The notes under the pieces were generated by a model. That model worked only from the letters and a program-made list of their open reading frames with translations, had not been told where the DNA came from and ran no database searches. Shown in pieces: positions 1 through 64,000 of a stretch of 64,000 nt of DNA. The stretch is from NCBI RefSeq assembly GCF_902170305.1, contig NZ_CABHWW010000028.1, positions 186,001 to 250,000 of the forward strand. The letters run 5' to 3'. Numbering within the stretch: position 1 is the stretch's first letter; each line of letters opens with the position of its first letter. Position numbers and translations under genes: made by a program. Source of the stretch: Yersinia alsatica (GTDB lineage Bacteria > Pseudomonadota > Gammaproteobacteria > Enterobacterales > Enterobacteriaceae).

Positions 1-426
1 GGCGATATTGGTCAGTGGACCAATCGCCACCAAGGTTATCTCCCCGGGGTTATTACAGATTAATTCACCTATAGCATGGGCCGCTAATGGTGCGCTGGAG
101 GGGACGATTTGTGGTTGCGGAGTCTGTCGCCAAAGTGCAGTTAATCCGCTTCTGGCGGCGCTATTATCCAACTTATCGCGCCAGAGTGCGGCCGGTTCAA
201 CCAATGCCTGTGAAGCGCCCCGAACGATTGGGATGGTTAATCCCAGACGGGTCAGCAAATCATGGGCAACAGAGAATCCAACTTCGCTTGGGGTATTACC
301 CGCCACGATAGTGATAAGTTCTAACTCAATTTCCGGTGCAGCGATGGCCAGTGCTAAGGCAAGTCCATCATCGACATTGGCGCCGGGTACGCCATTTCCT
401 GGGTCACAATCAATAATTAAACGCAT
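1..426 (-). CDS. Nucleoside hydrolase (IUNH family), 3' end cut by window edge
   Basis: The first 142 codons read from an ATG at 424-426 down to base 1 with no stop. The N-terminus has the calcium/ribose-binding aspartate cluster of inosine-uridine-preferring hydrolases (IIDCDPG, then VDDGLAL). A short insertion separates DPG from the DD pair, as in one subgroup of the family. A second conserved stretch (VAIGPLTNIA) ends at the window edge. The family cleaves the N-glycosidic bond of ribonucleosides to free base and ribose in the cytoplasm. The gene starts 12 bases after the LacI-type regulator's stop and lies on the same strand as that gene and the MFS transporter, so the three look like one operon. 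The exact nucleoside specificity cannot be read from this part. Confidence 0.85.
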   Translation of the reverse strand, partial: MRLIIDCDPGNGVPGANVDDGLALALAIAAPEIELELITIVAGNTPSEVGFSVAHDLLTRLGLTIPIVRGASQALVEPAALWRDKLDNSAARSGLTALWRQTPQPQIVPSSAPLAAHAIGELICNNPGEITLVAIGPLTNIA

Positions 427-438
427 ATTTTTATCTTT

Positions 439-1467
439 TTATAATGAAAAAACTCTTTTACTGGTGGGGCAGCCGCAGGACTCACCGAGTTGTAGCGAAA
501 AATCGAATTCGCGAATAGTCGGAGCACCATTCCAGTTTTTCAGCATCTCAATAGCGGTTTTCGCCATTAAATCCACCGGTTGGCGTACTGTCGTCAGTGA
601 CGGTACGTTATATTCGGATTCAATTGTGCCGTTAAAACAGATCAGTGCTAAGTCCTTTGGGGCAGTCAGGTTGTGCTCGGCCATCGCCCGCAAACAACCA
701 AACGCCTGTAATTCATTGGTCGCAAATAGAGCCTGTGGTAATGGCCCAGCTAGCATTTGTTGCGCCGCCTGATAACCACCAGGGCGGGTATAAGTGGTAG
801 AGAAAATCCACTCGTTGCGTACTGTCAGTCCGGCTTGTTGCAAAGCATCGCGCCAACCATTCACCCTATCTTGAGTATTAAGCATATCCAGCGGACCGCA
901 AATAATGGCAATTTCACGATAGCCATGCTCAATCAGATGCTGGGTTGCCTGAAATGCCGCTGCGCGCTCATCCACACGGATGGCACAGATTTGTTGTGCA
1001 GGATCGACTCTATCCAGCATGACAAACGGCGTACCGGTAGCTTGAATTAAGTCAATGTAAGGATGGCGATCGACGCTGGTATACAGCAAGCCATCAACCT
1101 GACGATGCAGCAAATTATTGATGAGTTCGAGTTCACGCTGACGAGAATCACCGGCATCACCCAGCAGTAACACCTGCCCGTTGGCAAAAGCTTCACGTTG
1201 CAGGGCATGAGCCATTGAAGAAATGAATGGGTTGGAGATATTGGGTACGACCAAACCATAAGTTTTAGTCGTACCGCGTGCTAATGCTCTGGCAATCTCA
1301 TTGGGCCGATAACCGGTTTTCTTGATGGCATCAAGCACTCGCTGTTTGGTGGCTTCTGCCACCGGACGCGGCCCATTATTGATGACGTAACTCACCACCG
1401 CCACCGAAGTACCTGCTTCTCGCGCAACATCTGAACGCGTAATACGATGAGATTGAGGCTTTACCAA
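439..1467 (-). CDS. LacI-family transcriptional regulator
   Basis: 342 residues, the usual LacI/GalR length. Residues about 10-60 form the helix-turn-helix and hinge helix (SDVAREAGTSVAVVSYVINN, then GYRPNEIARALA). The rest is a periplasmic-binding-protein-like sensor domain. The start is a TTG at 1465-1467 with AGGTAA just upstream; no ATG lies in a better place. It sits between a transporter (1487-2890) and a nucleoside hydrolase (ends at 426), so it probably responds to a nucleoside or ribose-type ligand and controls this operon. A palindrome with a central CG at 3056-3073, upstream of the transporter, is a good candidate operator. The ligand is an inference from context only. Confidence 0.9.
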   Translation of the reverse strand: MVKPQSHRITRSDVAREAGTSVAVVSYVINNGPRPVAEATKQRVLDAIKKTGYRPNEIARALARGTTKTYGLVVPNISNPFISSMAHALQREAFANGQVLLLGDAGDSRQRELELINNLLHRQVDGLLYTSVDRHPYIDLIQATGTPFVMLDRVDPAQQICAIRVDERAAAFQATQHLIEHGYREIAIICGPLDMLNTQDRVNGWRDALQQAGLTVRNEWIFSTTYTRPGGYQAAQQMLAGPLPQALFATNELQAFGCLRAMAEHNLTAPKDLALICFNGTIESEYNVPSLTTVRQPVDLMAKTAIEMLKNWNGAPTIREFDFSLQLGESCGCPTSKRVFSL

Positions 1468-1486
1468 AGTTACCTACTTTTCTGTA

Positions 1487-2890
1487 TTAAATCGCATCTT
1501 CTGGCAAGTTTAGGTCACGTCCGCGTGTTTCAGGAGCAAAAAATGTTGTGACAAAGCCAATCCCGGCCATCACAGCAAAGTAGAGGGCTATTGGCCACCA
1601 ATGGCCAGTCAATGTCAGCATTGCCGCGGCAACCAGTGGTGCAGTACCGCCTGACAAAATTGACCCTAACTCTTTTGCCACAGCCATTTTGGTATAACGG
1701 TTAGTCACACCAAACAGCTCGACACCCCATGCAGCTTGCACGCCGAAGATCCCCAGTGATGCCAGACCCATGCCGATAATTATAGTTCCCATTACAATAA
1801 TAGGTTCACGGGTTTCTAGCAGCATAAATGCAGGGAAAGCATAGATAATTAACAGTAAACAGAACCAGCGGTAGGTAATACGGCGGCCAAAGCGGTCTGA
1901 CAGATAGCCTGCTAACGGAATAATCAGGAAGCCCAAGCAAGAGGCGATAAACACCGCCATAGTTGGCACCGATTTGTCGACCATCAGCACTTTGGCAACA
2001 TAACCAATCATAAAGCCTTGAGCCAGATAGGATGGGCCGTTCTCGCCGATACGTAAGCCAACCATAATCCAGAATGATTTGCTGCGTTGCCAGAAAGTGC
2101 GGTTATCCACTTCTGTCATATGCTCACGACCGAGAGCCAGAGCTTCTTGGCGCTGTTGCTCCAGCACTAATTTTTGGCGCTCAAATACTGGGCTTTCACG
2201 CATATGACGGCGAATAAACAGTGCGGCACCGGCGATTAAAATGCTGGAAAGGAACGGAATACGCCAGCCCCAATCGAGCAGGGTTTGTTTATCCATTTGC
2301 AGCACCAACAACCATACCAGTGCCGCTAATAACGTACCGCTGTTAGAACCCAACGCAATAATTGAGGAGACCAGACCACGTCTTTTCGCCGGAGCATATT
2401 CTCCGAGCATTACCGCGCCACCTGACAACTCAGCGCCAGCTCCCAGCCCTTGCATAAAGCGCAAGAAGGCCAGACAGGCCGGTGCCCACAAGCCGATAGA
2501 GGCGTAGCTTGGGATCAAGCCAATCATGGTCGTGGATGCGCCCATCAAGGTGATGGTGGTAATCATCACCACTTTACGGCCCTTACGATCGCCTAATCTG
2601 CCAAACAATAGCGCACCAATAGGGCGAGCAATAAAGCCGACAGAGTAAGTGGCGAAACTGGATAATAATGCGATCGCCGGTGTTGCTTCAGGGAAGAAGA
2701 CATCACCAAATATTATGCCAGCGGCTAAGCCATAGAGTGCAAAGTCTGCATACTCCATGGCGGTGCCAAGCCAGCACGAAAAGGTTGCGCGCCAAAAATC
2801 TTTACGACCTTCGGGCGTAGCCAAGCGCTCTTCTGCAGCCATGCTCTCTGATGGAGCATTGTCTGCCGCCGAGCTATTTAGTGAAGTCAT
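1487..2890 (-). CDS. MFS transporter, metabolite:H+ symporter (MHS) type
   Basis: 467 residues with about twelve hydrophobic segments. The loop after helix 2 carries the MFS signature (GRLGDRKGRK) and the matching second-half copy is GYLSDRFGRR. The N-terminal segment (YGLAAGIIFGDVFF, GFIARPIGALLFG) is typical of the MHS subfamily (ProP, ShiA, KgtP relatives). It is the promoter-proximal gene of the minus-strand trio, with the regulator starting 19 bases after its stop. The start ATG at 2888-2890 has AGGGGA about 8 bases upstream. Substrate is not determined by sequence; the downstream nucleoside hydrolase suggests a nucleoside. Confidence 0.88.
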   Translation of the reverse strand: MTSLNSSAADNAPSESMAAEERLATPEGRKDFWRATFSCWLGTAMEYADFALYGLAAGIIFGDVFFPEATPAIALLSSFATYSVGFIARPIGALLFGRLGDRKGRKVVMITTITLMGASTTMIGLIPSYASIGLWAPACLAFLRFMQGLGAGAELSGGAVMLGEYAPAKRRGLVSSIIALGSNSGTLLAALVWLLVLQMDKQTLLDWGWRIPFLSSILIAGAALFIRRHMRESPVFERQKLVLEQQRQEALALGREHMTEVDNRTFWQRSKSFWIMVGLRIGENGPSYLAQGFMIGYVAKVLMVDKSVPTMAVFIASCLGFLIIPLAGYLSDRFGRRITYRWFCLLLIIYAFPAFMLLETREPIIVMGTIIIGMGLASLGIFGVQAAWGVELFGVTNRYTKMAVAKELGSILSGGTAPLVAAAMLTLTGHWWPIALYFAVMAGIGFVTTFFAPETRGRDLNLPEDAI

Positions 2891-3055
2891 TAAAAAAGTT
2901 CCCCTGGTGTTGAAGCATCATATTCACGCATCAATATGTTCACAGATTAATGTCTGCCTGTTTATTCGCCTTTCACCCGGTTGTTAGGATAATCAACCAA
3001 AGGGTGCTGAGCAGTAAAACATTAGCCACTTTAATCTTGTTCCGTGCTTTAAGTG

Positions 3056-3073
3056 TATCTACCCGCGTAGATA
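3056..3073. promoter_or_regulatory. Candidate LacI-family operator
   Basis: TATCTAC-CCGC-GTAGATA: two 7-base inverted half-sites around CCGC, so that a CG step lies exactly at the dyad. LacI-family operators usually have a central CpG. It lies about 165 bases upstream of the transporter start whose operon encodes a LacI-type regulator. Assignment to that regulator is inference. Confidence 0.5.
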
Positions 3074-3148
3074 GGTCAAACTAATTATTAAATCTTTAGA
3101 GATTGTTCACGAAACTGTCACATAATTGCTTGGTATTTGCACGAAATA

Positions 3149-3174
3149 TGCGGGCTAACCGAGTAAAGCCCGCA
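3149..3174 (-). terminator. Hairpin after the 31-residue ORF / ferric reductase operon
   Basis: Perfect 8-base stem (TGCGGGCT / AGCCCGCA) around a 10-base loop, 75 bases downstream of the minus-strand small ORF. On the minus strand it is followed by ATATTT, a weak U-rich tail, so it may be an intrinsic terminator of modest strength. Confidence 0.5.
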
Positions 3175-3249
3175 AAATATCAGTTGATAGCAGGGGAGGG
3201 AGTCGACAATTTTTAGCCGTGATGAGTATTCAGCATAAGAATAATCGGC

Positions 3250-3345
3250 TTACCCGGCGACTCGTAACCAGGCAAACAGTATGGCTACTACAATCACAAT
3301 AACGGCGGTTGCAATGACCAGCCGCTCAGCAAATAAACGACGCAT
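3250..3345 (-). CDS. 31-residue single-helix membrane peptide
   Basis: A short ORF (ATG at 3343-3345, stop TAA at 3250-3252) reading MRRLFAERLV, then a strongly hydrophobic run (about residues 9-27) and a short C-terminus ending LRVAG. The start is preceded by AAGGAG at ideal spacing, and that site overlaps the TAA of the upstream reductase gene, so translation is probably coupled. The positive N-terminus and single helix fit a small inner-membrane subunit or regulator of the flavocytochrome. No known family is recognised; the partner role is inference. Confidence 0.6.
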   Translation of the reverse strand: MRRLFAERLVIATAVIVIVVAILFAWLRVAG

Positions 3346-3356
3346 TGGTATGCTCC

Positions 3357-4676
3357 TTAGGCAAAACTGTAGCGCTCAGAATGGTATTTCGACATCGGAA
3401 CCCCGATCTCAGCCAGCGCTTTTTCAATCGCATCCATCATGATATTTGGGCCACAGATAAAATACTCATGACTGGCATAAGGAGGAGGCAAGTAGCGCTT
3501 GAAGACCTCGGCATTAATGAACCCTTTTTCGCCAGTCCAGTCTGATGATGGATTGGATAATACGTGCACCACTTTCAAATTCAGCCGTGATTGTAAGGCT
3601 TCTAATTCCTCACGAAACGTAATTGATTCCCAATCTTTACTGCCATAAAGCAGTAGGGCGGGGCGCTGGTCGCCGCTGTCCGCGAGGGTACGCAACATAC
3701 TCATCATCGGGGTTATCCCAACCCCGCCGGCGACTAAAACATGCATATCTGCCGGATTACCCAAGGTGAACGCGCCATAAGGGCCATCCAGATAGACTCG
3801 TTGACCGACCGGTATTTTAGCAATATTACGGGTGAAATCGCCCAAGTTGCGGATCGACATTTCGACGCGCCCATCACTTACTGCCGCACTGGATGAGAAG
3901 GAAAAAGGATGCCCAGTAATGTTAAACGGGCCGCCCCAAACGGTCAGCCAGCCAAATTGACCCGGAGTAAAACGAAAGCCTGCATGGCCCTCAGGTGCCA
4001 TAACCAATGTGGTGGTGTCCCCGCGTTCTTCACGCACATCGACCACTCGATAAGGGCGGCGCAGAATAAAGAGCGGCTTGACGATCCGCACATAGAGCAG
4101 CAACCCAAACCAAAACAGAATCAGGCCAATCCACAGCGTTTTTTTCAGTGGATCGTCGAGGTAAAAGCCCCAACCAACCATATGAGCTATCCCGGCGATT
4201 ACTGCAACGACAGCCAGAATAATGTGAGATAAATGCCAGATTTCATAACGGATTTTCAATTGCACTCGCCACAATGCGGTAATGACTAAAGCAATCAGTG
4301 AATAGGTTGAGAGTGCTGCAAAACGGGCGCGCCATGGGGCTTCGAAGGAGTTGAGTAATGCCAGTAACTCAGGGCGAACAACAAACAGGATGATTGGATG
4401 CGCAATGACTAATCCAACGGCAATAAGCGAAATACGCCGATGGAAGTGATAAATAATATCTTCCCCCCACGGCTCGGTGACATAGCGAAAGCGCGCCGTC
4501 AGACCAAATTGTAGCCCCATGATTGCTAATCCAGCATAACCGAGAGCTATAGAAAGCTCAGTCCAGAAATCTCGGGCGGGGGGCAATGTACCGGTCAATA
4601 AAGCCAATAATGGGGCTAAAATAAAAAACAGGTATACCGCAATCCAAACAGTACTGCGCCAAGCATAAGTCGACAT
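3357..4676 (-). CDS. Ferric-reductase-like transmembrane flavoprotein (FRE/NOX-type oxidoreductase)
   Basis: 439 residues. The N-terminal half (about 1-210) has roughly six membrane helices with paired histidines suited to heme (YHFHRR, GLVIAHP, IWHLSHI, GIAHM), as in the ferric reductase transmembrane domain. The C-terminal half is a ferredoxin-NADP reductase-type module: an FAD motif (HPFSFSS), a GPYGAF loop, then the NAD(P) motif GGVGITPMMSML and the C-terminal CGPNIMMD. It should move electrons from NAD(P)H through FAD and heme across the inner membrane, to ferric iron or another acceptor. It stands alone apart from the 31-residue ORF directly downstream. The natural acceptor is unknown. 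Confidence 0.85.
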   Translation of the reverse strand: MSTYAWRSTVWIAVYLFFILAPLLALLTGTLPPARDFWTELSIALGYAGLAIMGLQFGLTARFRYVTEPWGEDIIYHFHRRISLIAVGLVIAHPIILFVVRPELLALLNSFEAPWRARFAALSTYSLIALVITALWRVQLKIRYEIWHLSHIILAVVAVIAGIAHMVGWGFYLDDPLKKTLWIGLILFWFGLLLYVRIVKPLFILRRPYRVVDVREERGDTTTLVMAPEGHAGFRFTPGQFGWLTVWGGPFNITGHPFSFSSSAAVSDGRVEMSIRNLGDFTRNIAKIPVGQRVYLDGPYGAFTLGNPADMHVLVAGGVGITPMMSMLRTLADSGDQRPALLLYGSKDWESITFREELEALQSRLNLKVVHVLSNPSSDWTGEKGFINAEVFKRYLPPPYASHEYFICGPNIMMDAIEKALAEIGVPMSKYHSERYSFA

Positions 4677-4756
4677 GTTTTCACGCCAAAATAATAAATC
4701 ACATGGTTATAAGTATACTAAGTGAAAGAAAGGATAACCATTTATTAACATTGGCC

Positions 4757-4794
4757 TAATAATCTCTGCCATAGCTTTCATGCAGAGATTATTA
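4757..4794. terminator. 13-base inverted repeat between reductase promoter and deoR-type gene
   Basis: Perfect arms TAATAATCTCTGC (4757-4769) and GCAGAGATTATTA (4782-4794) around a 12-base loop. It lies downstream of the minus-strand DeoR-type gene ending at 4871 and upstream of the reductase start at 4676. It may end the regulator transcript, but there is no good U-tract on either strand. Confidence 0.4.
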
Positions 4795-4870
4795 TTTGGT
4801 TAAATGACTTTAATTGCCAGATAATCGAATGTGTAGCTCAGTTTTTACGATATAAATATGATTAATCGCG

Positions 4871-5641
4871 TTAGTCGATAATAATGACTTCAGTCAAATT
4901 CTCCATTTTTTTAAGCTCATCCTCAGGAATTCCAGCGTCAGTAATAAAATAGTCAATATCAGACCAATCACAGAATTGGAATAAACCGGAGCTACTAAAT
5001 TTGGTGCCATCACTCACAACTACTCTTAACCTGGCACTTTTAACCATCGCTGATTTGATTTCAGCTTCTTCGTAGGATGCGGTACAAGGCCCATTACGAT
5101 GCTTAAGGCCATCAGTACCCAAAAAAACGATATCGGCATTAATTGATTGAAAGGCACTGACTCCCCACATCCCAACCATGGCCAAGCTACTTGGTCTGAA
5201 ACGCCCCCCAACCAGAAAGATATCGTTATCAGTTCCACTGAGAGGCTGAACAATATTTATCGCATTGGAGATAATAGTTAATCGACTTTTCATGACCAAT
5301 GCTTTCGCCACACATTGGACTGTGCTCCCAGTATCAAGAATGACCACCCCTTTTTCAGGAATCAACTGGACCGCCACTTGCGCTATTTTATCTTTAATAT
5401 CAAGGTGCTCTGTGTTTTTTCTGGCTAGCGGTTGCTCAATGGCCAGAATATTACCAGAGGCGATCGCCCCACCATGGCCTTTAGTGGCAATGCCCTTTTT
5501 ATCAAGATATATCAAATCCTTGCGAATGGTTTCAGTAGAAACACCAAACATATCCGCAATCTTCCCAACCTTAACGCTACCCTCGGAAATTAAAATTTGC
5601 GCTAATTTATTTCGTCGTTCAATCGTCAAAGAGTTAGCCAT
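4871..5641 (-). CDS. DeoR-family sugar operon regulator
   Basis: 256 residues, the normal DeoR/GlpR length. The N-terminal winged helix shows the DeoR signature (KLAQILISEGSVKVGKIADM, then STETIRKDL and GIATKGHGGA). The C-terminal part is the ISOCOT-like sugar-phosphate sensor with the usual LDTGST motif and a late VSDGTKFSSSG. The start ATG at 5639-5641 follows AAGGTAG. It is transcribed away from the PTS operon beginning at 6078 and separated from it by 436 bases, so it is the probable regulator of that operon. Members of this family usually repress and are released by a phosphorylated sugar; the effector here is unknown. Confidence 0.9.
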   Translation of the reverse strand: MANSLTIERRNKLAQILISEGSVKVGKIADMFGVSTETIRKDLIYLDKKGIATKGHGGAIASGNILAIEQPLARKNTEHLDIKDKIAQVAVQLIPEKGVVILDTGSTVQCVAKALVMKSRLTIISNAINIVQPLSGTDNDIFLVGGRFRPSSLAMVGMWGVSAFQSINADIVFLGTDGLKHRNGPCTASYEEAEIKSAMVKSARLRVVVSDGTKFSSSGLFQFCDWSDIDYFITDAGIPEDELKKMENLTEVIIID

Positions 5642-5800
5642 GATAACTACCTTTTAAAAATCCATTAAAAATATATTTTTCAATAAATTAAAGTTAAAAA
5701 ATGAAAATTTATTCCGTTATAAATTGGTTATTCAAAGGACCAAATACTCATCCTGAAATGTGCGAGTACTCTACCTCAAGGTGCCCCAATCTTATAGATA

Positions 5801-5995
5801 TTGCGAAAAAAATTGTGATTGAACTCTGGTTTTACAACTAATCAGCTTGATTAGTGACCTCTTAGTTACGATTATTGCGATTGAGGTTGCGATAATTTGG
5901 AAAATGGTTGTGAATTGGTGGGTAAATTGATTGTGATATGTTGGGTTGTAGGCGGAATCATACAATTACCTTAATCAATAAAGATAAGATTGCGA
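5801..5995. repeat. Seven direct TTGYGA hexamers
   Basis: TTGCGA or TTGTGA, all on the plus strand, begins at 5801, 5813, 5875, 5887, 5908, 5931 and 5990. Two pairs are spaced by exactly 12 bases (5801/5813 and 5875/5887), about one helical turn. Such phased direct repeats fit binding by an oligomeric regulator such as the neighbouring DeoR-type protein. Some also look like CRP half-sites (TTGTGA), but no matching TCACA half is present. Confidence 0.5.
5837..5855. promoter_or_regulatory. Candidate operator palindrome
   Basis: ACTAATCA-GCT-TGATTAGT, a perfect 8-base inverted repeat with a 3-base spacer in the middle of the divergent region. It is a plausible operator for the DeoR-type regulator encoded at 4871-5641. 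Confidence 0.45.
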
Positions 5996-6077
5996 TGCAA
6001 CGATAGATAGAGCGATATATTGGTTATGAAGCGTAATTTTATCGTCGAGCACTATTTGACAGGCTAAAGGGGCAAAA

Positions 6078-6506
6078 ATGGACGGTATTCTCAATATAGA
6101 AAGTATCTTGCTAGGGGCTTCATTCCTGCATAAATCCGATGCCATCCGCAAAGCGGGGGAGATATTGCAGTCATCTGGATATGTGACTGAAAAATATATT
6201 GAACTCATGCTTAAAAGAGAAGCAATGACCTCCACTTTCATGGGCAATAATCTGGCTATCCCGCACGGGGTTGATGGCTCTGAAAGTGAAATAATCCGTT
6301 CAGGCATCTCAGTTATCCAAATACCTGAAGGCGTCAGTTTTGGTGATGGGGCGGTTGCCTATGTAGTGATAGGCATTGCCGGTAAAGATGGGAGCCATCT
6401 CGATATTTTGAACCAGATAGCTATTGCTTGCATGGAAGAAGAGAACATCGAAAAAATCCGCTACGCAAAAAGTAGGCAAGAAATATTAGATGTGCTTGGC
6501 CTTTAG
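6078..6506 (+). CDS. PTS EIIA component, mannitol/fructitol type
   Basis: 142 residues, the size of a free-standing EIIA of the fructose-mannitol class (CmtB/MtlF relatives). The phosphorylatable histidine is His63 in NLAIPHG. The ATG at 6078 has AAGGGG about 7 bases upstream. It takes phosphate from HPr and passes it to the EIIB domain at the C-terminus of the EIICB encoded at 9122-10567, which lacks its own EIIA. It is the first gene of the operon. Confidence 0.92.
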   Translation: MDGILNIESILLGASFLHKSDAIRKAGEILQSSGYVTEKYIELMLKREAMTSTFMGNNLAIPHGVDGSESEIIRSGISVIQIPEGVSFGDGAVAYVVIGIAGKDGSHLDILNQIAIACMEEENIEKIRYAKSRQEILDVLGL

Positions 6507-6561
6507 CGAGTTGTTTATTTATCAATGGAATTAACCAATGCTAACGTGATGAGATTTTAAA

Positions 6562-6852
6562 ATGAAAGAAAACAAGCTGGTTGCAGATTTCATAATAAAT
6601 AATCCTAATGGATTACATGCACGTCCAGGGGCATTTCTGGTTGCAGCTTTAAAACCATTTAAAAGTGAAGTGAAAATAACCAATACCAACCGAGACTCAA
6701 AAATAGTCAATGCAAAGAGTCTATTAAGCCTGATGGCTCTGGGTGTTAAAAAAGGGCATAACATTCGAGTATTTATTCAAGGTGATGATGCGCAAGAAAC
6801 ATTAGATACTTTACAGAGTGCAATTTTAAATGGCTTGGGTGAGTCAGTATAA
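6562..6852 (+). CDS. HPr-like phosphocarrier protein
   Basis: 96 residues, slightly longer than the usual 85-90. The active site is GLHARPG with His19. The region equivalent to the Ser46 site reads NAKSLLSLM (Ser53). It is a dedicated operon-encoded HPr that would shuttle phosphate from enzyme I to the EIIA upstream, possibly insulating this pathway from the general HPr. No enzyme I is in the window. The Shine-Dalgarno is weak. Confidence 0.9.
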   Translation: MKENKLVADFIINNPNGLHARPGAFLVAALKPFKSEVKITNTNRDSKIVNAKSLLSLMALGVKKGHNIRVFIQGDDAQETLDTLQSAILNGLGESV

Positions 6853-6981
6853 AAATGAATAAGTTAACTTTAAGCCATTAATTATAATCTCTTATTTTAG
6901 TGCTATATAAGTCATTAATATCGCCATTCTTAAGCTTTTATGTAGTTAAAAATTTTAATTTAATAAGAAAGGAATAGAGAA

Positions 6982-7677
6982 ATGAGAAGCAAAATCATAC
7001 TTGCACCCTCAATTATGTGTGCAGACTTATTAAATCTGGAAAATTCAGTTAAAGAGCTGGAAAGCATCGGGATTGATGCGCTCCATATAGACATTATTGA
7101 CGGTGCTTTTAGCCCAAGCATGCCATTGGGTCTTGATACAGTTAAACGATTGAGAGAAAAGACAGATCTGGATTTTGATGTACATATTATGTCAAAGAAT
7201 AATGATTGGTTTGTCGAACAACTTCTTGATATTGGTGTGCAGCAAATTTCTTTTCATATTGAAACGACCCTCCATGCTGACCGGCTGGTCAATATGATTA
7301 AAAACCGAGGGGTTAAAGCCAGTCTCGCGTTGAATCCAGCAACCCCATTATCTTGTTTGCAGTATTTACTACCTCAACTTGATAACGTTCTGCTTATGCT
7401 TATTAATCCCGGTTTTGCGGGAGATAAAAGTGAGAAACAGGCAATTTATTCAGAGAGCAAAGTGCGCGACTTAGCCAAGTTAATTGATGAGTTGCAAGGA
7501 AGTACCGGAATTCAAGTTGATGGGCGAGTTTCGCTGGCCTCTATTCCGGGATTGATTCAATCAGGTGCCAACAATTTAGTCTTGGGAAGTACCAGTCTTT
7601 ATATTCCAGGGAAAACATTATCTGAAAACAAAGTCTCACTGGACCATGCCGTACAACAAGGCTTGTTAACTCTGTAA
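6982..7677 (+). CDS. Ribulose-phosphate 3-epimerase family protein (RPE/AlsE-like)
   Basis: 231 residues with the TIM-barrel RPE pattern: APSIM at the N-terminus, metal/catalytic residues His35, Asp37 and His68 (HIDIIDG, DVHIM), NPATP, the phosphate loop NPGFAG and the second catalytic acid Asp180. At that site the usual DGG is DGR. The family epimerises C3 of ketose phosphates: RPE acts on D-ribulose-5-phosphate and AlsE on D-allulose-6-phosphate. Next to a SorD-like hexitol-phosphate dehydrogenase, a hexulose-6-phosphate substrate is more likely than the pentose, but that is inference. AGGAATAG precedes the ATG. Confidence 0.85.
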   Translation: MRSKIILAPSIMCADLLNLENSVKELESIGIDALHIDIIDGAFSPSMPLGLDTVKRLREKTDLDFDVHIMSKNNDWFVEQLLDIGVQQISFHIETTLHADRLVNMIKNRGVKASLALNPATPLSCLQYLLPQLDNVLLMLINPGFAGDKSEKQAIYSESKVRDLAKLIDELQGSTGIQVDGRVSLASIPGLIQSGANNLVLGSTSLYIPGKTLSENKVSLDHAVQQGLLTL

Positions 7678-7709
7678 AGCATTTGGTAAATGACAGCGAG
7701 GTTTTAATC

Positions 7710-8267
7710 ATGGACTACAGCGACGCAAGAGTAAAAATTGTCAGCGAATTGGACAAAACACTCAATAGTATTTCTCCTGACAGCATCATGGCGCTGGTCG
7801 ATAAAATCGAAAAAGCTGACAAAGTTTTCTTTGTCGGGGTTGGCCGGGTTTTGCTTTCTCTGGAAGCGATTGCCAAGCGCTTGGCACATCTGGGCGTGAA
7901 AACCTATGTGGTCGGGCAAATAACTGAACCGGCCATTACTGCGGATGACTTGTTGATTGTTGGCTCTGGCAGTGGTGAAAGTATGTTTCCTTTGGGCATT
8001 GCGAAAAAAGCTAAAAGCTTTAATGCAACAGTGGCTCATATAGGTTCTAACCCGAATAGCTCAATGGGGGCATTCAGCGATATTTTTATCAGAATACCGG
8101 TTCAGACAAAATTAAATCTTCCCGGTGAGATTCCATCAGTACAGCCAATGACAAGTCTATTTGAGCAATCACTGCTTATTCTTGGCGATACGATTGCTTT
8201 AATGATGGTGGAAGAAAAGAAAATAGAATTGCATAGCTTATGGAAATTACATGCAAATCTTGAATAG
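7710..8267 (+). CDS. SIS-domain sugar-phosphate isomerase (6-phospho-3-hexuloisomerase-like)
   Basis: 185 residues, matching the size of HxlB/PHI proteins. It has the SIS fold pattern: FFVGVGRVLLSLEAIAKRL, then IVGSGSGES, a classical SIS phosphate-binding serine loop, then ATVAHIGSNPNS and the PHI-like C-terminal segment with PMTSLFEQSLLI. The ATG at 7710 has GAGG 8 bases upstream; a TTG at 7683 would only add nine residues. PHI interconverts 3-hexulose-6-phosphate and fructose-6-phosphate. No hexulose-phosphate synthase is nearby, so this is not a formaldehyde pathway. Here it probably brings an unusual ketohexose phosphate into glycolysis. Confidence 0.82.
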   Translation: MDYSDARVKIVSELDKTLNSISPDSIMALVDKIEKADKVFFVGVGRVLLSLEAIAKRLAHLGVKTYVVGQITEPAITADDLLIVGSGSGESMFPLGIAKKAKSFNATVAHIGSNPNSSMGAFSDIFIRIPVQTKLNLPGEIPSVQPMTSLFEQSLLILGDTIALMMVEEKKIELHSLWKLHANLE

Positions 8268-8276
8268 GAGATAGTC

Positions 8277-9077
8277 ATGAGTAACACAGGTTGGATAAAT
8301 TTAAATAAGAAAGTGGTTATTGTTACCGGCGGCGCTTCTGGAATTGGTGCCAAGATTGCGCAGAACCTGCATGATAATAATAGCATTGTCGTCATCAGTG
8401 ACTTACGAGAAAGTGAAGAGTGCAAAACTAATTCTGATCTTTTTATTCAGTGTGATATTACCAATAAAAACAGTGTTGAACTTATGGTTCAAACGGTAAT
8501 AGAAAAATATGGGAGAGTTGATGCATTAGTTAATAATGCAGGCGTGAATAGACCGAGACTTTTAGTCGACCATTATAAAAAGAATAATGCTTATGAAGCC
8601 TCCGAAGAAGATTTTGATTTTATTGTTAATGTAAATCAGAAAGGGCCTTTTTTATGTGCTCAGGCTGTCGCAAGGCACATGATCGAAAGCCAACATGGTG
8701 TCATTGTTAATGTTTCCTCCGAAGCAGGTACTGAAGGCTCTGCCGGACAAAGTATTTATTCTGCGACGAAAGGAGCATTAAATAGTTTTACTCGCTCATG
8801 GGCCAAAGAGTTGGGTAAATTTGGTATCCGAGTTATTGGCATTGCTCCCGGCATAAATAAAAGAACCAATATGAATAGCGATGAGAACTATCGCGCACTG
8901 GCTTATACACGAGGGCTTGATCCGGACAATATCGATAACGATTACACCGGTTCAATTCCATTGGGGCGCGCAGGTGAACATCATGAAATAGGCGACCTGG
9001 TGACATATCTGGTATCCGATCACTCTAGTTATATCAGTGGAACGACGATAAATATTTCCGGAGGCAAGTCGCGGTAA
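8277..9077 (+). CDS. SDR family hexitol-6-phosphate dehydrogenase, SorD-like
   Basis: 266 residues of the classical short-chain dehydrogenase family. NAD(P) motif TGGASGIG near residue 20, NNAGVNRPRLLVD, catalytic Ser in VNVSSEAG and YxxxK in QSIYSATKGAL. The sequence follows from memory that of SorD, the sorbitol-6-phosphate 2-dehydrogenase of the Klebsiella sorbose operon, over most of its length (LNSFTRSWAKELGKFGIRV, final SGGKSR). It should oxidise the hexitol phosphate delivered by the PTS to a ketose phosphate. AGGAG precedes the ATG, and the gene starts 9 bases after the SIS gene. Confidence 0.88.
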   Translation: MSNTGWINLNKKVVIVTGGASGIGAKIAQNLHDNNSIVVISDLRESEECKTNSDLFIQCDITNKNSVELMVQTVIEKYGRVDALVNNAGVNRPRLLVDHYKKNNAYEASEEDFDFIVNVNQKGPFLCAQAVARHMIESQHGVIVNVSSEAGTEGSAGQSIYSATKGALNSFTRSWAKELGKFGIRVIGIAPGINKRTNMNSDENYRALAYTRGLDPDNIDNDYTGSIPLGRAGEHHEIGDLVTYLVSDHSSYISGTTINISGGKSR

Positions 9078-9121
9078 GGAAAGTATTTATTTAGCTTTAA
9101 AGTTCCCTCGTAACCCTACTT

Positions 9122-10567
9122 ATGGGAAATACTAAGATGCCTAATACAATAAATGACAAAGCACAGAAAGATAAAACTTTTCTCGTAAAAGTACAAAGGT
9201 TTGGTAATTTTCTAAGTGGAATGGTAATGCCTAATCTTGGCGTTTTTGTTGCCTGGGGCTTAATTACAGCATTATTTATTCCTACCGGATGGATCCCAAA
9301 TGAACACCTAGGCGCACTGGTCGGCCCCATTCTGACCTATTTGCTGCCGCTATTAGTCGGCTTTACTGGCGGTTTTATTGTTCATGGACAACGAGGCGGA
9401 GCCATTGGTGCCTTGGCAACAATGGGGCTGATTATTGGCTCCTCAGTCACCATGCTGAGTGGGGCCATGATTATGGGGCCATTTGCTGCATGGATAATGA
9501 AAAAAATTGACCAGTATCTGGATGGAAAATTCAGAGCGGGTTTTGAAATGCTGATCAGTAATTTCAGCATGGGGATTGTCGGCCTGGTTATTACACTGGC
9601 TGGATATATCATTATCGGCCCGATCATTGCGGGTTTGATTCATATGTTATCCGCCGGGGTAGACTGGACAATAGCCCACGGTTTACTGCCTTTTATTTCA
9701 ATTTTTGTTGCGCCAGCCCAGGTACTCTTTTTAAATAATGCCATTAACCACGGCATCATGGCCCCGCTAGGTTTAGAGCAGGTTGCCGCTACCGGTAAAT
9801 CTATTCTCTTCTTGGTTGATGCCAACTGTGGGCCTTCAGTTGGTACACTGTTGGCTATTTCATTCTTTGGCAAAGGAATGGCGAAAAAGACGGCGCCAAC
9901 CGCGGCATTAATTGCCGGTGTCGGTGGGATTGGTGAAGTTTATTTCCCGTTCGTCCTAATGAAACCCGTATTGGTCTTTGCCACCATGGGGGGGATCACC
10001 ACTTCACTGACTTGTTTCATGTTATTAGGCGGCGGTACCGTTGCGACACCTTCACCTGGCAGTTTCTTTGCCATGCTGGTGTTAACGCCCAAAGGTGCCA
10101 TGTTAGGTAACTTGGTTGGGTTTTTTGCCGGGATGGCGGTCTCCTTTATTATTGCCGCTGTTTTACTGAAATTAGATAAACGCCCTGAAACTATCGATGG
10201 AACTGAGTCTGTTGATACACACTCAGCCAACAATGCTAATAGCGAAGTTTTAAACACCCAGGGTGCGCGAAATATTGAAAAGATTATTGTTGCCTGTGAT
10301 GCCGGTATGGGCTCTAGTGCCATGGGGGCTTCAGTGCTAAAAACAAAACTGAAGAAGGCGATGATAGATATTAAAGTGGCTAACGCAAAAATAGAGGAGA
10401 TCCCCAGCGATACCGACTTGGTTATTACACATATTCAACTAATAGATCGCGCCAAAAAGTTACATGGAGATAAAGGGATCACTTTCATGTCGATCACTAA
10501 CTTTATCGAGGGAAGCCAATATGATGAAATTGTGGAATATATAAAAAATAATAAAATAAGCCGTTAG
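9122..10567 (+). CDS. PTS EIICB component, mannitol type
   Basis: 481 residues. The membrane EIIC domain (about 1-340) closely follows E. coli MtlA in order and motifs (GNFLSGMVMPNLG, FIPTGWIPNE, LFLNNAINHGI). The EIIB domain at the C-terminus has its phosphocysteine at Cys392 in CDAGMGSSAMG. There is no EIIA domain; that is encoded at 6078. The mannitol permease GIHE motif is GIGE here (Gly271-Glu272) and the ANPGP segment is ANCGP, so a substrate other than mannitol is likely. The first ATG (9122) has a poor Shine-Dalgarno; the in-frame ATG at 9137 has GGGA upstream and may be used. Confidence 0.9.
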   Translation: MGNTKMPNTINDKAQKDKTFLVKVQRFGNFLSGMVMPNLGVFVAWGLITALFIPTGWIPNEHLGALVGPILTYLLPLLVGFTGGFIVHGQRGGAIGALATMGLIIGSSVTMLSGAMIMGPFAAWIMKKIDQYLDGKFRAGFEMLISNFSMGIVGLVITLAGYIIIGPIIAGLIHMLSAGVDWTIAHGLLPFISIFVAPAQVLFLNNAINHGIMAPLGLEQVAATGKSILFLVDANCGPSVGTLLAISFFGKGMAKKTAPTAALIAGVGGIGEVYFPFVLMKPVLVFATMGGITTSLTCFMLLGGGTVATPSPGSFFAMLVLTPKGAMLGNLVGFFAGMAVSFIIAAVLLKLDKRPETIDGTESVDTHSANNANSEVLNTQGARNIEKIIVACDAGMGSSAMGASVLKTKLKKAMIDIKVANAKIEEIPSDTDLVITHIQLIDRAKKLHGDKGITFMSITNFIEGSQYDEIVEYIKNNKISR

Positions 10568-10576
10568 AAGTGATTG

Positions 10577-10608
10577 GAGGGGATGCTGCTGATATCCCCT
10601 CTTTTTTT
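10577..10608 (+). terminator. Rho-independent terminator of the PTS operon
   Basis: GAGGGGAT (10577-10584) and ATCCCCTC (10594-10601) pair around a 9-base loop, followed by seven T. It starts 10 bases after the EIICB stop and lies between convergent genes. Confidence 0.85.
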
Positions 10609-10621
10609 AGCCTGTTTTGTA

Positions 10622-11254
10622 TTAACGCTGTGGCCTTTTAGCCAAAATAGCCTCGCCGATGACCACATTGCCCGTTTTTATCAAATTTTCGCTGACCCCC
10701 TTGGCATCGGCATCATCTTTGTTCTGACTGAGTTTCATGACTCCGCTGAGTTCTGTAATAACCACCTCGACACCGACAATGGCTTTGACCATGGCAGTGA
10801 TATAGCTTTCTGGCGCATCAGTTAGTTGCCAAGGAGTAAGCTGACCAGATTCTTGCTGGTGTGTCAGGCGGGCCAACTGCTCACGAATATCGTCTTCATT
10901 ATCATGAATAATGAGCTTTCCGCGCACTTGGGCTACCTGATAATTCCAGGTTGGAACCTGTTTATGATGTTGGTGTTTGCTGGGATACCAAGTGGGAGAA
11001 ATATAGGCATTTTCGCCGCGAAAAATCACCAGTACCTCTTCGTTCCCCTCAATATTCTGCCAAACAGGGTTTGCTCTTGCTACATGGGCATGTAGCGAAC
11101 CCGCCCCTTGGTCTGTAGCACGATATTCAAAGGGAATATGGCATGCATCAAGTATTCCCGCTTGCTGGTTGATGAGAATACCCAATGGATACTGTTTAAT
11201 AAGGGCATGCAGAACTTCTGGACGATGTTCCTGAAACTGACGCGGAGAGTACAT
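10622..11254 (-). CDS. PaiB-type FMN-binding split-barrel protein
   Basis: 210 residues from the ATG at 11252-11254, which has AAAGGAGTG upstream; the longer frame to 11311 lacks such a site. It begins MYSPRQFQEH, a typical PaiB start, and later has a split-barrel FMN-binding pattern with HVARANPVW, FRGENAYISPTWYPSK and NYQVAQVRG. Bacillus PaiB is described as a negative regulator, though many members are simply flavin-binding proteins. It is divergent from the MocR-type regulator at 11411 and is its likely target. Gene order PaiB-like/MocR/DMT exporter is a common type of arrangement. Confidence 0.85.
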   Translation of the reverse strand: MYSPRQFQEHRPEVLHALIKQYPLGILINQQAGILDACHIPFEYRATDQGAGSLHAHVARANPVWQNIEGNEEVLVIFRGENAYISPTWYPSKHQHHKQVPTWNYQVAQVRGKLIIHDNEDDIREQLARLTHQQESGQLTPWQLTDAPESYITAMVKAIVGVEVVITELSGVMKLSQNKDDADAKGVSENLIKTGNVVIGEAILAKRPQR

Positions 11255-11410
11255 ATTCCACTCCTTTAATGATTGGCTTGCTCTGTTTTCTGTGCAAATA
11301 GGTATTCGCACAGCAACTCGCGCGGCTCGCTGACTTATGGCGTCGAAATTACGGCAATGGTGGTTTACTATTAAGTACCAGATTGCAGATTAATTAATGG
11401 GCCACAATAG

Positions 11411-12904
11411 ATGTCGAGAAAAGCCAGAGTGGTTGATATTCCGGTTATTGGTGAACTTGATCGAACCGCTGGAAATCTTAGCCTGCAACTGGCGCGATCA
11501 CTGCGCAAAGCCATTCATAAAGGTGAGCTTAAAGCAGGTGACCTTCTGCCTTCGACCCGCGTTCTTTCCAGTGCACTCAATGTTGCCAGAGGCACAGTGC
11601 TTGAGGCTTTTGAACAGCTAAAAGCCGAGGGTTTTCTGGAGATGCAATATGGCTCTGGTACACGCGTAGCGCGATTACTGGAAAGTGATTGCAAAAAGCC
11701 ATCACCCACAATACCTATCATTGCTGACGATATTCCTCTGTCGGCTCAGGCGCAGGCCTTCGCCCTGACTGCGGCTCAAATGAAACCATTGGCCCCGGTG
11801 CCTTTTGCTGTTTCTGTTCCCGCATTAGACACCGCACCTGACGACATCTGGCGGCGTTTAGGTAATCGAATTCGCGCCAAAGGGCCGGGTGCACCTTCTG
11901 GTTACGGTGATCCGCAGGGGGCGCTGGCACTGCGCGAAGCTATCTGTGAATATGTGCGAAAAGCGCGATCAGTTCACTGTACGCCGCAGCAGATTATTAT
12001 CACCTCTGGAACACAGCAGGGGTTATATCTGGCGACCCAGATATTGCTGGACTCAGGTGATAGCGCATGGGTTGAAGAACCGGCTTATCCGGGAATTACC
12101 GCCATTTTTGCCAGTGCGTTCCGCGACAGAACTATGGTCAGAATCCCTGTTGCTGAGTCGGGGATTGATGTGGCCGTCGGGCGAGAAATCGCGGGAAATG
12201 CCAAGGCTGTGTTTGTCACTCCCTCGCATCAATACCCATTGGGGATGCCCATGAGCATGGCGCAGAGAAACGCGCTGTTGGCATGGGCAAAAGAGCATAA
12301 ATCCTGGATAGTTGAGGATGACTATGACAGTGAAATGCGCTATTCCGGCCACCCATTTGCCTCTCTTCAGGGGCTGGATCCCGCCAGAGTCATCTATCTA
12401 GGGACTTTTAGTAAAGTGCTATTTCCTTCACTGAGACTGGGATATGCCATTGTTCCAGAACTGCTAGTCGATGCTTTTTGCGGCGCAAGAATATTGATGG
12501 ATCGCCATCCCCCTAGTGCTGATCAGTATGTGTTGGCCAGTTTTATGGCCGAGGGGCATCTTGATCGGCATATTAGGAAGATGCGCAGCGTATATGCGGA
12601 AAAACGCAAAGTACTGATTGAGGCCATCAGAATTTATATTGATGTTGAACTTGGCGAACTACAGCCCTGTGATCAGGGGATGCATATGGTGTTGTGGCTC
12701 AAACGAGGATTGGATGACTGCGTGGTCGCACAAAAATGCGCACAGGCGGGAATCTCCTTGCGGGCTATTTCGCCCATGTATGGCACAGCACGCCGCCGAT
12801 CTGGGTTACTCCTTGGGCTTGGCGGATACAGTGACCAAGAAATCACTCGAGCAATCATCAAATTAAATGGGATTATGGTTTCACTGACGCAATCGGGTCG
12901 GTAG
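11411..12904 (+). CDS. MocR/PdxR-type GntR regulator with aminotransferase domain
   Basis: 497 residues. N-terminal GntR winged helix (about 20-85: GDLLPSTRVLSSALNVARGTV, then GFLEMQYGSGTRVA). After a linker comes a fold-type I aminotransferase domain (about 130-490), with the PLP aspartate region VEDDYDSEMRYSG and the PLP lysine in GTFSKVLFPSLRLGY. MocR regulators bind PLP and respond to PLP plus an amine ligand, often PLP/GABA/taurine-type molecules. It is divergent from the PaiB-like gene, with 156 bases between them to hold both promoters. The ligand is unknown. The start has only a weak Shine-Dalgarno. Confidence 0.9.
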   Translation: MSRKARVVDIPVIGELDRTAGNLSLQLARSLRKAIHKGELKAGDLLPSTRVLSSALNVARGTVLEAFEQLKAEGFLEMQYGSGTRVARLLESDCKKPSPTIPIIADDIPLSAQAQAFALTAAQMKPLAPVPFAVSVPALDTAPDDIWRRLGNRIRAKGPGAPSGYGDPQGALALREAICEYVRKARSVHCTPQQIIITSGTQQGLYLATQILLDSGDSAWVEEPAYPGITAIFASAFRDRTMVRIPVAESGIDVAVGREIAGNAKAVFVTPSHQYPLGMPMSMAQRNALLAWAKEHKSWIVEDDYDSEMRYSGHPFASLQGLDPARVIYLGTFSKVLFPSLRLGYAIVPELLVDAFCGARILMDRHPPSADQYVLASFMAEGHLDRHIRKMRSVYAEKRKVLIEAIRIYIDVELGELQPCDQGMHMVLWLKRGLDDCVVAQKCAQAGISLRAISPMYGTARRRSGLLLGLGGYSDQEITRAIIKLNGIMVSLTQSGR

Positions 12905-12949
12905 AAAATAATGGGGCTAAACCCATCCATCGGCCCTATTGTTTCTGAT

Positions 12950-13198
12950 TTATCTGGAAAATCTCTTCGCGCCAAATACGCATACCAACACACTCATTGC
13001 CAGTAATGCTGCGATCACCGCTCTCATTCCAGTCAAGAATAGGGGAGAGAACTCCAATACCGCGACGCGTGTTGCGGGCAAAGAGCCACTGAAAATAAGC
13101 ATTCGGATGAAGCCATTGAGCCAGCCTTGCGTCAGTTTATTGTCTGTTTGCTGGTTTAAGGCAACAGCCCGGCCAGTTTTTTCTGAATAATTCGCCAT
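12950..13198 (-). pseudogene. Truncated EamA/DMT-type exporter, N-terminal remnant
   Basis: 82 codons from an ATG at 13196-13198. After a polar start comes a motif typical of the first EamA repeat (IFSGSLPATRVAVLEFSPLFLTGMRA) and a second helix (AALLAMSVLVCVFG), then a stop at 12950. DMT exporters of this family have about ten helices and 280-310 residues, so only about two helices remain. The 3' part is missing right next to the end of the MocR gene (12904), pointing to a deletion. The frame can be extended upstream to 13294 but that part shows no family resemblance. Confidence 0.65.
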
Positions 13199-13867
13199 TC
13201 CCGTACGACTCCAATCCCGATGAAAAAGGTGCCTAACTTGGCAATCTATCGTAATAAGTGACAGATTATTTTCCTGATTAAGTGGTCTATGCACAGGTCC
13301 ACATTATGGGATTCTCATTGAGCCACTTTGTATCTGATTTAGAAATGTAGCTTAACTATTAGCTGAATTATGAGGAGCAGTGAGGAGGTAGTTTGAACAA
13401 CATATTCTATTTAATCATTTTTTCTCTATTTATTTATATTTAATTTTCGATATCATTTATATTTGAATGATTTGCTATATATTTAAAATTATGTTTAATA
13501 TTATTTAAGGTTAAATGAGTTTAATTTATTTTATTCTGTGTTCTGAAATGTATTTATCATTAATGTTATCAATGCCTTTCGTATTTGTCATATATATCCA
13601 TATGATATTTCTAGCCCATAATTTCAATTAAATCAATTCGATAAAAACGTGACAAAATAAAAATTATTCAAACGTAAACATCTCGGGCCACATGTAAATA
13701 AAAAACCACAATTAGCATTAAATATATTTAATGCTAATGGATAGCGCATTTATGTTTTGCAACCATTATATATCCGGGCAATGTCTCTACCCTGAATTAG
13801 GTAGGGGATTAGTCTGGTTGTCTTAATTATTAATCTTGTTGAATATTATATTAGAGGCATTATAAGC
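13199..13867. other. AT-rich intergenic region upstream of the O-methyltransferase
   Basis: About 670 bases, very AT-rich from 13400 onward. It contains a perfect 28-base palindrome (13711-13738) and should hold the promoter of the gene at 13868. I see no ORF of interest. The composition resembles H-NS-silenced DNA. Confidence 0.6.
13711..13738. promoter_or_regulatory. Perfect 28-base palindrome
   Basis: The left half ATTAGCATTAAATA is followed directly by its exact reverse complement, with no spacer. It lies 130 bases upstream of the O-methyltransferase start. It could be an operator for a dimeric regulator or a weak cruciform; it has no T-tract, so a terminator is less likely. Confidence 0.45.
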
Positions 13868-14899
13868 ATGGAAACTAATAAGACACTTACACCTGAAAGT
13901 GAAAAAGCTGCATTATTTTTAATGGATCAAGTCATGAGCTATACCTATCAAGCTGCGCTTCGGGCCGCCGCTCTTTTAGGGGTAGCCGACCATCTTTTAG
14001 ATAAACCAAAAACAGTGAAAGAACTTGCGCAAGAAATGGGTGTGGAAGAGCAACCTTTGCATCGGGTAATGCGGCTACTGGCGACACGAGATGTCTTTAA
14101 AGAGATTGGCGGGCAGAAATTTGAGCTGACTCCAGCGGCGGAGCTGCTATCTAAGTCCTCACCTCACTCACTGCGAGCGGCAGTATTGATGTTGACTGAT
14201 GAAACCTTCTGGCGTCCATTAGGAATCATTGCCGAAAGTGTTCACGGTCACTCGGCCTTTAAGAAAATATTCGGCACTTCTTTCTTCGAATACTGGTCAA
14301 AACCTGAAAATCACACGCCTGACAGAGATTTTCATGCTGGCATGTCTTCTATGTCCAATGTGGAAAATGCTTGTTTGGTACGCAGCTATGACTTCCCGAA
14401 AAATGCGACGGTGGTAGATGTGGCTGGGGGCATGGGGGGATTGCTGTTGAGAGTATTGCAAGCTAACCCGACCCTTCACGGTATTTTATTCGATCGCGAG
14501 CCGGTGGTGGCAAGAACCCGTCTGGGTGAACTGGGGGATGATTCGCGCTGGGAACTCCAGTCTGGTAGTTTCTTCGAGTCATGTCCGTCAGCCGATATTT
14601 ATATGCTGAAATATATCGTCCACGACTGGCCGGATGAAAAATCAGTTGAAATATTGAGCAACTGCCGTAAGGCAATGCGGCCTGACGGCAAGGTGCTGAT
14701 TATGGACACTATTATTCCGGAGAATAACCATCCACACTTCGGAAAAACCATGGATATTCTCATGTTAGCCAGTTTTGACGGTGGCAGAGAGCGTACCGAA
14801 ACTGAGCTAAAAGGACTGCTGGCCAAGGCTGATCTGAAAATTAACCGCATCATAGATACAGGCACTTACCTCTCGATCATTGAAGCTGTTGCGCGTTAA
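13868..14899 (+). CDS. SAM-dependent O-methyltransferase (COMT/Methyltransf_2 type)
   Basis: 343 residues. The N-terminal winged-helix dimerisation domain (about 15-105) carries LGVADHLLDKPKTVKELAQEM and LHRVMRLLATRDVF. The C-terminal Rossmann domain has the SAM motif VVDVAGGMGGLLLRVL and the YIVHDWPDEKSVEIL segment typical of this family, whose histidine is near the catalytic site. Relatives methylate hydroxyls of phenolics, quinones and polyketides. GAGG precedes the ATG. It is followed on the same strand by an outer-membrane MetA-type protein and a Tat-exported P450-like protein, suggesting modification of a small aromatic or lipid compound. The substrate is unknown. Confidence 0.85.
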   Translation: METNKTLTPESEKAALFLMDQVMSYTYQAALRAAALLGVADHLLDKPKTVKELAQEMGVEEQPLHRVMRLLATRDVFKEIGGQKFELTPAAELLSKSSPHSLRAAVLMLTDETFWRPLGIIAESVHGHSAFKKIFGTSFFEYWSKPENHTPDRDFHAGMSSMSNVENACLVRSYDFPKNATVVDVAGGMGGLLLRVLQANPTLHGILFDREPVVARTRLGELGDDSRWELQSGSFFESCPSADIYMLKYIVHDWPDEKSVEILSNCRKAMRPDGKVLIMDTIIPENNHPHFGKTMDILMLASFDGGRERTETELKGLLAKADLKINRIIDTGTYLSIIEAVAR

Positions 14900-14910
14900 C
14901 GAGATAGTCA

Positions 14911-14944
14911 TCTTCGTCCCTGATAGAAAAAGGAGGGACGAGGA
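14911..14944 (+). terminator. Hairpin just after the O-methyltransferase gene
   Basis: TCTTCGTCCCT (14911-14921) pairs with AGGGACGAGGA (14934-14944), with one G-T pair, 11 bases after the stop codon. There is no U-tract, so termination here is uncertain. Confidence 0.4.
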
Positions 14945-15055
14945 TTCAATACGGCGATATTCTTCGCTAGAGGCATAATAAAAATGGGAATATTGAGGTT
15001 GTTGCTTGTTACATATTGATATTCCTGAGATAGAGTCTCCCACTTTTCTTTTAGT

Positions 15056-15104
15056 CAATGTTTAAGGCCATCACTGATCTTGTCAGTGATGGCCTTAAAC
15101 ATTG
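15056..15104. repeat. Perfect 22-base inverted repeat hairpin
   Basis: Arms 15056-15077 and 15083-15104 are exactly complementary over 22 bases around TCTTG. The left arm begins CAATGTTTAAGGCCATC. It is unusually long and perfect for a terminator and has no T-run on either side. It could be a factor-independent barrier between genes, an mRNA-stabilising or processing structure, or the remains of a mobile element end. Confidence 0.6.
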
Positions 15105-15242
15105 TGTTCGATAGAAAATAAAAAGTATTTTTGAGGGTTATTTATCATTGAGTTTTTTTATAATTATCTGGATGTAAGTATTTCAGAAATAGTATAAATG
15201 GCTTAATGTGTTATCAACTCTATTATAAAGAGAGTCTCCATT

Positions 15243-16145
15243 ATGTATCTTTCTCGCCGGTTCTACCCATTGCTTTATCTTACCGCCACTCTCTTTCCTA
15301 TCAATAGCTTTGCTGGGTCTGCTCGTGATTATCTTAATGCCCCAGTTGATTCATGGCTGGGGTTTTATAATGCGGGTTATTCATCTTCGGTGACTCCAGA
15401 AGATGGTATGGATATTACGTCTGATGTGAGAGCAAATGTATTATCTCAATCTTTTATGCTGACTCGTACGATGGATTATTGGGGGAGAACCGGGGGGCTT
15501 TCATTGGTTCTCCCTTACCGTTACGTTGAAACCCATTCTGATGACTTCCGGGCTTCTACTCGTGGCGTATCTGATATCGGCATGTTGTGGCAAATTAATT
15601 TGTTTGGCGGGCCGGCATTGAGTCGCGAGCAATTCCGCGCCTTTATTCCGGAAACCTTCTCCAGTTTTCATTTTTATCTTGGCACTCCATTGGGAGAATA
15701 TGATGCACACTCCGCTCTAAATCCCAGCTCAAATCGATGGGTTTTTTCGCCAACCCTGAACTATAGCTATACGCCAGATCAAGGCTGGACATGGCTTGAG
15801 ACTTATATTACGACGACCGTATTTACGGACAATGATAACTACCAGGTTGCTGGAGCCTCTAAACTTGCTCAGGATCCTCTGGTGGTAATTGAGGGGCATG
15901 CCAGTCGCAATATTACACCGCAAATATGGGTATCTTTCGATAGTTATTACAATGTTGGTGGTGAGACACGTATTGATGATGTTGCTCAAGATAATGCTGC
16001 TAATACCTTGAGGTTGGGGACCGGGATCGGCATCAGAGCCTGGAGCGGCGGTGACATTATTGTGAATTATGAACGTGTTGTTGCCAAGCCATCGCAGCAG
16101 CCTGAGTCCCAAACAATCAGGATGACGTTACGTCAATTTTGGTAA
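15243..16145 (+). CDS. MetA-pathway-type (phenol degradation/SphA family) outer membrane protein
   Basis: 300 residues with a signal peptide (basic start MYLSRR, hydrophobic run, cleavage near SFAGS). The mature part alternates polar and hydrophobic residues as in a beta-barrel, and ends with aromatic FW (LRQFW), the usual outer-membrane-protein C-terminus. The pattern matches the MetA-pathway phenol-degradation transporter family (early LNAPVDSWLGFYNAGYSSS, late GIGIRAWSGGDIIVNYERV). Such proteins are thought to pass hydrophobic compounds across the outer membrane. It lies between the O-methyltransferase and the periplasmic P450-like gene, so it may import the substrate or release the product. 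Confidence 0.75.
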   Translation: MYLSRRFYPLLYLTATLFPINSFAGSARDYLNAPVDSWLGFYNAGYSSSVTPEDGMDITSDVRANVLSQSFMLTRTMDYWGRTGGLSLVLPYRYVETHSDDFRASTRGVSDIGMLWQINLFGGPALSREQFRAFIPETFSSFHFYLGTPLGEYDAHSALNPSSNRWVFSPTLNYSYTPDQGWTWLETYITTTVFTDNDNYQVAGASKLAQDPLVVIEGHASRNITPQIWVSFDSYYNVGGETRIDDVAQDNAANTLRLGTGIGIRAWSGGDIIVNYERVVAKPSQQPESQTIRMTLRQFW

Positions 16146-16567
16146 CGAAAGTTGGGTTGATACTGAGTAACCACATTATTTTAGTGGAATATTGCGTCAT
16201 TTAATTAATGGCAATTAAAAGTATCGAGGAATTAATTAAAATTAGAATTTGAATTCAAAAGTAAAATAACTCTCATCGGGTATCTGTCTTAGGCGGAATA
16301 TTTAACTCTGGATGACTTTTAATTAGTGATTTTATAGAGTTAGTGTTTTTTATTTATTTTCCATGAGATTAATCTTGCCTTTTTATAAGTGAGGCAGGAT
16401 AAATAGTAAGAATGTTCCCAGTAAAATTTGTGACTCTTAAAATAATACAAGTGTGACTTTGATCGCTATATTCAGTGATGGAATAATAAGTATATTAACT
16501 TTGTTTATATATTCATTAAGAAAATCAATGGCTGGTATGTGTTATTTTCAATGTGAGGAGTGCAGAT
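16146..16567. other. AT-rich intergenic region upstream of the P450-like gene
   Basis: About 420 bases without a convincing gene. The right end carries the GAGGAG ribosome binding site of the gene at 16568. The length suggests the P450-like gene has its own promoter. Confidence 0.55.
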
Positions 16568-18154
16568 ATGGAAAGACGTACATTCTTGAAAGGAGCTGCG
16601 GCGCTAGGGCTGGCAGCAGGGACATCCAGTGCGGGAGCAGTAGCTGCATCAGCTCATGCAGCAACAGGGGAGCATGCATTACCTGATAAAATTGCCGCTG
16701 CTTTAGCTCGTTTTCGTGAAACTATTCCCGCCAATTTTGACCAAACTTATGTTGAGAATGCCGTCGTTCCTTTCTTCCTCACCAGTTTCTATGAGGGCGA
16801 AAGGCCGATGTTACCCATGATCGACCTGAATTTTACGAAAGAGAATGCGCTGCCTTATGATCTTTGGGGCTTGATTTATAAAGACTGGAAGCCCACGCCC
16901 TCTGAAGGAGTCACTGTTTTTTTACAGGGCTTGGAAGAACGTGGTGAGAATAACCTCCGCAAACGTATCTATTTCTCTGCTGTCACTCCGGATCTGTATC
17001 GCCCAATGTATGGGGATAAAGTAGTCGCATTTTTCGACCAACTGATGGAACCTCAGTTTGCCAATAAACCCTTCATGCGGCACTACTTAGATTATTATTT
17101 TGATATTTATTGGGATTTGCATTTGGGTGTCAAAGGCGATGCTATCCCGAAACAGGTCAGAGAAATTGGTGAGTCTTTCAATACCGTATTAGCCTACCGT
17201 GACCCACTGCAACCGATTGTTTATGAAAACTATATGACAGTACGTAAACAACTCGATTTTCTTAAGCAATGGATTGATGAGCGTGTCGATGACATCAATA
17301 ATGGGCGCACTGCCAATCCTGAAAAAACCATGGCCTGGTATTGGTTGAAAAATGCCGGTAACGGTGAACACTTTAGTAAGAAAGATATTGTGTTTGAATG
17401 CTTCCACAACTTTGTTGCCTTCAGTCAGTGGGGGAATACCTTATTCGGTATCATGTCCCGCTTGAGTGAAAATGAAGGGGACCCGGCTGTCCGTGAAGCA
17501 TTTAAAAAGACCATGAGCAGTGATTTTGATAATGCTAATGGGGCACCTTATACGCCGCTGGAATTATTCGTTATGGAATTATTCCGCACTATCTCACCTA
17601 ATGGCGGCAGTATTTCTGCGGTGGAGGATGCCCGTACTTCGGCCTATGGAGAGTCACCTCATAATCGTTTTGGTTTGCCTTTTGAACGTCATAGCTACAT
17701 TAGCACCCCCCATACCAGTACCAGTTTCAGCCCGGTTCACTGGAAAGACCCTAAAGAATTTGATCCTAACCGTTATCGTGATGTGCCAACCAGCGCCGAA
17801 ATAACCGAAGAGAAATGCAAACAAATTGGTCTGGCTCGCTGCCCATTTGATATCACTTCACTGGAGGTTAAAGATGGTCGTAATGTGGCGCTAACTAACA
17901 GTGGTTTCGGTACGGTGTTTGGCGTGGTGGATGGTAAAGCAAAACCGGTATGTGATTATGCGGGCTTTGCTCCATTCGGGTTCAGCTATCGTCGCTGCCC
18001 AGGTGAGCAACTGACGATTCAGGTGTTTGAAGATTTTCTGCGTAAAGTATGGCGCGATAAAATTGTGTTCAATAAATTGCAGTTGGCCAAGCCAGGTAGG
18101 GTGCCAATTGGCCCGAATGCCGTTATTGATGACAATATTGGTTTTAGCCGTTAA
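16568..18154 (+). CDS. Cytochrome P450-like protein with Tat signal peptide
   Basis: 528 residues from the ATG at 16568 (GAGGAG 8 bases upstream). The N-terminus is a twin-arginine signal (ERRTFLK at 2-8, hydrophobic stretch, AxA cleavage near residue 31). The rest has three P450 hallmarks: ExxR in the K-helix (ELFR, 337-340), a meander motif EFDPNRY, and the heme loop FGFSYRRCPG with Cys477. Two points deviate. The fourth heme-loop position is Ser where the family pattern has Gly/Asp. The I-helix region (277-291, FVAFSQWGNT) lacks the acid-alcohol pair used for oxygen activation. That fits a peroxygenase or hydroperoxide-converting P450 (compare CYP152, CYP74) needing no redox partner, as a periplasmic location would require. 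Function is inference. Confidence 0.8.
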   Translation: MERRTFLKGAAALGLAAGTSSAGAVAASAHAATGEHALPDKIAAALARFRETIPANFDQTYVENAVVPFFLTSFYEGERPMLPMIDLNFTKENALPYDLWGLIYKDWKPTPSEGVTVFLQGLEERGENNLRKRIYFSAVTPDLYRPMYGDKVVAFFDQLMEPQFANKPFMRHYLDYYFDIYWDLHLGVKGDAIPKQVREIGESFNTVLAYRDPLQPIVYENYMTVRKQLDFLKQWIDERVDDINNGRTANPEKTMAWYWLKNAGNGEHFSKKDIVFECFHNFVAFSQWGNTLFGIMSRLSENEGDPAVREAFKKTMSSDFDNANGAPYTPLELFVMELFRTISPNGGSISAVEDARTSAYGESPHNRFGLPFERHSYISTPHTSTSFSPVHWKDPKEFDPNRYRDVPTSAEITEEKCKQIGLARCPFDITSLEVKDGRNVALTNSGFGTVFGVVDGKAKPVCDYAGFAPFGFSYRRCPGEQLTIQVFEDFLRKVWRDKIVFNKLQLAKPGRVPIGPNAVIDDNIGFSR

Positions 18155-18170
18155 ACGTCGCACTTTTTCA

Positions 18171-18194
18171 AGCCCGCATATGCGGGCTTTTTTA
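18171..18194 (+). terminator. Rho-independent terminator after the P450-like gene
   Basis: AGCCCGCA-TA-TGCGGGCT hairpin at 18171-18188 followed by a run of T to 18194, 16 bases after the stop codon. Confidence 0.9.
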
Positions 18195-18577
18195 TAGGGT
18201 GAGTGACCGTTGCCAGTCATACAAAAAACTTACCACAGCCGTAATGTGGCTATATTTTGCAGCACAGTTGAAACTCATCCTCTGCATTTCCTACAGCCTG
18301 TAGGAAAACTCACAATTTCTCCATATTACGGCGATAAACCCACCCATCTCGATTAAATAATATTTACTCTATAAAATACAATGAGTTGAATTTAATTAAT
18401 CAATATATTAAGTCTGAATAATGTGTTTTAGCTGTTACCCATCCTACAGATTAGCCAGAAGGTCGGTGATGTAATCTGTTCATCGCATGCATAGATCGGT
18501 ATTATCCATCACCAGTAATGCAAATCATTAGCGTTAGCACTCAAGGATATTTACATCCCTACTTTTCAGGAGAGAAA
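18195..18577. other. Intergenic region upstream of the siderophore transporter
   Basis: About 380 bases without a gene. It includes the Fur-box-like site at 18514-18532 and a strong ribosome binding site (CAGGAGAG) before 18578. Confidence 0.6.
18514..18532. promoter_or_regulatory. Fur-box-like site
   Basis: AGTAATGCAAATCATTAGC matches the 19-base Fur consensus (GATAATGATAATCATTATC) at 14 positions, with the core TAATG...CATTA fully kept. It lies about 46 bases upstream of the binding-protein start codon, so iron repression by Fur is likely. Confidence 0.6.
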
Positions 18578-19531
18578 ATGCGATTACGTTTGGCTTTATT
18601 TTCATCATTACTGGCAGCCACTGTTGCCATTACCGGATGTGATGATTCATCTAAGACCTCAGAAGAAACATCAAAAATAAGTATTGAACATGCGCAGGGG
18701 ACCACTCAGGTTCCACTTAATCCGCAAAAAGTCATCATACTGAACCCATCGGTACTGGATACCGCCGACGCTCTGCATATTAAAGTTGCTGGTGTCCCAC
18801 AGACCAGCACTCATCTTCCCGAATTCTTATCCAAATACAGTGGCTCAGAGTTCTTGAATGCTGGCACCTTATTTGAACCGGATTACGAGGCACTGAGTCA
18901 GGCTAAACCTGACCTGATCATTGCCGGTGGTCGTGCTCAAGATGCCTATGACAAACTTAGCGCTATCGCGCCCACTATCTCGCTTGATGTAGATACTCAG
19001 CATTTCACACAGAGTTTGACTCATCGCACTGAGCAATTGGCATCGATATTTGGCAAAGAAGAAGAGGCGAAAACTCTGCTGAGTAATTTCACCTCGCAGA
19101 TTAATGCCATAAAGCAAAAATCGGCCAACGCAGGTTCAGCGATGGTATTGATGGTCAGTGGCGGGAAAATGTCGGCTTACACTCCCGGTTCTCGTTTTGG
19201 TTTTATTTTTGACGAGTTAGGATTTACGCCAGCAGCGACGTTCACCGAGACGGGTCGTCATGGGAATGTGGTCACCTCTGAATTTATCCTTAATGCTAAT
19301 CCTGAGTGGCTATTTGTACTTGATCGCGATAACGCGATTGGCCGCGCAGAAGGTCAATCTGCACAGCAGGTGCTGGATAATCCACTGATTCGTAAAACCA
19401 AAGCCTGGCAAAATAATCACATTATTTATCTCGATTCTGCCTCGCTCTATATTGCCGGTGGTGTACAGAGTTATACGCAGCTGATGGATAAAATTAGCAC
19501 TGTGTTGGATAAACAAGCGACAGCGCAGTAA
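18578..19531 (+). CDS. Ferric-siderophore ABC transporter substrate-binding lipoprotein (FatB/CeuE-like)
   Basis: 317 residues from the ATG at 18578 (GGAGAG upstream). Lipoprotein signal peptide with lipobox ITGC. The mature protein is a class III periplasmic binding protein: early VPLNPQKVIILNP, then LDTADALHIKVAGVPQT, KPDLIIAGGRAQDAYDKL and late NPEWLFVLDRDNAIG. These features are those of the FatB/CeuE/YclQ catecholate- or hydroxamate-siderophore group. It is the first gene of a four-gene operon with two permeases and an ATPase. The siderophore is not known, and no outer-membrane receptor is adjacent. Confidence 0.88.
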   Translation: MRLRLALFSSLLAATVAITGCDDSSKTSEETSKISIEHAQGTTQVPLNPQKVIILNPSVLDTADALHIKVAGVPQTSTHLPEFLSKYSGSEFLNAGTLFEPDYEALSQAKPDLIIAGGRAQDAYDKLSAIAPTISLDVDTQHFTQSLTHRTEQLASIFGKEEEAKTLLSNFTSQINAIKQKSANAGSAMVLMVSGGKMSAYTPGSRFGFIFDELGFTPAATFTETGRHGNVVTSEFILNANPEWLFVLDRDNAIGRAEGQSAQQVLDNPLIRKTKAWQNNHIIYLDSASLYIAGGVQSYTQLMDKISTVLDKQATAQ

Positions 19532-19540
19532 TTTTCACTA

Positions 19541-20500
19541 ATGAAAAATCTTAGCTTTATTGCAGGCCTGGTGGTTTTACTGGGCCTGATGATATGCAGC
19601 TTATTTATCGGTGCCGGGAATGTCACTTTGGCTGATGTTTGGTCTGACCCGGATATGCGCGATATTTTTGTGATAAGCCGTGTACCGCGAACATTGGCAT
19701 TAGTCTTGGCGGGCAGCGCGATGAGTGTTGCCGGCCTTATCATGCAGATGCTGACTCAAAACCGTTTTGTCGAACCTTCAATTGCTGGCACCACCCAGTC
19801 AGCCAGCCTTGGTTTATTGCTGATCATGGTGTTTTACCCGGCAGCGCCAGTTATGGTCAAAATGCTGGTGGCGACGGTATTTGCCATGGGCGGCACCGCG
19901 CTTTTCATGCTGTTATTGGCACGAATGAGAATGAAGTCGGCACTCATGGTTCCATTGACCGGCATTATGCTGGGAGCAGTATTTAGTGCCGTAACGACTT
20001 TTCTGGCTATGGAATTTGATCTTCTGCAATCACTGGGCAGTTGGGAATCGGGCGATTTCTCGGGTGTATTACAGGGGCGTTATGAGCTGCTGTGGATAGT
20101 TGGAGCACTGACGCTGATTGCCTGCCTGATTGCAGACCGCTTTACCGTCGCTGGAATGGGGCGAGATTTCTCGGTCAATGTCGGGCTTAATTATCAACGC
20201 GTTATGCTGATGGGAATGTCCATTATTGCCATCATTAGCGGCGTGGTGGTGGTAGTGATTGGTGTGCTGCCTTTCTTGGGGTTGATTGTGCCTAATATTG
20301 TCAGCATGGCGATGGGCGACAATTTGCGCCGCACCATTCCTTGGGTCGCGCTATGTGGCGGAGCACTGGTCGTGTTATGCGACATTATTGGTCGGTTAAT
20401 CAGCTATCCGTTTGAAATACCGGCCAGCGTTATTCTGGGCGCAATTGGTGCATTCGTTTTCCTATTATTAATTGTTAGGACAAAACGCCATGCAGGCTAA
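19541..20500 (+). CDS. Iron-siderophore ABC permease (FecCD family), first subunit
   Basis: 319 residues with about nine membrane helices. FecCD signatures: RVPRTLALVLAGSAMSVAGLIMQMLTQN near residue 50, and late GVLPFLGLIVPNIVSMAMGDN, the ATPase-coupling loop. It corresponds to FatD/CeuB in gene order. It starts 9 bases after the binding-protein stop and overlaps the second permease by 11 bases. Confidence 0.9.
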   Translation: MKNLSFIAGLVVLLGLMICSLFIGAGNVTLADVWSDPDMRDIFVISRVPRTLALVLAGSAMSVAGLIMQMLTQNRFVEPSIAGTTQSASLGLLLIMVFYPAAPVMVKMLVATVFAMGGTALFMLLLARMRMKSALMVPLTGIMLGAVFSAVTTFLAMEFDLLQSLGSWESGDFSGVLQGRYELLWIVGALTLIACLIADRFTVAGMGRDFSVNVGLNYQRVMLMGMSIIAIISGVVVVVIGVLPFLGLIVPNIVSMAMGDNLRRTIPWVALCGGALVVLCDIIGRLISYPFEIPASVILGAIGAFVFLLLIVRTKRHAG

Positions 20501-21497
20501 TGAATATTCTCCAACAGGCTCTCTCCGGCACGAGAAAAGCAAAACGCTAAGTCTACCGGCAAAGCGGTTATTGTTATTAAGCTTCATTGCCCTTAGTGCG
20601 ATTGTTCTCTTCATGACCATTAATCTCAGGGGCAATATCCACTATGTGCTGGTGCATCGTGGCCTTATTTTAGCCACGATGTTATTGGTTGCATTTGCTG
20701 CTGGCATTGCCACCGTCTTATTCCAAACCGTCACCAATAACCGTATTTTGACCCCCTCGGTCATGGGGCTTGAAGCACTATTTATTCTGATACAAACCCT
20801 ACTGATATTTTTTGTTGATGCCGATGGGTTCAGAGTATTAGGTATTACCGGTAAGTTTCTCTGTGAGTCAGCATTGTTATTGCTGTTCTCGGCATTTCTC
20901 TACCGCTGGTTACTGATGGGCGTGGGCATCAATCTGCACAAGGTGCTATTGGTTTGGTTGGTGTGCGGCACCTTATTCCGTAGTTTATCTAGCCTGATGC
21001 AGCGCCTACTCTCTCCGGGGGAGTTTGCCATATTACAGGGGAGGGTATTTGCTACCTTTACGCGAGCCGCGCCTGAAATTATTGCTCTCTCCACTGGGAT
21101 AATCGTTATTGTGGGTATTGCTGTTTGGCGTATGCGCCATTGCCTCGATATTATCGCGCTGGGTAGAAATACCGCGGTTAATCTGGGTGTTGCCTATCAG
21201 AAAAAGATAACCATTATTTTGCTGCTTGTTTCATTGCTGGTGGCTATCTCTACTGCACTTGTCGGGCCGTTAACATTTTTAGGTCTGCTTATCGCTAATC
21301 TGGCTTATCCCATTGTGGGCTCATTCCGACATCAATATTTGTTGCCCGGCGTTTTTCTGCTGGGAGCTATTACGTTGGTTGGTGGGCAATTAATTCTCGA
21401 ACGTTTACTGAACATGTCGGGAACGCTGTCAGTGGTTATTGAGTTTGTTGGCGGCGCGCTGTTTATTTATCTTTTAATAAAAAAGGCTCCGGTGTGA
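20490..21497 (+). CDS. Iron-siderophore ABC permease (FecCD family), second subunit
   Basis: 335 residues from the ATG at 20490, which has AGGA upstream inside the end of the previous gene; a TTG at 20472 is less likely. Multi-helix FecCD permease with RGLILATMLLVAFAAGIATVLFQ and the coupling segment LVGPLTFLGLLIANLAYP. It resembles the FatC/CeuC half of the heterodimeric channel. It overlaps the ATPase gene by 4 bases. Confidence 0.88.
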   Translation: MQANEYSPTGSLRHEKSKTLSLPAKRLLLLSFIALSAIVLFMTINLRGNIHYVLVHRGLILATMLLVAFAAGIATVLFQTVTNNRILTPSVMGLEALFILIQTLLIFFVDADGFRVLGITGKFLCESALLLLFSAFLYRWLLMGVGINLHKVLLVWLVCGTLFRSLSSLMQRLLSPGEFAILQGRVFATFTRAAPEIIALSTGIIVIVGIAVWRMRHCLDIIALGRNTAVNLGVAYQKKITIILLLVSLLVAISTALVGPLTFLGLLIANLAYPIVGSFRHQYLLPGVFLLGAITLVGGQLILERLLNMSGTLSVVIEFVGGALFIYLLIKKAPV

Positions 21498-22252
21498 TTG
21501 AAATAACTGATATTAATAAAAAATACCAGGATACTTTGGTACTCGATAATATAAATGAGCATATTCCTTCAGGTGGAATTACCTCAATTATTGGGCCGAA
21601 TGGTGCCGGAAAGTCTACGTTATTGTCGATTATGAGCCGTTTACTCACTCCCGACCTCGGGAGTGTGAGGTTTAATGGGCTGGATGTGGCGAAAACTTCC
21701 GGGGATAAATTGGCCACTATCCTGTCGGTTTTACGCCAGGAAAATCATTTCACCAGCCGGCTGACTGTCGCGGATTTGGTAGGTTTTGGGCGCTATCCTT
21801 ATTCAAAAGGCAGGCTCAATGCCAATGATCGCCAACATATTGATGCGGCCATGGAATTCCTTAATTTGATGCCGCTGAAAGATAGGTATCTTGATGAACT
21901 CTCTGGCGGGCAGCGGCAACGTGCTTATGTTGCCATGGTGCTGTGTCAGGATACGAAATATATCCTGCTGGATGAGCCATTAAATAATCTGGATATGAAG
22001 CACTGTGTCGCGATGATGAAACAATTGCGGCGCGCAGCAGATGAACTGAACAAAACCATCATATTGGTTATTCACGATATCAACTTCGCTTCTGCGTATT
22101 CCGACCATATTATTGCGATGAAAGACGGTGCGGTTATTTATCGCGGGGCACCAGAAAAAATAATGCAGCCGGATATTCTGGAAGAGATTTTTGATCTAAA
22201 AATAAGAATAGAAAAAGTGCAAGATCAGCATATTGCGATTTACTACCGCTGA
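21494..22252 (+). CDS. Iron-siderophore ABC transporter ATPase
   Basis: 252 residues. Walker A GPNGAGKSTLL, Q-loop in VLRQENHF, signature LSGGQRQRAYV, Walker B ILLDEPLNNLD and the switch histidine in VIHDIN. These are the FepC/FatE-type ATPase features. The start is a GTG at 21494 overlapping the TGA of the permease gene, so translation is coupled. It powers uptake of the ferric siderophore delivered by the lipoprotein at 18578. Confidence 0.92.
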   Translation: MIEITDINKKYQDTLVLDNINEHIPSGGITSIIGPNGAGKSTLLSIMSRLLTPDLGSVRFNGLDVAKTSGDKLATILSVLRQENHFTSRLTVADLVGFGRYPYSKGRLNANDRQHIDAAMEFLNLMPLKDRYLDELSGGQRQRAYVAMVLCQDTKYILLDEPLNNLDMKHCVAMMKQLRRAADELNKTIILVIHDINFASAYSDHIIAMKDGAVIYRGAPEKIMQPDILEEIFDLKIRIEKVQDQHIAIYYR

Positions 22253-22273
22253 GATATTAAACGGTAATTTTCT

Positions 22274-22307
22274 GGTATTCGTGGCAGATTAATGGGCCAC
22301 GAATACC
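22274..22307. terminator. Hairpin between convergent genes
   Basis: GGTATTCGTGGC (22274-22285) pairs perfectly with GCCACGAATACC (22296-22307) around a 10-base loop. It lies between the siderophore ATPase (ends 22252) and the convergent methionine aminopeptidase (ends 22316), so it may act in both directions, although a U-tract is missing. Confidence 0.5.
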
Positions 22308-22315
22308 GGGAAATA

Positions 22316-23101
22316 TTAGATTGGCGCGTATTCGCCGGTGCCTTCTGGCCAAGGTGTCAGCAGGTCGTAACCTGACTCCGTCACTGCAATAGTATGTTCC
22401 CACTGCGCCGAAAGTGAGCGGTCTTTGGTGACAACTGTCCAGCCATCAGAAAGAACGCTGGTTGCTGCTTTACCGGCATTAATCATTGGCTCAATGGTAA
22501 AAATCATCCCCGCTTTGAGGCTCATACCCAATCCCGGCGTGCCATAGTGCAATATCTGTGGGTCGGTATGATATTCCTGCCCAACCCCATGACCACAATA
22601 TTCCCGCACCACAGAAAACCCAGCGCTCTCCGCTACGTGTTGAATAGCAGCACCTATGTCCCCAAGTGTTGCTCCTGGACGCACCACTTTAATACCGGCA
22701 ACCATGGATAAATAAGTGATATCCACCAAGCGCTTAGCCCTGACTGATGGCTCTCCAACATAGTACATTCTGCTGGTATCGCCATACCAACCATCTTTAA
22801 TAATGGCCACATCGATATTAACAATGTCACCCTTTTTGAGTTTTTTGTCGGATGGGATCCCGTGACAAACCACATGATTTACAGAGGTACAAACGGTACG
22901 GGTATAGCCGTGATAACCAATGTTTGCAGGAATAACCTTGAGTACGTTCACAATGTAATCGTGGCATAGCCGGTCAATTTCATCGGTTGTGATACCCGCT
23001 TGCACATACGGCGTGATCATTTCCAGTACTTTCGCGGCAGCCTGACCTGCGGCGCGGGCCATTTCAATCTCAGCTGGCGAGTGGATCTTTACTGATGTCA
23101 T
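22316..23101 (-). CDS. map: Methionine aminopeptidase, type I
   Basis: 261 residues, the E. coli MAP size. The five metal ligands are visible: Asp in VNIDVAIIKDGWYGD, the second Asp in GDTSRM, His in YCGHGVGQEYH, Glu in FTIEPMI and Glu in QWEHTIAV. It removes N-terminal methionine from new proteins. It is co-transcribed and overlaps by 4 bases (ATGA) a ParD-like gene rather than lying near rpsB, so it is probably a second MAP copy in this genome. The symbol is by family only. Confidence 0.9.
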   Translation of the reverse strand: MTSVKIHSPAEIEMARAAGQAAAKVLEMITPYVQAGITTDEIDRLCHDYIVNVLKVIPANIGYHGYTRTVCTSVNHVVCHGIPSDKKLKKGDIVNIDVAIIKDGWYGDTSRMYYVGEPSVRAKRLVDITYLSMVAGIKVVRPGATLGDIGAAIQHVAESAGFSVVREYCGHGVGQEYHTDPQILHYGTPGLGMSLKAGMIFTIEPMINAGKAATSVLSDGWTVVTKDRSLSAQWEHTIAVTESGYDLLTPWPEGTGEYAPI

Positions 23102-23349
23102 TGCGCGTTCTCTTCTTTATTAAGCGTATTGGTTTCACTTTGGATGATTCTGGCAATATCAGCTCCGCCCTGTAATTCTGCATGTACCAATGCGCGGGCA
23201 AGCTCATGATGGCTCAATTGAGGATACAGCTCAGCAAGCATGCCCATTTTGAGCCAATGCTCAGCCTGCGCATTAATTGACCGGCTCATAGCATTACTGG
23301 CGATGCGAAGGTTCTCATGCATCAGGTCGGAGATTTTAACAATGCCCAT
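23098..23349 (-). CDS. ParD-like (ribbon-helix-helix antitoxin-like) protein
   Basis: 83 residues from the ATG at 23347-23349 with AGGTG upstream; the longer frame to 23409 begins inside the promoter. It has a short RHH-like N-terminus (GIVKISDLMHENLRIASNAM) followed by SRSINAQAEHWLKMGMLAELYPQLSHHELARALV, which recalls the ParD-like family (DUF3423). No ParE-type toxin is present. Instead the stop overlaps the start of the methionine aminopeptidase gene. It could autoregulate the pair; whether it has any antitoxin role is unknown. Confidence 0.75.
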   Translation of the reverse strand: MGIVKISDLMHENLRIASNAMSRSINAQAEHWLKMGMLAELYPQLSHHELARALVHAELQGGADIARIIQSETNTLNKEENAQ

Positions 23350-23584
23350 AAAACACCTATACGAAACATATATGTTATGTATATTGCCATAGGCAAAGAT
23401 AAAATACACCTGTCAAAAGCGATAATGTCGGCGACCCGCTAGTTCTCGTCAGGATAAGAGGCCAATCACTATTTTTGGTCAACTTTTGGCATAAAAATAA
23501 GCTGTTACGTGAGAATTTGATCTATGATCGAGAGCGCGGCCCTCTAATTATTGATTGGGGGGACAGTTCATATAGGAGAACTCT

Positions 23585-25048
23585 ATGTCTCATATGCCAT
23601 TAATCAAGCCCCCCTCCAGCCATTCTGACGGTTGTCTCTGCCATAGCCCGGCGTTCGTGCGCATTAATACCGTATTTTCCCAGAAAGCGGCCCAATCAGC
23701 CCCTATCACTGCGGCAACTGTTGCAGCGGCAGTACCGGGCACCAAACCGCAAAAAAGAGATGTCGCTGCCAATGCTGTGCAGGTAATGGCATTTATTAAT
23801 GTGCGCATTTTTGATGGTGTTTCAGACCATCTGCGCGATGGATTGCGAGTCTTAGTTGAAGGCAACAAGATCAAGTCGGTAGAGCCGGTTGATACCGAGT
23901 TGCCACCGGATGTGGAGTTGATTGATGGCGGCGGTGGGGTATTGATGCCGGGGCTGATTGATGCACATTGGCACGCCATTATGGCTCGTCCCTCAATGAT
24001 GACCGCGATGACGGCAGATTTTAACTATATTCAGGCGCTGGCCATTGCCGAAGCAGATGCCACCTTAATGCGTGGCTTCACCACGGTACGTGATATGGGG
24101 GGACCAGTATTTGGCTTGAAACGCGCCATTGACGAGCAAATTGCCAAAGGGCCGCGCATCTTCCCATCTGGGGCATTTATTACCCAAACTGGTGGGCATG
24201 GCGATTTTCGTCTGATTGGCGAGCTGCCTCATACCCCATCAGATCCTCTGAGCTACGCCGAGCGTGTGGGTATGACCGCCATAGCCGATGGTGCCGATCA
24301 GGTGCTATTACGCGCCAGAGAGCAACTGATGCGCGGGGCATCACAACTCAAATATATGGCGGGCGGTGGTGTGGCCTCCATGTATGACTCCATCAGTGTG
24401 ACTGAAGGGTCAGTGCCGGAGATTCAGGCGGCAGTCACCGCCGCCGAAAACTGGGGCACCTATGTCACGGTTCACGCCTATACCGCTCGGGCCGTCACCA
24501 TGGCCATTAAAGGCGGCGTTAAATGTATTGAACATGGTCAATTAGTGGATGAAGAAACTGTCCAATTGATGGCCGAAAAAGGTATCTGGTGGAGCTTGCA
24601 ACCCTTCCTGGATGACGAGGATGCGGTGCCGATGGCAAGCCCCGCCTCACGCGCCAAGCAGCTTGAAATGGTCTCGGGTACCGATAATGCTTACATGTTG
24701 GCAAAAAAATACAATATCAAGACCGCCTGGGGCACTGATACGCTGTTTGATGCGCGATTAGCCACCCGGCAGGGGGCGCAATTAGCCAAGCTGACCCGCT
24801 GGTATTCACCCATTGAGGTTCTCAAGATGGCGACCAGTGTTAACGCCGAACTTTGTGCCTTTTCTGGCCCAAGAAATCCTTATCCCGGTAAGCTGGGAGT
24901 AGTGGAAAATGGGGCATTAGCGGATTTGATTCTGGTTGACGGTGATCCTCTGAGTGATATCCAACTTATCGCTCATCCAGAGACTGCATTCCGGGTAATT
25001 ATGAAAGATGGCCAAATATTCAAAAACATGTTGGGAAGCCACAGTTGA
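23585..25048 (+). CDS. Amidohydrolase family protein (imidazolonepropionase/prolidase-like)
   Basis: 487 residues with AGGAGA before the ATG. After an unusual 60-residue N-terminal extension with a CLC motif comes a metal-dependent TIM-barrel amidohydrolase: HxH in IDAHWHAI, lysine in LKYMAGGGV, further ligands His in VTVHAYTARAV and CIEHGQLV, and the catalytic Asp in AWGTDTLFD. Members hydrolyse amide or cyclic amide bonds; many of this subgroup act on Xaa-Pro or carboxylated dipeptides. Its stop codon overlaps the start of ytcA, joining it to the mdtNOP exporter, which suggests a shared substrate. That link is inference. Confidence 0.85.
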   Translation: MSHMPLIKPPSSHSDGCLCHSPAFVRINTVFSQKAAQSAPITAATVAAAVPGTKPQKRDVAANAVQVMAFINVRIFDGVSDHLRDGLRVLVEGNKIKSVEPVDTELPPDVELIDGGGGVLMPGLIDAHWHAIMARPSMMTAMTADFNYIQALAIAEADATLMRGFTTVRDMGGPVFGLKRAIDEQIAKGPRIFPSGAFITQTGGHGDFRLIGELPHTPSDPLSYAERVGMTAIADGADQVLLRAREQLMRGASQLKYMAGGGVASMYDSISVTEGSVPEIQAAVTAAENWGTYVTVHAYTARAVTMAIKGGVKCIEHGQLVDEETVQLMAEKGIWWSLQPFLDDEDAVPMASPASRAKQLEMVSGTDNAYMLAKKYNIKTAWGTDTLFDARLATRQGAQLAKLTRWYSPIEVLKMATSVNAELCAFSGPRNPYPGKLGVVENGALADLILVDGDPLSDIQLIAHPETAFRVIMKDGQIFKNMLGSHS

Positions 25049-25347
25049 TTCTTTTCAATAGGTTAAATTGCACCAGTCTAAGCTTATGGCGTGGGTCATG
25101 GGTTCTGTTATCGGCGATTGCTCTGAGCGGCTGTACGCGCTCAGAGGCGCCCTCTTTTGCATTATTTGGCTCTTATTTCCCTGCTTGGCTGGCTTGCGCA
25201 TTTATCGGGGTTATTGCGGCGATGGCCGCTCGCGTCCTATTTATTCGTGTTGGTATTGATGAGGTGCTGCCATGGCGGCTGTTGGTCTATGTCTGCCTGG
25301 CGCTGGCTGTGGCATTTATCTGTTCCCTACTACTGTTTGCGCGATAA
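25045..25347 (+). CDS. ytcA: YtcA family lipoprotein
   Basis: 100 residues. Start is a TTG at 25045 overlapping the amidohydrolase TGA. The signal peptide ends in the lipobox ALSGC, then two membrane helices follow (FGSYFPAWLACAFIGVIAAM and a C-terminal one). In E. coli ytcA precedes mdtNOP in the same order, and the family similarity here fits (GxYxPxW motif after the lipobox). Function unknown; probably an accessory of the MdtNOP pump. Confidence 0.8.
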   Translation: MILFNRLNCTSLSLWRGSWVLLSAIALSGCTRSEAPSFALFGSYFPAWLACAFIGVIAAMAARVLFIRVGIDEVLPWRLLVYVCLALAVAFICSLLLFAR

Positions 25348-25350
25348 ATT

Positions 25351-26400
25351 ATGAAGATGAATAAGCGACAGGGGAGTAAGCGGCAATTGGCGCTGATTGT
25401 CGCCGGGCTGATTGTGGTCGCGGCACTGATATCGGGCTGGCTTTCAGTGCGGCAAACCACACTGAATCCATTGGCGGAAGATGCGGAACTGGGCGCTAGC
25501 GTGGTGCATGTCTCCAGCTCGGTTCCTGGTCGCATTATTGCGCTGAATGTGGAGGAAAACAGCAAAGTTCAGCGTGGCGATCTGCTGTTTTCTATCGAGC
25601 CGGATCTCTATCGTTTGCGGGTTGAACAGGCGCAGGCGGAGCTGAAAATGGCAGAAGCTGCTCGGGATACCCAGCAAAGAACAGTGGTAGCCGAACAGTC
25701 GAATGCCGCCATCACTGACCAACAAATTGTACGGGCGCGGGCCAATCTTAAGCTGGCGACTCAAACACTGGCACGGCTACAACCTTTGTTGCCTAAAGGT
25801 TATGTGACGGCGCAACAGGTAGACGATGCCGCGACGGCGAAACATGATGCCGAGGTCAGTTTAAACCAGGCACTGAAACAGTCCTTTGCGGCTGAGGCTT
25901 TGGTGAGCACAACGGCAGCTTCCGAAGCGCTGGTGGTTGCTCGTCGCGCGGCATTGGCCATTGCCGAGCGGGAACTGGCGAACACGCAAATACGCGCTCC
26001 GCATGATGGCCGGGTGGTGGGGCTCACTGTCTCGGCTGGGGAGTTTGTCGCCCCGGATCAGGCTATTTTTACCCTCATCAATACCGAGCATTGGCACGCG
26101 TCGGCATTTTTCCGTGAAACAGAATTGAAGAACATTAAAGTGGGTGACTGTGCCACTGTGTATGTTATGGCGGACCGCCAGCACGCGATTCAGGGACGGG
26201 TCGAGGGGATTGGCTGGGGAGTGAGTTCGGAGGATTTGCTCAATATTCCACGTGGGCTGCCTTATGTGCCGAAGTCACTGAATTGGGTCCGCGTTGTACA
26301 GCGTTTCCCGGTACGTATTAGTCTGGATAACCCACCGGAAGAACTAATGCGCATTGGAGCGACGGCTGTGGTTGTCGTGCGAAATGACGATGGTTGCTGA
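25351..26400 (+). CDS. mdtN: MdtN-type membrane fusion protein of tripartite efflux pump
   Basis: 349 residues. One N-terminal anchor helix (about 15-33), a biotinyl-lipoyl domain (VSSSVPGRIIALNVEENSKV, GDLLFSIEPDLY), a long coiled-coil hairpin, then the second lipoyl half (NTQIRAPHDGRVVGLTVSAG) and the beta-barrel region. It matches E. coli MdtN in size and motif order. It bridges the inner-membrane MdtO-like protein with the outer-membrane MdtP-like channel. The ATG at 25351 follows the ytcA stop by 3 bases, with another possible ATG at 25357. Confidence 0.88.
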   Translation: MKMNKRQGSKRQLALIVAGLIVVAALISGWLSVRQTTLNPLAEDAELGASVVHVSSSVPGRIIALNVEENSKVQRGDLLFSIEPDLYRLRVEQAQAELKMAEAARDTQQRTVVAEQSNAAITDQQIVRARANLKLATQTLARLQPLLPKGYVTAQQVDDAATAKHDAEVSLNQALKQSFAAEALVSTTAASEALVVARRAALAIAERELANTQIRAPHDGRVVGLTVSAGEFVAPDQAIFTLINTEHWHASAFFRETELKNIKVGDCATVYVMADRQHAIQGRVEGIGWGVSSEDLLNIPRGLPYVPKSLNWVRVVQRFPVRISLDNPPEELMRIGATAVVVVRNDDGC

Positions 26401-28285
26401 CGGTACGCTTGGCGGCATGCTCCGCCAGGCAAAAGCCGATCTGGCCTTCTTCCCAGGGCGATTTGCCATGGCATGGCGGGTTGCGGTGCTGTGCGCCTTG
26501 ATGGCAATGGTTGCCATGGTTTATGGCATCCCGGAATCCGCGATTAGCTGCTATCTCATTATCTTCGTCATGAAACCGGATGGCGTAGAGAGTATGGTGA
26601 TGGCGATTGCTATCACGGTATTGGTCTCGCTGGTTGTCGGGCTGGTATTTCTACTTATCCACTTCACTTTGGAAGCCGCGCCACTGCGCATGGCGGCGCT
26701 GATCGTCAGTTCGTTTCTGTTTCTCTATTTGGGGTCGGCGAGCAAATTGGGCCCGGCAGGCAGTATTATTGCGCTGGTCATCGCTTTTGTGATGACCTTG
26801 CTCAGTGATATTCCCCTCGGTGAAGTCGCGACGCGGGGGCTACTCTATGCCTGGCTAATGGCTGTCGCTCCTATGTTGTTGATTATTGGCTTTAACCTCT
26901 TTCTTGGCCGCGCCCCGCAGCGGTTATTACGAGCCAGTTTGTCAGAGCGTTTATTGGCGGTGGGCGAGGCACTACGGCAGCCCGATGCCGCTAATATGGC
27001 TAAAGTGACCGACTTGCTAGAGGAAGGGCAAAATGAGCATCAGCAGCGGGCGCTGTTCGTGCGTATTTTTCATCTGCGCCCCTCGGTTGAAGCGCACTGG
27101 CTCGAAAGTGCGGTAAAAAGCAGTTATCGGCTGTTGCTGGCAACCTCGGTTTTACCGGCCACCGCCCCTGAAAATGTGCGCCTTGAGCTGGCGGCATATT
27201 GCACCCGTGCTGGCGAGGCAATTGCTGCGGGTCATCTTACCGTCGCCCCACCGTTTGCTATTGAGTCGGCGGGGGATGAAATTGCTGAAATCAGCAATGC
27301 GCTGCTAGCACTGGCTAATGCAGATAATGGGCCAGATCCTGATGCGCCCAAAGACTCATTTTTTGCCGCTGATGCGCTCACTAATCCAGTTCATCAACGT
27401 TTTGCTCTGAAGACCACCGCCGCAGCCCTGATTTGCTACCTGATTTACACCGCGTTGGATTGGCAGGACATTCATACCGCCATGATCACCTGCTATGTTG
27501 CGGCTCTGGGTACCACGGGTGAGACGGTACACAAATTGGTGTTGCGCATCATTGGTTGCCTGATTGGAGCCTTAATGGGGGTGCTCGCGATCATTTTCAT
27601 CATTCCTTACATGAATGAGATTGGGCAACTGATGGCGCTGGTGTTTGGTGGTGTGATATTGGCCGCTTGGGTGTCGTGTGGCAACGAACGTATTGCTTAT
27701 GCCGGTGTGCAAATAGGGCTGGCTTTCCTCCTGACAGTATTGCAAGGCTTTGGGCCGAGCACCGATATGGGCGTGGCACTCGATAGGGTGCTCGGCATAT
27801 TGCTGGGTAATGTGGTGGTGTATTTAATTTTCACCCGCTGGTGGCCAGTAGCGATTGCCGATGCTGTGCAGATACGAATTAGCAAAGCATTGACCGGGTT
27901 GACAAACTTGGCCGCGTTGCCATCTCATGCCCGCCCTGCGGCATTGAGAGAAGCAACCCTTGTTGAAGCTGAAGTTACTGGAGCACGAGAAGAACTGGCG
28001 CTGGTTCCCTTTGAGCCAAAACAATTGCGCCCCTCACGCGAAGAGTGCGCACGACTACAGGCAATATTGGCGGAAATCGGCAGATTAGGCCCGGCCCTGT
28101 ATTTATCCAGCCAAAAATCGCCGTCAGATGCTGAGCAACTGCGCCGCCTCTCGGCAGGTGACGATATTAGCGTATTTTCTGATGAGCAAGAGCAGCATAG
28201 TGACTCTTTACGGCACCCATTATCGCCGATTGAGATGACGATTCAACAGCGCATAAAGCGGCTTGAGGAACTTCTGGGAACTTGA
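26384..28285 (+). CDS. mdtO: MdtO-type inner-membrane exporter (FUSC/PET family)
   Basis: About 633 residues from the ATG at 26384; the next ATG at 26390 is also possible and a TTG at 26354 is less likely. Two blocks of about five to six membrane helices (residues 30-175 and 350-480) flank a cytoplasmic region, as in the FUSC / aromatic acid exporter family. It overlaps the end of mdtN by 17 bases. It is somewhat shorter than E. coli MdtO (about 683). Substrates of E. coli MdtNOP include acriflavine-type drugs; the natural one is unknown. Confidence 0.85.
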   Translation: MTMVADGTLGGMLRQAKADLAFFPGRFAMAWRVAVLCALMAMVAMVYGIPESAISCYLIIFVMKPDGVESMVMAIAITVLVSLVVGLVFLLIHFTLEAAPLRMAALIVSSFLFLYLGSASKLGPAGSIIALVIAFVMTLLSDIPLGEVATRGLLYAWLMAVAPMLLIIGFNLFLGRAPQRLLRASLSERLLAVGEALRQPDAANMAKVTDLLEEGQNEHQQRALFVRIFHLRPSVEAHWLESAVKSSYRLLLATSVLPATAPENVRLELAAYCTRAGEAIAAGHLTVAPPFAIESAGDEIAEISNALLALANADNGPDPDAPKDSFFAADALTNPVHQRFALKTTAAALICYLIYTALDWQDIHTAMITCYVAALGTTGETVHKLVLRIIGCLIGALMGVLAIIFIIPYMNEIGQLMALVFGGVILAAWVSCGNERIAYAGVQIGLAFLLTVLQGFGPSTDMGVALDRVLGILLGNVVVYLIFTRWWPVAIADAVQIRISKALTGLTNLAALPSHARPAALREATLVEAEVTGAREELALVPFEPKQLRPSREECARLQAILAEIGRLGPALYLSSQKSPSDAEQLRRLSAGDDISVFSDEQEQHSDSLRHPLSPIEMTIQQRIKRLEELLGT

Positions 28286-28289
28286 TGAC

Positions 28290-29801
28290 ATGATGACGCA
28301 CGCGGTACTAACGGCCCGGATCGCCAAAATAAGTCTGACTTGCGCAGTAATGAGTCTGAGCATGCTAATTGCCGGTTGTGCTACCGACCGCTTAGACCTC
28401 GCCCCCAGCTCCTATTCCACCCCTTGGACACCTGATGGGAATGCCGGAGCCTCGGTTGGTGCCGGTAACTTTTCAGTGCCAGCGAACCCACTAGTGGCAG
28501 AGTTGCCCCAATCTCCGGCAATAAAAAGTGAGCATCTTTACTCATTGCCAGAGCTCATCGATATTGCCCAGAATCAGAATCCTGATACTCGTATTGCCTG
28601 GCAGCAGGCGCGACAGGCCGCACTCGCCGTGGGCATGGGCGAGGCGGTATTCCTACCGATCATTTCAGCCAGTGTTATTGGCGGCTACCAGAGCACCAGC
28701 ACCCCTTTGCCTTATGCTATCGGTGGTGAGAAGGATCTTAAAACTTCTGGAAGTGCTGTTGTTCCTGCATTGGCATTACAGTGGCTTATCTTTGATTTCG
28801 GGCAGCGCAGCGCATTACTTGAAGCGGCCAAACAGACTTCCTATGCGGCTAATGTGAGCTTTAATGGTATGCACCAGAAGCTTATTTACGATGTTACCCG
28901 CACCTATTTCCAATATGGTGCCGCGCAAACCCAGACTCAAATCGCTGAGCAAACACTGAAAAATAGTCTGAAAATTCAGGATGCTGCGCAGGAGCGTAGG
29001 AAAAATGGTATCGCCACGTCAGTAGAAGTGGCTTTGGCCCAACAGCAAGTTGCGCAATCTGAATTACGCCGAGTGGTGGCCAAGGGGACTGAACGTGATG
29101 CCTATCAGGCATTGCTTGGTGCCATGGGGGTTTCGCCTTCATTGGCGATTAAAGTCGGTTATGCGGAGGATCGCGCTTTACCGGATGTTGCTAGCCCACC
29201 AACAGAAAGGATGATTCGTCTGGCCCTTTCCCAGCGACCAGATGTGTTAGCTAGCTACGCGGCAGTTGAAGCGGCGACCGCAGGCGTCAAAGCGGTGGAG
29301 GCGGACTTCTTGCCGAAGGTTTATCTTGCTGGCGCGGTGGCTGGGGGAGATGGGCGCTTTGATATTCAGGGTTTACCGGGAATCAGCCAGCAAACTTCAT
29401 CGTCCAGCATTTTAGTCGGTGTCAGTGTGCCTATTTACGATGGTGGGATACGCGCCGCAAGGGTCAAAGAAGCCGAGTCGCGTGCTGCGGTGGCGGCTGA
29501 AGGATTTAAGAAAACGCAAGAATTGGCCGTACGTGAAATTGTGGTCGCAGCGGATACTTTGCGGTCTGCACTTGAATCCAATCAGGCCGCGCTAAATCTG
29601 GTGAAAACCTCATTTATCGCCTATGACGCCGCACTGGAGTCTTACCGCAATGGTGTCGGTACTATCACGGTCGCAAACGAAGCTGCAAATGGCCTATTAA
29701 ATGCTCAGCAAATGAGTACCGATGCCCACGCCGCTTCATTAGTTGCTGCCGCCAATTTGGCTTTCGTGATGGGTAGAATGACCAATGCCGCAGTAAACTG
29801 A
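28290..29801 (+). CDS. mdtP: MdtP-type outer-membrane efflux lipoprotein (TolC/NodT family)
   Basis: 503 residues from the ATG at 28290 (another ATG follows at once); the gene starts 4 bases after mdtO. Lipoprotein signal with lipobox LIAGC. Outer-membrane-efflux repeats are visible (LPELIDIAQNQNPDTRIAWQ, FLPIISASVIGG; second half LALSQRPDVLASYAAVEAA, FLPKVYLAGAVAGG). It forms the outer channel of the pump with the two preceding gene products. It ends the operon. Confidence 0.88.
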   Translation: MMTHAVLTARIAKISLTCAVMSLSMLIAGCATDRLDLAPSSYSTPWTPDGNAGASVGAGNFSVPANPLVAELPQSPAIKSEHLYSLPELIDIAQNQNPDTRIAWQQARQAALAVGMGEAVFLPIISASVIGGYQSTSTPLPYAIGGEKDLKTSGSAVVPALALQWLIFDFGQRSALLEAAKQTSYAANVSFNGMHQKLIYDVTRTYFQYGAAQTQTQIAEQTLKNSLKIQDAAQERRKNGIATSVEVALAQQQVAQSELRRVVAKGTERDAYQALLGAMGVSPSLAIKVGYAEDRALPDVASPPTERMIRLALSQRPDVLASYAAVEAATAGVKAVEADFLPKVYLAGAVAGGDGRFDIQGLPGISQQTSSSSILVGVSVPIYDGGIRAARVKEAESRAAVAAEGFKKTQELAVREIVVAADTLRSALESNQAALNLVKTSFIAYDAALESYRNGVGTITVANEAANGLLNAQQMSTDAHAASLVAAANLAFVMGRMTNAAVN

Positions 29802-29829
29802 AAGAATATATTCACATGCTAAATATTCG

Positions 29830-29858
29830 TCGTTTCAATTTAATTGGAATTGAAACGA
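29830..29858. terminator. Inverted repeat after mdtP
   Basis: TCGTTTCAATT and AATTGAAACGA pair over 11 bases around a 7-base loop, about 30 bases after the mdtP stop. AT-rich with no real T-tract, so a weak terminator or mRNA 3' end at best. Confidence 0.4.
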
Positions 29859-30174
29859 TGAATTGAAGTTTTACGGCAGGATTATCTGGCTGGTAAGATC
29901 TAATTATTGGTTTTTTAAACTGGCAATCATGATTAATTCGTCCGAAACAAAGTGTCACCAATGGATTTAAACGTTATTTATTCTGAAGTTTATATTGAGA
30001 AATATACTGTCTGGTAATGTTTTATAACTTGCGATCATCAATGGTCAGACCTATTCGTAAGCTACATTCATATTATTATAAATTAACTTATTCATTATGA
30101 TAATGGGTATGGCATTTCCCTCGTTTTCTCATCGATAAAAATTCCCGTCTTAAATCACATTTTTTGAAAAAATA

Positions 30175-30194
30175 TTGTAGGAGTAGTCCTACAA
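30175..30194. promoter_or_regulatory. RcsAB-box-like palindrome upstream of tssB
   Basis: TTGTAGGA-GTAG-TCCTACAA. The inner 14 bases TAGGAGTAGTCCTA (30178-30191) match the RcsAB consensus TAAGAATATTCCTA at 11 positions. It lies about 420 bases upstream of the first T6SS gene. Binding is not shown; a simple hairpin is the alternative. Confidence 0.35.
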
Positions 30195-30612
30195 TTAATT
30201 ACATGTAATCTTACTTTAGCCTTGATGATGTTTTCCGTCTCCCTTAAATAACAGGGTGTTATTGTGCTGTACCGAGAAAATTCTTATATATCAATATGAT
30301 GATCCGTTTGTGGTGGTCTTGTTGCTGTTACAAATTGTTACATTTAACTAATTGGTGTTAAGTGTCTAATGTTTCTAAACTGCCGCCGCTGGGTATTTAA
30401 TTGATGTGCTAATGTGTGCGAAAAATACCTGTCAGAGACTGTTTTATGCCATCCGGTGAATGGGTAAGGTTATCTACGAACAATTATTTTCTTATTTCAT
30501 TCACCCGAATTGTCGGTGAGTTGTGGATATTGAACCTGGCAGCGTAGATTATTTTTACACATCTTCTCAGGAATGGATTTCCTAAGTTTCCTTCACTCAA
30601 TAAGGAACGTTG

Positions 30613-31113
30613 ATGTCCTCTTCAAGTTTCCAGAATGAAATACCCAAAGCGCGCGTTAATATTAAATTAGATCTCCACACTGGCGGAGCTCAGAAGAAAG
30701 TTGAGCTTCCTCTGAAATTATTAGTGATGGGAGATTATAGCAATGGCCAGGAACAGCGCCCGCTGTCTGAGCGTGACAAGCTTGATATTAATAAAAACAA
30801 TTTCAACAGTGTTCTGGCTGAGTTTCAACCGAGCCTGAAGTTGACTGTACCTGACACTCTTGCCGGGGATAGCACGGATACAGCGGTCTCCCTGACCTTC
30901 CGAGACATGAAAGATTTCGAACCGGAAAGCGTGGCGCGTCAAATCCCGCAATTAAGGGCTTTGCTGGCGATGCGTAACCTGCTGCGTGACCTCAAATCCA
31001 ATCTGCTGGACAACGCCACCTTCCGCCGTGAGCTGGAAAATATCCTCAAAGACGAGGCACTGAGCGATGAGCTGCGTGCTGAACTGGCGGCATTGGCCCC
31101 GAAAGACTGTTAA
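30613..31113 (+). CDS. tssB: T6SS contractile sheath small subunit TssB/VipA
   Basis: 166 residues, the usual TssB length. The N-terminal motif of the family is clear (IPKARVNIKLDLHTGG, then LPLKLLVMGDYS), followed by the middle FEPESVARQIPQLRALLAMR. It builds the sheath with TssC. Start taken at the ATG 30613 after AAGGAACG. It is the first gene of the T6SS operon. Confidence 0.95.
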   Translation: MSSSSFQNEIPKARVNIKLDLHTGGAQKKVELPLKLLVMGDYSNGQEQRPLSERDKLDINKNNFNSVLAEFQPSLKLTVPDTLAGDSTDTAVSLTFRDMKDFEPESVARQIPQLRALLAMRNLLRDLKSNLLDNATFRRELENILKDEALSDELRAELAALAPKDC

Positions 31114-31161
31114 TCACTGAATTAGCCGCTTGTAAACGGAAAGAAGAAAAGGAACATGCTG

Positions 31162-32709
31162 ATGTCTGTACAGGAAAATGCTGCGCAGGGTAGTGCGACG
31201 ACCGTATTAGAGAAGAACCGCCCCGTCGCCCAGGGGGTTTATGCCTCGCTGTTTGAAAAAATCAATCTTAGCCCAGTGTCATCACTGACCCGTCTTGATG
31301 CTTTTCAAAACAACGATGCACTGGCAGAAGCCACAACCGACGAGCGTGTTACCGCTGCGGTCAGCGTCTTTTTAGACTTGTTGAAACAGTCGTCTCGAAA
31401 AGTAGAAAAACTGGATAAAACCTTACTGGATGGCCACATTGCAGCACTGGACGACCAAATCAGTCGCCAGCTAGATGCGGTAATGCATCATCCTGATTTC
31501 CAGCGTGTAGAGTCCGGCTGGCGTGGCCTTAAGTTCTTGGTTGACCGCACTGATTTTCGTCAGAATGTCAAAATTGAACTGCTGGACGTGTCGAAAGAAG
31601 ACTTACGTCAGGACTTCGAAGATTGCCCGGAAATTGTCCAGAGTGGCTTATATCGCCATACCTATATTCAGGAATATGACACACCGGGTGGCGAGCCTAT
31701 CGGTTCGGTTATTTCTAACTATGAGTTTGATGCCGGTCCGCAAGATGTCGCGCTATTACGCAACATTTCTAAAGTTTCTGCTGCGGCACATATGCCATTT
31801 ATCGCCTCTGTTGGCCCTAAATTCTTCCTCAAAGACTCCATGGAAGAAGTGGCTGCCATCAAAGATATCGGCAACTACTTTGATCGCGCGGAATACATCA
31901 AATGGAAATCGTTCCGCGACTCTGACGATGCACGCTATATCGGCTTGACTATGCCGCGTGTATTGGGTCGTCTGCCTTATGGCCCTGATACTGTGCCAGT
32001 ACGTAGCTTTAATTACGTTGAAGAAGTGAAAGGCCCGGATCATGAAAAATATCTGTGGGCGAATGCGTCTTTTGCGTTTGCGGCCAACATGGTGAAAAGT
32101 TTCATCAAAAACGGCTGGTGCGTGCAGATTCGTGGTCCACAAGCGGGTGGTGCTGTAACTGACTTGCCGATTCACCTGTACGATTTGGGCACCGGTAATC
32201 AGGTGAAAATCCCGTCAGAAGTGATGATCCCGGAAACGCGCGAGTTTGAGTTTGCCAATCTGGGCTTTATCCCACTGTCTTACTACAAAAACCGTGATTA
32301 CTCTTGCTTCTTCTCGGCTAACTCTACCCAAAAGCCAGCATTGTATGAAACGGCGGATGCGACTGCCAACAGCCGCATCAATGCCCGTCTGCCGTATATC
32401 TTCCTGCTATCACGTATTGCTCATTACCTGAAGTTGATCCAACGCGAAAATATCGGCACCACCAAAGATCGCCGTTTGTTGGAGTTGGAGCTGAATAATT
32501 GGGTACGCAGTCTGGTCACTGAGATGACTGATCCGGGCGATGATTTGCAGGCTTCCCATCCACTGCGCGATGCAAAAGTTACAGTAGAAGATATTGAAGA
32601 CAACCCAGGTTTCTTCCGCGTCAAGCTGTATGCCGTACCACACTTCCAGGTGGAAGGTATGGACGTCAATCTGTCGTTAGTCTCGCAGATGCCGAAGGCT
32701 AAAGCTTAA
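31162..32709 (+). CDS. tssC: T6SS contractile sheath large subunit TssC/VipB
   Basis: 515 residues from the ATG at 31162, which has AAGGA at good spacing; the ATG at 31156 is too close to that site. Family landmarks: HPDFQRVESGWRGLKFLVDR, YEFDAGPQDVALLRNISKVSAA, WANASFAFAANMVKSF and the C-terminal ELNNWVRSLVTEMTDPGDD. It polymerises with TssB around the Hcp tube and is recycled by ClpV (37259-39907). Confidence 0.96.
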   Translation: MSVQENAAQGSATTVLEKNRPVAQGVYASLFEKINLSPVSSLTRLDAFQNNDALAEATTDERVTAAVSVFLDLLKQSSRKVEKLDKTLLDGHIAALDDQISRQLDAVMHHPDFQRVESGWRGLKFLVDRTDFRQNVKIELLDVSKEDLRQDFEDCPEIVQSGLYRHTYIQEYDTPGGEPIGSVISNYEFDAGPQDVALLRNISKVSAAAHMPFIASVGPKFFLKDSMEEVAAIKDIGNYFDRAEYIKWKSFRDSDDARYIGLTMPRVLGRLPYGPDTVPVRSFNYVEEVKGPDHEKYLWANASFAFAANMVKSFIKNGWCVQIRGPQAGGAVTDLPIHLYDLGTGNQVKIPSEVMIPETREFEFANLGFIPLSYYKNRDYSCFFSANSTQKPALYETADATANSRINARLPYIFLLSRIAHYLKLIQRENIGTTKDRRLLELELNNWVRSLVTEMTDPGDDLQASHPLRDAKVTVEDIEDNPGFFRVKLYAVPHFQVEGMDVNLSLVSQMPKAKA

Positions 32710-32722
32710 GGCGGTCGTTGGG

Positions 32723-34060
32723 ATGAAAATTTATCGTCCGTTATGGAGCGATGGGGCCTTTTTGGCCCCGCAACAATTCCAGCAACAGGCCCGCTGGGAT
32801 GCTTATGTGGCAGATAGCGTGGCCCATATGGTACTGGCATCTCCTTGGGGAGTTATTGAGGCAACCTTCGACCGGGGGTCGTTGGCGCTTTCTCGCCTGA
32901 ACGTGCTTAAACTGGTGGTTCGTTTTCCTGATGGCACGCTAATTGATTCTGAACGGGCAGATAACCTGCCCCCTAGCTGCGATTTGTCTGTAGTTTCAGA
33001 CCGTGATGCCGTGGACGTGGTGCTGGCATTGCCGCTGCTTTCGGCTAACGGCGGCAATCTGGATGATGGGCAAGACAGCGCGCGTCCTCGCCGCTGGCAG
33101 CAGGAGTGGGTTACCGTACAGGAGCTTGCTGGTCATGAGCGTACCGAACTGGCAATAATGCGCCATGCGGTCACGCTGCGTTTTGCTCACCAGGAAAATA
33201 GTGCCTATCTGACCTGTCCGGTGGTGCGGTTAATACGCAGTGCCCAGGGGCAGTGGATGCCAGATGAGAATTTTATCCCACCGATGCTGTCACTGGCGGC
33301 CAGTCCGGTTGTGTTGATGGCGTTGGGGGATCTCATCCATCGACTGCAGGCTCGTCGGCGTCGTCTGATGGCCATGCGGCGTGAAAGCAACGAGCGGATG
33401 GCTGATTTCTCGGTGGCCGATGTGTCGCTGTTTTGGTTGTTGAATGCGTTAAACAGTGCTGAGCCGGTATTAACAGAACTGTATCAGACGCCTTCGCGCC
33501 ATCCCGAACTGTTCTATCGAGAACTGGTTCGCCTCGCCGGTAGCCTGTTGACGTTTTCTCTGGAGCATAAAGCCGAAGACATTCCTCTGTATCAGCATGA
33601 CGCACCGGAGCAGGTTTTCCCGCCGCTGTTCACTTTGCTTGATGCGCTGCTCGAAGCCAGTCTGCCATCCCGTATGGTGGTGATTGAACTCGCTCATGAG
33701 GGCCAATTCTGGACCGGTTCTCTACACGATGCTCGCCTGCGTGAAGGGGCTGATTTCTATCTGTCTGTTCGCTCTTCGATCCCCAATCATCTGTTGCAGA
33801 CCCAGTTCCCACTGTTGTGTAAAGCCGGCAGCGTTGAAGATGTGTCCGATGTGGTTAATGTGGCGCTCAACGGTGTGGCGATGAAACCACTGTCCCATGT
33901 TCCGGCTGCTATCCCGCTGCGTCTGGAGAATCAGTACTTTGCCCTTGAACTCAACGGGCCAGCAGCGCAAGCCATGTTGGATGCGGGTAACTGTGCTTTC
34001 TACACTCCAGGTTCGCTGGGTGATATCAAACTTGAACTGTTTGCGGTGCTGCGCTCATGA
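32723..34060 (+). CDS. tssK: T6SS baseplate subunit TssK
   Basis: 445 residues. It opens with the conserved MKIYRPLWSDGAFLAPQQFQQQ and has the TssK shoulder and neck domains. TssK links the baseplate to the TssLM membrane complex. It begins 13 bases after tssC and its stop overlaps tssL (ATGA). Confidence 0.94.
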   Translation: MKIYRPLWSDGAFLAPQQFQQQARWDAYVADSVAHMVLASPWGVIEATFDRGSLALSRLNVLKLVVRFPDGTLIDSERADNLPPSCDLSVVSDRDAVDVVLALPLLSANGGNLDDGQDSARPRRWQQEWVTVQELAGHERTELAIMRHAVTLRFAHQENSAYLTCPVVRLIRSAQGQWMPDENFIPPMLSLAASPVVLMALGDLIHRLQARRRRLMAMRRESNERMADFSVADVSLFWLLNALNSAEPVLTELYQTPSRHPELFYRELVRLAGSLLTFSLEHKAEDIPLYQHDAPEQVFPPLFTLLDALLEASLPSRMVVIELAHEGQFWTGSLHDARLREGADFYLSVRSSIPNHLLQTQFPLLCKAGSVEDVSDVVNVALNGVAMKPLSHVPAAIPLRLENQYFALELNGPAAQAMLDAGNCAFYTPGSLGDIKLELFAVLRS

Positions 34061-34710
34061 GCAAAATAAATACATCTGTCGTTGATGCGGTTTTCTATCC
34101 CTGCTGGCTGATGGTTAGCCAATTGCGCAACGGTCAGGAAATTGAAGACGGTGAGGCTTTGTACCGCCGTGCCTGTGAGTGGATTGACGGCGCACGTGAG
34201 GCGTTGTCGCGTGCCGGTTTCAGTGAGATTAGTTGTGACCATATGTTGTATACCCAGTGTGCGTTACTGGATGAAAGTGTGCTGAACCGCCAGAAACAGG
34301 ACAGTGGCTATACCAAATGGCTGAAAAACCCGCTTCAAGCCCGCTACTTTAATACCCTGAATGCAGGTGAGGAATTGTGGGAGCGGATCCGTACGGTGTT
34401 ACAGGAGCCGGCACCAGATACCGCCGTGCTGACCTGCTTTTATCGTGCGTTGACCTTAGGATTCTCCGGTCGCTATCGTGAACAGGGAGATGAGCGGAGA
34501 GAAGATGTGGTGCGTAAGCTGAGTTTGCTGGTGCCACCATTCGCTTCTTCACAGGAGACACCGCTGGTCTCGCGCTCACTGCGTCTGCGCTCCGGACGCG
34601 AAACCTATTGGTTCTCGTGGGTCGCGGGCGTCGCAATCCTGGTTGCTTTGTGGTTCATGTTGTCCACCCGGCTTACGCAGATGGTGTCTCAGCTGACAGG
34701 GATGCATTAG
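34057..34710 (+). CDS. tssL: T6SS inner-membrane protein TssL (DotU/IcmH family), short form
   Basis: 217 residues. Cytoplasmic DotU domain with FYPCWLMVSQLRNG and SCDHMLYTQCALLDESVL, then a single C-terminal helix (WVAGVAILVALWFML). It has no peptidoglycan-binding domain; that is supplied by the next gene. The ATG overlaps the tssK stop by 4 bases. Confidence 0.94.
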   Translation: MSKINTSVVDAVFYPCWLMVSQLRNGQEIEDGEALYRRACEWIDGAREALSRAGFSEISCDHMLYTQCALLDESVLNRQKQDSGYTKWLKNPLQARYFNTLNAGEELWERIRTVLQEPAPDTAVLTCFYRALTLGFSGRYREQGDERREDVVRKLSLLVPPFASSQETPLVSRSLRLRSGRETYWFSWVAGVAILVALWFMLSTRLTQMVSQLTGMH

Positions 34711-34713
34711 CGG

Positions 34714-36441
34714 ATGCGTGGATTAACGCCGTTACTCTTGCTACTGCTGAGCACATGCCTGGCACTGTGGCTTATCTTGGGTTTTTGGCCGTTGGGAACG
34801 GGTAGCCGTGTGGCACTGAGCATCGTGGTTGTCATCCTCTGTGGCGGTGTCGGTTATTTTCAGTGGCGCAAACACAACCGCTATAAAGTGGCTCATGACT
34901 CCATTGCAGATTCAACGCTGCCACCTGAAGATTTTCAGGGCGCGGTAGTGCTGGTTTGCGGTGACAGCAATGTCCTGTTTTCCCCCTCAGCCTCTTTTCG
35001 TGAAACCCACCAGGGTTGGTATCTAACGGTGAAGATGCCAGAACAATTGCCCATATTTGCGCAATATTTGGCGGCGGAACGTCCGGCGCTGATTGCTCAG
35101 ATCTCTGTGTTACTGGCCATTGTGCCAGAGCAGCATCAGGACCGGGATGATTTTTCACAGTCGCTGCGTGCTTGGCAACGGGCTATCGTGCAGTGCAAAG
35201 GATGGCTTGCAGGAGTTCCACCTGTCTGGCTGGGCATCTGGCTTTCACAGCCTACGGTTTCACCAGCGCAAACAGATCGTTGGTATATGGTCACGCCGGG
35301 GCAGAAAGGCATTCAGGTTCAGGAAGCCGGGGCAGGGATTATGCCGTTGGTTGAATGGAGTCGGCATCAAGATCCCCGCAACGGGCAGGAAAGGTTGAGC
35401 TCTGTATTATGGATGGAAAGTCTTCTGTGCTGGCTTGATGAATATGTTCTGAGCATCCTGACACAGCGGCAAGGGGATGTCCCTCCACTGACCCCGTGCG
35501 CATGGGGTTGCTGTTTTACCCCGGTTACGGGGCGTCAAAACAATCTGTGGCAGACATACATTCGTGGCGTCACCACGCTGACACCTGTAGCCGCCACTGA
35601 GCAAAATGACCTGCCGTTGCCAGAAGTGTTACTGCCTTATTTGCCTCGCCGTCGTGGTGTCTCCCGCCTGATGCAATGCTGGCAGATGGCCGGTGTGCTG
35701 TGCGGTGTATTTTTATTGTTTGCCCTGTTGGCCTCTTTTGTTAATAACCAGCGTCTGGTCCAGAGTGTGGGCGATCATCTGTCGCTGTATAACCGGCTCA
35801 CTGGTACGCCTCCAGCCCCGAAGACTCTGGCTCAGCAGCAACTGCGTGCGGATGCACACCTATTGGATGACTGGTTACGCCGCGGTGCACCCATGCGTTT
35901 GTCTCTGGGGCTGTATCAGGGCCTGCGGCTTAGGGCTCCACTTGAAATTGCTATCAATAGCTGGACGTCTCCTCCACCGCCCCCTCCCGTAATTAATCGA
36001 ATTGTTCAGGGACCCAAAACCCTGCGTCTGGATAGCCTGTCACTGTTTGACGTGGGTCAGTCAATACTCAAAGCGGGCTCCACCAAAGTGCTTATCAATG
36101 CGCTGGTCGGGATTAAGGCGAAACCTGGCTGGCTGATCGTGGTCGCGGGTCATACCGATATCACGGGAAATGATAAGTCCAACCAGACCCTGTCATTGAA
36201 ACGGGCGGAATCGGTACGTAACTGGATGCGTGATACCGGGGACATTCCGGAAAGCTGCTTTGCCGTACAAGGCTATGGCGAGAGCCGCCCGCTGAAATCT
36301 AACGATACGGAAGCGGGCCGTGCGCTCAATCGCCGTGTCGAAATCAGTCTGGTACCGCAGGCTGATGCCTGTCGCCTGCCAGGCGTAAAAACAGCGTCAC
36401 AGGATGAAAGTGACGTATCAACTCAAGAAATGGAGAAGTAA
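34714..36441 (+). CDS. tagL: TagL-like T6SS peptidoglycan-anchor protein with OmpA domain
   Basis: 575 residues. Two N-terminal membrane helices (about 5-23 and 29-46), a cytoplasmic loop, a third helix (about 325-345, AGVLCGVFLLFALLAS), then a periplasmic C-terminal OmpA/MotB domain with VVAGHTDITGNDKSNQTLS, RAESVRNW, GYGESRPLKSNDTEAGRA and NRRVEIS. This three-helix plus OmpA layout matches TagL of enteroaggregative E. coli Sci-1. It anchors the TssJLM complex to the cell wall. It starts 3 bases after tssL. Confidence 0.85.
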   Translation: MRGLTPLLLLLLSTCLALWLILGFWPLGTGSRVALSIVVVILCGGVGYFQWRKHNRYKVAHDSIADSTLPPEDFQGAVVLVCGDSNVLFSPSASFRETHQGWYLTVKMPEQLPIFAQYLAAERPALIAQISVLLAIVPEQHQDRDDFSQSLRAWQRAIVQCKGWLAGVPPVWLGIWLSQPTVSPAQTDRWYMVTPGQKGIQVQEAGAGIMPLVEWSRHQDPRNGQERLSSVLWMESLLCWLDEYVLSILTQRQGDVPPLTPCAWGCCFTPVTGRQNNLWQTYIRGVTTLTPVAATEQNDLPLPEVLLPYLPRRRGVSRLMQCWQMAGVLCGVFLLFALLASFVNNQRLVQSVGDHLSLYNRLTGTPPAPKTLAQQQLRADAHLLDDWLRRGAPMRLSLGLYQGLRLRAPLEIAINSWTSPPPPPPVINRIVQGPKTLRLDSLSLFDVGQSILKAGSTKVLINALVGIKAKPGWLIVVAGHTDITGNDKSNQTLSLKRAESVRNWMRDTGDIPESCFAVQGYGESRPLKSNDTEAGRALNRRVEISLVPQADACRLPGVKTASQDESDVSTQEMEK

Positions 36442-36444
36442 ACC

Positions 36445-36936
36445 ATGGCAATTCCAGTTTATCTGTGGCTGAAAGATGACGGCGGTGCGGACATTAAAGG
36501 TTCCGTCGACGTTAAAGATCGTGAAGGCAGCATCGAGATCGTGGCACAGGAACATAATCTGTATATCCCGACTGACAACAACACCGGCAAGCTGACAGGG
36601 ACCCGTATTCATACTCCATTCCTGTTTACCAAAGAAATCGACTCTTCCAGCCCGTATTTGTACAAGGCGGTGACCACCGGTCAGACCCTGAAATCTGCGG
36701 AATTTAAATGGTATCGCATTAACGATGCAGGTCAGGAAGTGGAGTATTTCAACACCAAGCTTGAGAACGTAAAACTGGTGAAAGTCGCGCCGAAGATGCA
36801 TGACATCAAAGATCCAGCTAAAGAGAAACACAACCATCTGGAAGCGATTGAACTGCGTTACGAAAAAATCACCTGGACTTACAAAGACGGCAACATCATT
36901 CATTCCGATTCATGGAACGAACGTACTACCGCATAG
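36445..36936 (+). CDS. hcp: Hcp (TssD), T6SS tube protein
   Basis: 163 residues with the Hcp family pattern: IPVYLWLKDDGGADIKG, GTRIHTPFLFTKEIDSSSPYL, TTGQTLKSAEFKWYRIN and the C-terminal LRYEKITWTYKDGN. Hexamers form the inner tube and can carry small effectors. GGAGAAG precedes the ATG. A palindromic repeat and a terminator follow, so high hcp expression may be separated from clpV. Confidence 0.96.
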   Translation: MAIPVYLWLKDDGGADIKGSVDVKDREGSIEIVAQEHNLYIPTDNNTGKLTGTRIHTPFLFTKEIDSSSPYLYKAVTTGQTLKSAEFKWYRINDAGQEVEYFNTKLENVKLVKVAPKMHDIKDPAKEKHNHLEAIELRYEKITWTYKDGNIIHSDSWNERTTA

Positions 36937-37061
36937 TTACCCGTCATTCTTCGCGCCGCAGGTGCGTTGGCGACGTTCGCTCACCTTGGTCACATAGTTA
37001 TCTATGCTCCCAGGGGCTCGTTCACTTGCCGCCTGCCTGCAACACGAATTATTTAGGGTAA
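36937..37061. repeat. Intergenic palindromic repeat (MITE-like)
   Basis: About 125 bases bounded by TTACCC and GGGTAA. Its two halves are imperfect inverted repeats (left GCAGGTGCG...TTCGCTCACC, right GGCTCG...GCCTGCCTGC) with a CATAGTTATCTATG core. The right end (GCCTGCCTGCAAC, CGAATTATTTAGGGTA) is a sequence I recall from many intergenic sites in Yersinia and Serratia. It begins exactly at the base after the hcp stop. The family name is uncertain. Confidence 0.6.
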
Positions 37062-37070
37062 CCCGCATCA

Positions 37071-37096
37071 GCAGGCGGTTCGCCGTCTGCTTTTTT
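37071..37096 (+). terminator. Rho-independent terminator between hcp and clpV
   Basis: GCAGGCGG-TTCG-CCGTCTGC with one G-T pair and a stable UUCG tetraloop, followed by six T. Confidence 0.85.
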
Positions 37097-37258
37097 GTGT
37101 TTTTAGCTGAGTATCTGTGCATCGGTATTCAGCCAAACGCATACACATTTTATCAGATGACCTTATGGGCCTCGGTTGACGGCTATGGGCGGTAGCGTGT
37201 CCGACGCTAGCTTACTTATCAGGTTTTGCAACGGTTTCGCACACAAGGAAGAGAGTTT

Positions 37259-39907
37259 ATGACAACGCATTCAGCACACTTATTACGTCGGTTAAATCCC
37301 TATTGTGCGCAGGCACTAGCCGGTGCCGCTACTCTGTGTCAGACCCGAGCCCATGCCGAGATCACCGTCGAACACTGGTTGTTGAAATTGCTGGAGCAGG
37401 GTGAAGGCGATATCACGGTGATTGCCCGTCGCTATGAGTGGGACATGGACAGTCTGTGGCAGGGGTTGCTGGCCCATCTGGATACCTTGCCGCGCACAGT
37501 GCAGGGTAAACCCCAGTTGTCGGCCGCGTTACAGCAACTGATCAAAAGTGCCTGGCTGGATGCCTCGTTGCAGGAGAACGCCGATAACGTGCGTTCCGTT
37601 CATCTGCTGGCCGCGCTGATTGCCACGCCGTCATTATTAGCCGCCGATGCCGCCTGGCCGTTGCTCAGCCTGAGCCGCACGCAGTTACACCGTCTGTTAC
37701 CGCTGCTGGACAGTCAATCCGATGAACGTCCCGAGGTTCAGCAAGCTGCGGCACTGGCGGACAGCCCGGTCAATTTGACGGACGAAGCAGCGACCATCCC
37801 CTCAGCCAGCGGTCAACCCCAACTGAATGACGCCCTGCAAGCGGCGTTGGATAAATTCACTCTGGATGTGACCGCCAAAGCTAAAGCTGGGCAGATTGAC
37901 CCGGTATTTGGTCGCGATAATGAAATCCGCCAGATGGTGGATATCTTGTCGCGTCGGCGTAAGAACAACCCCATTTTGGTGGGTGAACCGGGAGTGGGGA
38001 AAACGGCACTGGTTGAAGGTCTGGCATTGCGTATCGCCGAAGGCAATGTGCCGGATAGCCTAAAAACGGTCAGCCTGCGCACGCTTGACCTTGGCCTGTT
38101 GCAAGCGGGGGCCGGGGTAAAAGGGGAGTTTGAGCAGCGCTTAAAAAATGTTATCGAAGCGGTTCAGCAGTCTCCTCACCCCGTGTTGCTGTTTATTGAT
38201 GAGGCACACACTATTATTGGTGCTGGTAATCAGGCAGGGGGCGCTGATGCCGCTAATCTATTAAAGCCAGCACTGGCACGCGGTGAATTACGTACTATTG
38301 CCGCGACTACGTGGTCTGAATACAAACAGTATTTTGAGCGCGATGCGGCACTGGAACGTCGCTTCCAGATTGTTAAAGTCGACGAGCCGAATGACGACAT
38401 GGCGTGCCTGATGTTGCGTGGCCTGAAGTCGCGTTATGCCCAACACCATGGTGTCCACATTACTGATGAGGCGGTGAAAGCGGCGGTCAGCCTGTCACGC
38501 CGTTACATCACCGGCCGTCAACTTCCAGATAAAGCGGTTGATTTGCTGGATACCGCCAGTGCCCGCGTGCGCATGAGCCTTGATACCTTGCCGGAGGAGT
38601 TAACCCGGCTGAAGGCGCAGATTAGCGCATTGGCGATGGAACAACAGGCGCTGTTGGAAGATATCGCCCTCGGTAACCACCGCAACACTGAGCGTCTGGG
38701 TCAGATTGAACTGCAAACAACAAGTTTAGGTGAGCAACTGCGGGGGCTGGAGAATCAGTACCATGAGGAAAAAAACCTGACGCAGCAACTGCTGGAAACT
38801 CGTCAGGACATCAGCCGTCAGGTCGATATCAATGCACTACAGCAGCAATTAAGTGAATTGCAGGGCAGTGCGCCATTACTGTCACTGGATGTTGATGTCC
38901 GTACCGTTGCAACGGTCATCGCCGATTGGACTGGGGTTCCCTTAGGCAGTTTGTTGAAGGATGAACAAACCAACCTTCTCTCCCTGGAGAATCATTTAGC
39001 CAGTCGGGTAGTTGGGCAGGATGCTGCCCTGAAAGATATGGCTCAGCGGTTACGGGCAGCGAAAACCGGCCTAACACCAGAAAACGGCCCTCTGGGCGTT
39101 TTCCTACTGGTTGGCCCAAGTGGTGTAGGGAAAACCGAGACCGCACTGGCACTGGCCGACACACTGTTCGGTGGTGAAAAATCACTGATTACCATCAACC
39201 TGTCTGAATATCAGGAAGCGCATACCGTTTCCCAACTTAAGGGCTCGCCACCGGGTTATGTCGGCTACGGTCAGGGGGGGATTTTGACCGAGGCGGTGCG
39301 TAAGCGACCTTATAGCGTGGTGTTGCTGGATGAAGTTGAGAAAGCCCATCGCGATGTGCTCAATGTGTTCTATCAGGTGTTTGACCGTGGTTTTATGCGC
39401 GACGGCGAAGGGCGTGAAATTGATTTTCGCAACACGGTGATTTTGATGACTGCCAATCTGGGCAGTGACCACATCATGCAGTTATTGGATGAACAGCCGC
39501 AATCCACCGATAGTGATCTGCAAGAAATGCTGCGCCCGATCCTGCGTGATCACTTCCAACCCGCACTGTTGGCCCGCTTCCAAACATTAATCTACCGCCC
39601 GCTGGATGCCACCGCGTTGCGCACCATCGTCAAAATGAAATTGGCGCAGGTGGCAAAACGCCTACATAAGCATTATGGCCTGCAATGTACCCTGGGTGAC
39701 AGTCTGTATGACACCTTGGTTGCTGCCTGCTTATTGCCAGACACCGGTGCGCGCAACATTGATAGTCTACTTAATCAACAGATTTTACCGGTGCTGAGTC
39801 AGCAACTGCTGCAACGGATGTCGGAGCAAACACCTACCACGTCACTGACTTTGGGCTGGGATGAAGAAGAAGGGATTGTGCTGGAGTTTGAGAGTTCTAA
39901 AGGATAA
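37259..39907 (+). CDS. clpV: T6SS ATPase ClpV (TssH)
   Basis: 882 residues from the ATG at 37259 (AAGGA upstream). N-terminal Clp repeat domain for TssC binding. First AAA module: Walker A GEPGVGKTALV and Walker B LLFIDEAHTIIGAG. Then a middle coiled-coil region. Second AAA module: GPSGVGKTETAL, VVLLDEVEKAH. It extracts and recycles contracted TssBC sheath. The terminator at 37071-37096 means it may have its own promoter in 37097-37258. Confidence 0.95.
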   Translation: MTTHSAHLLRRLNPYCAQALAGAATLCQTRAHAEITVEHWLLKLLEQGEGDITVIARRYEWDMDSLWQGLLAHLDTLPRTVQGKPQLSAALQQLIKSAWLDASLQENADNVRSVHLLAALIATPSLLAADAAWPLLSLSRTQLHRLLPLLDSQSDERPEVQQAAALADSPVNLTDEAATIPSASGQPQLNDALQAALDKFTLDVTAKAKAGQIDPVFGRDNEIRQMVDILSRRRKNNPILVGEPGVGKTALVEGLALRIAEGNVPDSLKTVSLRTLDLGLLQAGAGVKGEFEQRLKNVIEAVQQSPHPVLLFIDEAHTIIGAGNQAGGADAANLLKPALARGELRTIAATTWSEYKQYFERDAALERRFQIVKVDEPNDDMACLMLRGLKSRYAQHHGVHITDEAVKAAVSLSRRYITGRQLPDKAVDLLDTASARVRMSLDTLPEELTRLKAQISALAMEQQALLEDIALGNHRNTERLGQIELQTTSLGEQLRGLENQYHEEKNLTQQLLETRQDISRQVDINALQQQLSELQGSAPLLSLDVDVRTVATVIADWTGVPLGSLLKDEQTNLLSLENHLASRVVGQDAALKDMAQRLRAAKTGLTPENGPLGVFLLVGPSGVGKTETALALADTLFGGEKSLITINLSEYQEAHTVSQLKGSPPGYVGYGQGGILTEAVRKRPYSVVLLDEVEKAHRDVLNVFYQVFDRGFMRDGEGREIDFRNTVILMTANLGSDHIMQLLDEQPQSTDSDLQEMLRPILRDHFQPALLARFQTLIYRPLDATALRTIVKMKLAQVAKRLHKHYGLQCTLGDSLYDTLVAACLLPDTGARNIDSLLNQQILPVLSQQLLQRMSEQTPTTSLTLGWDEEEGIVLEFESSKG

Positions 39908-39912
39908 CTATT

Positions 39913-40545
39913 ATGGACAGTGCTAAAGAAATTGCCAGAGATATGCTGGATGCTATTAATATCGATGGTTCTGGATTTTTCGGTGCAGTCGCGAAAGGAT
40001 TTATCTCATTTCCTGTTAGCTTTTATTATCTTGGTTATGACTTTATGGATACTGAACATCGAAGCGAAAATTTTGATGACAAGATGAGAATAGCAAAGCT
40101 AATAAAATCAGGGACTATTAACAGAGAAGTAATTGAGAAAATTATTGGTATCTTTATGAATGACTTTTCCTCTCGAATTAACATAGCTAATCTCGTGAGA
40201 AATATCGCAGGAAGCTCGATTGGAAAAGTATTATTTTCTCAATTGACAGGGGTTAATCTTGGTAACGTAATTGCAACTCGTGCTGTGGCTGCATTTTTAT
40301 CAGGAACTGCGATCGGTGCATTTATTACTGTCGGTGCGGAAACATCCAGATCAATCTATACATCCAGATATCTAAGGGAAAGGAATCCGATGATATACTA
40401 TAAATTGCAAGGATTGGGTGATTTAGACCTTCTTTATTTTCTTGTTGAAGATACGGTCAAGCCTTTTGAACGAGCCTGCACTGTTAGTGACCAAAATCCG
40501 GAAGAGTTTAATAAAATTTGCGAATACTTTTTTGGTGGCCTATGA
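39913..40545 (+). CDS. Putative membrane-active T6SS effector, unknown family
   Basis: 210 residues, starting 5 bases after clpV with AAGGATAA upstream. No family recognised. The middle part (about 110-145) is glycine- and alanine-rich and hydrophobic (SSIGKVLFSQLTGVN, VAAFLSGTAIGAFITVGAE), enough for one or two membrane passes; another hydrophobic patch is at 22-42. There is no signal peptide. Lower GC and many rare AT-ending codons differ from clpV, a sign of transfer. Position between clpV and vgrG and the small membrane protein downstream suggest a pore-forming toxin with its immunity protein, comparable in concept to Serratia Ssp6/Sip6. Function is inference. Confidence 0.55.
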   Translation: MDSAKEIARDMLDAINIDGSGFFGAVAKGFISFPVSFYYLGYDFMDTEHRSENFDDKMRIAKLIKSGTINREVIEKIIGIFMNDFSSRINIANLVRNIAGSSIGKVLFSQLTGVNLGNVIATRAVAAFLSGTAIGAFITVGAETSRSIYTSRYLRERNPMIYYKLQGLGDLDLLYFLVEDTVKPFERACTVSDQNPEEFNKICEYFFGGL

Positions 40546-40682
40546 GTTTGAAAAAATAGCATTTATCACATTATCCATGGCTGTACGTTGGCTAGGATTA
40601 GGATTAAATAAAATTCAAAATAAGTTTGATAATCACTAGTCTCTTAAAATAAAGAAACGAAAACATAAGATATAAGTCATTC

Positions 40683-40910
40683 ATGAATATAAAAAAAATT
40701 GCAGTAATCTTAATGTCAAATATTGTTTGTGCAATTGGTTCTACCATAGCAATGGTTGGCGTAATCTCTTCTCTTTGGTTTTTTTTTCTATCGAACAGTG
40801 ATGATAGATTCTACTGGGGTGGGGGGGCTAGTTTATTGGCCATCTTAGGATATTTAATTTTCCGCATCACTTATCCTAACATTCAAAGGAAATGGGATGA
40901 TTACTACTAA
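40683..40910 (+). CDS. Small two-helix membrane protein, candidate immunity protein
   Basis: 75 residues: a helix at about 7-36 (VILMSNIVCAIGSTIAMVGV onward to WFFFL), a short polar loop (SNSDDRFYWGGG) and a second helix (ASLLAILGYLIF), then a charged C-terminus. No known family. It follows the putative effector by about 140 bases and precedes vgrG. Immunity to pore-forming toxins is usually an inner-membrane protein, so the pairing is plausible but not shown. Confidence 0.5.
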   Translation: MNIKKIAVILMSNIVCAIGSTIAMVGVISSLWFFFLSNSDDRFYWGGGASLLAILGYLIFRITYPNIQRKWDDYY

Positions 40911-40977
40911 TAACGTTCAACCACCTAATATTTATTAGTCCTACAGCATAGTGAAATTATAGGGCAGGAAACCGAAA

Positions 40978-43680
40978 ATGAATCTTTTATCCGAACTAAC
41001 TGGAGCAACGCTTAACCGCTACAGCCTGATTATTCCGTCCTGCTTTTCTCCGCTGGATGTTGAGGACTTTAATGGGCTTGAGCAAATAAGTGTTTTGTAT
41101 CATTACACTATCCAATTTACCACTCTTCATCCCGATCTCACCGCTGAGTTGTTTTTGAATAAACCAGCCACATTGAATATGGGTATAGGGGATTTGCTCA
41201 GCCCGGTGACGGGAAAAGTGGTACACGGTGTAATTACACATTTTAGGCGTATATCAGGTTCACGTGATCAGGTTAAATACGAGATTATTGTAGAACCCTT
41301 TCTAGTCCTGCTAAACAAACAATTCCGTACACACCGTTTCTTTGTTAATAAATCGGTACCTGAAGTGGTCGAACAAATACTTCAGGAACATGGTCTGAAA
41401 GACTGGGAATATGAATTTGCTCTGAAACAGAGTTACCCAAAACGTGAGCAGATAAACCAGTATCAGGAAAGCGACCTAAAATTCATTGAGCGATTGCTCT
41501 CGGAGATGGGGATATTTTACTTCTTCACCTTGCAACCGGACACCCAGACCGAAGTGATTCATTTTGCTGATAAGCAGAGTGCCTATGAGTTTGGTAAAAC
41601 TCTGCCACTGAACAGCCCGTCAGGCATGAGTGATAGCGGCGTACAGTCAGTCTGGGGACTGAGTGTACGGCATAGCGTAGTGCAGGCCAGCGTGACAACC
41701 AAAGATTACAACTACCGTGAAGCGCAGAAAGTATTGCAGTCTACCAGAGTAGACATGACGCGCGGCGATGGTGAAGGCACAACCTATGGCGAAGTGTATC
41801 ATTACAAACCTCGCCATCTGGATACCGGCGATAAAGTAGATCCAACCGCGGAAACTGCTAACTTCCTCGCTCGTCTTGACCATGAACGTTTTTTATCAGC
41901 ACAAACACTAATCACCGGCCTTAGCACCGATCCAACATTACATCCTGCTCAAGTACTGACGGTAACTGATACATCGATCCCGTCTACATTACCGGAACTG
42001 CTGTCGCAACCGATGGTCGTGGTCCGCACCGGATTCAGTGCCAGTCGTAAAGATGCACTGAAAGTGACAATCGCAGCAGTACCCTACAGTGAAACCCTGT
42101 GCTGGCGTCCGGAATTACTTCCACGTCCGAAAGTCAGTGGCACCATGATGGCACGCGTGACCAGCGCCAAGTCGAATGATATCTATGCCTGGCAGGATAC
42201 CTCCGGTTTGTATCGGGTGAAATTTGATGCGGATCAGGACGATAAAGTACAGGGTCAGGAGAGTATGCCGGTGCGACTCGCCAAACCTTACGGTGGTGAT
42301 GTGTATGGCATTCACTTCCCACTGGTACAAGGCACCGAGGTAGCGATAGCCTTCCATGACGGTGACCCAGACCGCCCCTATATCGCCCATGCCCTGCACG
42401 ACTCGCGTCATACCGACCATGTAACCGAAAAAAATAACACCCGCAACGTGATCCGCACCCCTGCTTTCAACAAGCTGCGCATGGAAGACAAACGCGGCGA
42501 AGAGCACATCAAGCTCAGCACCGAATACGGCGGCAAAACCCAGTTGAACCTCGGGCATAACGTGGATGCCCAACGAGTTCTCCGCGGTGAGGGGGCCGAG
42601 CTGCGAACCGATGACTGGGTTAGCATCCGTGGTGGGAAAGGGGTGTTTATCAGTGCGGATAAACAGCCGTCTGCTGGGGGAGAGATGCTGGATATGAGCG
42701 AGGCGATAAGCCAACTGGAGACGGCATTGTCGCTGGCGAAAAGCCTATCGCAAGCAGTGCAAACCGCGCAAACACATGAAGGAGATATTGCCAGTCAGCA
42801 GCAGTTAAACAAATCGCTGAACGAACTGAGAGCGGCAGGGATATTACTGCATGCTCCGGAAGGTATAGGGATGGTGAGCCCAAAAGCGGTACGGATAGCA
42901 TCGGGTGGTGAAAGTATTGGTGTGATGTCAGGGCACAACACTGATATCAGTGCGGGTAAGTCGTTCACGGTGGCGGCCAGTGATGCGGTGAGCTTGTTTG
43001 CTCAAGGACAGGGCATGAAACTGTTTGCGGGCAAGGGCAAGATAGAAGTACAGGCGCAGAGTGATGCGATTTTAGCAACGGCGCAGAAAGATATTGAAAT
43101 CCGTAGTGCAGAAGGGAAAGTAGAGATATCAGCGAATAGTGAGTTAGTGCTGACTTGTGGTGGAGCATATATCAAACTCAGCGGTGGGAATATTGAGCTA
43201 GGTTGTCCGGGTAATATTTTGTTGAAGTCGGCCAATGTACAGAAGATGGGTGCGGCGAGTTTGAATATTGCCCCTAAAACATTCCCTCGTGGTTTTGGGG
43301 GGAGTTATGCCCTTACTGATGAAAAAACCGGGGAAGCTTTACCCTTTACTCGCTATCAGATAACAACTAGCGCAGGGGATGTTTACTCAGGAACGACTGA
43401 CATTGAAGGGAAAACAGCCAAAATTTTTACCACCACGCCAATGCCATTGACCATCGGTTCTCCAGATGAATCGCTGGATGAACAATTAAGAGCGATTGAT
43501 GAGTCAACGGGAGAACCACTGGTGGAATATGCTTACTATGCAAAATCACAAGATGGACAGGTTTACTCGGGATTTACCGATGCTCAAGGACTGACTGAAC
43601 GAATGATAACTCAGGGCAAATCGGAGATAACCGTATCTTGGGGCGATGAAGCCCTTGCTCGGATAGAGAAGGGTGCATAA
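40978..43680 (+). CDS. vgrG: VgrG (TssI) spike protein with transthyretin-like C-terminal tail
   Basis: 900 residues. Residues about 1-560 are the gp27/gp5-like core (YTIQFTTLHPDLTAELFLNK at the start, PVRLAKPYGGDVYGIHFPLVQGTEV near 430). About 560-770 is the DUF2345 beta-helix (ISAGKSFTVAASDAVSLFAQ, NSELVLTCGGAYIKLS). The C-terminal 130 residues carry two similar segments, each with VYSG-T/F-TD-x-x-G, of transthyretin-like type. Such tails in other VgrGs bind effectors. AGGAAA precedes the ATG. The amidase gene starts at the base after the stop. Confidence 0.93.
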   Translation: MNLLSELTGATLNRYSLIIPSCFSPLDVEDFNGLEQISVLYHYTIQFTTLHPDLTAELFLNKPATLNMGIGDLLSPVTGKVVHGVITHFRRISGSRDQVKYEIIVEPFLVLLNKQFRTHRFFVNKSVPEVVEQILQEHGLKDWEYEFALKQSYPKREQINQYQESDLKFIERLLSEMGIFYFFTLQPDTQTEVIHFADKQSAYEFGKTLPLNSPSGMSDSGVQSVWGLSVRHSVVQASVTTKDYNYREAQKVLQSTRVDMTRGDGEGTTYGEVYHYKPRHLDTGDKVDPTAETANFLARLDHERFLSAQTLITGLSTDPTLHPAQVLTVTDTSIPSTLPELLSQPMVVVRTGFSASRKDALKVTIAAVPYSETLCWRPELLPRPKVSGTMMARVTSAKSNDIYAWQDTSGLYRVKFDADQDDKVQGQESMPVRLAKPYGGDVYGIHFPLVQGTEVAIAFHDGDPDRPYIAHALHDSRHTDHVTEKNNTRNVIRTPAFNKLRMEDKRGEEHIKLSTEYGGKTQLNLGHNVDAQRVLRGEGAELRTDDWVSIRGGKGVFISADKQPSAGGEMLDMSEAISQLETALSLAKSLSQAVQTAQTHEGDIASQQQLNKSLNELRAAGILLHAPEGIGMVSPKAVRIASGGESIGVMSGHNTDISAGKSFTVAASDAVSLFAQGQGMKLFAGKGKIEVQAQSDAILATAQKDIEIRSAEGKVEISANSELVLTCGGAYIKLSGGNIELGCPGNILLKSANVQKMGAASLNIAPKTFPRGFGGSYALTDEKTGEALPFTRYQITTSAGDVYSGTTDIEGKTAKIFTTTPMPLTIGSPDESLDEQLRAIDESTGEPLVEYAYYAKSQDGQVYSGFTDAQGLTERMITQGKSEITVSWGDEALARIEKGA

Positions 43681-44286
43681 ATGAATCAGAAAACAGTCGT
43701 GAAATCCAATAATAAAACGGGTTCTGTTCAGGATGTCAAAATTAAATCTATCTACTTTGATGAGTTATGGTCGGCTTACCCATCAAGTACGATCAAACAT
43801 ATTGATCCCAAGTCGAAAGACGATATATTTTCAGATCACTGTGCAATAAATGTCAGTCAAGCTTTGTATCAATGTGGCATATTGATGAAAAGTTTTAAAG
43901 GAGCCAGATGTTGGAATTGCCCTACACCGGATAGTACAGGAAAAGGAATTCATGCTATTCGTGCCCAGGAATTGAGTGATTATCTCAAAAACCAGAAAAC
44001 ACTTCCTTTTGCTGGGGGTAAAAAGCCACTGGAATTGACGGGAAAAACCTATGAAGATGCTGTGTCTGATAAAACAGGACTCATTTTTTTCCAGGATTAT
44101 TGGTTACGCTCTGGTGAGAAATCCCCTACCGGTGATCATATCGATTTATGGAAAAACAATAAATTAGCCAGTCTGGGATGGTTATCTACTTGGGCAAGAA
44201 GAACCTTTCCTCAGGCATCTGAAAGTTACCTGTCAATGTCCGACCTAAGGAAATCAACAAAAGTCTTGTTTTGGGAAATTCTATGA
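43681..44286 (+). CDS. Tae4-type peptidoglycan amidase effector
   Basis: 201 residues. Tae4 landmarks: FDELWSAYP at the start, catalytic Cys54 in DHCAINVSQAL, HAIRAQELSDYL, GLIFFQDYW, and the catalytic His153/Asp155 in GDHIDLW. The family cleaves the peptide stems of peptidoglycan in the periplasm of a target cell. It has a 20-residue N-terminal extension compared with the core family. It starts directly after vgrG (GAAGGG before the ATG) and overlaps the next gene by 4 bases, the usual effector-immunity layout. Confidence 0.88.
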   Translation: MNQKTVVKSNNKTGSVQDVKIKSIYFDELWSAYPSSTIKHIDPKSKDDIFSDHCAINVSQALYQCGILMKSFKGARCWNCPTPDSTGKGIHAIRAQELSDYLKNQKTLPFAGGKKPLELTGKTYEDAVSDKTGLIFFQDYWLRSGEKSPTGDHIDLWKNNKLASLGWLSTWARRTFPQASESYLSMSDLRKSTKVLFWEIL

Positions 44287-44537
44287 AAAGAAAACTTTTG
44301 CTTTTATCCCTTTATATTTTACTTTCTTTAACTTTATTTTTTATCTTCATTATCACTGGTTTTTCATCATATCTTTATCATGTCTATGAAGGGGTTATTC
44401 TACAAGGACACTATGAGGGGGAAACCAAAGCTGCGTTTTATATGGGCTTTTTAATCAAATTGTTGCTGCCGGGCTGTTTTTTATTAGTTGGTGTTTTTTA
44501 TAGCACTTATTTATGGAAAAAGAAAAGAAACCCGTAA
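44283..44537 (+). CDS. Two-helix membrane protein partnered with Tae4-type amidase
   Basis: 84 residues from the ATG that overlaps the amidase stop (ATGA). Helix 1 at about 3-27 (KLLLLSLYILLSLTLFFIF), an exposed loop of about 25 residues (YHVYEGVILQGHYEGETKAA), helix 2 (FLIKLLLPGCFLLVGVF), basic tail KKKRNP. Known Tai4 immunity proteins are soluble periplasmic proteins of about 100-120 residues, so this would be an unusual immunity type. A helper for release or location is the alternative. Its 3' end was duplicated along with the lipase start (see repeats). Confidence 0.55.
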   Translation: MKRKLLLLSLYILLSLTLFFIFIITGFSSYLYHVYEGVILQGHYEGETKAAFYMGFLIKLLLPGCFLLVGVFYSTYLWKKKRNP

Positions 44538-44870
44538 AGGGATTTCTTTGTTAATAAGACATAACTCAGGACTAATAAAAGAGGTGGGCAGGTGAGTAAT
44601 AAAGAACATAATACTTCAATAAAAGAAGAAAGTAAGACCGTATCACTCAGCGCAAAAAACCAAACAAGTTGGGTTGAATTCCAATTACTGGATGAGATGA
44701 ATAATCCAGTCGCTAATATGCCGTATCGGGCCATTAATGATGCGACCAGAAGTGGTCATGTGAAAGAGTATACAGGCAGTAGCGATGCTAGTGGCATTAT
44801 ACGTATTGAGGGTTTATACCATCTTGACCTGACACTGTTTATTGAGGCCCAACCTCTCGCAGATGAAATG
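44478..44870 (+). repeat. Duplicated segment, copy 1 (membrane gene 3' end + lipase N-terminus)
   Basis: About 390 bases nearly identical to 48681-49072. It covers the end of the small membrane gene, the 54-base spacer with its AAGAGGT ribosome site and the first ~93 codons of the lipase. Identity stops abruptly just after the codons for LADEME. Confidence 0.85.
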
Positions 44871-46508
44871 GAGACTCGATCGCTGCGTGTCGGTAGGGAA
44901 GAAAAATATTCAACGGTTAAAAAATTGGCAGAACAAGAAGGGTATGAGTACCAGTACATCACTATTGGGAAGTTGTGCGATAAATTACCGGCGATTACCC
45001 CTAATTGGGAAGATAAAAAGAAACCGCCAGCATATCATTTCCCGGATACTCGGTTTACCGGTTTGACGGTAAAAAAATTGAATTGCCGCCATGTTTTGGA
45101 AATTTGTCCTTTCCGGGCATGGTCTTTAGTTTTGCATCATATACCCGACTACTCGTTGGTGAATGCTTATAATCTGGTTTTGATGTCAATATTATCTTAT
45201 GCAGATTACCATACGAATGGTGATGGGCAAGCAACGGGGTCTATAACACATTTTTTTAAACAGCAAATGCTAGAACTAGCTCGCGTGCCGTATCAAGTAA
45301 ATGATAAAAAATTTCAGCCTATTGTTAAAGATGTGCCTTTTCACCAGCGTTATACTGATGTTGAATTTATAGATTCGAGTCAGGGTGCTGATGCAAAAAA
45401 GGATACACAGTTATTTTTCGCAGCTAATAGTGTTGAGGTCATTGTAGCTTGGCGTGGAACAGCAAGTCTCAAGGACGTTGTTTCGGATATTACTTATAAA
45501 CCTATTAATCTAACTTGTGATATAAAAATACCTTGTAGTGGTATTGTTAGTAATGGATTAGTACATCAGGGATTTTTAGATGCGTTTCAGGTTATAAATG
45601 GCAGCGATAATACTAAAATTAAAGAGAATATTGAACGATTAGTCGAACTTTTGGCTGGTAGGAGGGTATATATTTGTGGGCATAGTTTAGGTGGTGCGCT
45701 GGCCTTAATACACGCAGCTAAACTCATTGATTACAAACCTATATTATATACTTATGGAATGCCTCGTACTTTTACTTTGAGTGCTATGGGGGAATTAAAG
45801 GGGATACCTCACTATAGGCATATTAATGAGAATGATGCAGTTCCCTCGGTACCTCCAGAGCGAGAATTAGATAATCATTTCTATAAATTATGGGGGCCAT
45901 TAGGATATGTTTTTGGTTATAGTTGGTCTGTTGTCAAGACTTTAGTCCCGATTGGGAGTGAGGTTTTTTGTCATCATGGTGAAGTTGTGCACTTTTTCAA
46001 AGCAGAGTCAGTTTTGGAGTGGTTGGAAGAACGAAGTCCACGTGCTAAAATTAAAATTAGAAAGCGCCTTCCAGAGAAGGCAAAATTATTTTTGGTTCCT
46101 TGCTTAAGCTCACATAGTGATGAAAATGCGAAAAATAATCAGCAAGAATTCATTCAAGAAATAGATAAAGAAAGTAAAGATAAATTATTTCCAAAACATG
46201 GAAATCCAGAGCTTAAAAATGCACTAAACGGAGGTGACCATCCATCCGGAAAGTATGCTGAATATATTGGTGATAGATTGCTGGAGTTATATGATACAAC
46301 CAATGATGGTGTTTATAAAAAAGAACAGGATGTTTTTATTTTGCAAATGGAGAAGTATAAAAATGATATACCTCAATCTGAGTATAACAGAAATAAGTCT
46401 TTCTTGGCCGTTGATAAATTACTCGTTACGACTTTGGATATCACCAAGTCTTTACCAGAAGGTGATATTTCCATGCAACGTTATTGTTTGAAAAAGGATG
46501 GTCAATGA
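44592..46508 (+). CDS. T6SS class-3 lipase effector (Tle-type), copy 1
   Basis: 638 residues from GTG 44592 (GAGGTGG upstream). Residues about 25-95 form a beta-rich domain (VEFQLLDEMNNPVANMPYRA, SDASGIIRIEGL) resembling the transthyretin-like tail of VgrG. A lipase_3 domain follows: IVAWRGTASLKD, then the nucleophile elbow GHSLGGA with Ser365, an Asp in NENDAVPSVPPE and a His in HHGEVVHFF. The layout fits phospholipase effectors of the GxSxG type (Tle2/TseL-like). It acts on membranes of the target cell. It overlaps the immunity gene by 4 bases. Confidence 0.85.
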   Translation: MSNKEHNTSIKEESKTVSLSAKNQTSWVEFQLLDEMNNPVANMPYRAINDATRSGHVKEYTGSSDASGIIRIEGLYHLDLTLFIEAQPLADEMETRSLRVGREEKYSTVKKLAEQEGYEYQYITIGKLCDKLPAITPNWEDKKKPPAYHFPDTRFTGLTVKKLNCRHVLEICPFRAWSLVLHHIPDYSLVNAYNLVLMSILSYADYHTNGDGQATGSITHFFKQQMLELARVPYQVNDKKFQPIVKDVPFHQRYTDVEFIDSSQGADAKKDTQLFFAANSVEVIVAWRGTASLKDVVSDITYKPINLTCDIKIPCSGIVSNGLVHQGFLDAFQVINGSDNTKIKENIERLVELLAGRRVYICGHSLGGALALIHAAKLIDYKPILYTYGMPRTFTLSAMGELKGIPHYRHINENDAVPSVPPERELDNHFYKLWGPLGYVFGYSWSVVKTLVPIGSEVFCHHGEVVHFFKAESVLEWLEERSPRAKIKIRKRLPEKAKLFLVPCLSSHSDENAKNNQQEFIQEIDKESKDKLFPKHGNPELKNALNGGDHPSGKYAEYIGDRLLELYDTTNDGVYKKEQDVFILQMEKYKNDIPQSEYNRNKSFLAVDKLLVTTLDITKSLPEGDISMQRYCLKKDGQ

Positions 46509-47269
46509 GATTCAATAACATATATATCTTGTTTTTATCTTTACTATGTACTTCGGGTTGTGTGGCAAAAAATAATTCAATTTCACCACCGAGTGATAAT
46601 CAATGGGTAGATGTTGAAATTAAGGCACCAAACAATACCGAGGCTTTTCCATTAGTTGCATTTTACACTTCTGATGAATGCAAAAAAGAACGATATAACG
46701 TAGATATGAAGTTGTATCAACTAAAAGGTACGCAGGCTCGTAATATTAATATGGAGATTGATAAAACCTCAGGTAACTATCGAAGTCAAATTCCAATGGA
46801 TGGTGGTGGACAATGTAAATGGCGATTAAGTAAAGTGACATTAGGTATCCAATATTCCAGAACAGAGCATCTCATTAATAATGGTGGAGGCCAGATAGGA
46901 ACAGCCGTTGGTATTGAAGTTGCATTTGATGATGAAGGGGCGAAAAATGGTGACTATATACTTACTACAAATCCTTTATCACTAACGCCGACCTATTATC
47001 CAATAATTACCCAAAAGTATCTTCCTAGCGAAATTACTCAACTGTCCTTGCTAGGGAAAGAGGCTTTTGAATCTTATAGAATTAATATTATTAATAATGA
47101 GAATGTAAACATAAAATTATTTCCCATCTTGGATGAGTCTAAAATTGTTAAAAAAATCGGGCCAAAGAACAGAGGTGTGGGTAATTTCTTTCACATAGAA
47201 TATCCCGACGGAAGTGTCACATCTAATGGTGAAGTAACTCCTGATTTTGAGAAGTTGAGTTCAATGTAA
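46505..47269 (+). CDS. Lipoprotein immunity protein for lipase copy 1
   Basis: 254 residues from the ATG overlapping the lipase stop (AAGGA upstream). Signal peptide with lipobox-like CTSGC, so anchored in the cell envelope, the right place to block a periplasmic phospholipase. Family features shared with two more genes here: SPPSDNQWVDVEIKAPNNT, DGGGQCKWRLS, IGTAVGIEVAFDD, PTYYPI, IEYPDGSVTSNGEVTPDFEK. No named family recalled. Function inferred from gene pairing and location. Confidence 0.75.
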   Translation: MRFNNIYILFLSLLCTSGCVAKNNSISPPSDNQWVDVEIKAPNNTEAFPLVAFYTSDECKKERYNVDMKLYQLKGTQARNINMEIDKTSGNYRSQIPMDGGGQCKWRLSKVTLGIQYSRTEHLINNGGGQIGTAVGIEVAFDDEGAKNGDYILTTNPLSLTPTYYPIITQKYLPSEITQLSLLGKEAFESYRINIINNENVNIKLFPILDESKIVKKIGPKNRGVGNFFHIEYPDGSVTSNGEVTPDFEKLSSM

Positions 47270-47316
47270 TTTACTTCTCACTTATTGTTTATTGAAAGAC
47301 CTGTTTTTGTCTCTAG

Positions 47317-47412
47317 AGGATTTGCTGCTGCAGGCATTAACAGTAACCAAATTTATGAGTGGAAGAACAGAAGCGTTCGAACGTTTTGCGGCTTATGGCT
47401 AAGAGGATGCTG
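47317..47412 (+). other. Possible remnant of an IS orfA (transposase HTH)
   Basis: In one frame this stretch reads GFAAAGINSNQIYEWKNR and then continues to a stop. The AGINxNQIxEWK pattern is like the helix-turn-helix of IS3/IS66-type OrfA. It sits in the 190-base gap between the two immunity paralogues. Too short for certainty. Confidence 0.3.
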
Positions 47413-47486
47413 AATAGTATGAGTCGATTAAAATTAAGTAGCTTGGGCATAGCTTTAATGATGAAATTTAAAAAATTGCATCTTTT

Positions 47487-47498
47487 TGTGTGTGTGTG
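47487..47498. repeat. (TG)6 dinucleotide tract in immunity gene signal peptide
   Basis: Six TG units directly after TTTT. Reading from the ATG at 47461, the frame hits a stop at 47503-47505. Removing one TG unit joins that ATG to the downstream frame and gives a textbook lipoprotein signal (MKFKKLHLFVCVLLVILLSGC split across the tract). Confidence 0.85.
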
Positions 47499-48233
47499 TT
47501 GTTAGTTATATTACTTAGTGGTTGTGCGGGAAGAAATAGAGCAATTTCACCGCCGAGTGATAATCAATGGGTAGATGTTGAAATTAAGGCACCAAACAAT
47601 ACACAGGCAGCACCATTAGCTGCATTTTACATTTCTGATAAGTGTAAAAAAGAAAGATATAATACAGATATGAAGATATATTTAGTATCTGGAACGCAAA
47701 CAAATTATATAAATATGAATTTTGATAAAATATCGGGCAATTATAAAAGTAAAATCCCTATAGATGGTGGTGGGCAATGTGAGTGGAAATTGAGTCGTAT
47801 AACTTTAGGTATCAAGTACTCTAGAAGTGAACATATTATTAAAAATAGTGGAGTTAAGATAGGGACTGCAGTTGGTATTGAGGTGGCTTTTGATGATCAA
47901 GGTGAACGGAATGGTGATTATGTCTCTGCTAATACTCCTCTAACAGTATCTCCAACTTACTATCCAATAGTTAAAGAACGCTATATTGTTGATGAAGGTG
48001 TTTTTTTATCTTTGTTTGGAAAAAAAGATTTTGAATTGTATAAAGTAAATAATAATGATGGAGGTGATTTAACAATAAACTTCTCACCAACTGTTGATGA
48101 ATCTAAAGTTGTGAGAATGGTTGGTCCAAAGATCAAAAAGAAAGGTAATAATTGGCGTATAGAGTATCCAAATGGAAGCGTCACGTCGAATGGTGAAGTA
48201 ACTCCTGATTTTGAGAAATTGAGTTCAATGTAA
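47490..48233 (+). CDS. Second immunity lipoprotein paralogue, out of frame with its ATG
   Basis: The frame open from GTG 47490 encodes 247 residues closely similar to the lipoprotein at 46505 (same SPPSDNQWVDVEIKAPNNT start and identical NGEVTPDFEKLSSM end), including lipobox LLSGC. The natural start is probably the ATG at 47461 (or 47458), but the (TG)6 tract at 47487-47498 puts it out of frame. As it stands only the short GTG start without a basic N-region would give the protein, so it is probably off or weakly made. The downstream 30 bases are also the same as after the first copy, showing tandem duplication. Confidence 0.75.
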   Translation: MCVLLVILLSGCAGRNRAISPPSDNQWVDVEIKAPNNTQAAPLAAFYISDKCKKERYNTDMKIYLVSGTQTNYINMNFDKISGNYKSKIPIDGGGQCEWKLSRITLGIKYSRSEHIIKNSGVKIGTAVGIEVAFDDQGERNGDYVSANTPLTVSPTYYPIVKERYIVDEGVFLSLFGKKDFELYKVNNNDGGDLTINFSPTVDESKVVRMVGPKIKKKGNNWRIEYPNGSVTSNGEVTPDFEKLSSM

Positions 48234-48299
48234 TTTACTTCTCACTTATTGTTTATTGAATGCATTAATACAAAAAAATTAATAATGATGTCTTTAAAG

Positions 48300-48640
48300 A
48301 GAAAATAGCATTATAGGTGGGTGACATGCCAATGGAAATTGAGTGAGTTTAATTTAGATATAGAATAAATTGATGCGAAGCATCTGGGGAAAGAACTAAT
48401 ACCAGGCACAGCAGTGGGGCAACGATAGCATCGGATGATGTAACTTCCCACAATGGGTAGTTTGAAAGTGTTAACTGTAATAACTTGAAGTTAGCGCCAA
48501 AATATTTTCTTATGATAACGAGATGGAGCTAAAGGAAAAGTTAAAATAGGCCTGATGACTCAATAAATTCTGATGGTTCAATTTATCCAGCCTGCTGAGA
48601 AGTGAAGGAATTAATTTATATATTCATTGGAAGATAAAGA
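48300..48640 (+). pseudogene. Decayed remnant of a further immunity lipoprotein gene
   Basis: No open frame, but scattered pieces in different frames match the immunity family: CQWKLS at about 48334-48360 (compare GGNCQWKLSNV in the third copy), GTAVG near 48410, and SDGSIYP near 48570 (compare YPDGSVTS). The pieces lie in the same order and approximate spacing as in the intact genes. With the duplicated segment that follows it marks an old lipase-immunity module that was lost. Confidence 0.6.
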
Positions 48641-48680
48641 TTATTATATTACTCACGATAAGAAGACTATTTAATTAAAT

Positions 48681-49072
48681 TTTTTATTAGTTGGTATTTT
48701 TGTAATACTTATTTATGGAAAAAGAAAAGGAACTCGCAAGGGGATTTCTTTGTTAATAAGACATAACTCAGGACTAATAAAAGAGGTTAGCAGGTGAGTA
48801 ATAAAGAACATAATACTTCAATAAAAGAAGAAAGTAAGACCGTATCACTCAGCACAAAAGACCAAACAAGTTGGGTTGAATTCCAATTACTGGATGAGAT
48901 GAATAATCCTGTCGCTAATATGCCATATCGGGCCATTAATGATGCGACCAGAAGTGGTCATGTAAAAGAGTATACTGGCAATAGTGATGCCAGTGGCATT
49001 ATACGTATTGAGGGGTTACATCATCTAGACCTGACACTGCTTATTGAGGCTCAACCTCTCGCAGATGAAATG
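48681..49072 (+). repeat. Duplicated segment, copy 2 (relic of membrane gene 3' end + lipase N-terminus)
   Basis: Nearly identical to 44478-44870. Here the small membrane gene part (TTATTAGTTGG... to its end) has no 5' half and is a relic; the lipase start and N-terminal domain are intact. Confidence 0.85.
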
Positions 49073-50716
49073 GAAAAACGGCCATTGAGTCTTGAGCGAG
49101 TAAGTGCGTATCAAATGAAAATGGCTCCAATAAATGTGGATAAAGAAAGTGGGTGTATTTGTTATTATACTGTAATAGGCCAGCTTTGTGATAAAGCACC
49201 TAACATTCTGGGGTGGGTAGATACCAAACTACCTAAATTTCATTTTCCTGACACTGACTTCTCTGGGTTATTGATTTCCAATATGTATTTTAATGCACGT
49301 ATTCTTATTAGAATTTGTCCTTTTATGGCTTGGATCTTGCTGTTACACCACACAAAGGAATACTCAATTGTCAATGCTATGAATTTAGGTTTGATGGCTG
49401 ACATTGCCTATTCAGGTGGTGATAAGATTAATAAATTTTTTAATCATCAATGTTTGGATTTGTCTCAGGTTCCACAGTTGTTATATCGCCCTGTCATAAT
49501 TGATGTCCCGTTCAGTGAGCGTTATGTTAATCCTACATTTCTGGATACTAGTGTTGGGGATTCATCAGATGGCGACACTCAATTATTTTATATCAGTAAT
49601 CAGAAGCAGATTTTGATTGCTTGGCGAGGGACTGAACCCACAAAATTTGGCGATATCAGTACAGATGCTACGTTTCGCCCAATACCTTGTCCCGCAGTGG
49701 TTGCCATAGGACGCGTTCATAAAGGTTTTTTGAATGGTTTTGAACGGGCACAACAAAAATTCTCTGATAAATTTACTGATATTACACAGAAATTGGCTGG
49801 ACGAGAGCTTTTTATCTGCGGTCATAGCCTTGGTGGGGCATTAACACTTATACATGCGGCGACACTGAAAAATTATAACCCTGTTATTTACACTTATGGA
49901 ATGCCCCGTACTTTCACTGCAACGGCTGTTTCATCTTTGCAGGGTATTACCCATTACCGGCATGTGAATGATTCTGATTCGGTTACCAGTGTTCCACCAG
50001 AAGCTGAGCTTGATAATGCGTTATATGATTTATGGGGGCCGCTTGGAACTCTATTAGGATTTCGATTATCTCTTATTGAGATTCAACTGCAGGCAGGGGG
50101 AATGAAATTTGGTGACCCTTATTGGCATTACGGTAATGTCGTGGTCTTTTTTAAGGTGGAGCAGTCGGTAATTCATTCGCAAAAACAACCTATTCTTTGG
50201 ATTGGTGGCGGTAGTCGTCGTTCCCCTAATATCACTGTCGCATATAAAAGTAAAAGTAAAGCAAAGCTTTATCTTGTACCGTCATTGAATGAAAGTGTTT
50301 CTTGTTTGTCGGAAGAAGAACAAAAAACATTTATACATTGTTTAGACTCCAACAGTCTTAATTATCATTTTCCGAAGAATAGCAACCCTAACCTCGATTC
50401 ATTAACTAATCCAATGAACCACTTAATGTCAAGCCAGTATATGCCCTTTGTTAATAATCAACTTATCGAATTAATAGATACTAATCGTCCTTTGGATAGA
50501 AAGAGAAAAAGACAGCTTTTCGCAGAAAGGCTTAATCAAGCAATAAGTCCAGAGAGTAGTACTTCTAAAAATGAAGTAAGCAGGAACCGTCTTTTCCTTT
50601 CGTTACAAGATATGCTACCTGTTACATTGTTAATATCAGAGTCAGATGATACGTGGAAAAATGCACTCACTCGATTTAAGAATGTTGCGGAGGAAGAAAT
50701 TGAAAAAGCTGATTAA
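48794..50716 (+). CDS. T6SS class-3 lipase effector (Tle-type), copy 2
   Basis: 640 residues from GTG 48794. The first ~95 residues are almost the same as in copy 1; beyond them the two proteins differ widely but keep the lipase_3 plan: ILIAWRGTEPTKFGD, nucleophile elbow GHSLGGA with Ser345, Asp in NDSDSVTSVPPE, His in YWHYGNVVVFF. So the N-terminus is a constant loading domain and the rest a variable lipase. The last 17 bases overlap the third immunity gene. Confidence 0.85.
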   Translation: MSNKEHNTSIKEESKTVSLSTKDQTSWVEFQLLDEMNNPVANMPYRAINDATRSGHVKEYTGNSDASGIIRIEGLHHLDLTLLIEAQPLADEMEKRPLSLERVSAYQMKMAPINVDKESGCICYYTVIGQLCDKAPNILGWVDTKLPKFHFPDTDFSGLLISNMYFNARILIRICPFMAWILLLHHTKEYSIVNAMNLGLMADIAYSGGDKINKFFNHQCLDLSQVPQLLYRPVIIDVPFSERYVNPTFLDTSVGDSSDGDTQLFYISNQKQILIAWRGTEPTKFGDISTDATFRPIPCPAVVAIGRVHKGFLNGFERAQQKFSDKFTDITQKLAGRELFICGHSLGGALTLIHAATLKNYNPVIYTYGMPRTFTATAVSSLQGITHYRHVNDSDSVTSVPPEAELDNALYDLWGPLGTLLGFRLSLIEIQLQAGGMKFGDPYWHYGNVVVFFKVEQSVIHSQKQPILWIGGGSRRSPNITVAYKSKSKAKLYLVPSLNESVSCLSEEEQKTFIHCLDSNSLNYHFPKNSNPNLDSLTNPMNHLMSSQYMPFVNNQLIELIDTNRPLDRKRKRQLFAERLNQAISPESSTSKNEVSRNRLFLSLQDMLPVTLLISESDDTWKNALTRFKNVAEEEIEKAD

Positions 50717-51446
50717 GTACAGCCTTTTGATGGTGCCAGTTTTGTTATCTGGCTGCGAAAAGGATGAACGTCTATCTCCTCCGCTGAACGGGAAGAGTGT
50801 TTCTGTTACGGTGAAAATCCCGCATGAAATAGATGCACTCCCGCTAGGTGTGATGTACCGTTCAATTAAATGTTTCAAGAAACGAAGTAACGCTAATGGC
50901 GAAAATTATGAGGTACCTGGATTTCATTTTACTGAAATTAATCTTAAACAGGTAGAGAATAGTGACCTTTTTGAATCACAGGTCCCTTTCGATGGAGGTG
51001 GAAATTGTCAGTGGAAATTAAGTAATGTCACAATAGGAATTAAATATAAAAAAAATGCTTTATTTGAAAGTGGTGATGTCACAAATGTACCGATAAACGA
51101 AATAATTACATTTGATGAAATGGAACCTCAAAGAGTTAGTGGTTCTTATAAAGATGTATATAAAGAGTTGGTTATTAGTGGGGATTATTATCCAATGATG
51201 ACCACCTATCGAATTAAGGACCAATCTAAAACGCTATCTATAGTAAAGGAAATTGATTTTATATATAAAATGCATGAGGCAGATAAAGTGTTTTTTTATC
51301 CGGTCATTCATTCTAATTTAATTGTTAAAGCGATGGAACCTGATAAGCAAAAAGTTGGTGAGTATTTTGAGGTTACATACCCTGATGGGGTTGTGACCTC
51401 TTCACCATACTTCCCTGATTTTAAGAAACTTCGAACATTACAATGA
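50700..51446 (+). CDS. Lipoprotein immunity protein for lipase copy 2
   Basis: 248 residues from TTG 50700, chosen because GGAGG lies 7 bases upstream and the result is a good lipoprotein signal (MKKLIKYSLLMVPVLLSGC). It shares the family plan (FDGGGNCQWKLSNVTIGI, SGDYYPM, VTYPDGVVTSSPYFPDFKKL) with the other two immunity proteins but is much more diverged, matching the divergence of the two lipases. Confidence 0.75.
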   Translation: MKKLIKYSLLMVPVLLSGCEKDERLSPPLNGKSVSVTVKIPHEIDALPLGVMYRSIKCFKKRSNANGENYEVPGFHFTEINLKQVENSDLFESQVPFDGGGNCQWKLSNVTIGIKYKKNALFESGDVTNVPINEIITFDEMEPQRVSGSYKDVYKELVISGDYYPMMTTYRIKDQSKTLSIVKEIDFIYKMHEADKVFFYPVIHSNLIVKAMEPDKQKVGEYFEVTYPDGVVTSSPYFPDFKKLRTLQ

Positions 51447-51520
51447 ATTATTATATATAACTTATTTCCGGTTTATAACACCAATAAACTTTTTATCTTA
51501 ATCTGCTGATATAGCTTATG

Positions 51521-51543
51521 GTGTGACTCTTTATCCGTCACAC
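51521..51543 (+). terminator. Hairpin between immunity gene and PAAR
   Basis: GTGTGAC and GTCACAC pair around a 9-base loop, followed by TCATTATTTTAG. A weak terminator or an mRNA processing hairpin. Confidence 0.35.
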
Positions 51544-51607
51544 TCATTATTTTAGATGTGCACAGTTTTTTGTTATCTCGATATGAACCAAAGTTAAGGG
51601 AAACCGA

Positions 51608-51874
51608 ATGTCCAAAGGATTTGTTTTATTAGGCGATAAAACAACGCACGGTGGTGAGGTTATTTCTGCTACATCAAGCATGGTCGTTAATGGCAAAAAA
51701 GTAGCACTGATGGGCGATATGATTAGCTGTCCTCAAACAGGGCATGGCGTCAATGCCATTATAGAAGGCTCATCTGAATGGGCTTCTGACGGCAAAGCTG
51801 TTGTCGTTGATGGTTGCCATTGTGAGTGTGGATGCCAGGTTATCTCCAGTGCGCCAGATTGTTCAATAGGATAA
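51608..51874 (+). CDS. PAAR-domain spike tip protein
   Basis: 88 residues, a stand-alone PAAR protein: GFVLLGDKTTHGGEVISATS, GKKVALMGDMISCPQTGHG and a cysteine-rich end (CHCECGC) for metal binding. It sharpens the VgrG spike and may carry effectors. It starts after AAGGGAAACCGA and ends 3 bases before the next gene. Confidence 0.9.
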   Translation: MSKGFVLLGDKTTHGGEVISATSSMVVNGKKVALMGDMISCPQTGHGVNAIIEGSSEWASDGKAVVVDGCHCECGCQVISSAPDCSIG

Positions 51875-51877
51875 AAC

Positions 51878-53053
51878 ATGGGTTGGGATCGCCAAAAACC
51901 GTTTATAACAGAAAAACCTTCGCGGCCTTCGCTGGGGCGTTGGTTATTAGCTGGGGTGTTGTCCATTATTGTGGGGATTTTATTGTTCTCACTGCATGCT
52001 AGCGACAAGTTTGTCGGATTACAAACTATCAATATTTGGGTGGTCTCAGCGGTACCCATTATCGGTTGGGGGCTGACATTCTGTGTCCGGGGCTATATGT
52101 ATGGCCGGGACCTCAGTCACTACACTTTTTTACAAGATGAAGCTCTACAGGCGCAACAAGAGTGGCAGACGTGGGCTGAGCGTTATATGGCCGTGCTGGC
52201 GAGTTGTGTTCTGCTACCGGACGTTATCACTGTCTCGTATCTGGCGAATAACCCAACAGATGTGGAGTTTCAACGCGGGCTTGTTCGCCGTATTGATTAT
52301 CTCCCCCAAGACAACGGGACTGAGTATCAGGCCATCACCGCCTTGCTCGTTAGCATCCAGCAAGCCCTTAATTCATTGCCCCCTGATATTGAACTGCGTG
52401 CGACTCTCTTGACTGACAGTGATCCGGCAGAATACGAACAACTGCGAGTTGTCTGGGAACAATGCTGGGTTAAGACTATCCCCACCCGCTTCGCGCCTAT
52501 AACGTTGACCCTGTCTGCCGAGATGCCATACAGCAAGATAGATGATGGCATAAAGAATGCCATTACTGGTGCAGAACTGATCCTGGTGTTGCAACTACAC
52601 GGCGATGAGGACTACTCCGACGGGCTGGCTGTATTCTTGCTCACGACCGATGACATGGCACAAAAACACCAATTACCGATACAAGGGCGTCTGCTTCGCC
52701 CGATGCAACTGAATATTGCACAGACAGAAAGCGAGCTTGCCTTGTTTATGGAAACCCAGTCTCTGGCCTGCCGGGCAGGCGGGATCTTGGGGGATAGCAC
52801 TGAATTGATGTCATTGACCCCGAAAATAATTCCTGTTGGTCACCAGTTAGGAGCTAACTTCAGCGCTGAAAGTGTATTGATACAAGAGTCATTAACCGGT
52901 ATTCCGGGGCCATTCTCTGCCTGGCTAGTGGCAGCATTTGGATTGGATTTTGCTTATTACTACGATATGCCTTATGTCGTTTTTTCATTTGGCCCCGAGT
53001 ACGGGGTAGTCAGTACGGTTTCTCCAGGAGTTTGCAATGAAGATGTTGAGTAA
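51878..53053 (+). CDS. T6SS-associated inner-membrane protein of unknown function
   Basis: 391 residues. Two N-terminal membrane helices (about 20-42 and 52-70) and a large soluble part without a motif I recognise. It lies between PAAR and tssM and overlaps tssM by 17 bases, so it is translated with the membrane complex. The late segment (LTGIPGPFSAWLVAAFGLDF) could be amphipathic. It is not one of the 13 core Tss proteins; a helper of TssM or a spike-loading factor is possible. Confidence 0.6.
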   Translation: MGWDRQKPFITEKPSRPSLGRWLLAGVLSIIVGILLFSLHASDKFVGLQTINIWVVSAVPIIGWGLTFCVRGYMYGRDLSHYTFLQDEALQAQQEWQTWAERYMAVLASCVLLPDVITVSYLANNPTDVEFQRGLVRRIDYLPQDNGTEYQAITALLVSIQQALNSLPPDIELRATLLTDSDPAEYEQLRVVWEQCWVKTIPTRFAPITLTLSAEMPYSKIDDGIKNAITGAELILVLQLHGDEDYSDGLAVFLLTTDDMAQKHQLPIQGRLLRPMQLNIAQTESELALFMETQSLACRAGGILGDSTELMSLTPKIIPVGHQLGANFSAESVLIQESLTGIPGPFSAWLVAAFGLDFAYYYDMPYVVFSFGPEYGVVSTVSPGVCNEDVE

Positions 53054-56000
53054 TCCGTGGCGGCAGGGCAGTGGTGCAGTATTAGCCGCCGTGGTGTTGG
53101 CCGCTGTTGGTTGGCTAATATGGCAATATGGCGACACCGTCGGGCTGGATAACCAATATAAAAAACTGTTCGCTTTCCTATTGGTGATGTTGATCACGGT
53201 ACTGGCCCGCCTATCCCCCGCGATCTCCGGTTACATTAAGCGGCGGCAACATCGAGATAATGGGCGCGATCACGGTATTTATCCTAACGGGGAATCACGT
53301 CTGGCCCCGATACCTCCCCGCAGTACCAAAGTAAGTGAACTGCGACAGACTCTCCGGACTCGCTATGGCCGCTTCTGGCCCCGCAAAGTGCGCATTCTCT
53401 TACTCAGCGGCAGTGCAGCTGATGTTGAACATCTCACCCCTGGCCTGACGTCGCAATACTGGCAGGAAGACAGTGGCACTGTGCTGTTGTGGGGGGGCGA
53501 TTTGGGGGCGCAGGCCGATAGTACGTGGTTGGGGTCCTTGCGTAAATTGCGCGGACGCCCGCTGGATGGCATCGTCTGGGTGACCTCAGCCTTAGCCCAA
53601 CGCACTACGCTTGGTCAGAACGAGTCTAAAACAACACTTACTGCCGATATGATGGACAGCGTGGCGCAGGCATTTGCTTCGCGTTATGAACTCCTCGGCT
53701 GGCGGTTGCCGCTGTATGTCTGGTCATTGCATGCCGATGATGGGGTTGACCGCATCACACAATCTGTCGGTTGTTTACTGCCCGCGGGCTGTAAACCTGA
53801 TGAACTGAGTGCACAGCTTGCCCGGCTGCTGCCGTCCTTGATTGAGCAGGGCACGCAACAGATTAGCAGCAACACCCAGCACCCATTTTTGTTGCAACTG
53901 GCTGATCAATTATCACGTCAGCCGGATTCTGTCGCAGGCCCCCTTGCGACGTTACTGAATCCTTATCGTCCCTCACCGTTGGCAGGGATTATCTTCAGTC
54001 CGGCATCCGTTGATGCAAAACGCAGCGTGAAACACCACTGGGGTAAGGATAACCGCTGGGATGTGCTGGTTGATTCATTGTCGTCATTGCCCACCGGCTT
54101 AGCGGCGAAAAAGTTGGGGTTCGCCTGGCGTAAAACACTGGGAATGGCGGTTGCAGGGATTATGGTGCTGTGGGGCGCGGGCATGGTGATGTCATTCCTG
54201 GTCAACCGCGACACCCTTAATACCGCTGAATCTCAGGTGAAACAAGCCGCTAATGTGCAGCAGGCCCTCCCGGCACGTCTTCAGGCGCTGCTGGAATTGC
54301 AACACACACTGGACCGGCTTCAGTATCGCCAGCAGCAAGGTGCCCCCTGGTACAGCCGGTTTGCTCTAAGTCAGAACGAATCGCTGCTGGCGGCACTCTG
54401 GCCGCACTATCAGGCTAGCGCGACTCCTTTATTGCGTGATGCTGCTGCCCGTCACCTTGAAGAACAACTCAATACCATGGCGCAGCTTCCTCCCGATTCT
54501 CCGCTACGTGACACGCTGGTAAAACCCGCTTATGACCAGTTAAAACTCTATCTGATGCTGGCGCGTCCGGAAAAAATGGATGCAGCATGGTTTAGCTCCA
54601 CGCTGCTGCGCGACTGGCCACAGCGCGATGGTGTGCCAGATAGTCTCTGGCAGGGTAGCGGCCCGGCTCTGCTGGACTTTTATGCTCGCAATCTTTCCCT
54701 GCATCCTGCCTGGGGTTTGAACCCAGATCAAAGTCTGGTTAGTCAGGTGCGGACTCGGCTCATCAGCCAACTGGGTGCCCGCAACAGTGAATCTTCGCTC
54801 TACCAGAAGATGTTGGTTCAGGTCGCGCACCAGTATGCTGATCTGCGCTTGTCTGATATGACTGGGGATACCGATGCTGAGCGGATCTTTATCACCGACG
54901 CCGTAGTGCCGGGGATGTTCACTCGTAAAGCCTGGGAGGACGCAGTAAAACCAGCAATTGAAAAGGTGGTCAGCGAGCGTCGGGAAGAGATGGACTGGGT
55001 GCTGAGTGACAGTAAGAATGCCGTGCTACAGCAGGATTCTCCTGAAGCCCTGCAGGCACGTCTGAAAACGCGCTATTTCGCTGATTTTTCCACCAGTTGG
55101 CTGGACTTCCTCAATAGCCTGCACTGGCAGCCAGCACAGACGCTGTCGGACTCTATCGACCAGCTCACTCTAATGGCTGATGTGCGTCAGTCCCCTCTGG
55201 TGGCGCTAATGAACACCCTGAGTATACAGGGGAAAACCGGACAAACCGGTGAGGCGTTGTCGGACTCGCTGGTGAAATCAGCCAAGAATCTGTTAAACCG
55301 CGATGAGCAGCCTGCTATTGATCAGCAAGCCGGTGCCCAAGGGCCGCTGGATGCTACTTTCGGGCCAGTACTGGCGCTGATGGATGGTAAGGCTGGCGGG
55401 CAGGGCAACACTAACCTTAGTCTGCAAACCTTCCTGACCCGGGTCACTCAGGTACGTCTTAAACTTCAACAGGTGGTGAATGCTGCCGACCCTCAGGCCA
55501 TGACCCAGACTCTGGCGCAGACAGTATTTCAGGGCAAGGCGGTCGATCTGACTGAAACTCGTGATTACGGCAGTCTGGTGGCCGCCAGTCTCGGTCAGGA
55601 ATGGAGTGGATTTGGCCAGACGGTGTTTGTTCAGCCGATGGAACAGGCGTGGCAGCAGGTCTTAACCCCTGCCGCCCAGAGCCTGAATGCCCAGTGGCAG
55701 GCGTCTATTGTCGATGACTGGAACAGTACCTTTGGCGGACGCTATCCCTTAAAAGATACCAGCAGTGAAGTGTCACTCCCACTGCTGGCGCGTTACCTTA
55801 ACAGCGACAGTGGGCGTATTGCCCGTTTCCTGCAAACTCGGCTGAACGGTGTGCTGCGCAAAGAGGGCAGCCATTGGGTACCGGACAGTATTAATGCTCA
55901 GGGACTGACGTTCAACCCAGCGTTCCTAAAAGCCGTGGACCAGCTAAGTTACCTGTCTGACGTCGTGTTTGCCGACGGAGAAGCGGGAATGCGCTTTGAA

Positions 56001-56438
56001 CTGCGGCCAGGGACTGCCAAGGACGTGATGCAGACTGACCTGGTGATCGACAGTCAGAAGCTCAGCTATTACAACCAACTGCCTATTTGGAAGCGTTTCA
56101 CTTGGCCCAATGACACCGAAGCACCGGGTGGCAGTCTGAGTTGGATAAGCACTCAGGCTGGTACCCGGCAGTTTGCCGATCACCCCGGAGCTTGGGGGTG
56201 GATTCGTTTACTGGAGAAAGCTCAGGTGACACCGTATCAGGGAGTGAACAGCAGTTTTAATCTCACTTGGAAAGCACCTGATGGCCGGCCGCTGAACTAC
56301 ACCCTACGGACTGAAGCTGGAGAAGGGCCGCTGGCCTTACTGAAACTGCGTAACTTTGTGTTACCAACACAAATATTCAGTGTGGATGCCGCAGGTAGTG
56401 TTCAGAGACCGGATACTACAACAGGAGAGGGCGACTGA
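53037..56438 (+). CDS. tssM: T6SS inner-membrane protein TssM (IcmF family)
   Basis: 1133 residues. Two N-terminal helices (about 10-28 and 38-58), a cytoplasmic domain, a third helix near 365-385 (MAVAGIMVLWGAGMVMSFLV), then the large periplasmic part ending in the TssJ-binding region. Where most TssM proteins have a Walker A P-loop, this one has LLLSGSAADVEHL, without GKT/S, so it probably does not bind ATP. The ATG overlaps the previous gene; the stop overlaps tssA by one base. Confidence 0.93.
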   Translation: MKMLSNPWRQGSGAVLAAVVLAAVGWLIWQYGDTVGLDNQYKKLFAFLLVMLITVLARLSPAISGYIKRRQHRDNGRDHGIYPNGESRLAPIPPRSTKVSELRQTLRTRYGRFWPRKVRILLLSGSAADVEHLTPGLTSQYWQEDSGTVLLWGGDLGAQADSTWLGSLRKLRGRPLDGIVWVTSALAQRTTLGQNESKTTLTADMMDSVAQAFASRYELLGWRLPLYVWSLHADDGVDRITQSVGCLLPAGCKPDELSAQLARLLPSLIEQGTQQISSNTQHPFLLQLADQLSRQPDSVAGPLATLLNPYRPSPLAGIIFSPASVDAKRSVKHHWGKDNRWDVLVDSLSSLPTGLAAKKLGFAWRKTLGMAVAGIMVLWGAGMVMSFLVNRDTLNTAESQVKQAANVQQALPARLQALLELQHTLDRLQYRQQQGAPWYSRFALSQNESLLAALWPHYQASATPLLRDAAARHLEEQLNTMAQLPPDSPLRDTLVKPAYDQLKLYLMLARPEKMDAAWFSSTLLRDWPQRDGVPDSLWQGSGPALLDFYARNLSLHPAWGLNPDQSLVSQVRTRLISQLGARNSESSLYQKMLVQVAHQYADLRLSDMTGDTDAERIFITDAVVPGMFTRKAWEDAVKPAIEKVVSERREEMDWVLSDSKNAVLQQDSPEALQARLKTRYFADFSTSWLDFLNSLHWQPAQTLSDSIDQLTLMADVRQSPLVALMNTLSIQGKTGQTGEALSDSLVKSAKNLLNRDEQPAIDQQAGAQGPLDATFGPVLALMDGKAGGQGNTNLSLQTFLTRVTQVRLKLQQVVNAADPQAMTQTLAQTVFQGKAVDLTETRDYGSLVAASLGQEWSGFGQTVFVQPMEQAWQQVLTPAAQSLNAQWQASIVDDWNSTFGGRYPLKDTSSEVSLPLLARYLNSDSGRIARFLQTRLNGVLRKEGSHWVPDSINAQGLTFNPAFLKAVDQLSYLSDVVFADGEAGMRFELRPGTAKDVMQTDLVIDSQKLSYYNQLPIWKRFTWPNDTEAPGGSLSWISTQAGTRQFADHPGAWGWIRLLEKAQVTPYQGVNSSFNLTWKAPDGRPLNYTLRTEAGEGPLALLKLRNFVLPTQIFSVDAAGSVQRPDTTTGEGD

Positions 56439-58024
56439 TGGCTACGTTGCACACATTACTTACCGCCAGTCATGTCGAACAGCAGGCGCTTTCGCAGCAG
56501 GTACAGCAGCAGATTTTTCTCTGGGATAAATGGCTGCTCCCCATAGCCGCAGATGCACCGGTAGGTGACGATCCCGGTTATGACGATGACTTCCAGCAGA
56601 TGCGTGAAGAGGTCAACAAACTGTCTGGCGCAGATACGGGATTGATCTGTGCACTGGCGGAAAAACTGTTGACGGGGGCGTGCAAGGATGTACGTGTCGC
56701 GACTTACTATATCTGGGCGCGACTGCACATCGATGGCGAAAGCGGACTGGCGGACGGTCTGGCCCTGCTGGCTGGATTGGTCCAACGTTTTGGTGATGAA
56801 CTGCATCCGCAGCGTGGCAACAGCCGCAAGCTGGCACTGGAATGGCTGGCGGGTAACCGAGTGCTGGACAGCCTGTCACTTTACCCGGAAGTCACCAAAG
56901 CTGACTTTGAACGTATCGTAGGGGCGCTGGCGTTAACCGAAGACAGTGTGAGTTGCTGGGATGAGTCTATCCGTCCTCAGCTCGGTGGCCTTTATACAGC
57001 GCTGGAAAATCGGCTGATGCAGTCTGGCGGCCCTGATGCCGTCATTCCACAAAACAGCAGTCCCTCCCGTCACGCTGCACCTGATGCGCCAGCCTTGAAA
57101 GCCGTCACCTCTGGGCGTGATTTACTCGATCAGGCAAAACTGCTGGCCGTTTTTTTGCGCGACCAGCCGAATGGCTGGCTATCGGGCCATCATCTGATGA
57201 ACAGTATTCGTTTGGATACACTGCATGAATTGCCACCGCTGGCTGCTGATGGATGTACCCGTCTGGCTCCGCCAAAACCGGAAAATCGTGCACTGCTGAA
57301 GCGGCTTTATCTGCAACAAAGCTGGCTGGAACTGTTGGAGCAAACTGACATTCTATTCGCTCAGGGCGTCAATCATCTGTGGCTGGATCTTCAGTGGTAT
57401 ACCCACCAGGCACTGATGAAAACGGGCACACCCTATGAGCGTTGGGCTGACATCATTAAACAGGATCTTAATGGGCTACTGACCCGCCTGCCGGGGCTTG
57501 AAGGGCTGGCGTTCAATGATGGTACCCCGTTCGCCGACGAAGTGACCTTGCACTGGATAAACCAGCACGTCATGGCAGCAGACAGTTGGGGTAGTGAACC
57601 TGCTGTCTCCGCCAGCACGGCGGGCGACGACGATATTTTACAACTGGAGCCGGAAGCGCTGGTACAGGCCGACAGCGAAGGTGTGGAAGCGGCGTTGAAC
57701 TGGCTGCAGAACCGTCCGAATGTCCGTACACCGCGCCATCAGTGGCTGATCCGCCTGCTGATGGCACGGGTGGCCGAGCAATACGGAAAGAACGATATGG
57801 CGTTGCATTTGCTGGGTGAACTGGAGGGGAATGCAACCCAGATGACACTCACCCAATGGGAGCCGGAATTATTGTTTGAAGTGAAAGCCCGTCGCCTGAA
57901 GCTGCTGCGCATGAAAGCCAGCCGGACAGAGTCGGACAAATCACGGTTGCATAGCGAGATGGAAAACCTGCTCGCCGGATTAGTGGCCCTCGACCCGGCA
58001 AGGGCTGCGGTGCTGTGTGGTTAA
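56438..58024 (+). CDS. tssA: T6SS TssA (ImpA N-terminal domain)
   Basis: 528 residues. ImpA-N domain in the first ~180 residues (PIAADAPVGDDPGYDDDFQQMREEV, DVRVATYYIWARLHIDGESGLADGLALL). The C-terminal half is helical (AALNWLQNRPNVRTPRHQWLIRLLMARVAEQYGKND). TssA primes and caps sheath assembly. GGAGAGG precedes its ATG within the end of tssM. Confidence 0.88.
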   Translation: MATLHTLLTASHVEQQALSQQVQQQIFLWDKWLLPIAADAPVGDDPGYDDDFQQMREEVNKLSGADTGLICALAEKLLTGACKDVRVATYYIWARLHIDGESGLADGLALLAGLVQRFGDELHPQRGNSRKLALEWLAGNRVLDSLSLYPEVTKADFERIVGALALTEDSVSCWDESIRPQLGGLYTALENRLMQSGGPDAVIPQNSSPSRHAAPDAPALKAVTSGRDLLDQAKLLAVFLRDQPNGWLSGHHLMNSIRLDTLHELPPLAADGCTRLAPPKPENRALLKRLYLQQSWLELLEQTDILFAQGVNHLWLDLQWYTHQALMKTGTPYERWADIIKQDLNGLLTRLPGLEGLAFNDGTPFADEVTLHWINQHVMAADSWGSEPAVSASTAGDDDILQLEPEALVQADSEGVEAALNWLQNRPNVRTPRHQWLIRLLMARVAEQYGKNDMALHLLGELEGNATQMTLTQWEPELLFEVKARRLKLLRMKASRTESDKSRLHSEMENLLAGLVALDPARAAVLCG

Positions 58025-58057
58025 TTGATAACCCTATCCTGATAAAAAAAGAAAACC

Positions 58058-59821
58058 ATGAAAGACCTTACCCTGCGTTATTACGATGCTGAAATGCGCT
58101 ATCTGCGCGATGCGGCCAAAGAGTTCGCCCAAACGCATCCTGACCGGGCGGCGATGTTAGATCTGGATAAACCCGGCACACCTGACCCTTACGTGGAACG
58201 CCTGTTTGAAGGTTTTGCCTTCTCGATGGGGCGATTGCGCGAGAAAATTGATGACGACCTGCCGGAGTTTACCGAAGGGCTGGTGAGTATGTTGTGGCCA
58301 CACTATCTGCGCACCATTCCCTCGCTGTCGGTGGTTGCGTTGACCCCGGATATCCCGGCGATGAAAATGACCGAAAACGTCCCCGTTGGAATGGAAGTCT
58401 ATTCCCGACCCATTGGGCCGAAAAATACCGTCTGTCAGTACCGAACCACCCGTGATATAGCACTCAACCCCCTCGCCGTCTCAACCGTGGTGATGGCTAC
58501 AGAACCGGATGGCCGCTCGGTGCTGCGTCTGCGGCTGGCATGCAGCCCACAGGCTGACTGGTCACAGGTGGACTTGCGTCGTCTGTGTTTTTATCTGGCG
58601 GGAGAGGCGGCGGTTAGCAGTGCGTTACATCTGGCACTGACCCGGCGTCAGGCCGCACTTTATTTGCGGCTACCCAATCAGGCTGACCGAATAAAACTGG
58701 ATGGCTGGTTTTCACCCGGCGGCTTTGCCGACGAAGACTTGCTGTGGCCTAAAGGCGACAGCGCATTCAGTGGCTATCAGTTACTGCTGGAGTATTTCAC
58801 TTTCCGCGAGAAGTTTATGTTCGTGCACCTAAATGGGCTGGAAACAGTGACGTTACCTGCGGGGATTGCCTGGTTTGATATCGAAGTGGTACTTGACGGT
58901 CAGTGGCAAAGTGATCTGCCGGTCAGGGATGATGCACTTCATCTGCATTGTGTGCCGGTGATTAACCTGTTCTCTCTGGAAGCTGATCCGCTGACCATCA
59001 ACGGGCTGGAAAGTGAGTATATGCTGCGCCCACGCCGCTTGCAGGATGGGCACACCGAAATTTACTCCGTGGACTCGGTGACTGGCTCGCAGCGGACATC
59101 GGATGCCACCTATGTCCCTTTTACCAGTTTTCGCCATCGCGGCGGAATGCAGAGACGGCATGCGCCGGAACGCTATTTCCACACTCGGGTGAAACGGGGT
59201 GTGACTGGGTTACACGATACCTGGTTGATCCTCGGGGGGCAGCAGTGGGAAGTGGACCGGCTGTTCACCCGCGAGGCAGTGTCGCTGAAAATTACCGGTA
59301 CCAATGGCCAACTACCGCGCAAAGCGTTACAGAGCACGCTGTTGGACCGCTGCGAGGCGGTGTTACAGACGCCGCTGAAAGTGCGCAATCTCTGTAAGCC
59401 TACGCTACCGTCTTATCCTCCAGCGGAAGATCACTTCCAGTGGCGGGTACTGAGCCATCTGGGTTCAAGTTACCTTAACCTGATGAGCAGCGCACAAGTG
59501 CTGCGTGGGACGCTGGAACTGTACAACTGGCAGGGGGATGAACTGAATAATCGCCGTCTTGACGCCATTCAACAGGTGCAGCACCACCAGACTCAGCGTT
59601 TTGAAAAGGGCTTTCTGCTGCGAGGCATCGACATTGAAGTGACGCTGGATGGTAACGGTTTTACCGGTGAAGGTGATATTCATCTGTTCGGGGAAATGCT
59701 CAACCGTTTCTTTGCCCTTTATGCTGACATCCATTTGTTCAATCAGCTCACCCTTATCGTTCAGCCTGCCGGGAAATGTATCCGATGGAAAGAGAATCAC
59801 AATCAGCGTCTGCCCGGCTAA
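58058..59821 (+). CDS. tssF: T6SS baseplate subunit TssF
   Basis: 587 residues. The family opening LRYYDAEMRYLRDAAKEFAQTHPDRAAML is clear, followed by DPYVERLFEGFAFSMGRLREKIDDDLPEFTEGL and the C-terminal RGIDIEVTLDGNGFTGEGDIHLFGEML. It is a wedge component with TssG. The end overlaps tssG by 37 bases. Confidence 0.95.
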   Translation: MKDLTLRYYDAEMRYLRDAAKEFAQTHPDRAAMLDLDKPGTPDPYVERLFEGFAFSMGRLREKIDDDLPEFTEGLVSMLWPHYLRTIPSLSVVALTPDIPAMKMTENVPVGMEVYSRPIGPKNTVCQYRTTRDIALNPLAVSTVVMATEPDGRSVLRLRLACSPQADWSQVDLRRLCFYLAGEAAVSSALHLALTRRQAALYLRLPNQADRIKLDGWFSPGGFADEDLLWPKGDSAFSGYQLLLEYFTFREKFMFVHLNGLETVTLPAGIAWFDIEVVLDGQWQSDLPVRDDALHLHCVPVINLFSLEADPLTINGLESEYMLRPRRLQDGHTEIYSVDSVTGSQRTSDATYVPFTSFRHRGGMQRRHAPERYFHTRVKRGVTGLHDTWLILGGQQWEVDRLFTREAVSLKITGTNGQLPRKALQSTLLDRCEAVLQTPLKVRNLCKPTLPSYPPAEDHFQWRVLSHLGSSYLNLMSSAQVLRGTLELYNWQGDELNNRRLDAIQQVQHHQTQRFEKGFLLRGIDIEVTLDGNGFTGEGDIHLFGEMLNRFFALYADIHLFNQLTLIVQPAGKCIRWKENHNQRLPG

Positions 59822-60882
59822 TCGAACAACTGTGGGATAAACTGCCGTATACCCAGTTTTATCGCTTCTGTCAGTTACTGGAGCAAAGCCAGCCGGATGC
59901 ACCCCCATTGGGTAGTCACTGGCAGGTCAGGCATGATCCGGTGCGTTTTCGTCCCCATCCGGGCATGGGTTTTCCGGCCAGTGAATTTAAACGGGTGGAA
60001 ATCCCCGAGCATGCACATCTCCCTCCGACCATTCGCACCACTTTTATGGGATTGTATGGTGTGGAATCGCCGCTGCCCACCGCGTATATCGATGATATTA
60101 CCCAGCGCAGGGAAGGGTATGAGGCGGTCAGTGACTTTCTCGATATTTTCAATCACCGACTCATCACTCAGTACTACCGTATCTGGCGTAAGTACTCTTA
60201 TCCCGCCAGCTTTTCTCCCGGCGGTACGGATAAAACTTCGCAGTATCTGTTGAGCCTCTGTGGCCTGGGTATCGAGGGATGTGCACAGAATATCGCTACG
60301 CCGGTATCACGTTTTTTGGCCCTAACCGGCATGATGCGCCTGCCCACGCGCACCAGCGAAGGCATTATTGCGCTGGTTCAGTTACTGGCACCGCAAACAA
60401 ACGCTCACGTGATAGCGCATGACCACTGCCGAATCCCCTTGCGCAATCCACTGGCACTGAGCGCGCGCCACCCTGTCAGCATGAACAACAGCCCGGTGAT
60501 GGGGAGTCACGCAGTGGATGTTAATAGTCAGGTATTACTGCGACTGGATACGGATAATCCCGAGGAAGCCAAAGCATGGCTCCCTGGCGGACAGTTACAC
60601 TCAGATTTTTTAGCGTTATTGCAGGTGTATCTGGGGTCGCGGCTGAACGTGCGTTTGCAGTTGTCTGTCTCACGCTCGTTGTTGCCTGATGCCCAACTTT
60701 CCTGCCAGCCGAAAAGCACCGGTATTCTGCTAGGCCGAACCGCTGTGATGCGAACACAGCGCGTCATGTCAACGGCACAAACTGATATTGAAATAATCAC
60801 GATTAATCTGGGCCGCTATCAGCGTGTTCAGGAAAATTTTCACCGAAGGGAAACTGACGAACATGGCGATTATCGCTGGTAA
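59785..60882 (+). CDS. tssG: T6SS baseplate subunit TssG
   Basis: 365 residues. The start is placed at the ATG 59785; an ATG at 59776 would add three residues. Landmarks: YTQFYRFCQLLEQ, RFRPHPGMGFPASEF, FMGLYGVESPLPTAY, DFLDIFNHRLITQYYRIWRKY. It forms the baseplate wedge with TssF. The 3' end overlaps tssJ by 20 bases. Confidence 0.93.
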   Translation: MERESQSASARLIEQLWDKLPYTQFYRFCQLLEQSQPDAPPLGSHWQVRHDPVRFRPHPGMGFPASEFKRVEIPEHAHLPPTIRTTFMGLYGVESPLPTAYIDDITQRREGYEAVSDFLDIFNHRLITQYYRIWRKYSYPASFSPGGTDKTSQYLLSLCGLGIEGCAQNIATPVSRFLALTGMMRLPTRTSEGIIALVQLLAPQTNAHVIAHDHCRIPLRNPLALSARHPVSMNNSPVMGSHAVDVNSQVLLRLDTDNPEEAKAWLPGGQLHSDFLALLQVYLGSRLNVRLQLSVSRSLLPDAQLSCQPKSTGILLGRTAVMRTQRVMSTAQTDIEIITINLGRYQRVQENFHRRETDEHGDYRW

Positions 60883-61399
60883 AACACGTTTTGCATTACT
60901 GATGCTGGTCACGATATTCACCTTGGGCGGATGTGGGTTGACCCAGAAAGTGAGTGACGGCACCGTCGCTATGACAAAATCCATTTTTTATAAGCAGGTG
61001 AAAACACTGCATCTGGATATACAGGCACGGGACGCGGTAAACAACAACGCGACAGGTGCTCCGCTAGCCACGGTAGTGCGTATCTATCAGCTACAGGATC
61101 GCAAAACGTTTGATGGCACCGATTATCCCTCCCTATTTGCTGAGGACAGTCAGGCCATCAAAGCTGATCTGATTGCTGAAAAAGATATCCGTATTCGTCC
61201 GGGGGCGGCTGTGTCCATTGATGTACCGCTGGATGAAAAAACGCAGTATGTGGCGGTCGCAGGTATGTTTCTGGCACCTGATATTGCTAATAACACGTGG
61301 CGGTTGGTGTTGAGCCGTGACGACCTCGATCCCGATAAGGCCCGCCAGATTGAACTGAACAATCATGGGATGGCACTGTTACCTTTGAAGGATAAGTAA
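60863..61399 (+). CDS. tssJ: T6SS outer-membrane lipoprotein TssJ
   Basis: 178 residues from the ATG at 60863. Signal peptide with lipobox LGGC. The mature part has the transthyretin-like TssJ plan (LDIQARDAVNNNATGAPLATVVRIYQL, FDGTDYPSLF). It ties TssM to the outer membrane. Overlaps the end of tssG. Confidence 0.92.
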   Translation: MAIIAGKTRFALLMLVTIFTLGGCGLTQKVSDGTVAMTKSIFYKQVKTLHLDIQARDAVNNNATGAPLATVVRIYQLQDRKTFDGTDYPSLFAEDSQAIKADLIAEKDIRIRPGAAVSIDVPLDEKTQYVAVAGMFLAPDIANNTWRLVLSRDDLDPDKARQIELNNHGMALLPLKDK

Positions 61400-61400
61400 T

Positions 61401-61844
61401 ATGTCCCAGCCTTCTCTCTATGAAATGCTGTTCGGCAACGTAGCTGGTGGTCTCGATCTCCATCAGGTGAACGAAGTCGATCAAGGGGTTCTGTCGGTAC
61501 TCGATAATATGCAGCGTATCCTTAATTGCCGTGCCGGTTCGCTCAGCCATCTACCAGATTACGGTCTGCCGGACATGAGCAAAATCCTACAGGGGATGCC
61601 TGGCACTGCACATTCACTGCTGACCACGCTCTCTGACACCTTGCTGAAATATGAGCCACGGCTGAAAAGTATCACCGTAGTGTTGCTGCCGCAATCCACC
61701 CCGGGGCACCTGGAATATGGCATTGACGCCGAGCTGAAAGAGTATGGGCTGGTGCACTTTGGTACGGCGTTTATGCCAGAGGGTAGGGTGTTGATACGTC
61801 ATCTTAAACAACAAAATTATCTCAATTCGGGCGAGTCCTTTTAA
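61401..61844 (+). CDS. tssE: T6SS baseplate subunit TssE (gp25-like)
   Basis: 147 residues with the gp25/lysozyme-like pattern: SVLDNMQRILNCRAGSLSHLPDYGLPD, then YEPRLKSITVVLLP. TssE links wedge to the sheath. AAGGA precedes the ATG, which lies one base after tssJ. Confidence 0.93.
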   Translation: MSQPSLYEMLFGNVAGGLDLHQVNEVDQGVLSVLDNMQRILNCRAGSLSHLPDYGLPDMSKILQGMPGTAHSLLTTLSDTLLKYEPRLKSITVVLLPQSTPGHLEYGIDAELKEYGLVHFGTAFMPEGRVLIRHLKQQNYLNSGESF

Positions 61845-61868
61845 CGCCGGTTCAGGGAAGACCATCAC

Positions 61869-63284
61869 ATGATATTGAATACTGAACGTACGCTGAAAAC
61901 CGGGGGAGATCCTCGCCATCTCGCTGAATTTACTGCACTGCGTGACGAGATCGGCAAGCTACATCATCCCGCTCGCCCGGATGTTAATTGGGGGCGGGTG
62001 GAACATTTATGTCTGGCGCTGTTCCGCCAGAATGGCGTTGAGTTACAGACCACTGTCGATTTTACGCTGGCTCGGACGCAGCTTGCGGGGTTAGCCGGAT
62101 TATGCGAGGGGCTGGAGTTGTTGGCGGGGTTAGTCTCCCATCAATGGACTGCATTGTGGCCACCGCAAACACATGCCCGGGTTGAGTTGTTGGCATGGCT
62201 GAGTAATCGGTTGCAGCAAGTCTGGCGGACAATGACACCGTGCTACGGTGATTTGGCTCTGATTTATCGGGCAGAACGGGCGCTGGAACAATTGTGTACT
62301 CAGTTGCAAACGCTGGAGCTTAAACACCTGAGCAAACTGGACGGCGTTCGTCTGATGTTGCATAACGCTGCACTGCGTTTGGAAAGTACTGAGGCGGCCT
62401 CTGATACCTCTGACCGATTAAGCATACCCGTGCGGCATGCCGGTATATCAGCCCCAGAATCTCACCCCGAACTGGCATTCACGTCGTCGGCAGTCAGTGA
62501 ACCACTGGTCTATATTGTCAACGAACCGGCGCCGGCGCGTGTTCAGGTAGAGTTGTCGCCGCCTTCGCCGCCCCCTCCTCGTTGGAAAGCGAGTCATGGT
62601 TTTGTTGCTGGTTTATCACTGATGGCAGTGCTGGTTGCTGGCGGTTGCTTTATCTGGCAGTCGATATCAGCTAATCCGCTACGGGATGCGTTGCTGACCA
62701 GTACCGCAGCTTTACCTGTGTCTCTGTCCGCTAAATCAATCGATGAGTTGAAAAAGCACACTTCGGATAAAACATTAGTTGCTTTGGCTGAACCTGTATT
62801 GCAGGGCACTGGTTCACTGTTAGAGCAACTAACCTTGTTGCCGCCATTGTGGGCACAGGTGCAAGGTGATGGATTGTTGTCACAGGCACAACAACTTTGG
62901 CCGGCCAGTCAAGAGGTCAAGCGGCTGAATACTTGGTGGCAACAACAGCGAGAAGCTGCCGCCGCACCCGTGGCTGAGTTGGAACAATTTGCACTGGCGC
63001 AAGAACGTTTACGCCAACTTGCGGAACGTCTGAATGGGCTGGATGAGAAGAAAGGGCGCTATATGACGGTTTCTGAGCTGAAATCGGTGGTTTTTGCCAT
63101 TCAGCAACCGCTGGAAAAAACATTACCGCTGGAAGAACTGCTGCGTCAGTATCAGGCCCAATCTGCATTAGGACAAACGCCACCTTCAGCTCTACGCCAA
63201 CAGATAGACAGCCGGTTTAGCCAACTATTGAACCGATATGCACTGATAGCCCAACCAGCAGATACGCGCTCAGTCGCTGATTAA
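61869..63284 (+). CDS. VasL-like TssA-family protein with a membrane helix
   Basis: 471 residues. It has an ImpA-N-like N-terminus (HPARPDVNWGRVEHLCLALFRQNGVELQTTVDF, LAGLAGLCEGLELLAGLV), a proline-rich linker (PPSPPPPRW), a single helix at about residues 245-265 (GFVAGLSLMAVLVAGGCFIW) and a helical C-terminal VasL domain. Such proteins in some T6SS clusters act as a second TssA-like factor at the membrane. It ends the T6SS operon. Confidence 0.8.
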   Translation: MILNTERTLKTGGDPRHLAEFTALRDEIGKLHHPARPDVNWGRVEHLCLALFRQNGVELQTTVDFTLARTQLAGLAGLCEGLELLAGLVSHQWTALWPPQTHARVELLAWLSNRLQQVWRTMTPCYGDLALIYRAERALEQLCTQLQTLELKHLSKLDGVRLMLHNAALRLESTEAASDTSDRLSIPVRHAGISAPESHPELAFTSSAVSEPLVYIVNEPAPARVQVELSPPSPPPPRWKASHGFVAGLSLMAVLVAGGCFIWQSISANPLRDALLTSTAALPVSLSAKSIDELKKHTSDKTLVALAEPVLQGTGSLLEQLTLLPPLWAQVQGDGLLSQAQQLWPASQEVKRLNTWWQQQREAAAAPVAELEQFALAQERLRQLAERLNGLDEKKGRYMTVSELKSVVFAIQQPLEKTLPLEELLRQYQAQSALGQTPPSALRQQIDSRFSQLLNRYALIAQPADTRSVAD

Positions 63285-63373
63285 CGACGGGAAGAGTATT
63301 TGATAATGATGTAATCGATACTTGGTATTCGCTCTCTTTCTACCACTAAGAATGTCTAAATTCCGAAAAAAAG

Positions 63374-63396
63374 GCCAGCTTAATAGCTGGCTTTTT
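63374..63396 (+). terminator. Rho-independent terminator of the T6SS operon
   Basis: GCCAGCT-TAAT-AGCTGGC followed by TTTTT, and preceded by seven A, so it may work in both directions. It lies 90 bases after the last T6SS gene. Confidence 0.9.
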
Positions 63397-64000
63397 GTTT
63401 TCTGGGGCTAGGCTCAGAATATTTCACTATTTTGACGTTGGTACTGATATGGTCATACCGCGGCTTGGTTAAGGGGGTTGGATTTACTGTAACAAAACAT
63501 ACCTAGTGATACATTGCTGAAAGAGAAGATCACTATAACCAGAGTGTCTATGTTTTTGCATATAATCTTGTTGTGCTAGATATATCCTCATTCATCATCG
63601 CATTAAATATAAGAACATTCTTGGATTATTGTTTATTGAATAGAAAATACCTATTATGCTATGAATTAAGGTTTTTTGTTATTGATTTGATAATATAATG
63701 TTTTGTGTTTTTAATTGAAAAATATTAGTGCATTAATTGGTTTTTTATCACATCGGCCACAATATTTGTGATTGAACATGAATTTTATACATTTAATTCA
63801 CTCAGGGGAATTAGCTAATATAGTGCGACAATATGAAAGATATAACTAAAAAATACATTATCAACGATCTATGTATCCTTAAATTAATAGTTATAAAGAA
63901 TAATAAACTGGTTGAACCTGTCTTGTTGGTATTTAAAACTAACATAACAATGTTTGATAGCATAAAAGATCGTGATATAAAGGCATCGGACTACAGGATT
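63397..64000. other. AT-rich region at the window's right end
   Basis: About 600 bases, very AT-rich. Apart from a possible gene start at 63833 (separate entry) I see no coding region, RNA gene or repeat. Confidence 0.55.
63833..64000 (+). CDS. Possible partial gene, unknown
   Basis: An ATG at 63833 opens a frame that runs 56 codons to the window end without a stop, notable in such AT-rich DNA. It begins MKDITKKYIINDLCILKLIV, with VEPVLLVFKTN later. There is no clear Shine-Dalgarno (AGGGGA lies 28 bases upstream). No family recognised. Confidence 0.35.
   Translation, partial: MKDITKKYIINDLCILKLIVIKNNKLVEPVLLVFKTNITMFDSIKDRDIKASDYRI

Follow-up and report, generated by a model that had tools for sequence, protein, structure and literature searches.

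A family of cytochromes P450 with predicted Tat signals, found in Yersinia and other bacteria and partly paired with an outer-membrane channel gene

P450s are generally taken to be cytoplasmic or to face the cytoplasm, since they need partners that are fed by NAD(P)H. The window analysed here, a stretch of 64,000 nucleotides from the 5.0 Mb genome of Yersinia alsatica, carries a P450-like gene that begins with a putative twin-arginine (Tat) signal, and raises the question of whether a P450 could be exported and what could then serve as its oxidant. A conserved, mobile and exported P450 family would break the rule of cytoplasmic P450s. Such a family would also be a natural source of bacterial P450s located outside the cytoplasm, which would be of interest for biocatalysis, and would extend the periplasmic handling of incoming hydrophobic compounds by a heme-thiolate enzyme. 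Among the literature matches listed, for which most subscription journals were outside the scope, none reported a P450 that is periplasmic or exported by Tat in bacteria.

A rare P450 family

The gene occupies positions 16568..18154 on the + strand and encodes 528 amino acids, the N-terminal letters of the translation being MERRTFLKGAAALGLAAG. The mechanical open reading frame opens at a GTG 15 bases before the ATG at 16568, and GAGGAG precedes the ATG. The original prediction, that this frame encodes a Tat signal followed by the ExxR, meander and Cys heme motifs of P450s, was confirmed. When the window protein was compared alone with the Pfam p450 model the match fell under the curated cut-off (E 0.0062), and a search of the whole window genome with this model gave no match at E<=1; annotation based on the model would therefore miss this P450.

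A scan for relatives, using one genome per species, gave 89 sequences, the best 80 of which represent 79 loci at 44-99% identity. The nearest named copy, in Yersinia frederiksenii ATCC 33641, is 99% identical, and relatives from the same genus group alongside it. The family's hosts are rhizobia and other alphaproteobacteria, Burkholderiales, Enterobacterales, mycobacteria and other actinobacteria, together with cyanobacteria, Ktedonobacter, Nannocystis and some MAG contigs labelled as other phyla. Members are rare: the window's own genome aside, none was found in 397 sampled Pseudomonadota at E<=1e-40, and 3 of 72,556 plasmid records carried one. In Serratia fonticola and Paraburkholderia ginsengisoli, where the gene is on plasmids, the product is named 'twin-arginine translocation signal domain-containing protein', and the Calothrix member is annotated as 'hypothetical protein'. 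No close sister family was found in the comparisons made.

We aligned 61 members, leaving out 19 of the 80 sequences. All 61 match Pfam p450 at E<=0.01 (best 2.8e-8), and an hhalign comparison of the family with 30 ordinary P450s gave a probability of 98.6 and an E value of 1.1e-15; the match spans 297 columns and stops in the region of the heme loop. The family shares with the P450 superfamily (PF00067) an ExxR motif, a meander and an FxxGxRxCxG loop with its Cys. Invariant in 61/61 members are E337 and R340 of the ExxR motif (E337-L-F-R340, 17576..17587, + strand), F398, P400, R402 and Y403 of the meander, and F470, R475, C477 and G479 of the heme-binding loop (F470-GFSYRRCP-G479, including Cys477, 17975..18004, + strand). 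The family differs from ordinary P450s in its Tat signal, in its lack of an acid-alcohol pair, and in some 50 additional residues ahead of the heme loop. Judged by sequence, the window protein is a P450 of a rare, unnamed family.

Within the heme loop, 54 of the 61 members have Gly at position 473 and 7, the window protein among them, have Ser; positions 472 and 478 also vary. The Ser is a change within a subclade only. The original prediction had read it as a clue to peroxide chemistry; as it is found in only 7/61 members, it provides no argument for such chemistry.

The P450 is present in 7 of 25 Yersinia genomes, five of which have a form close to that of the window and two a homologue at 73-74% identity. 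In four comparisons within the genus dN/dS was 0.013-0.018, and a fifth was saturated. The P450 in Yersinia is under strong purifying selection.

The Tat signal and predicted export

The putative Tat signal region, MERRTFLKGAAALGLAAGTSSAGAVAASAHAAT, extends over 16568..16666 (+ strand) and was assigned from Tat models, a sequence pattern and conservation. The N-terminus MERRTFLKGAAALGLAAGTSSAGAVAASAHA is a modest match to the models: Pfam TAT_signal gave an E value of 0.0012 and 19.1 bits, below its cut-off of 22.7, and NCBIfam TIGR01409 gave 18.2 bits, above its cut-off of 16.7. The region is conserved among the Yersinia copies of the P450.

Across the family, 73 loci with a readable N-terminus were scored with a strict Tat pattern. 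A signal was found in 41, eight of these with a lipobox cysteine; as background, the pattern matched 45 of the 1075 ORFs in the neighbourhood and 18 among 8200 shuffled N-termini. Six more loci, which escape the pattern because an acidic or basic residue interrupts the hydrophobic stretch, were assigned by eye, to give a total of 47/73. An earlier pattern that allowed no acidic residue before RR was discarded; it matched 34 of the 73 loci, at least two of them falsely (in L029 the match lies outside its signal, and L073 has no signal).

The distribution of the signal was then compared with a quick unrooted tree, built after removal of the first 80 alignment columns and supported by SH-aLRT values without bootstrap. 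One group of 38 rows (SH-aLRT 100) has a Tat signal in 37, five of them labelled by eye, the only row without one being Mycobacterium neglectum (L062). Among the remaining 23 rows a signal was seen only in L070, which has a long branch; the cyanobacterial and most other members outside the Tat group have none. Presence and absence of the signal required three changes on the tree, compared with a mean of 18.6 after shuffling. Lipobox Tat signals were found in eight mycobacterial or other actinobacterial rows, and are confined to the actinobacterial branch of the 38-row group. Conservation of the Tat signal in this group, and its conversion there into a lipoprotein signal, make a good case for an extracytoplasmic location, and from these sequences we strongly infer that the P450 is exported. 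The finding of an exported P450 stands in a broader form than originally proposed, as what appears to be a conserved exported group with a partner channel in part of it.

The channel gene and the two-gene cassette

At 15243..16145, on the + strand, lies a partner gene for a 300-amino-acid putative outer-membrane channel of the Phenol_MetA_deg / COG4313 type. The protein matched Pfam Phenol_MetA_deg at E 3.2e-12, over the cut-off, and the solved channel PDB 4rl8 at E 2.2e-5. COG4313 proteins have been implicated in taking up hydrophobic molecules, sphingosine and trichlorophenol among them (PMC4493636).

A channel gene adjoins the P450 gene in 9 of the 79 loci (L010, L011, L018, L020, L021, L022, L032, L037 and, as a partial frame, L067), a count in which L021 and L022, with identical P450 N-termini, may be one genome, and for which many of the 79 loci are too short to show such a neighbour. 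Clustering of neighbouring proteins gave eight loci with a channel, the window included, and a profile search of all frames added L032 (Bordetella petrii) and the partial L067. The pair recurs in alphaproteobacterial loci, in further Yersinia, and on plasmids in Serratia fonticola and in Paraburkholderia ginsengisoli, the last being the same species as L011. The channel gene comes before the P450 gene in Yersinia, follows it in Serratia, Paraburkholderia, L037 and B. petrii L032, and is convergent with it in L018, L020, L021, L022 and L067. When 23 chosen host genomes were searched, a channel orthologue was found in seven at 59-70% identity, with one further match at 30%. Six of these seven orthologues lie beside the P450 gene and one, in Martelella alba, lies outside the neighbourhood examined.

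At loci with 2 kb of sequence on both sides, the channel gene adjoins 6/33 P450 genes of the Tat type, 0/8 of the Tat-lipoprotein type and 0/20 without a signal. Exactly 5 of the 25 Yersinia genomes have the channel, and these are the five with the close form of the P450; in one of them (G023) a stop codon interrupts the channel gene. The two Yersinia with the 73-74% homologue have no channel gene. Both the 6/33 fraction of Tat-type loci and this absence weigh against the periplasmic model favoured below.

The extent of the inserted DNA was seen by comparison with a congener (G014), which matches both flanks of the cassette and has about 133 bp in place of the window's 3.4 kb. This places the accessory stretch at 14961..18361. 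Only the two genes (15226-18155) are common to the window and genome G018 within the stretch compared, and in G018 they lie far from the FecB gene. Genome G017 retains only decayed pieces of the P450, directly before a FecB-type gene (L096 8296-8552), a sign of loss. As read from these comparisons, the mobile unit is a two-gene cassette of channel and P450, inserted in Yersinia. The original prediction mentioned neither the channel gene nor the inserted cassette of two genes, and it was silent on the roughly 50 additional residues ahead of the heme loop.

The cassette is flanked by an O-methyltransferase gene (Methyltransf_2 with a dimerisation domain by Pfam, 13868-14899) and by genes for a FecB/FecCD/FecE-type ABC importer (18518..22252, + strand). 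An operon with the upstream O-methyltransferase was considered and rejected, since the two are separated by a perfect inverted repeat (15056-15104; 22 nt with a 5-nt loop), probably the terminator of the O-methyltransferase gene, and since G014 keeps the methyltransferase without the cassette. On the Serratia fonticola plasmid (L089 12001-17946) the cassette is followed by a gene with an S-type pyocin domain and a bacteriocin immunity gene, and several insertion sequences lie around. Rhizobial-type members of the family (L026, L033, L044, L049, L051, L077 and L081) are found near AraC-family regulators, hinting at substrate-controlled expression.

The pairing of a COG4313 channel with a P450 that has a Tat signal resembles an arrangement in Pseudomonas aeruginosa. 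According to PMC11893366, the COG4313 channel SphA and the Tat-secreted periplasmic oxidoreductase SphC belong to the same sphingosine response; SphC helps to convert sphingosine to a harmless product and is thought to be served by the cytochrome SphB. In the cassette the P450 would stand in SphC's place, and differs from it in that SphC is predicted to be an FMN-linked oxidoreductase and has a cytochrome c partner. The same paper reports that an sphA mutant had no growth-inhibition phenotype, which weighs against the SphA precedent.

Active site, oxidant and alternative explanations

The central I-helix stretch (residues 273-295; 17384..17452, + strand) was located by alignment. H280, N281, A284, Q287, W288 and G289 are invariant in 61/61 members, and no acidic residue (D/E) occurs at positions 278-295 in any of the 61. 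In the hhalign match, A284-F285 stood opposite the Ala-Gly in the AGxET motif of ordinary P450s, with a gap of five residues after it; if the match were extended ungapped, Q287-W288 would occupy the places of the acid and the alcohol. The I-helix of the 61 members thus lacks the acid-alcohol pair of O2-dependent monooxygenases.

The spacing between meander Arg402 and heme Cys477 is also distinctive. It is 74-76 residues in 61/61 family members, compared with 15-25 in 22 of the 23 measurable P450s in a sample of 30 ordinary ones (seven gave no measure, and one of the 23 gave 68). By this count residues 403-476 (17774..17995, + strand), from the meander to the heme loop, include an extra stretch of some 50 residues that is specific to the family. 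In known P450s the segment ahead of the heme loop lies on the proximal face, the docking side for redox partners, and the extra residues may hinder such docking. A disulfide in the extra stretch (C425 in 60/61, C462 in 56/61) was considered as a mark of export and rejected, as signal-less cyanobacterial rows keep both cysteines.

Members without a signal share both the acid-less I-helix signature and the extra stretch. The original claim that the acid-alcohol pair is missing held in 61/61 members; as non-exported relatives lack the pair equally, its loss is no adaptation to the periplasm. Reductase independence, if true, would be a trait of the family, and may have been the precondition that allowed export.

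We compared the family with the CYP152 fatty-acid peroxygenases. CYP152A1 is likewise without the acid-alcohol pair, and the Arg-Pro of the CYP152 I-helix has a role. The heme loop of the family is of the RCxGExxTIxV kind found in CYP152 enzymes, for example CYP152A1 (PDB 1izo); unlike CYP152, the family has no Arg-Pro in its I-helix and is predicted to be exported. Several CYP152 entries were among the best weak PDB profile matches, a list in which chance matches to unrelated proteins appear at E 0.02-0.05, so that weak values singly mean little. CYP152A1 singly ranked 3rd of 39 by hhalign score. A set of seven CYP152 members scored 86.6, compared with 87.8-107.4 for eight random seven-member sets of ordinary P450s, which are more diverse than the CYP152 set and so somewhat favoured. 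As the CYP152 set did not beat the random sets, membership of CYP152 was rejected. In the comparisons made, the family was no closer to CYP152, to prostacyclin synthase (PGIS) or to the C-terminal fragment of allene oxide synthase (AOS) than to ordinary P450s.

Because the periplasm is without NAD(P)H and the I-helix without the O2-activating acid-alcohol pair, H2O2 or an organic hydroperoxide would most likely be the oxidant. We lean, by a little, towards a reductase-free periplasmic P450 that uses peroxide or hydroperoxide and acts on an incoming hydrophobic compound. The divergent heme-thiolate P450 would fold with its heme in the cytoplasm and be carried in folded form to the periplasm by Tat, the mycobacterial form being anchored on the outer face as a lipoprotein. 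A hydrophobic compound would enter through the COG4313-type channel encoded beside the P450. The P450 would then oxidise or rearrange this compound with H2O2 or an organic hydroperoxide, as a peroxygenase or as a hydroperoxide isomerase or dehydratase. The host would probably benefit by detoxifying an environmental lipid or phenolic, or by taking the first step in its use, and one may speculate that a flavocytochrome, where present, could supply peroxide derived from superoxide. Such chemistry is plausible; weighing against it are the sequence comparisons, in which CYP152, the AOS fragment and PGIS showed no more affinity than ordinary P450s did, and the occurrence of lipoxygenase, a maker of lipid hydroperoxides, in only 3/20 genomes or records examined and not in the window's own genome.

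It is unlikely that the protein is instead a Tat-exported P450 monooxygenase that uses O2 and draws its electrons, through or at the membrane, from a c-type cytochrome, a transmembrane flavocytochrome or a carrier that is linked to quinol. SphC and SphB, as described in PMC11893366, would be a precedent for such a supply. A gene for a ferric-reductase-like transmembrane flavocytochrome is present in the window at 3357-4676, about 10.6 kb from the channel gene, and flavocytochrome genes occur in 10/25 Yersinia genomes, 5/7 with the P450 and 5/18 without. Such a gene lies near the P450 in only 2/79 loci, adjoining the channel gene in L010 and preceding the P450 by one or two ORFs in Mycolicibacterium L048, where the protein is 44% identical to that of Yersinia. 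In several Yersinia it is close to the FecB gene, and in G018 it remains at the FecB locus with the cassette elsewhere. The flavocytochrome is tied to the FecB locus, not to the cassette, and was rejected as a cassette partner. Among the families listed (25 of 50 and 25 of 103) for the nearest-neighbour proteins, sets of 66 and 74 that make 140, no ferredoxin, P450 reductase or lipoxygenase recurred. Use of O2 is further opposed by the lack of a central I-helix acid in 61/61 members and by the extra stretch, which lies on the usual docking side. The same flavocytochrome could, moreover, yield superoxide and from it H2O2, and so serve a peroxide-using P450.

A still less likely explanation is a hydroperoxide isomerase or dehydratase of the AOS or hydroperoxide-lyase kind, acting only on lipid hydroperoxides. 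In PMC10813956, P450s of the CYP74 clan are described as reductase-free, with an extra nine-residue motif in the heme domain. The family resembles CYP74 in the F..WG of the I-helix, its AFSQWG corresponding to CFNTWGG of AOS (PDB 2rcm). The position of the AOS Asn is Ser in 60/61 members, however, in an alignment made by eye. The Cys loop of the family is of ordinary form, the nine-residue motif of CYP74 (as given in PMC10813956) was not seen in it, and the extra stretch lies upstream. Of AOS, only the C-terminal fragment was compared; it ranked 37th of 39 by hhalign score, and neither AOS nor PGIS was among the best 60 of 63 PDB matches at E<=10. In favour of this explanation, one Yersinia genome with the P450, the sole one of the 25, has a lipoxygenase-family gene (G001:C1:76594-77919), though no channel gene; across genomes or records the lipoxygenase count of 3/20 speaks against it. 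The CYP74 or oxylipin reading was disfavoured: the I-helix resemblance is there, but neither the profile comparison with the AOS fragment nor the heme loop supports it.

We consider it improbable that the protein is an exported heme- or ligand-binding protein that has lost P450 chemistry, for example one that feeds the adjacent FecBCDE-type importer. Motifs can persist in non-enzymes, and in the window the P450 gene stands directly before this ferric-chelate-type importer. The heme-pocket motif residues are nevertheless invariant and dN/dS is 0.013-0.018. The flanking gene for the FecB-type substrate-binding protein is present in 22/25 Yersinia genomes, so that the importer is nearly core and the cassette an insertion, placed elsewhere in G018; a functional link was rejected, the two being neighbours through the insertion site. 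Most improbable of all is an ordinary cytoplasmic P450 with an inactive Tat-like N-terminus, for which speak the existence of non-exported relatives and a window signal below the Pfam cut-off. Against it stand a group in which 37 of the 38 rows keep the signal, eight of them combining it with a lipobox, and the NCBIfam Tat model, which passes its own cut-off.

The reading of a reductase-free, peroxide-using periplasmic P450 can be extended, tentatively and with confidence slightly short of even, to the family. Its members would then form an unrecognised family of extracytoplasmic P450s, exported by Tat ready-folded or, in mycobacteria, anchored at the surface as Tat lipoproteins, reductase-free and fed by peroxide or hydroperoxide, partly paired with an outer-membrane channel for hydrophobic molecules, and spread between bacteria as a two-gene cassette. 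Fungal unspecific peroxygenases are secreted heme-thiolate enzymes fed by H2O2, and are unrelated in fold and kingdom to the bacterial P450s considered here. If the proposal is true, the family would be a bacterial counterpart of these secreted peroxygenases on a true P450 fold.

Elsewhere in the window, positions 40978-51443 form a type VI secretion stretch, with genes for a VgrG-like protein, a Tae4-type amidase and two class-3 lipase-domain proteins. Behind each of the two class-3 lipase-domain genes lies one that matches no Pfam family at E<=1e-5, and these may be immunity genes. The GC content is 0.36-0.37 at 44-52 kb of the window.
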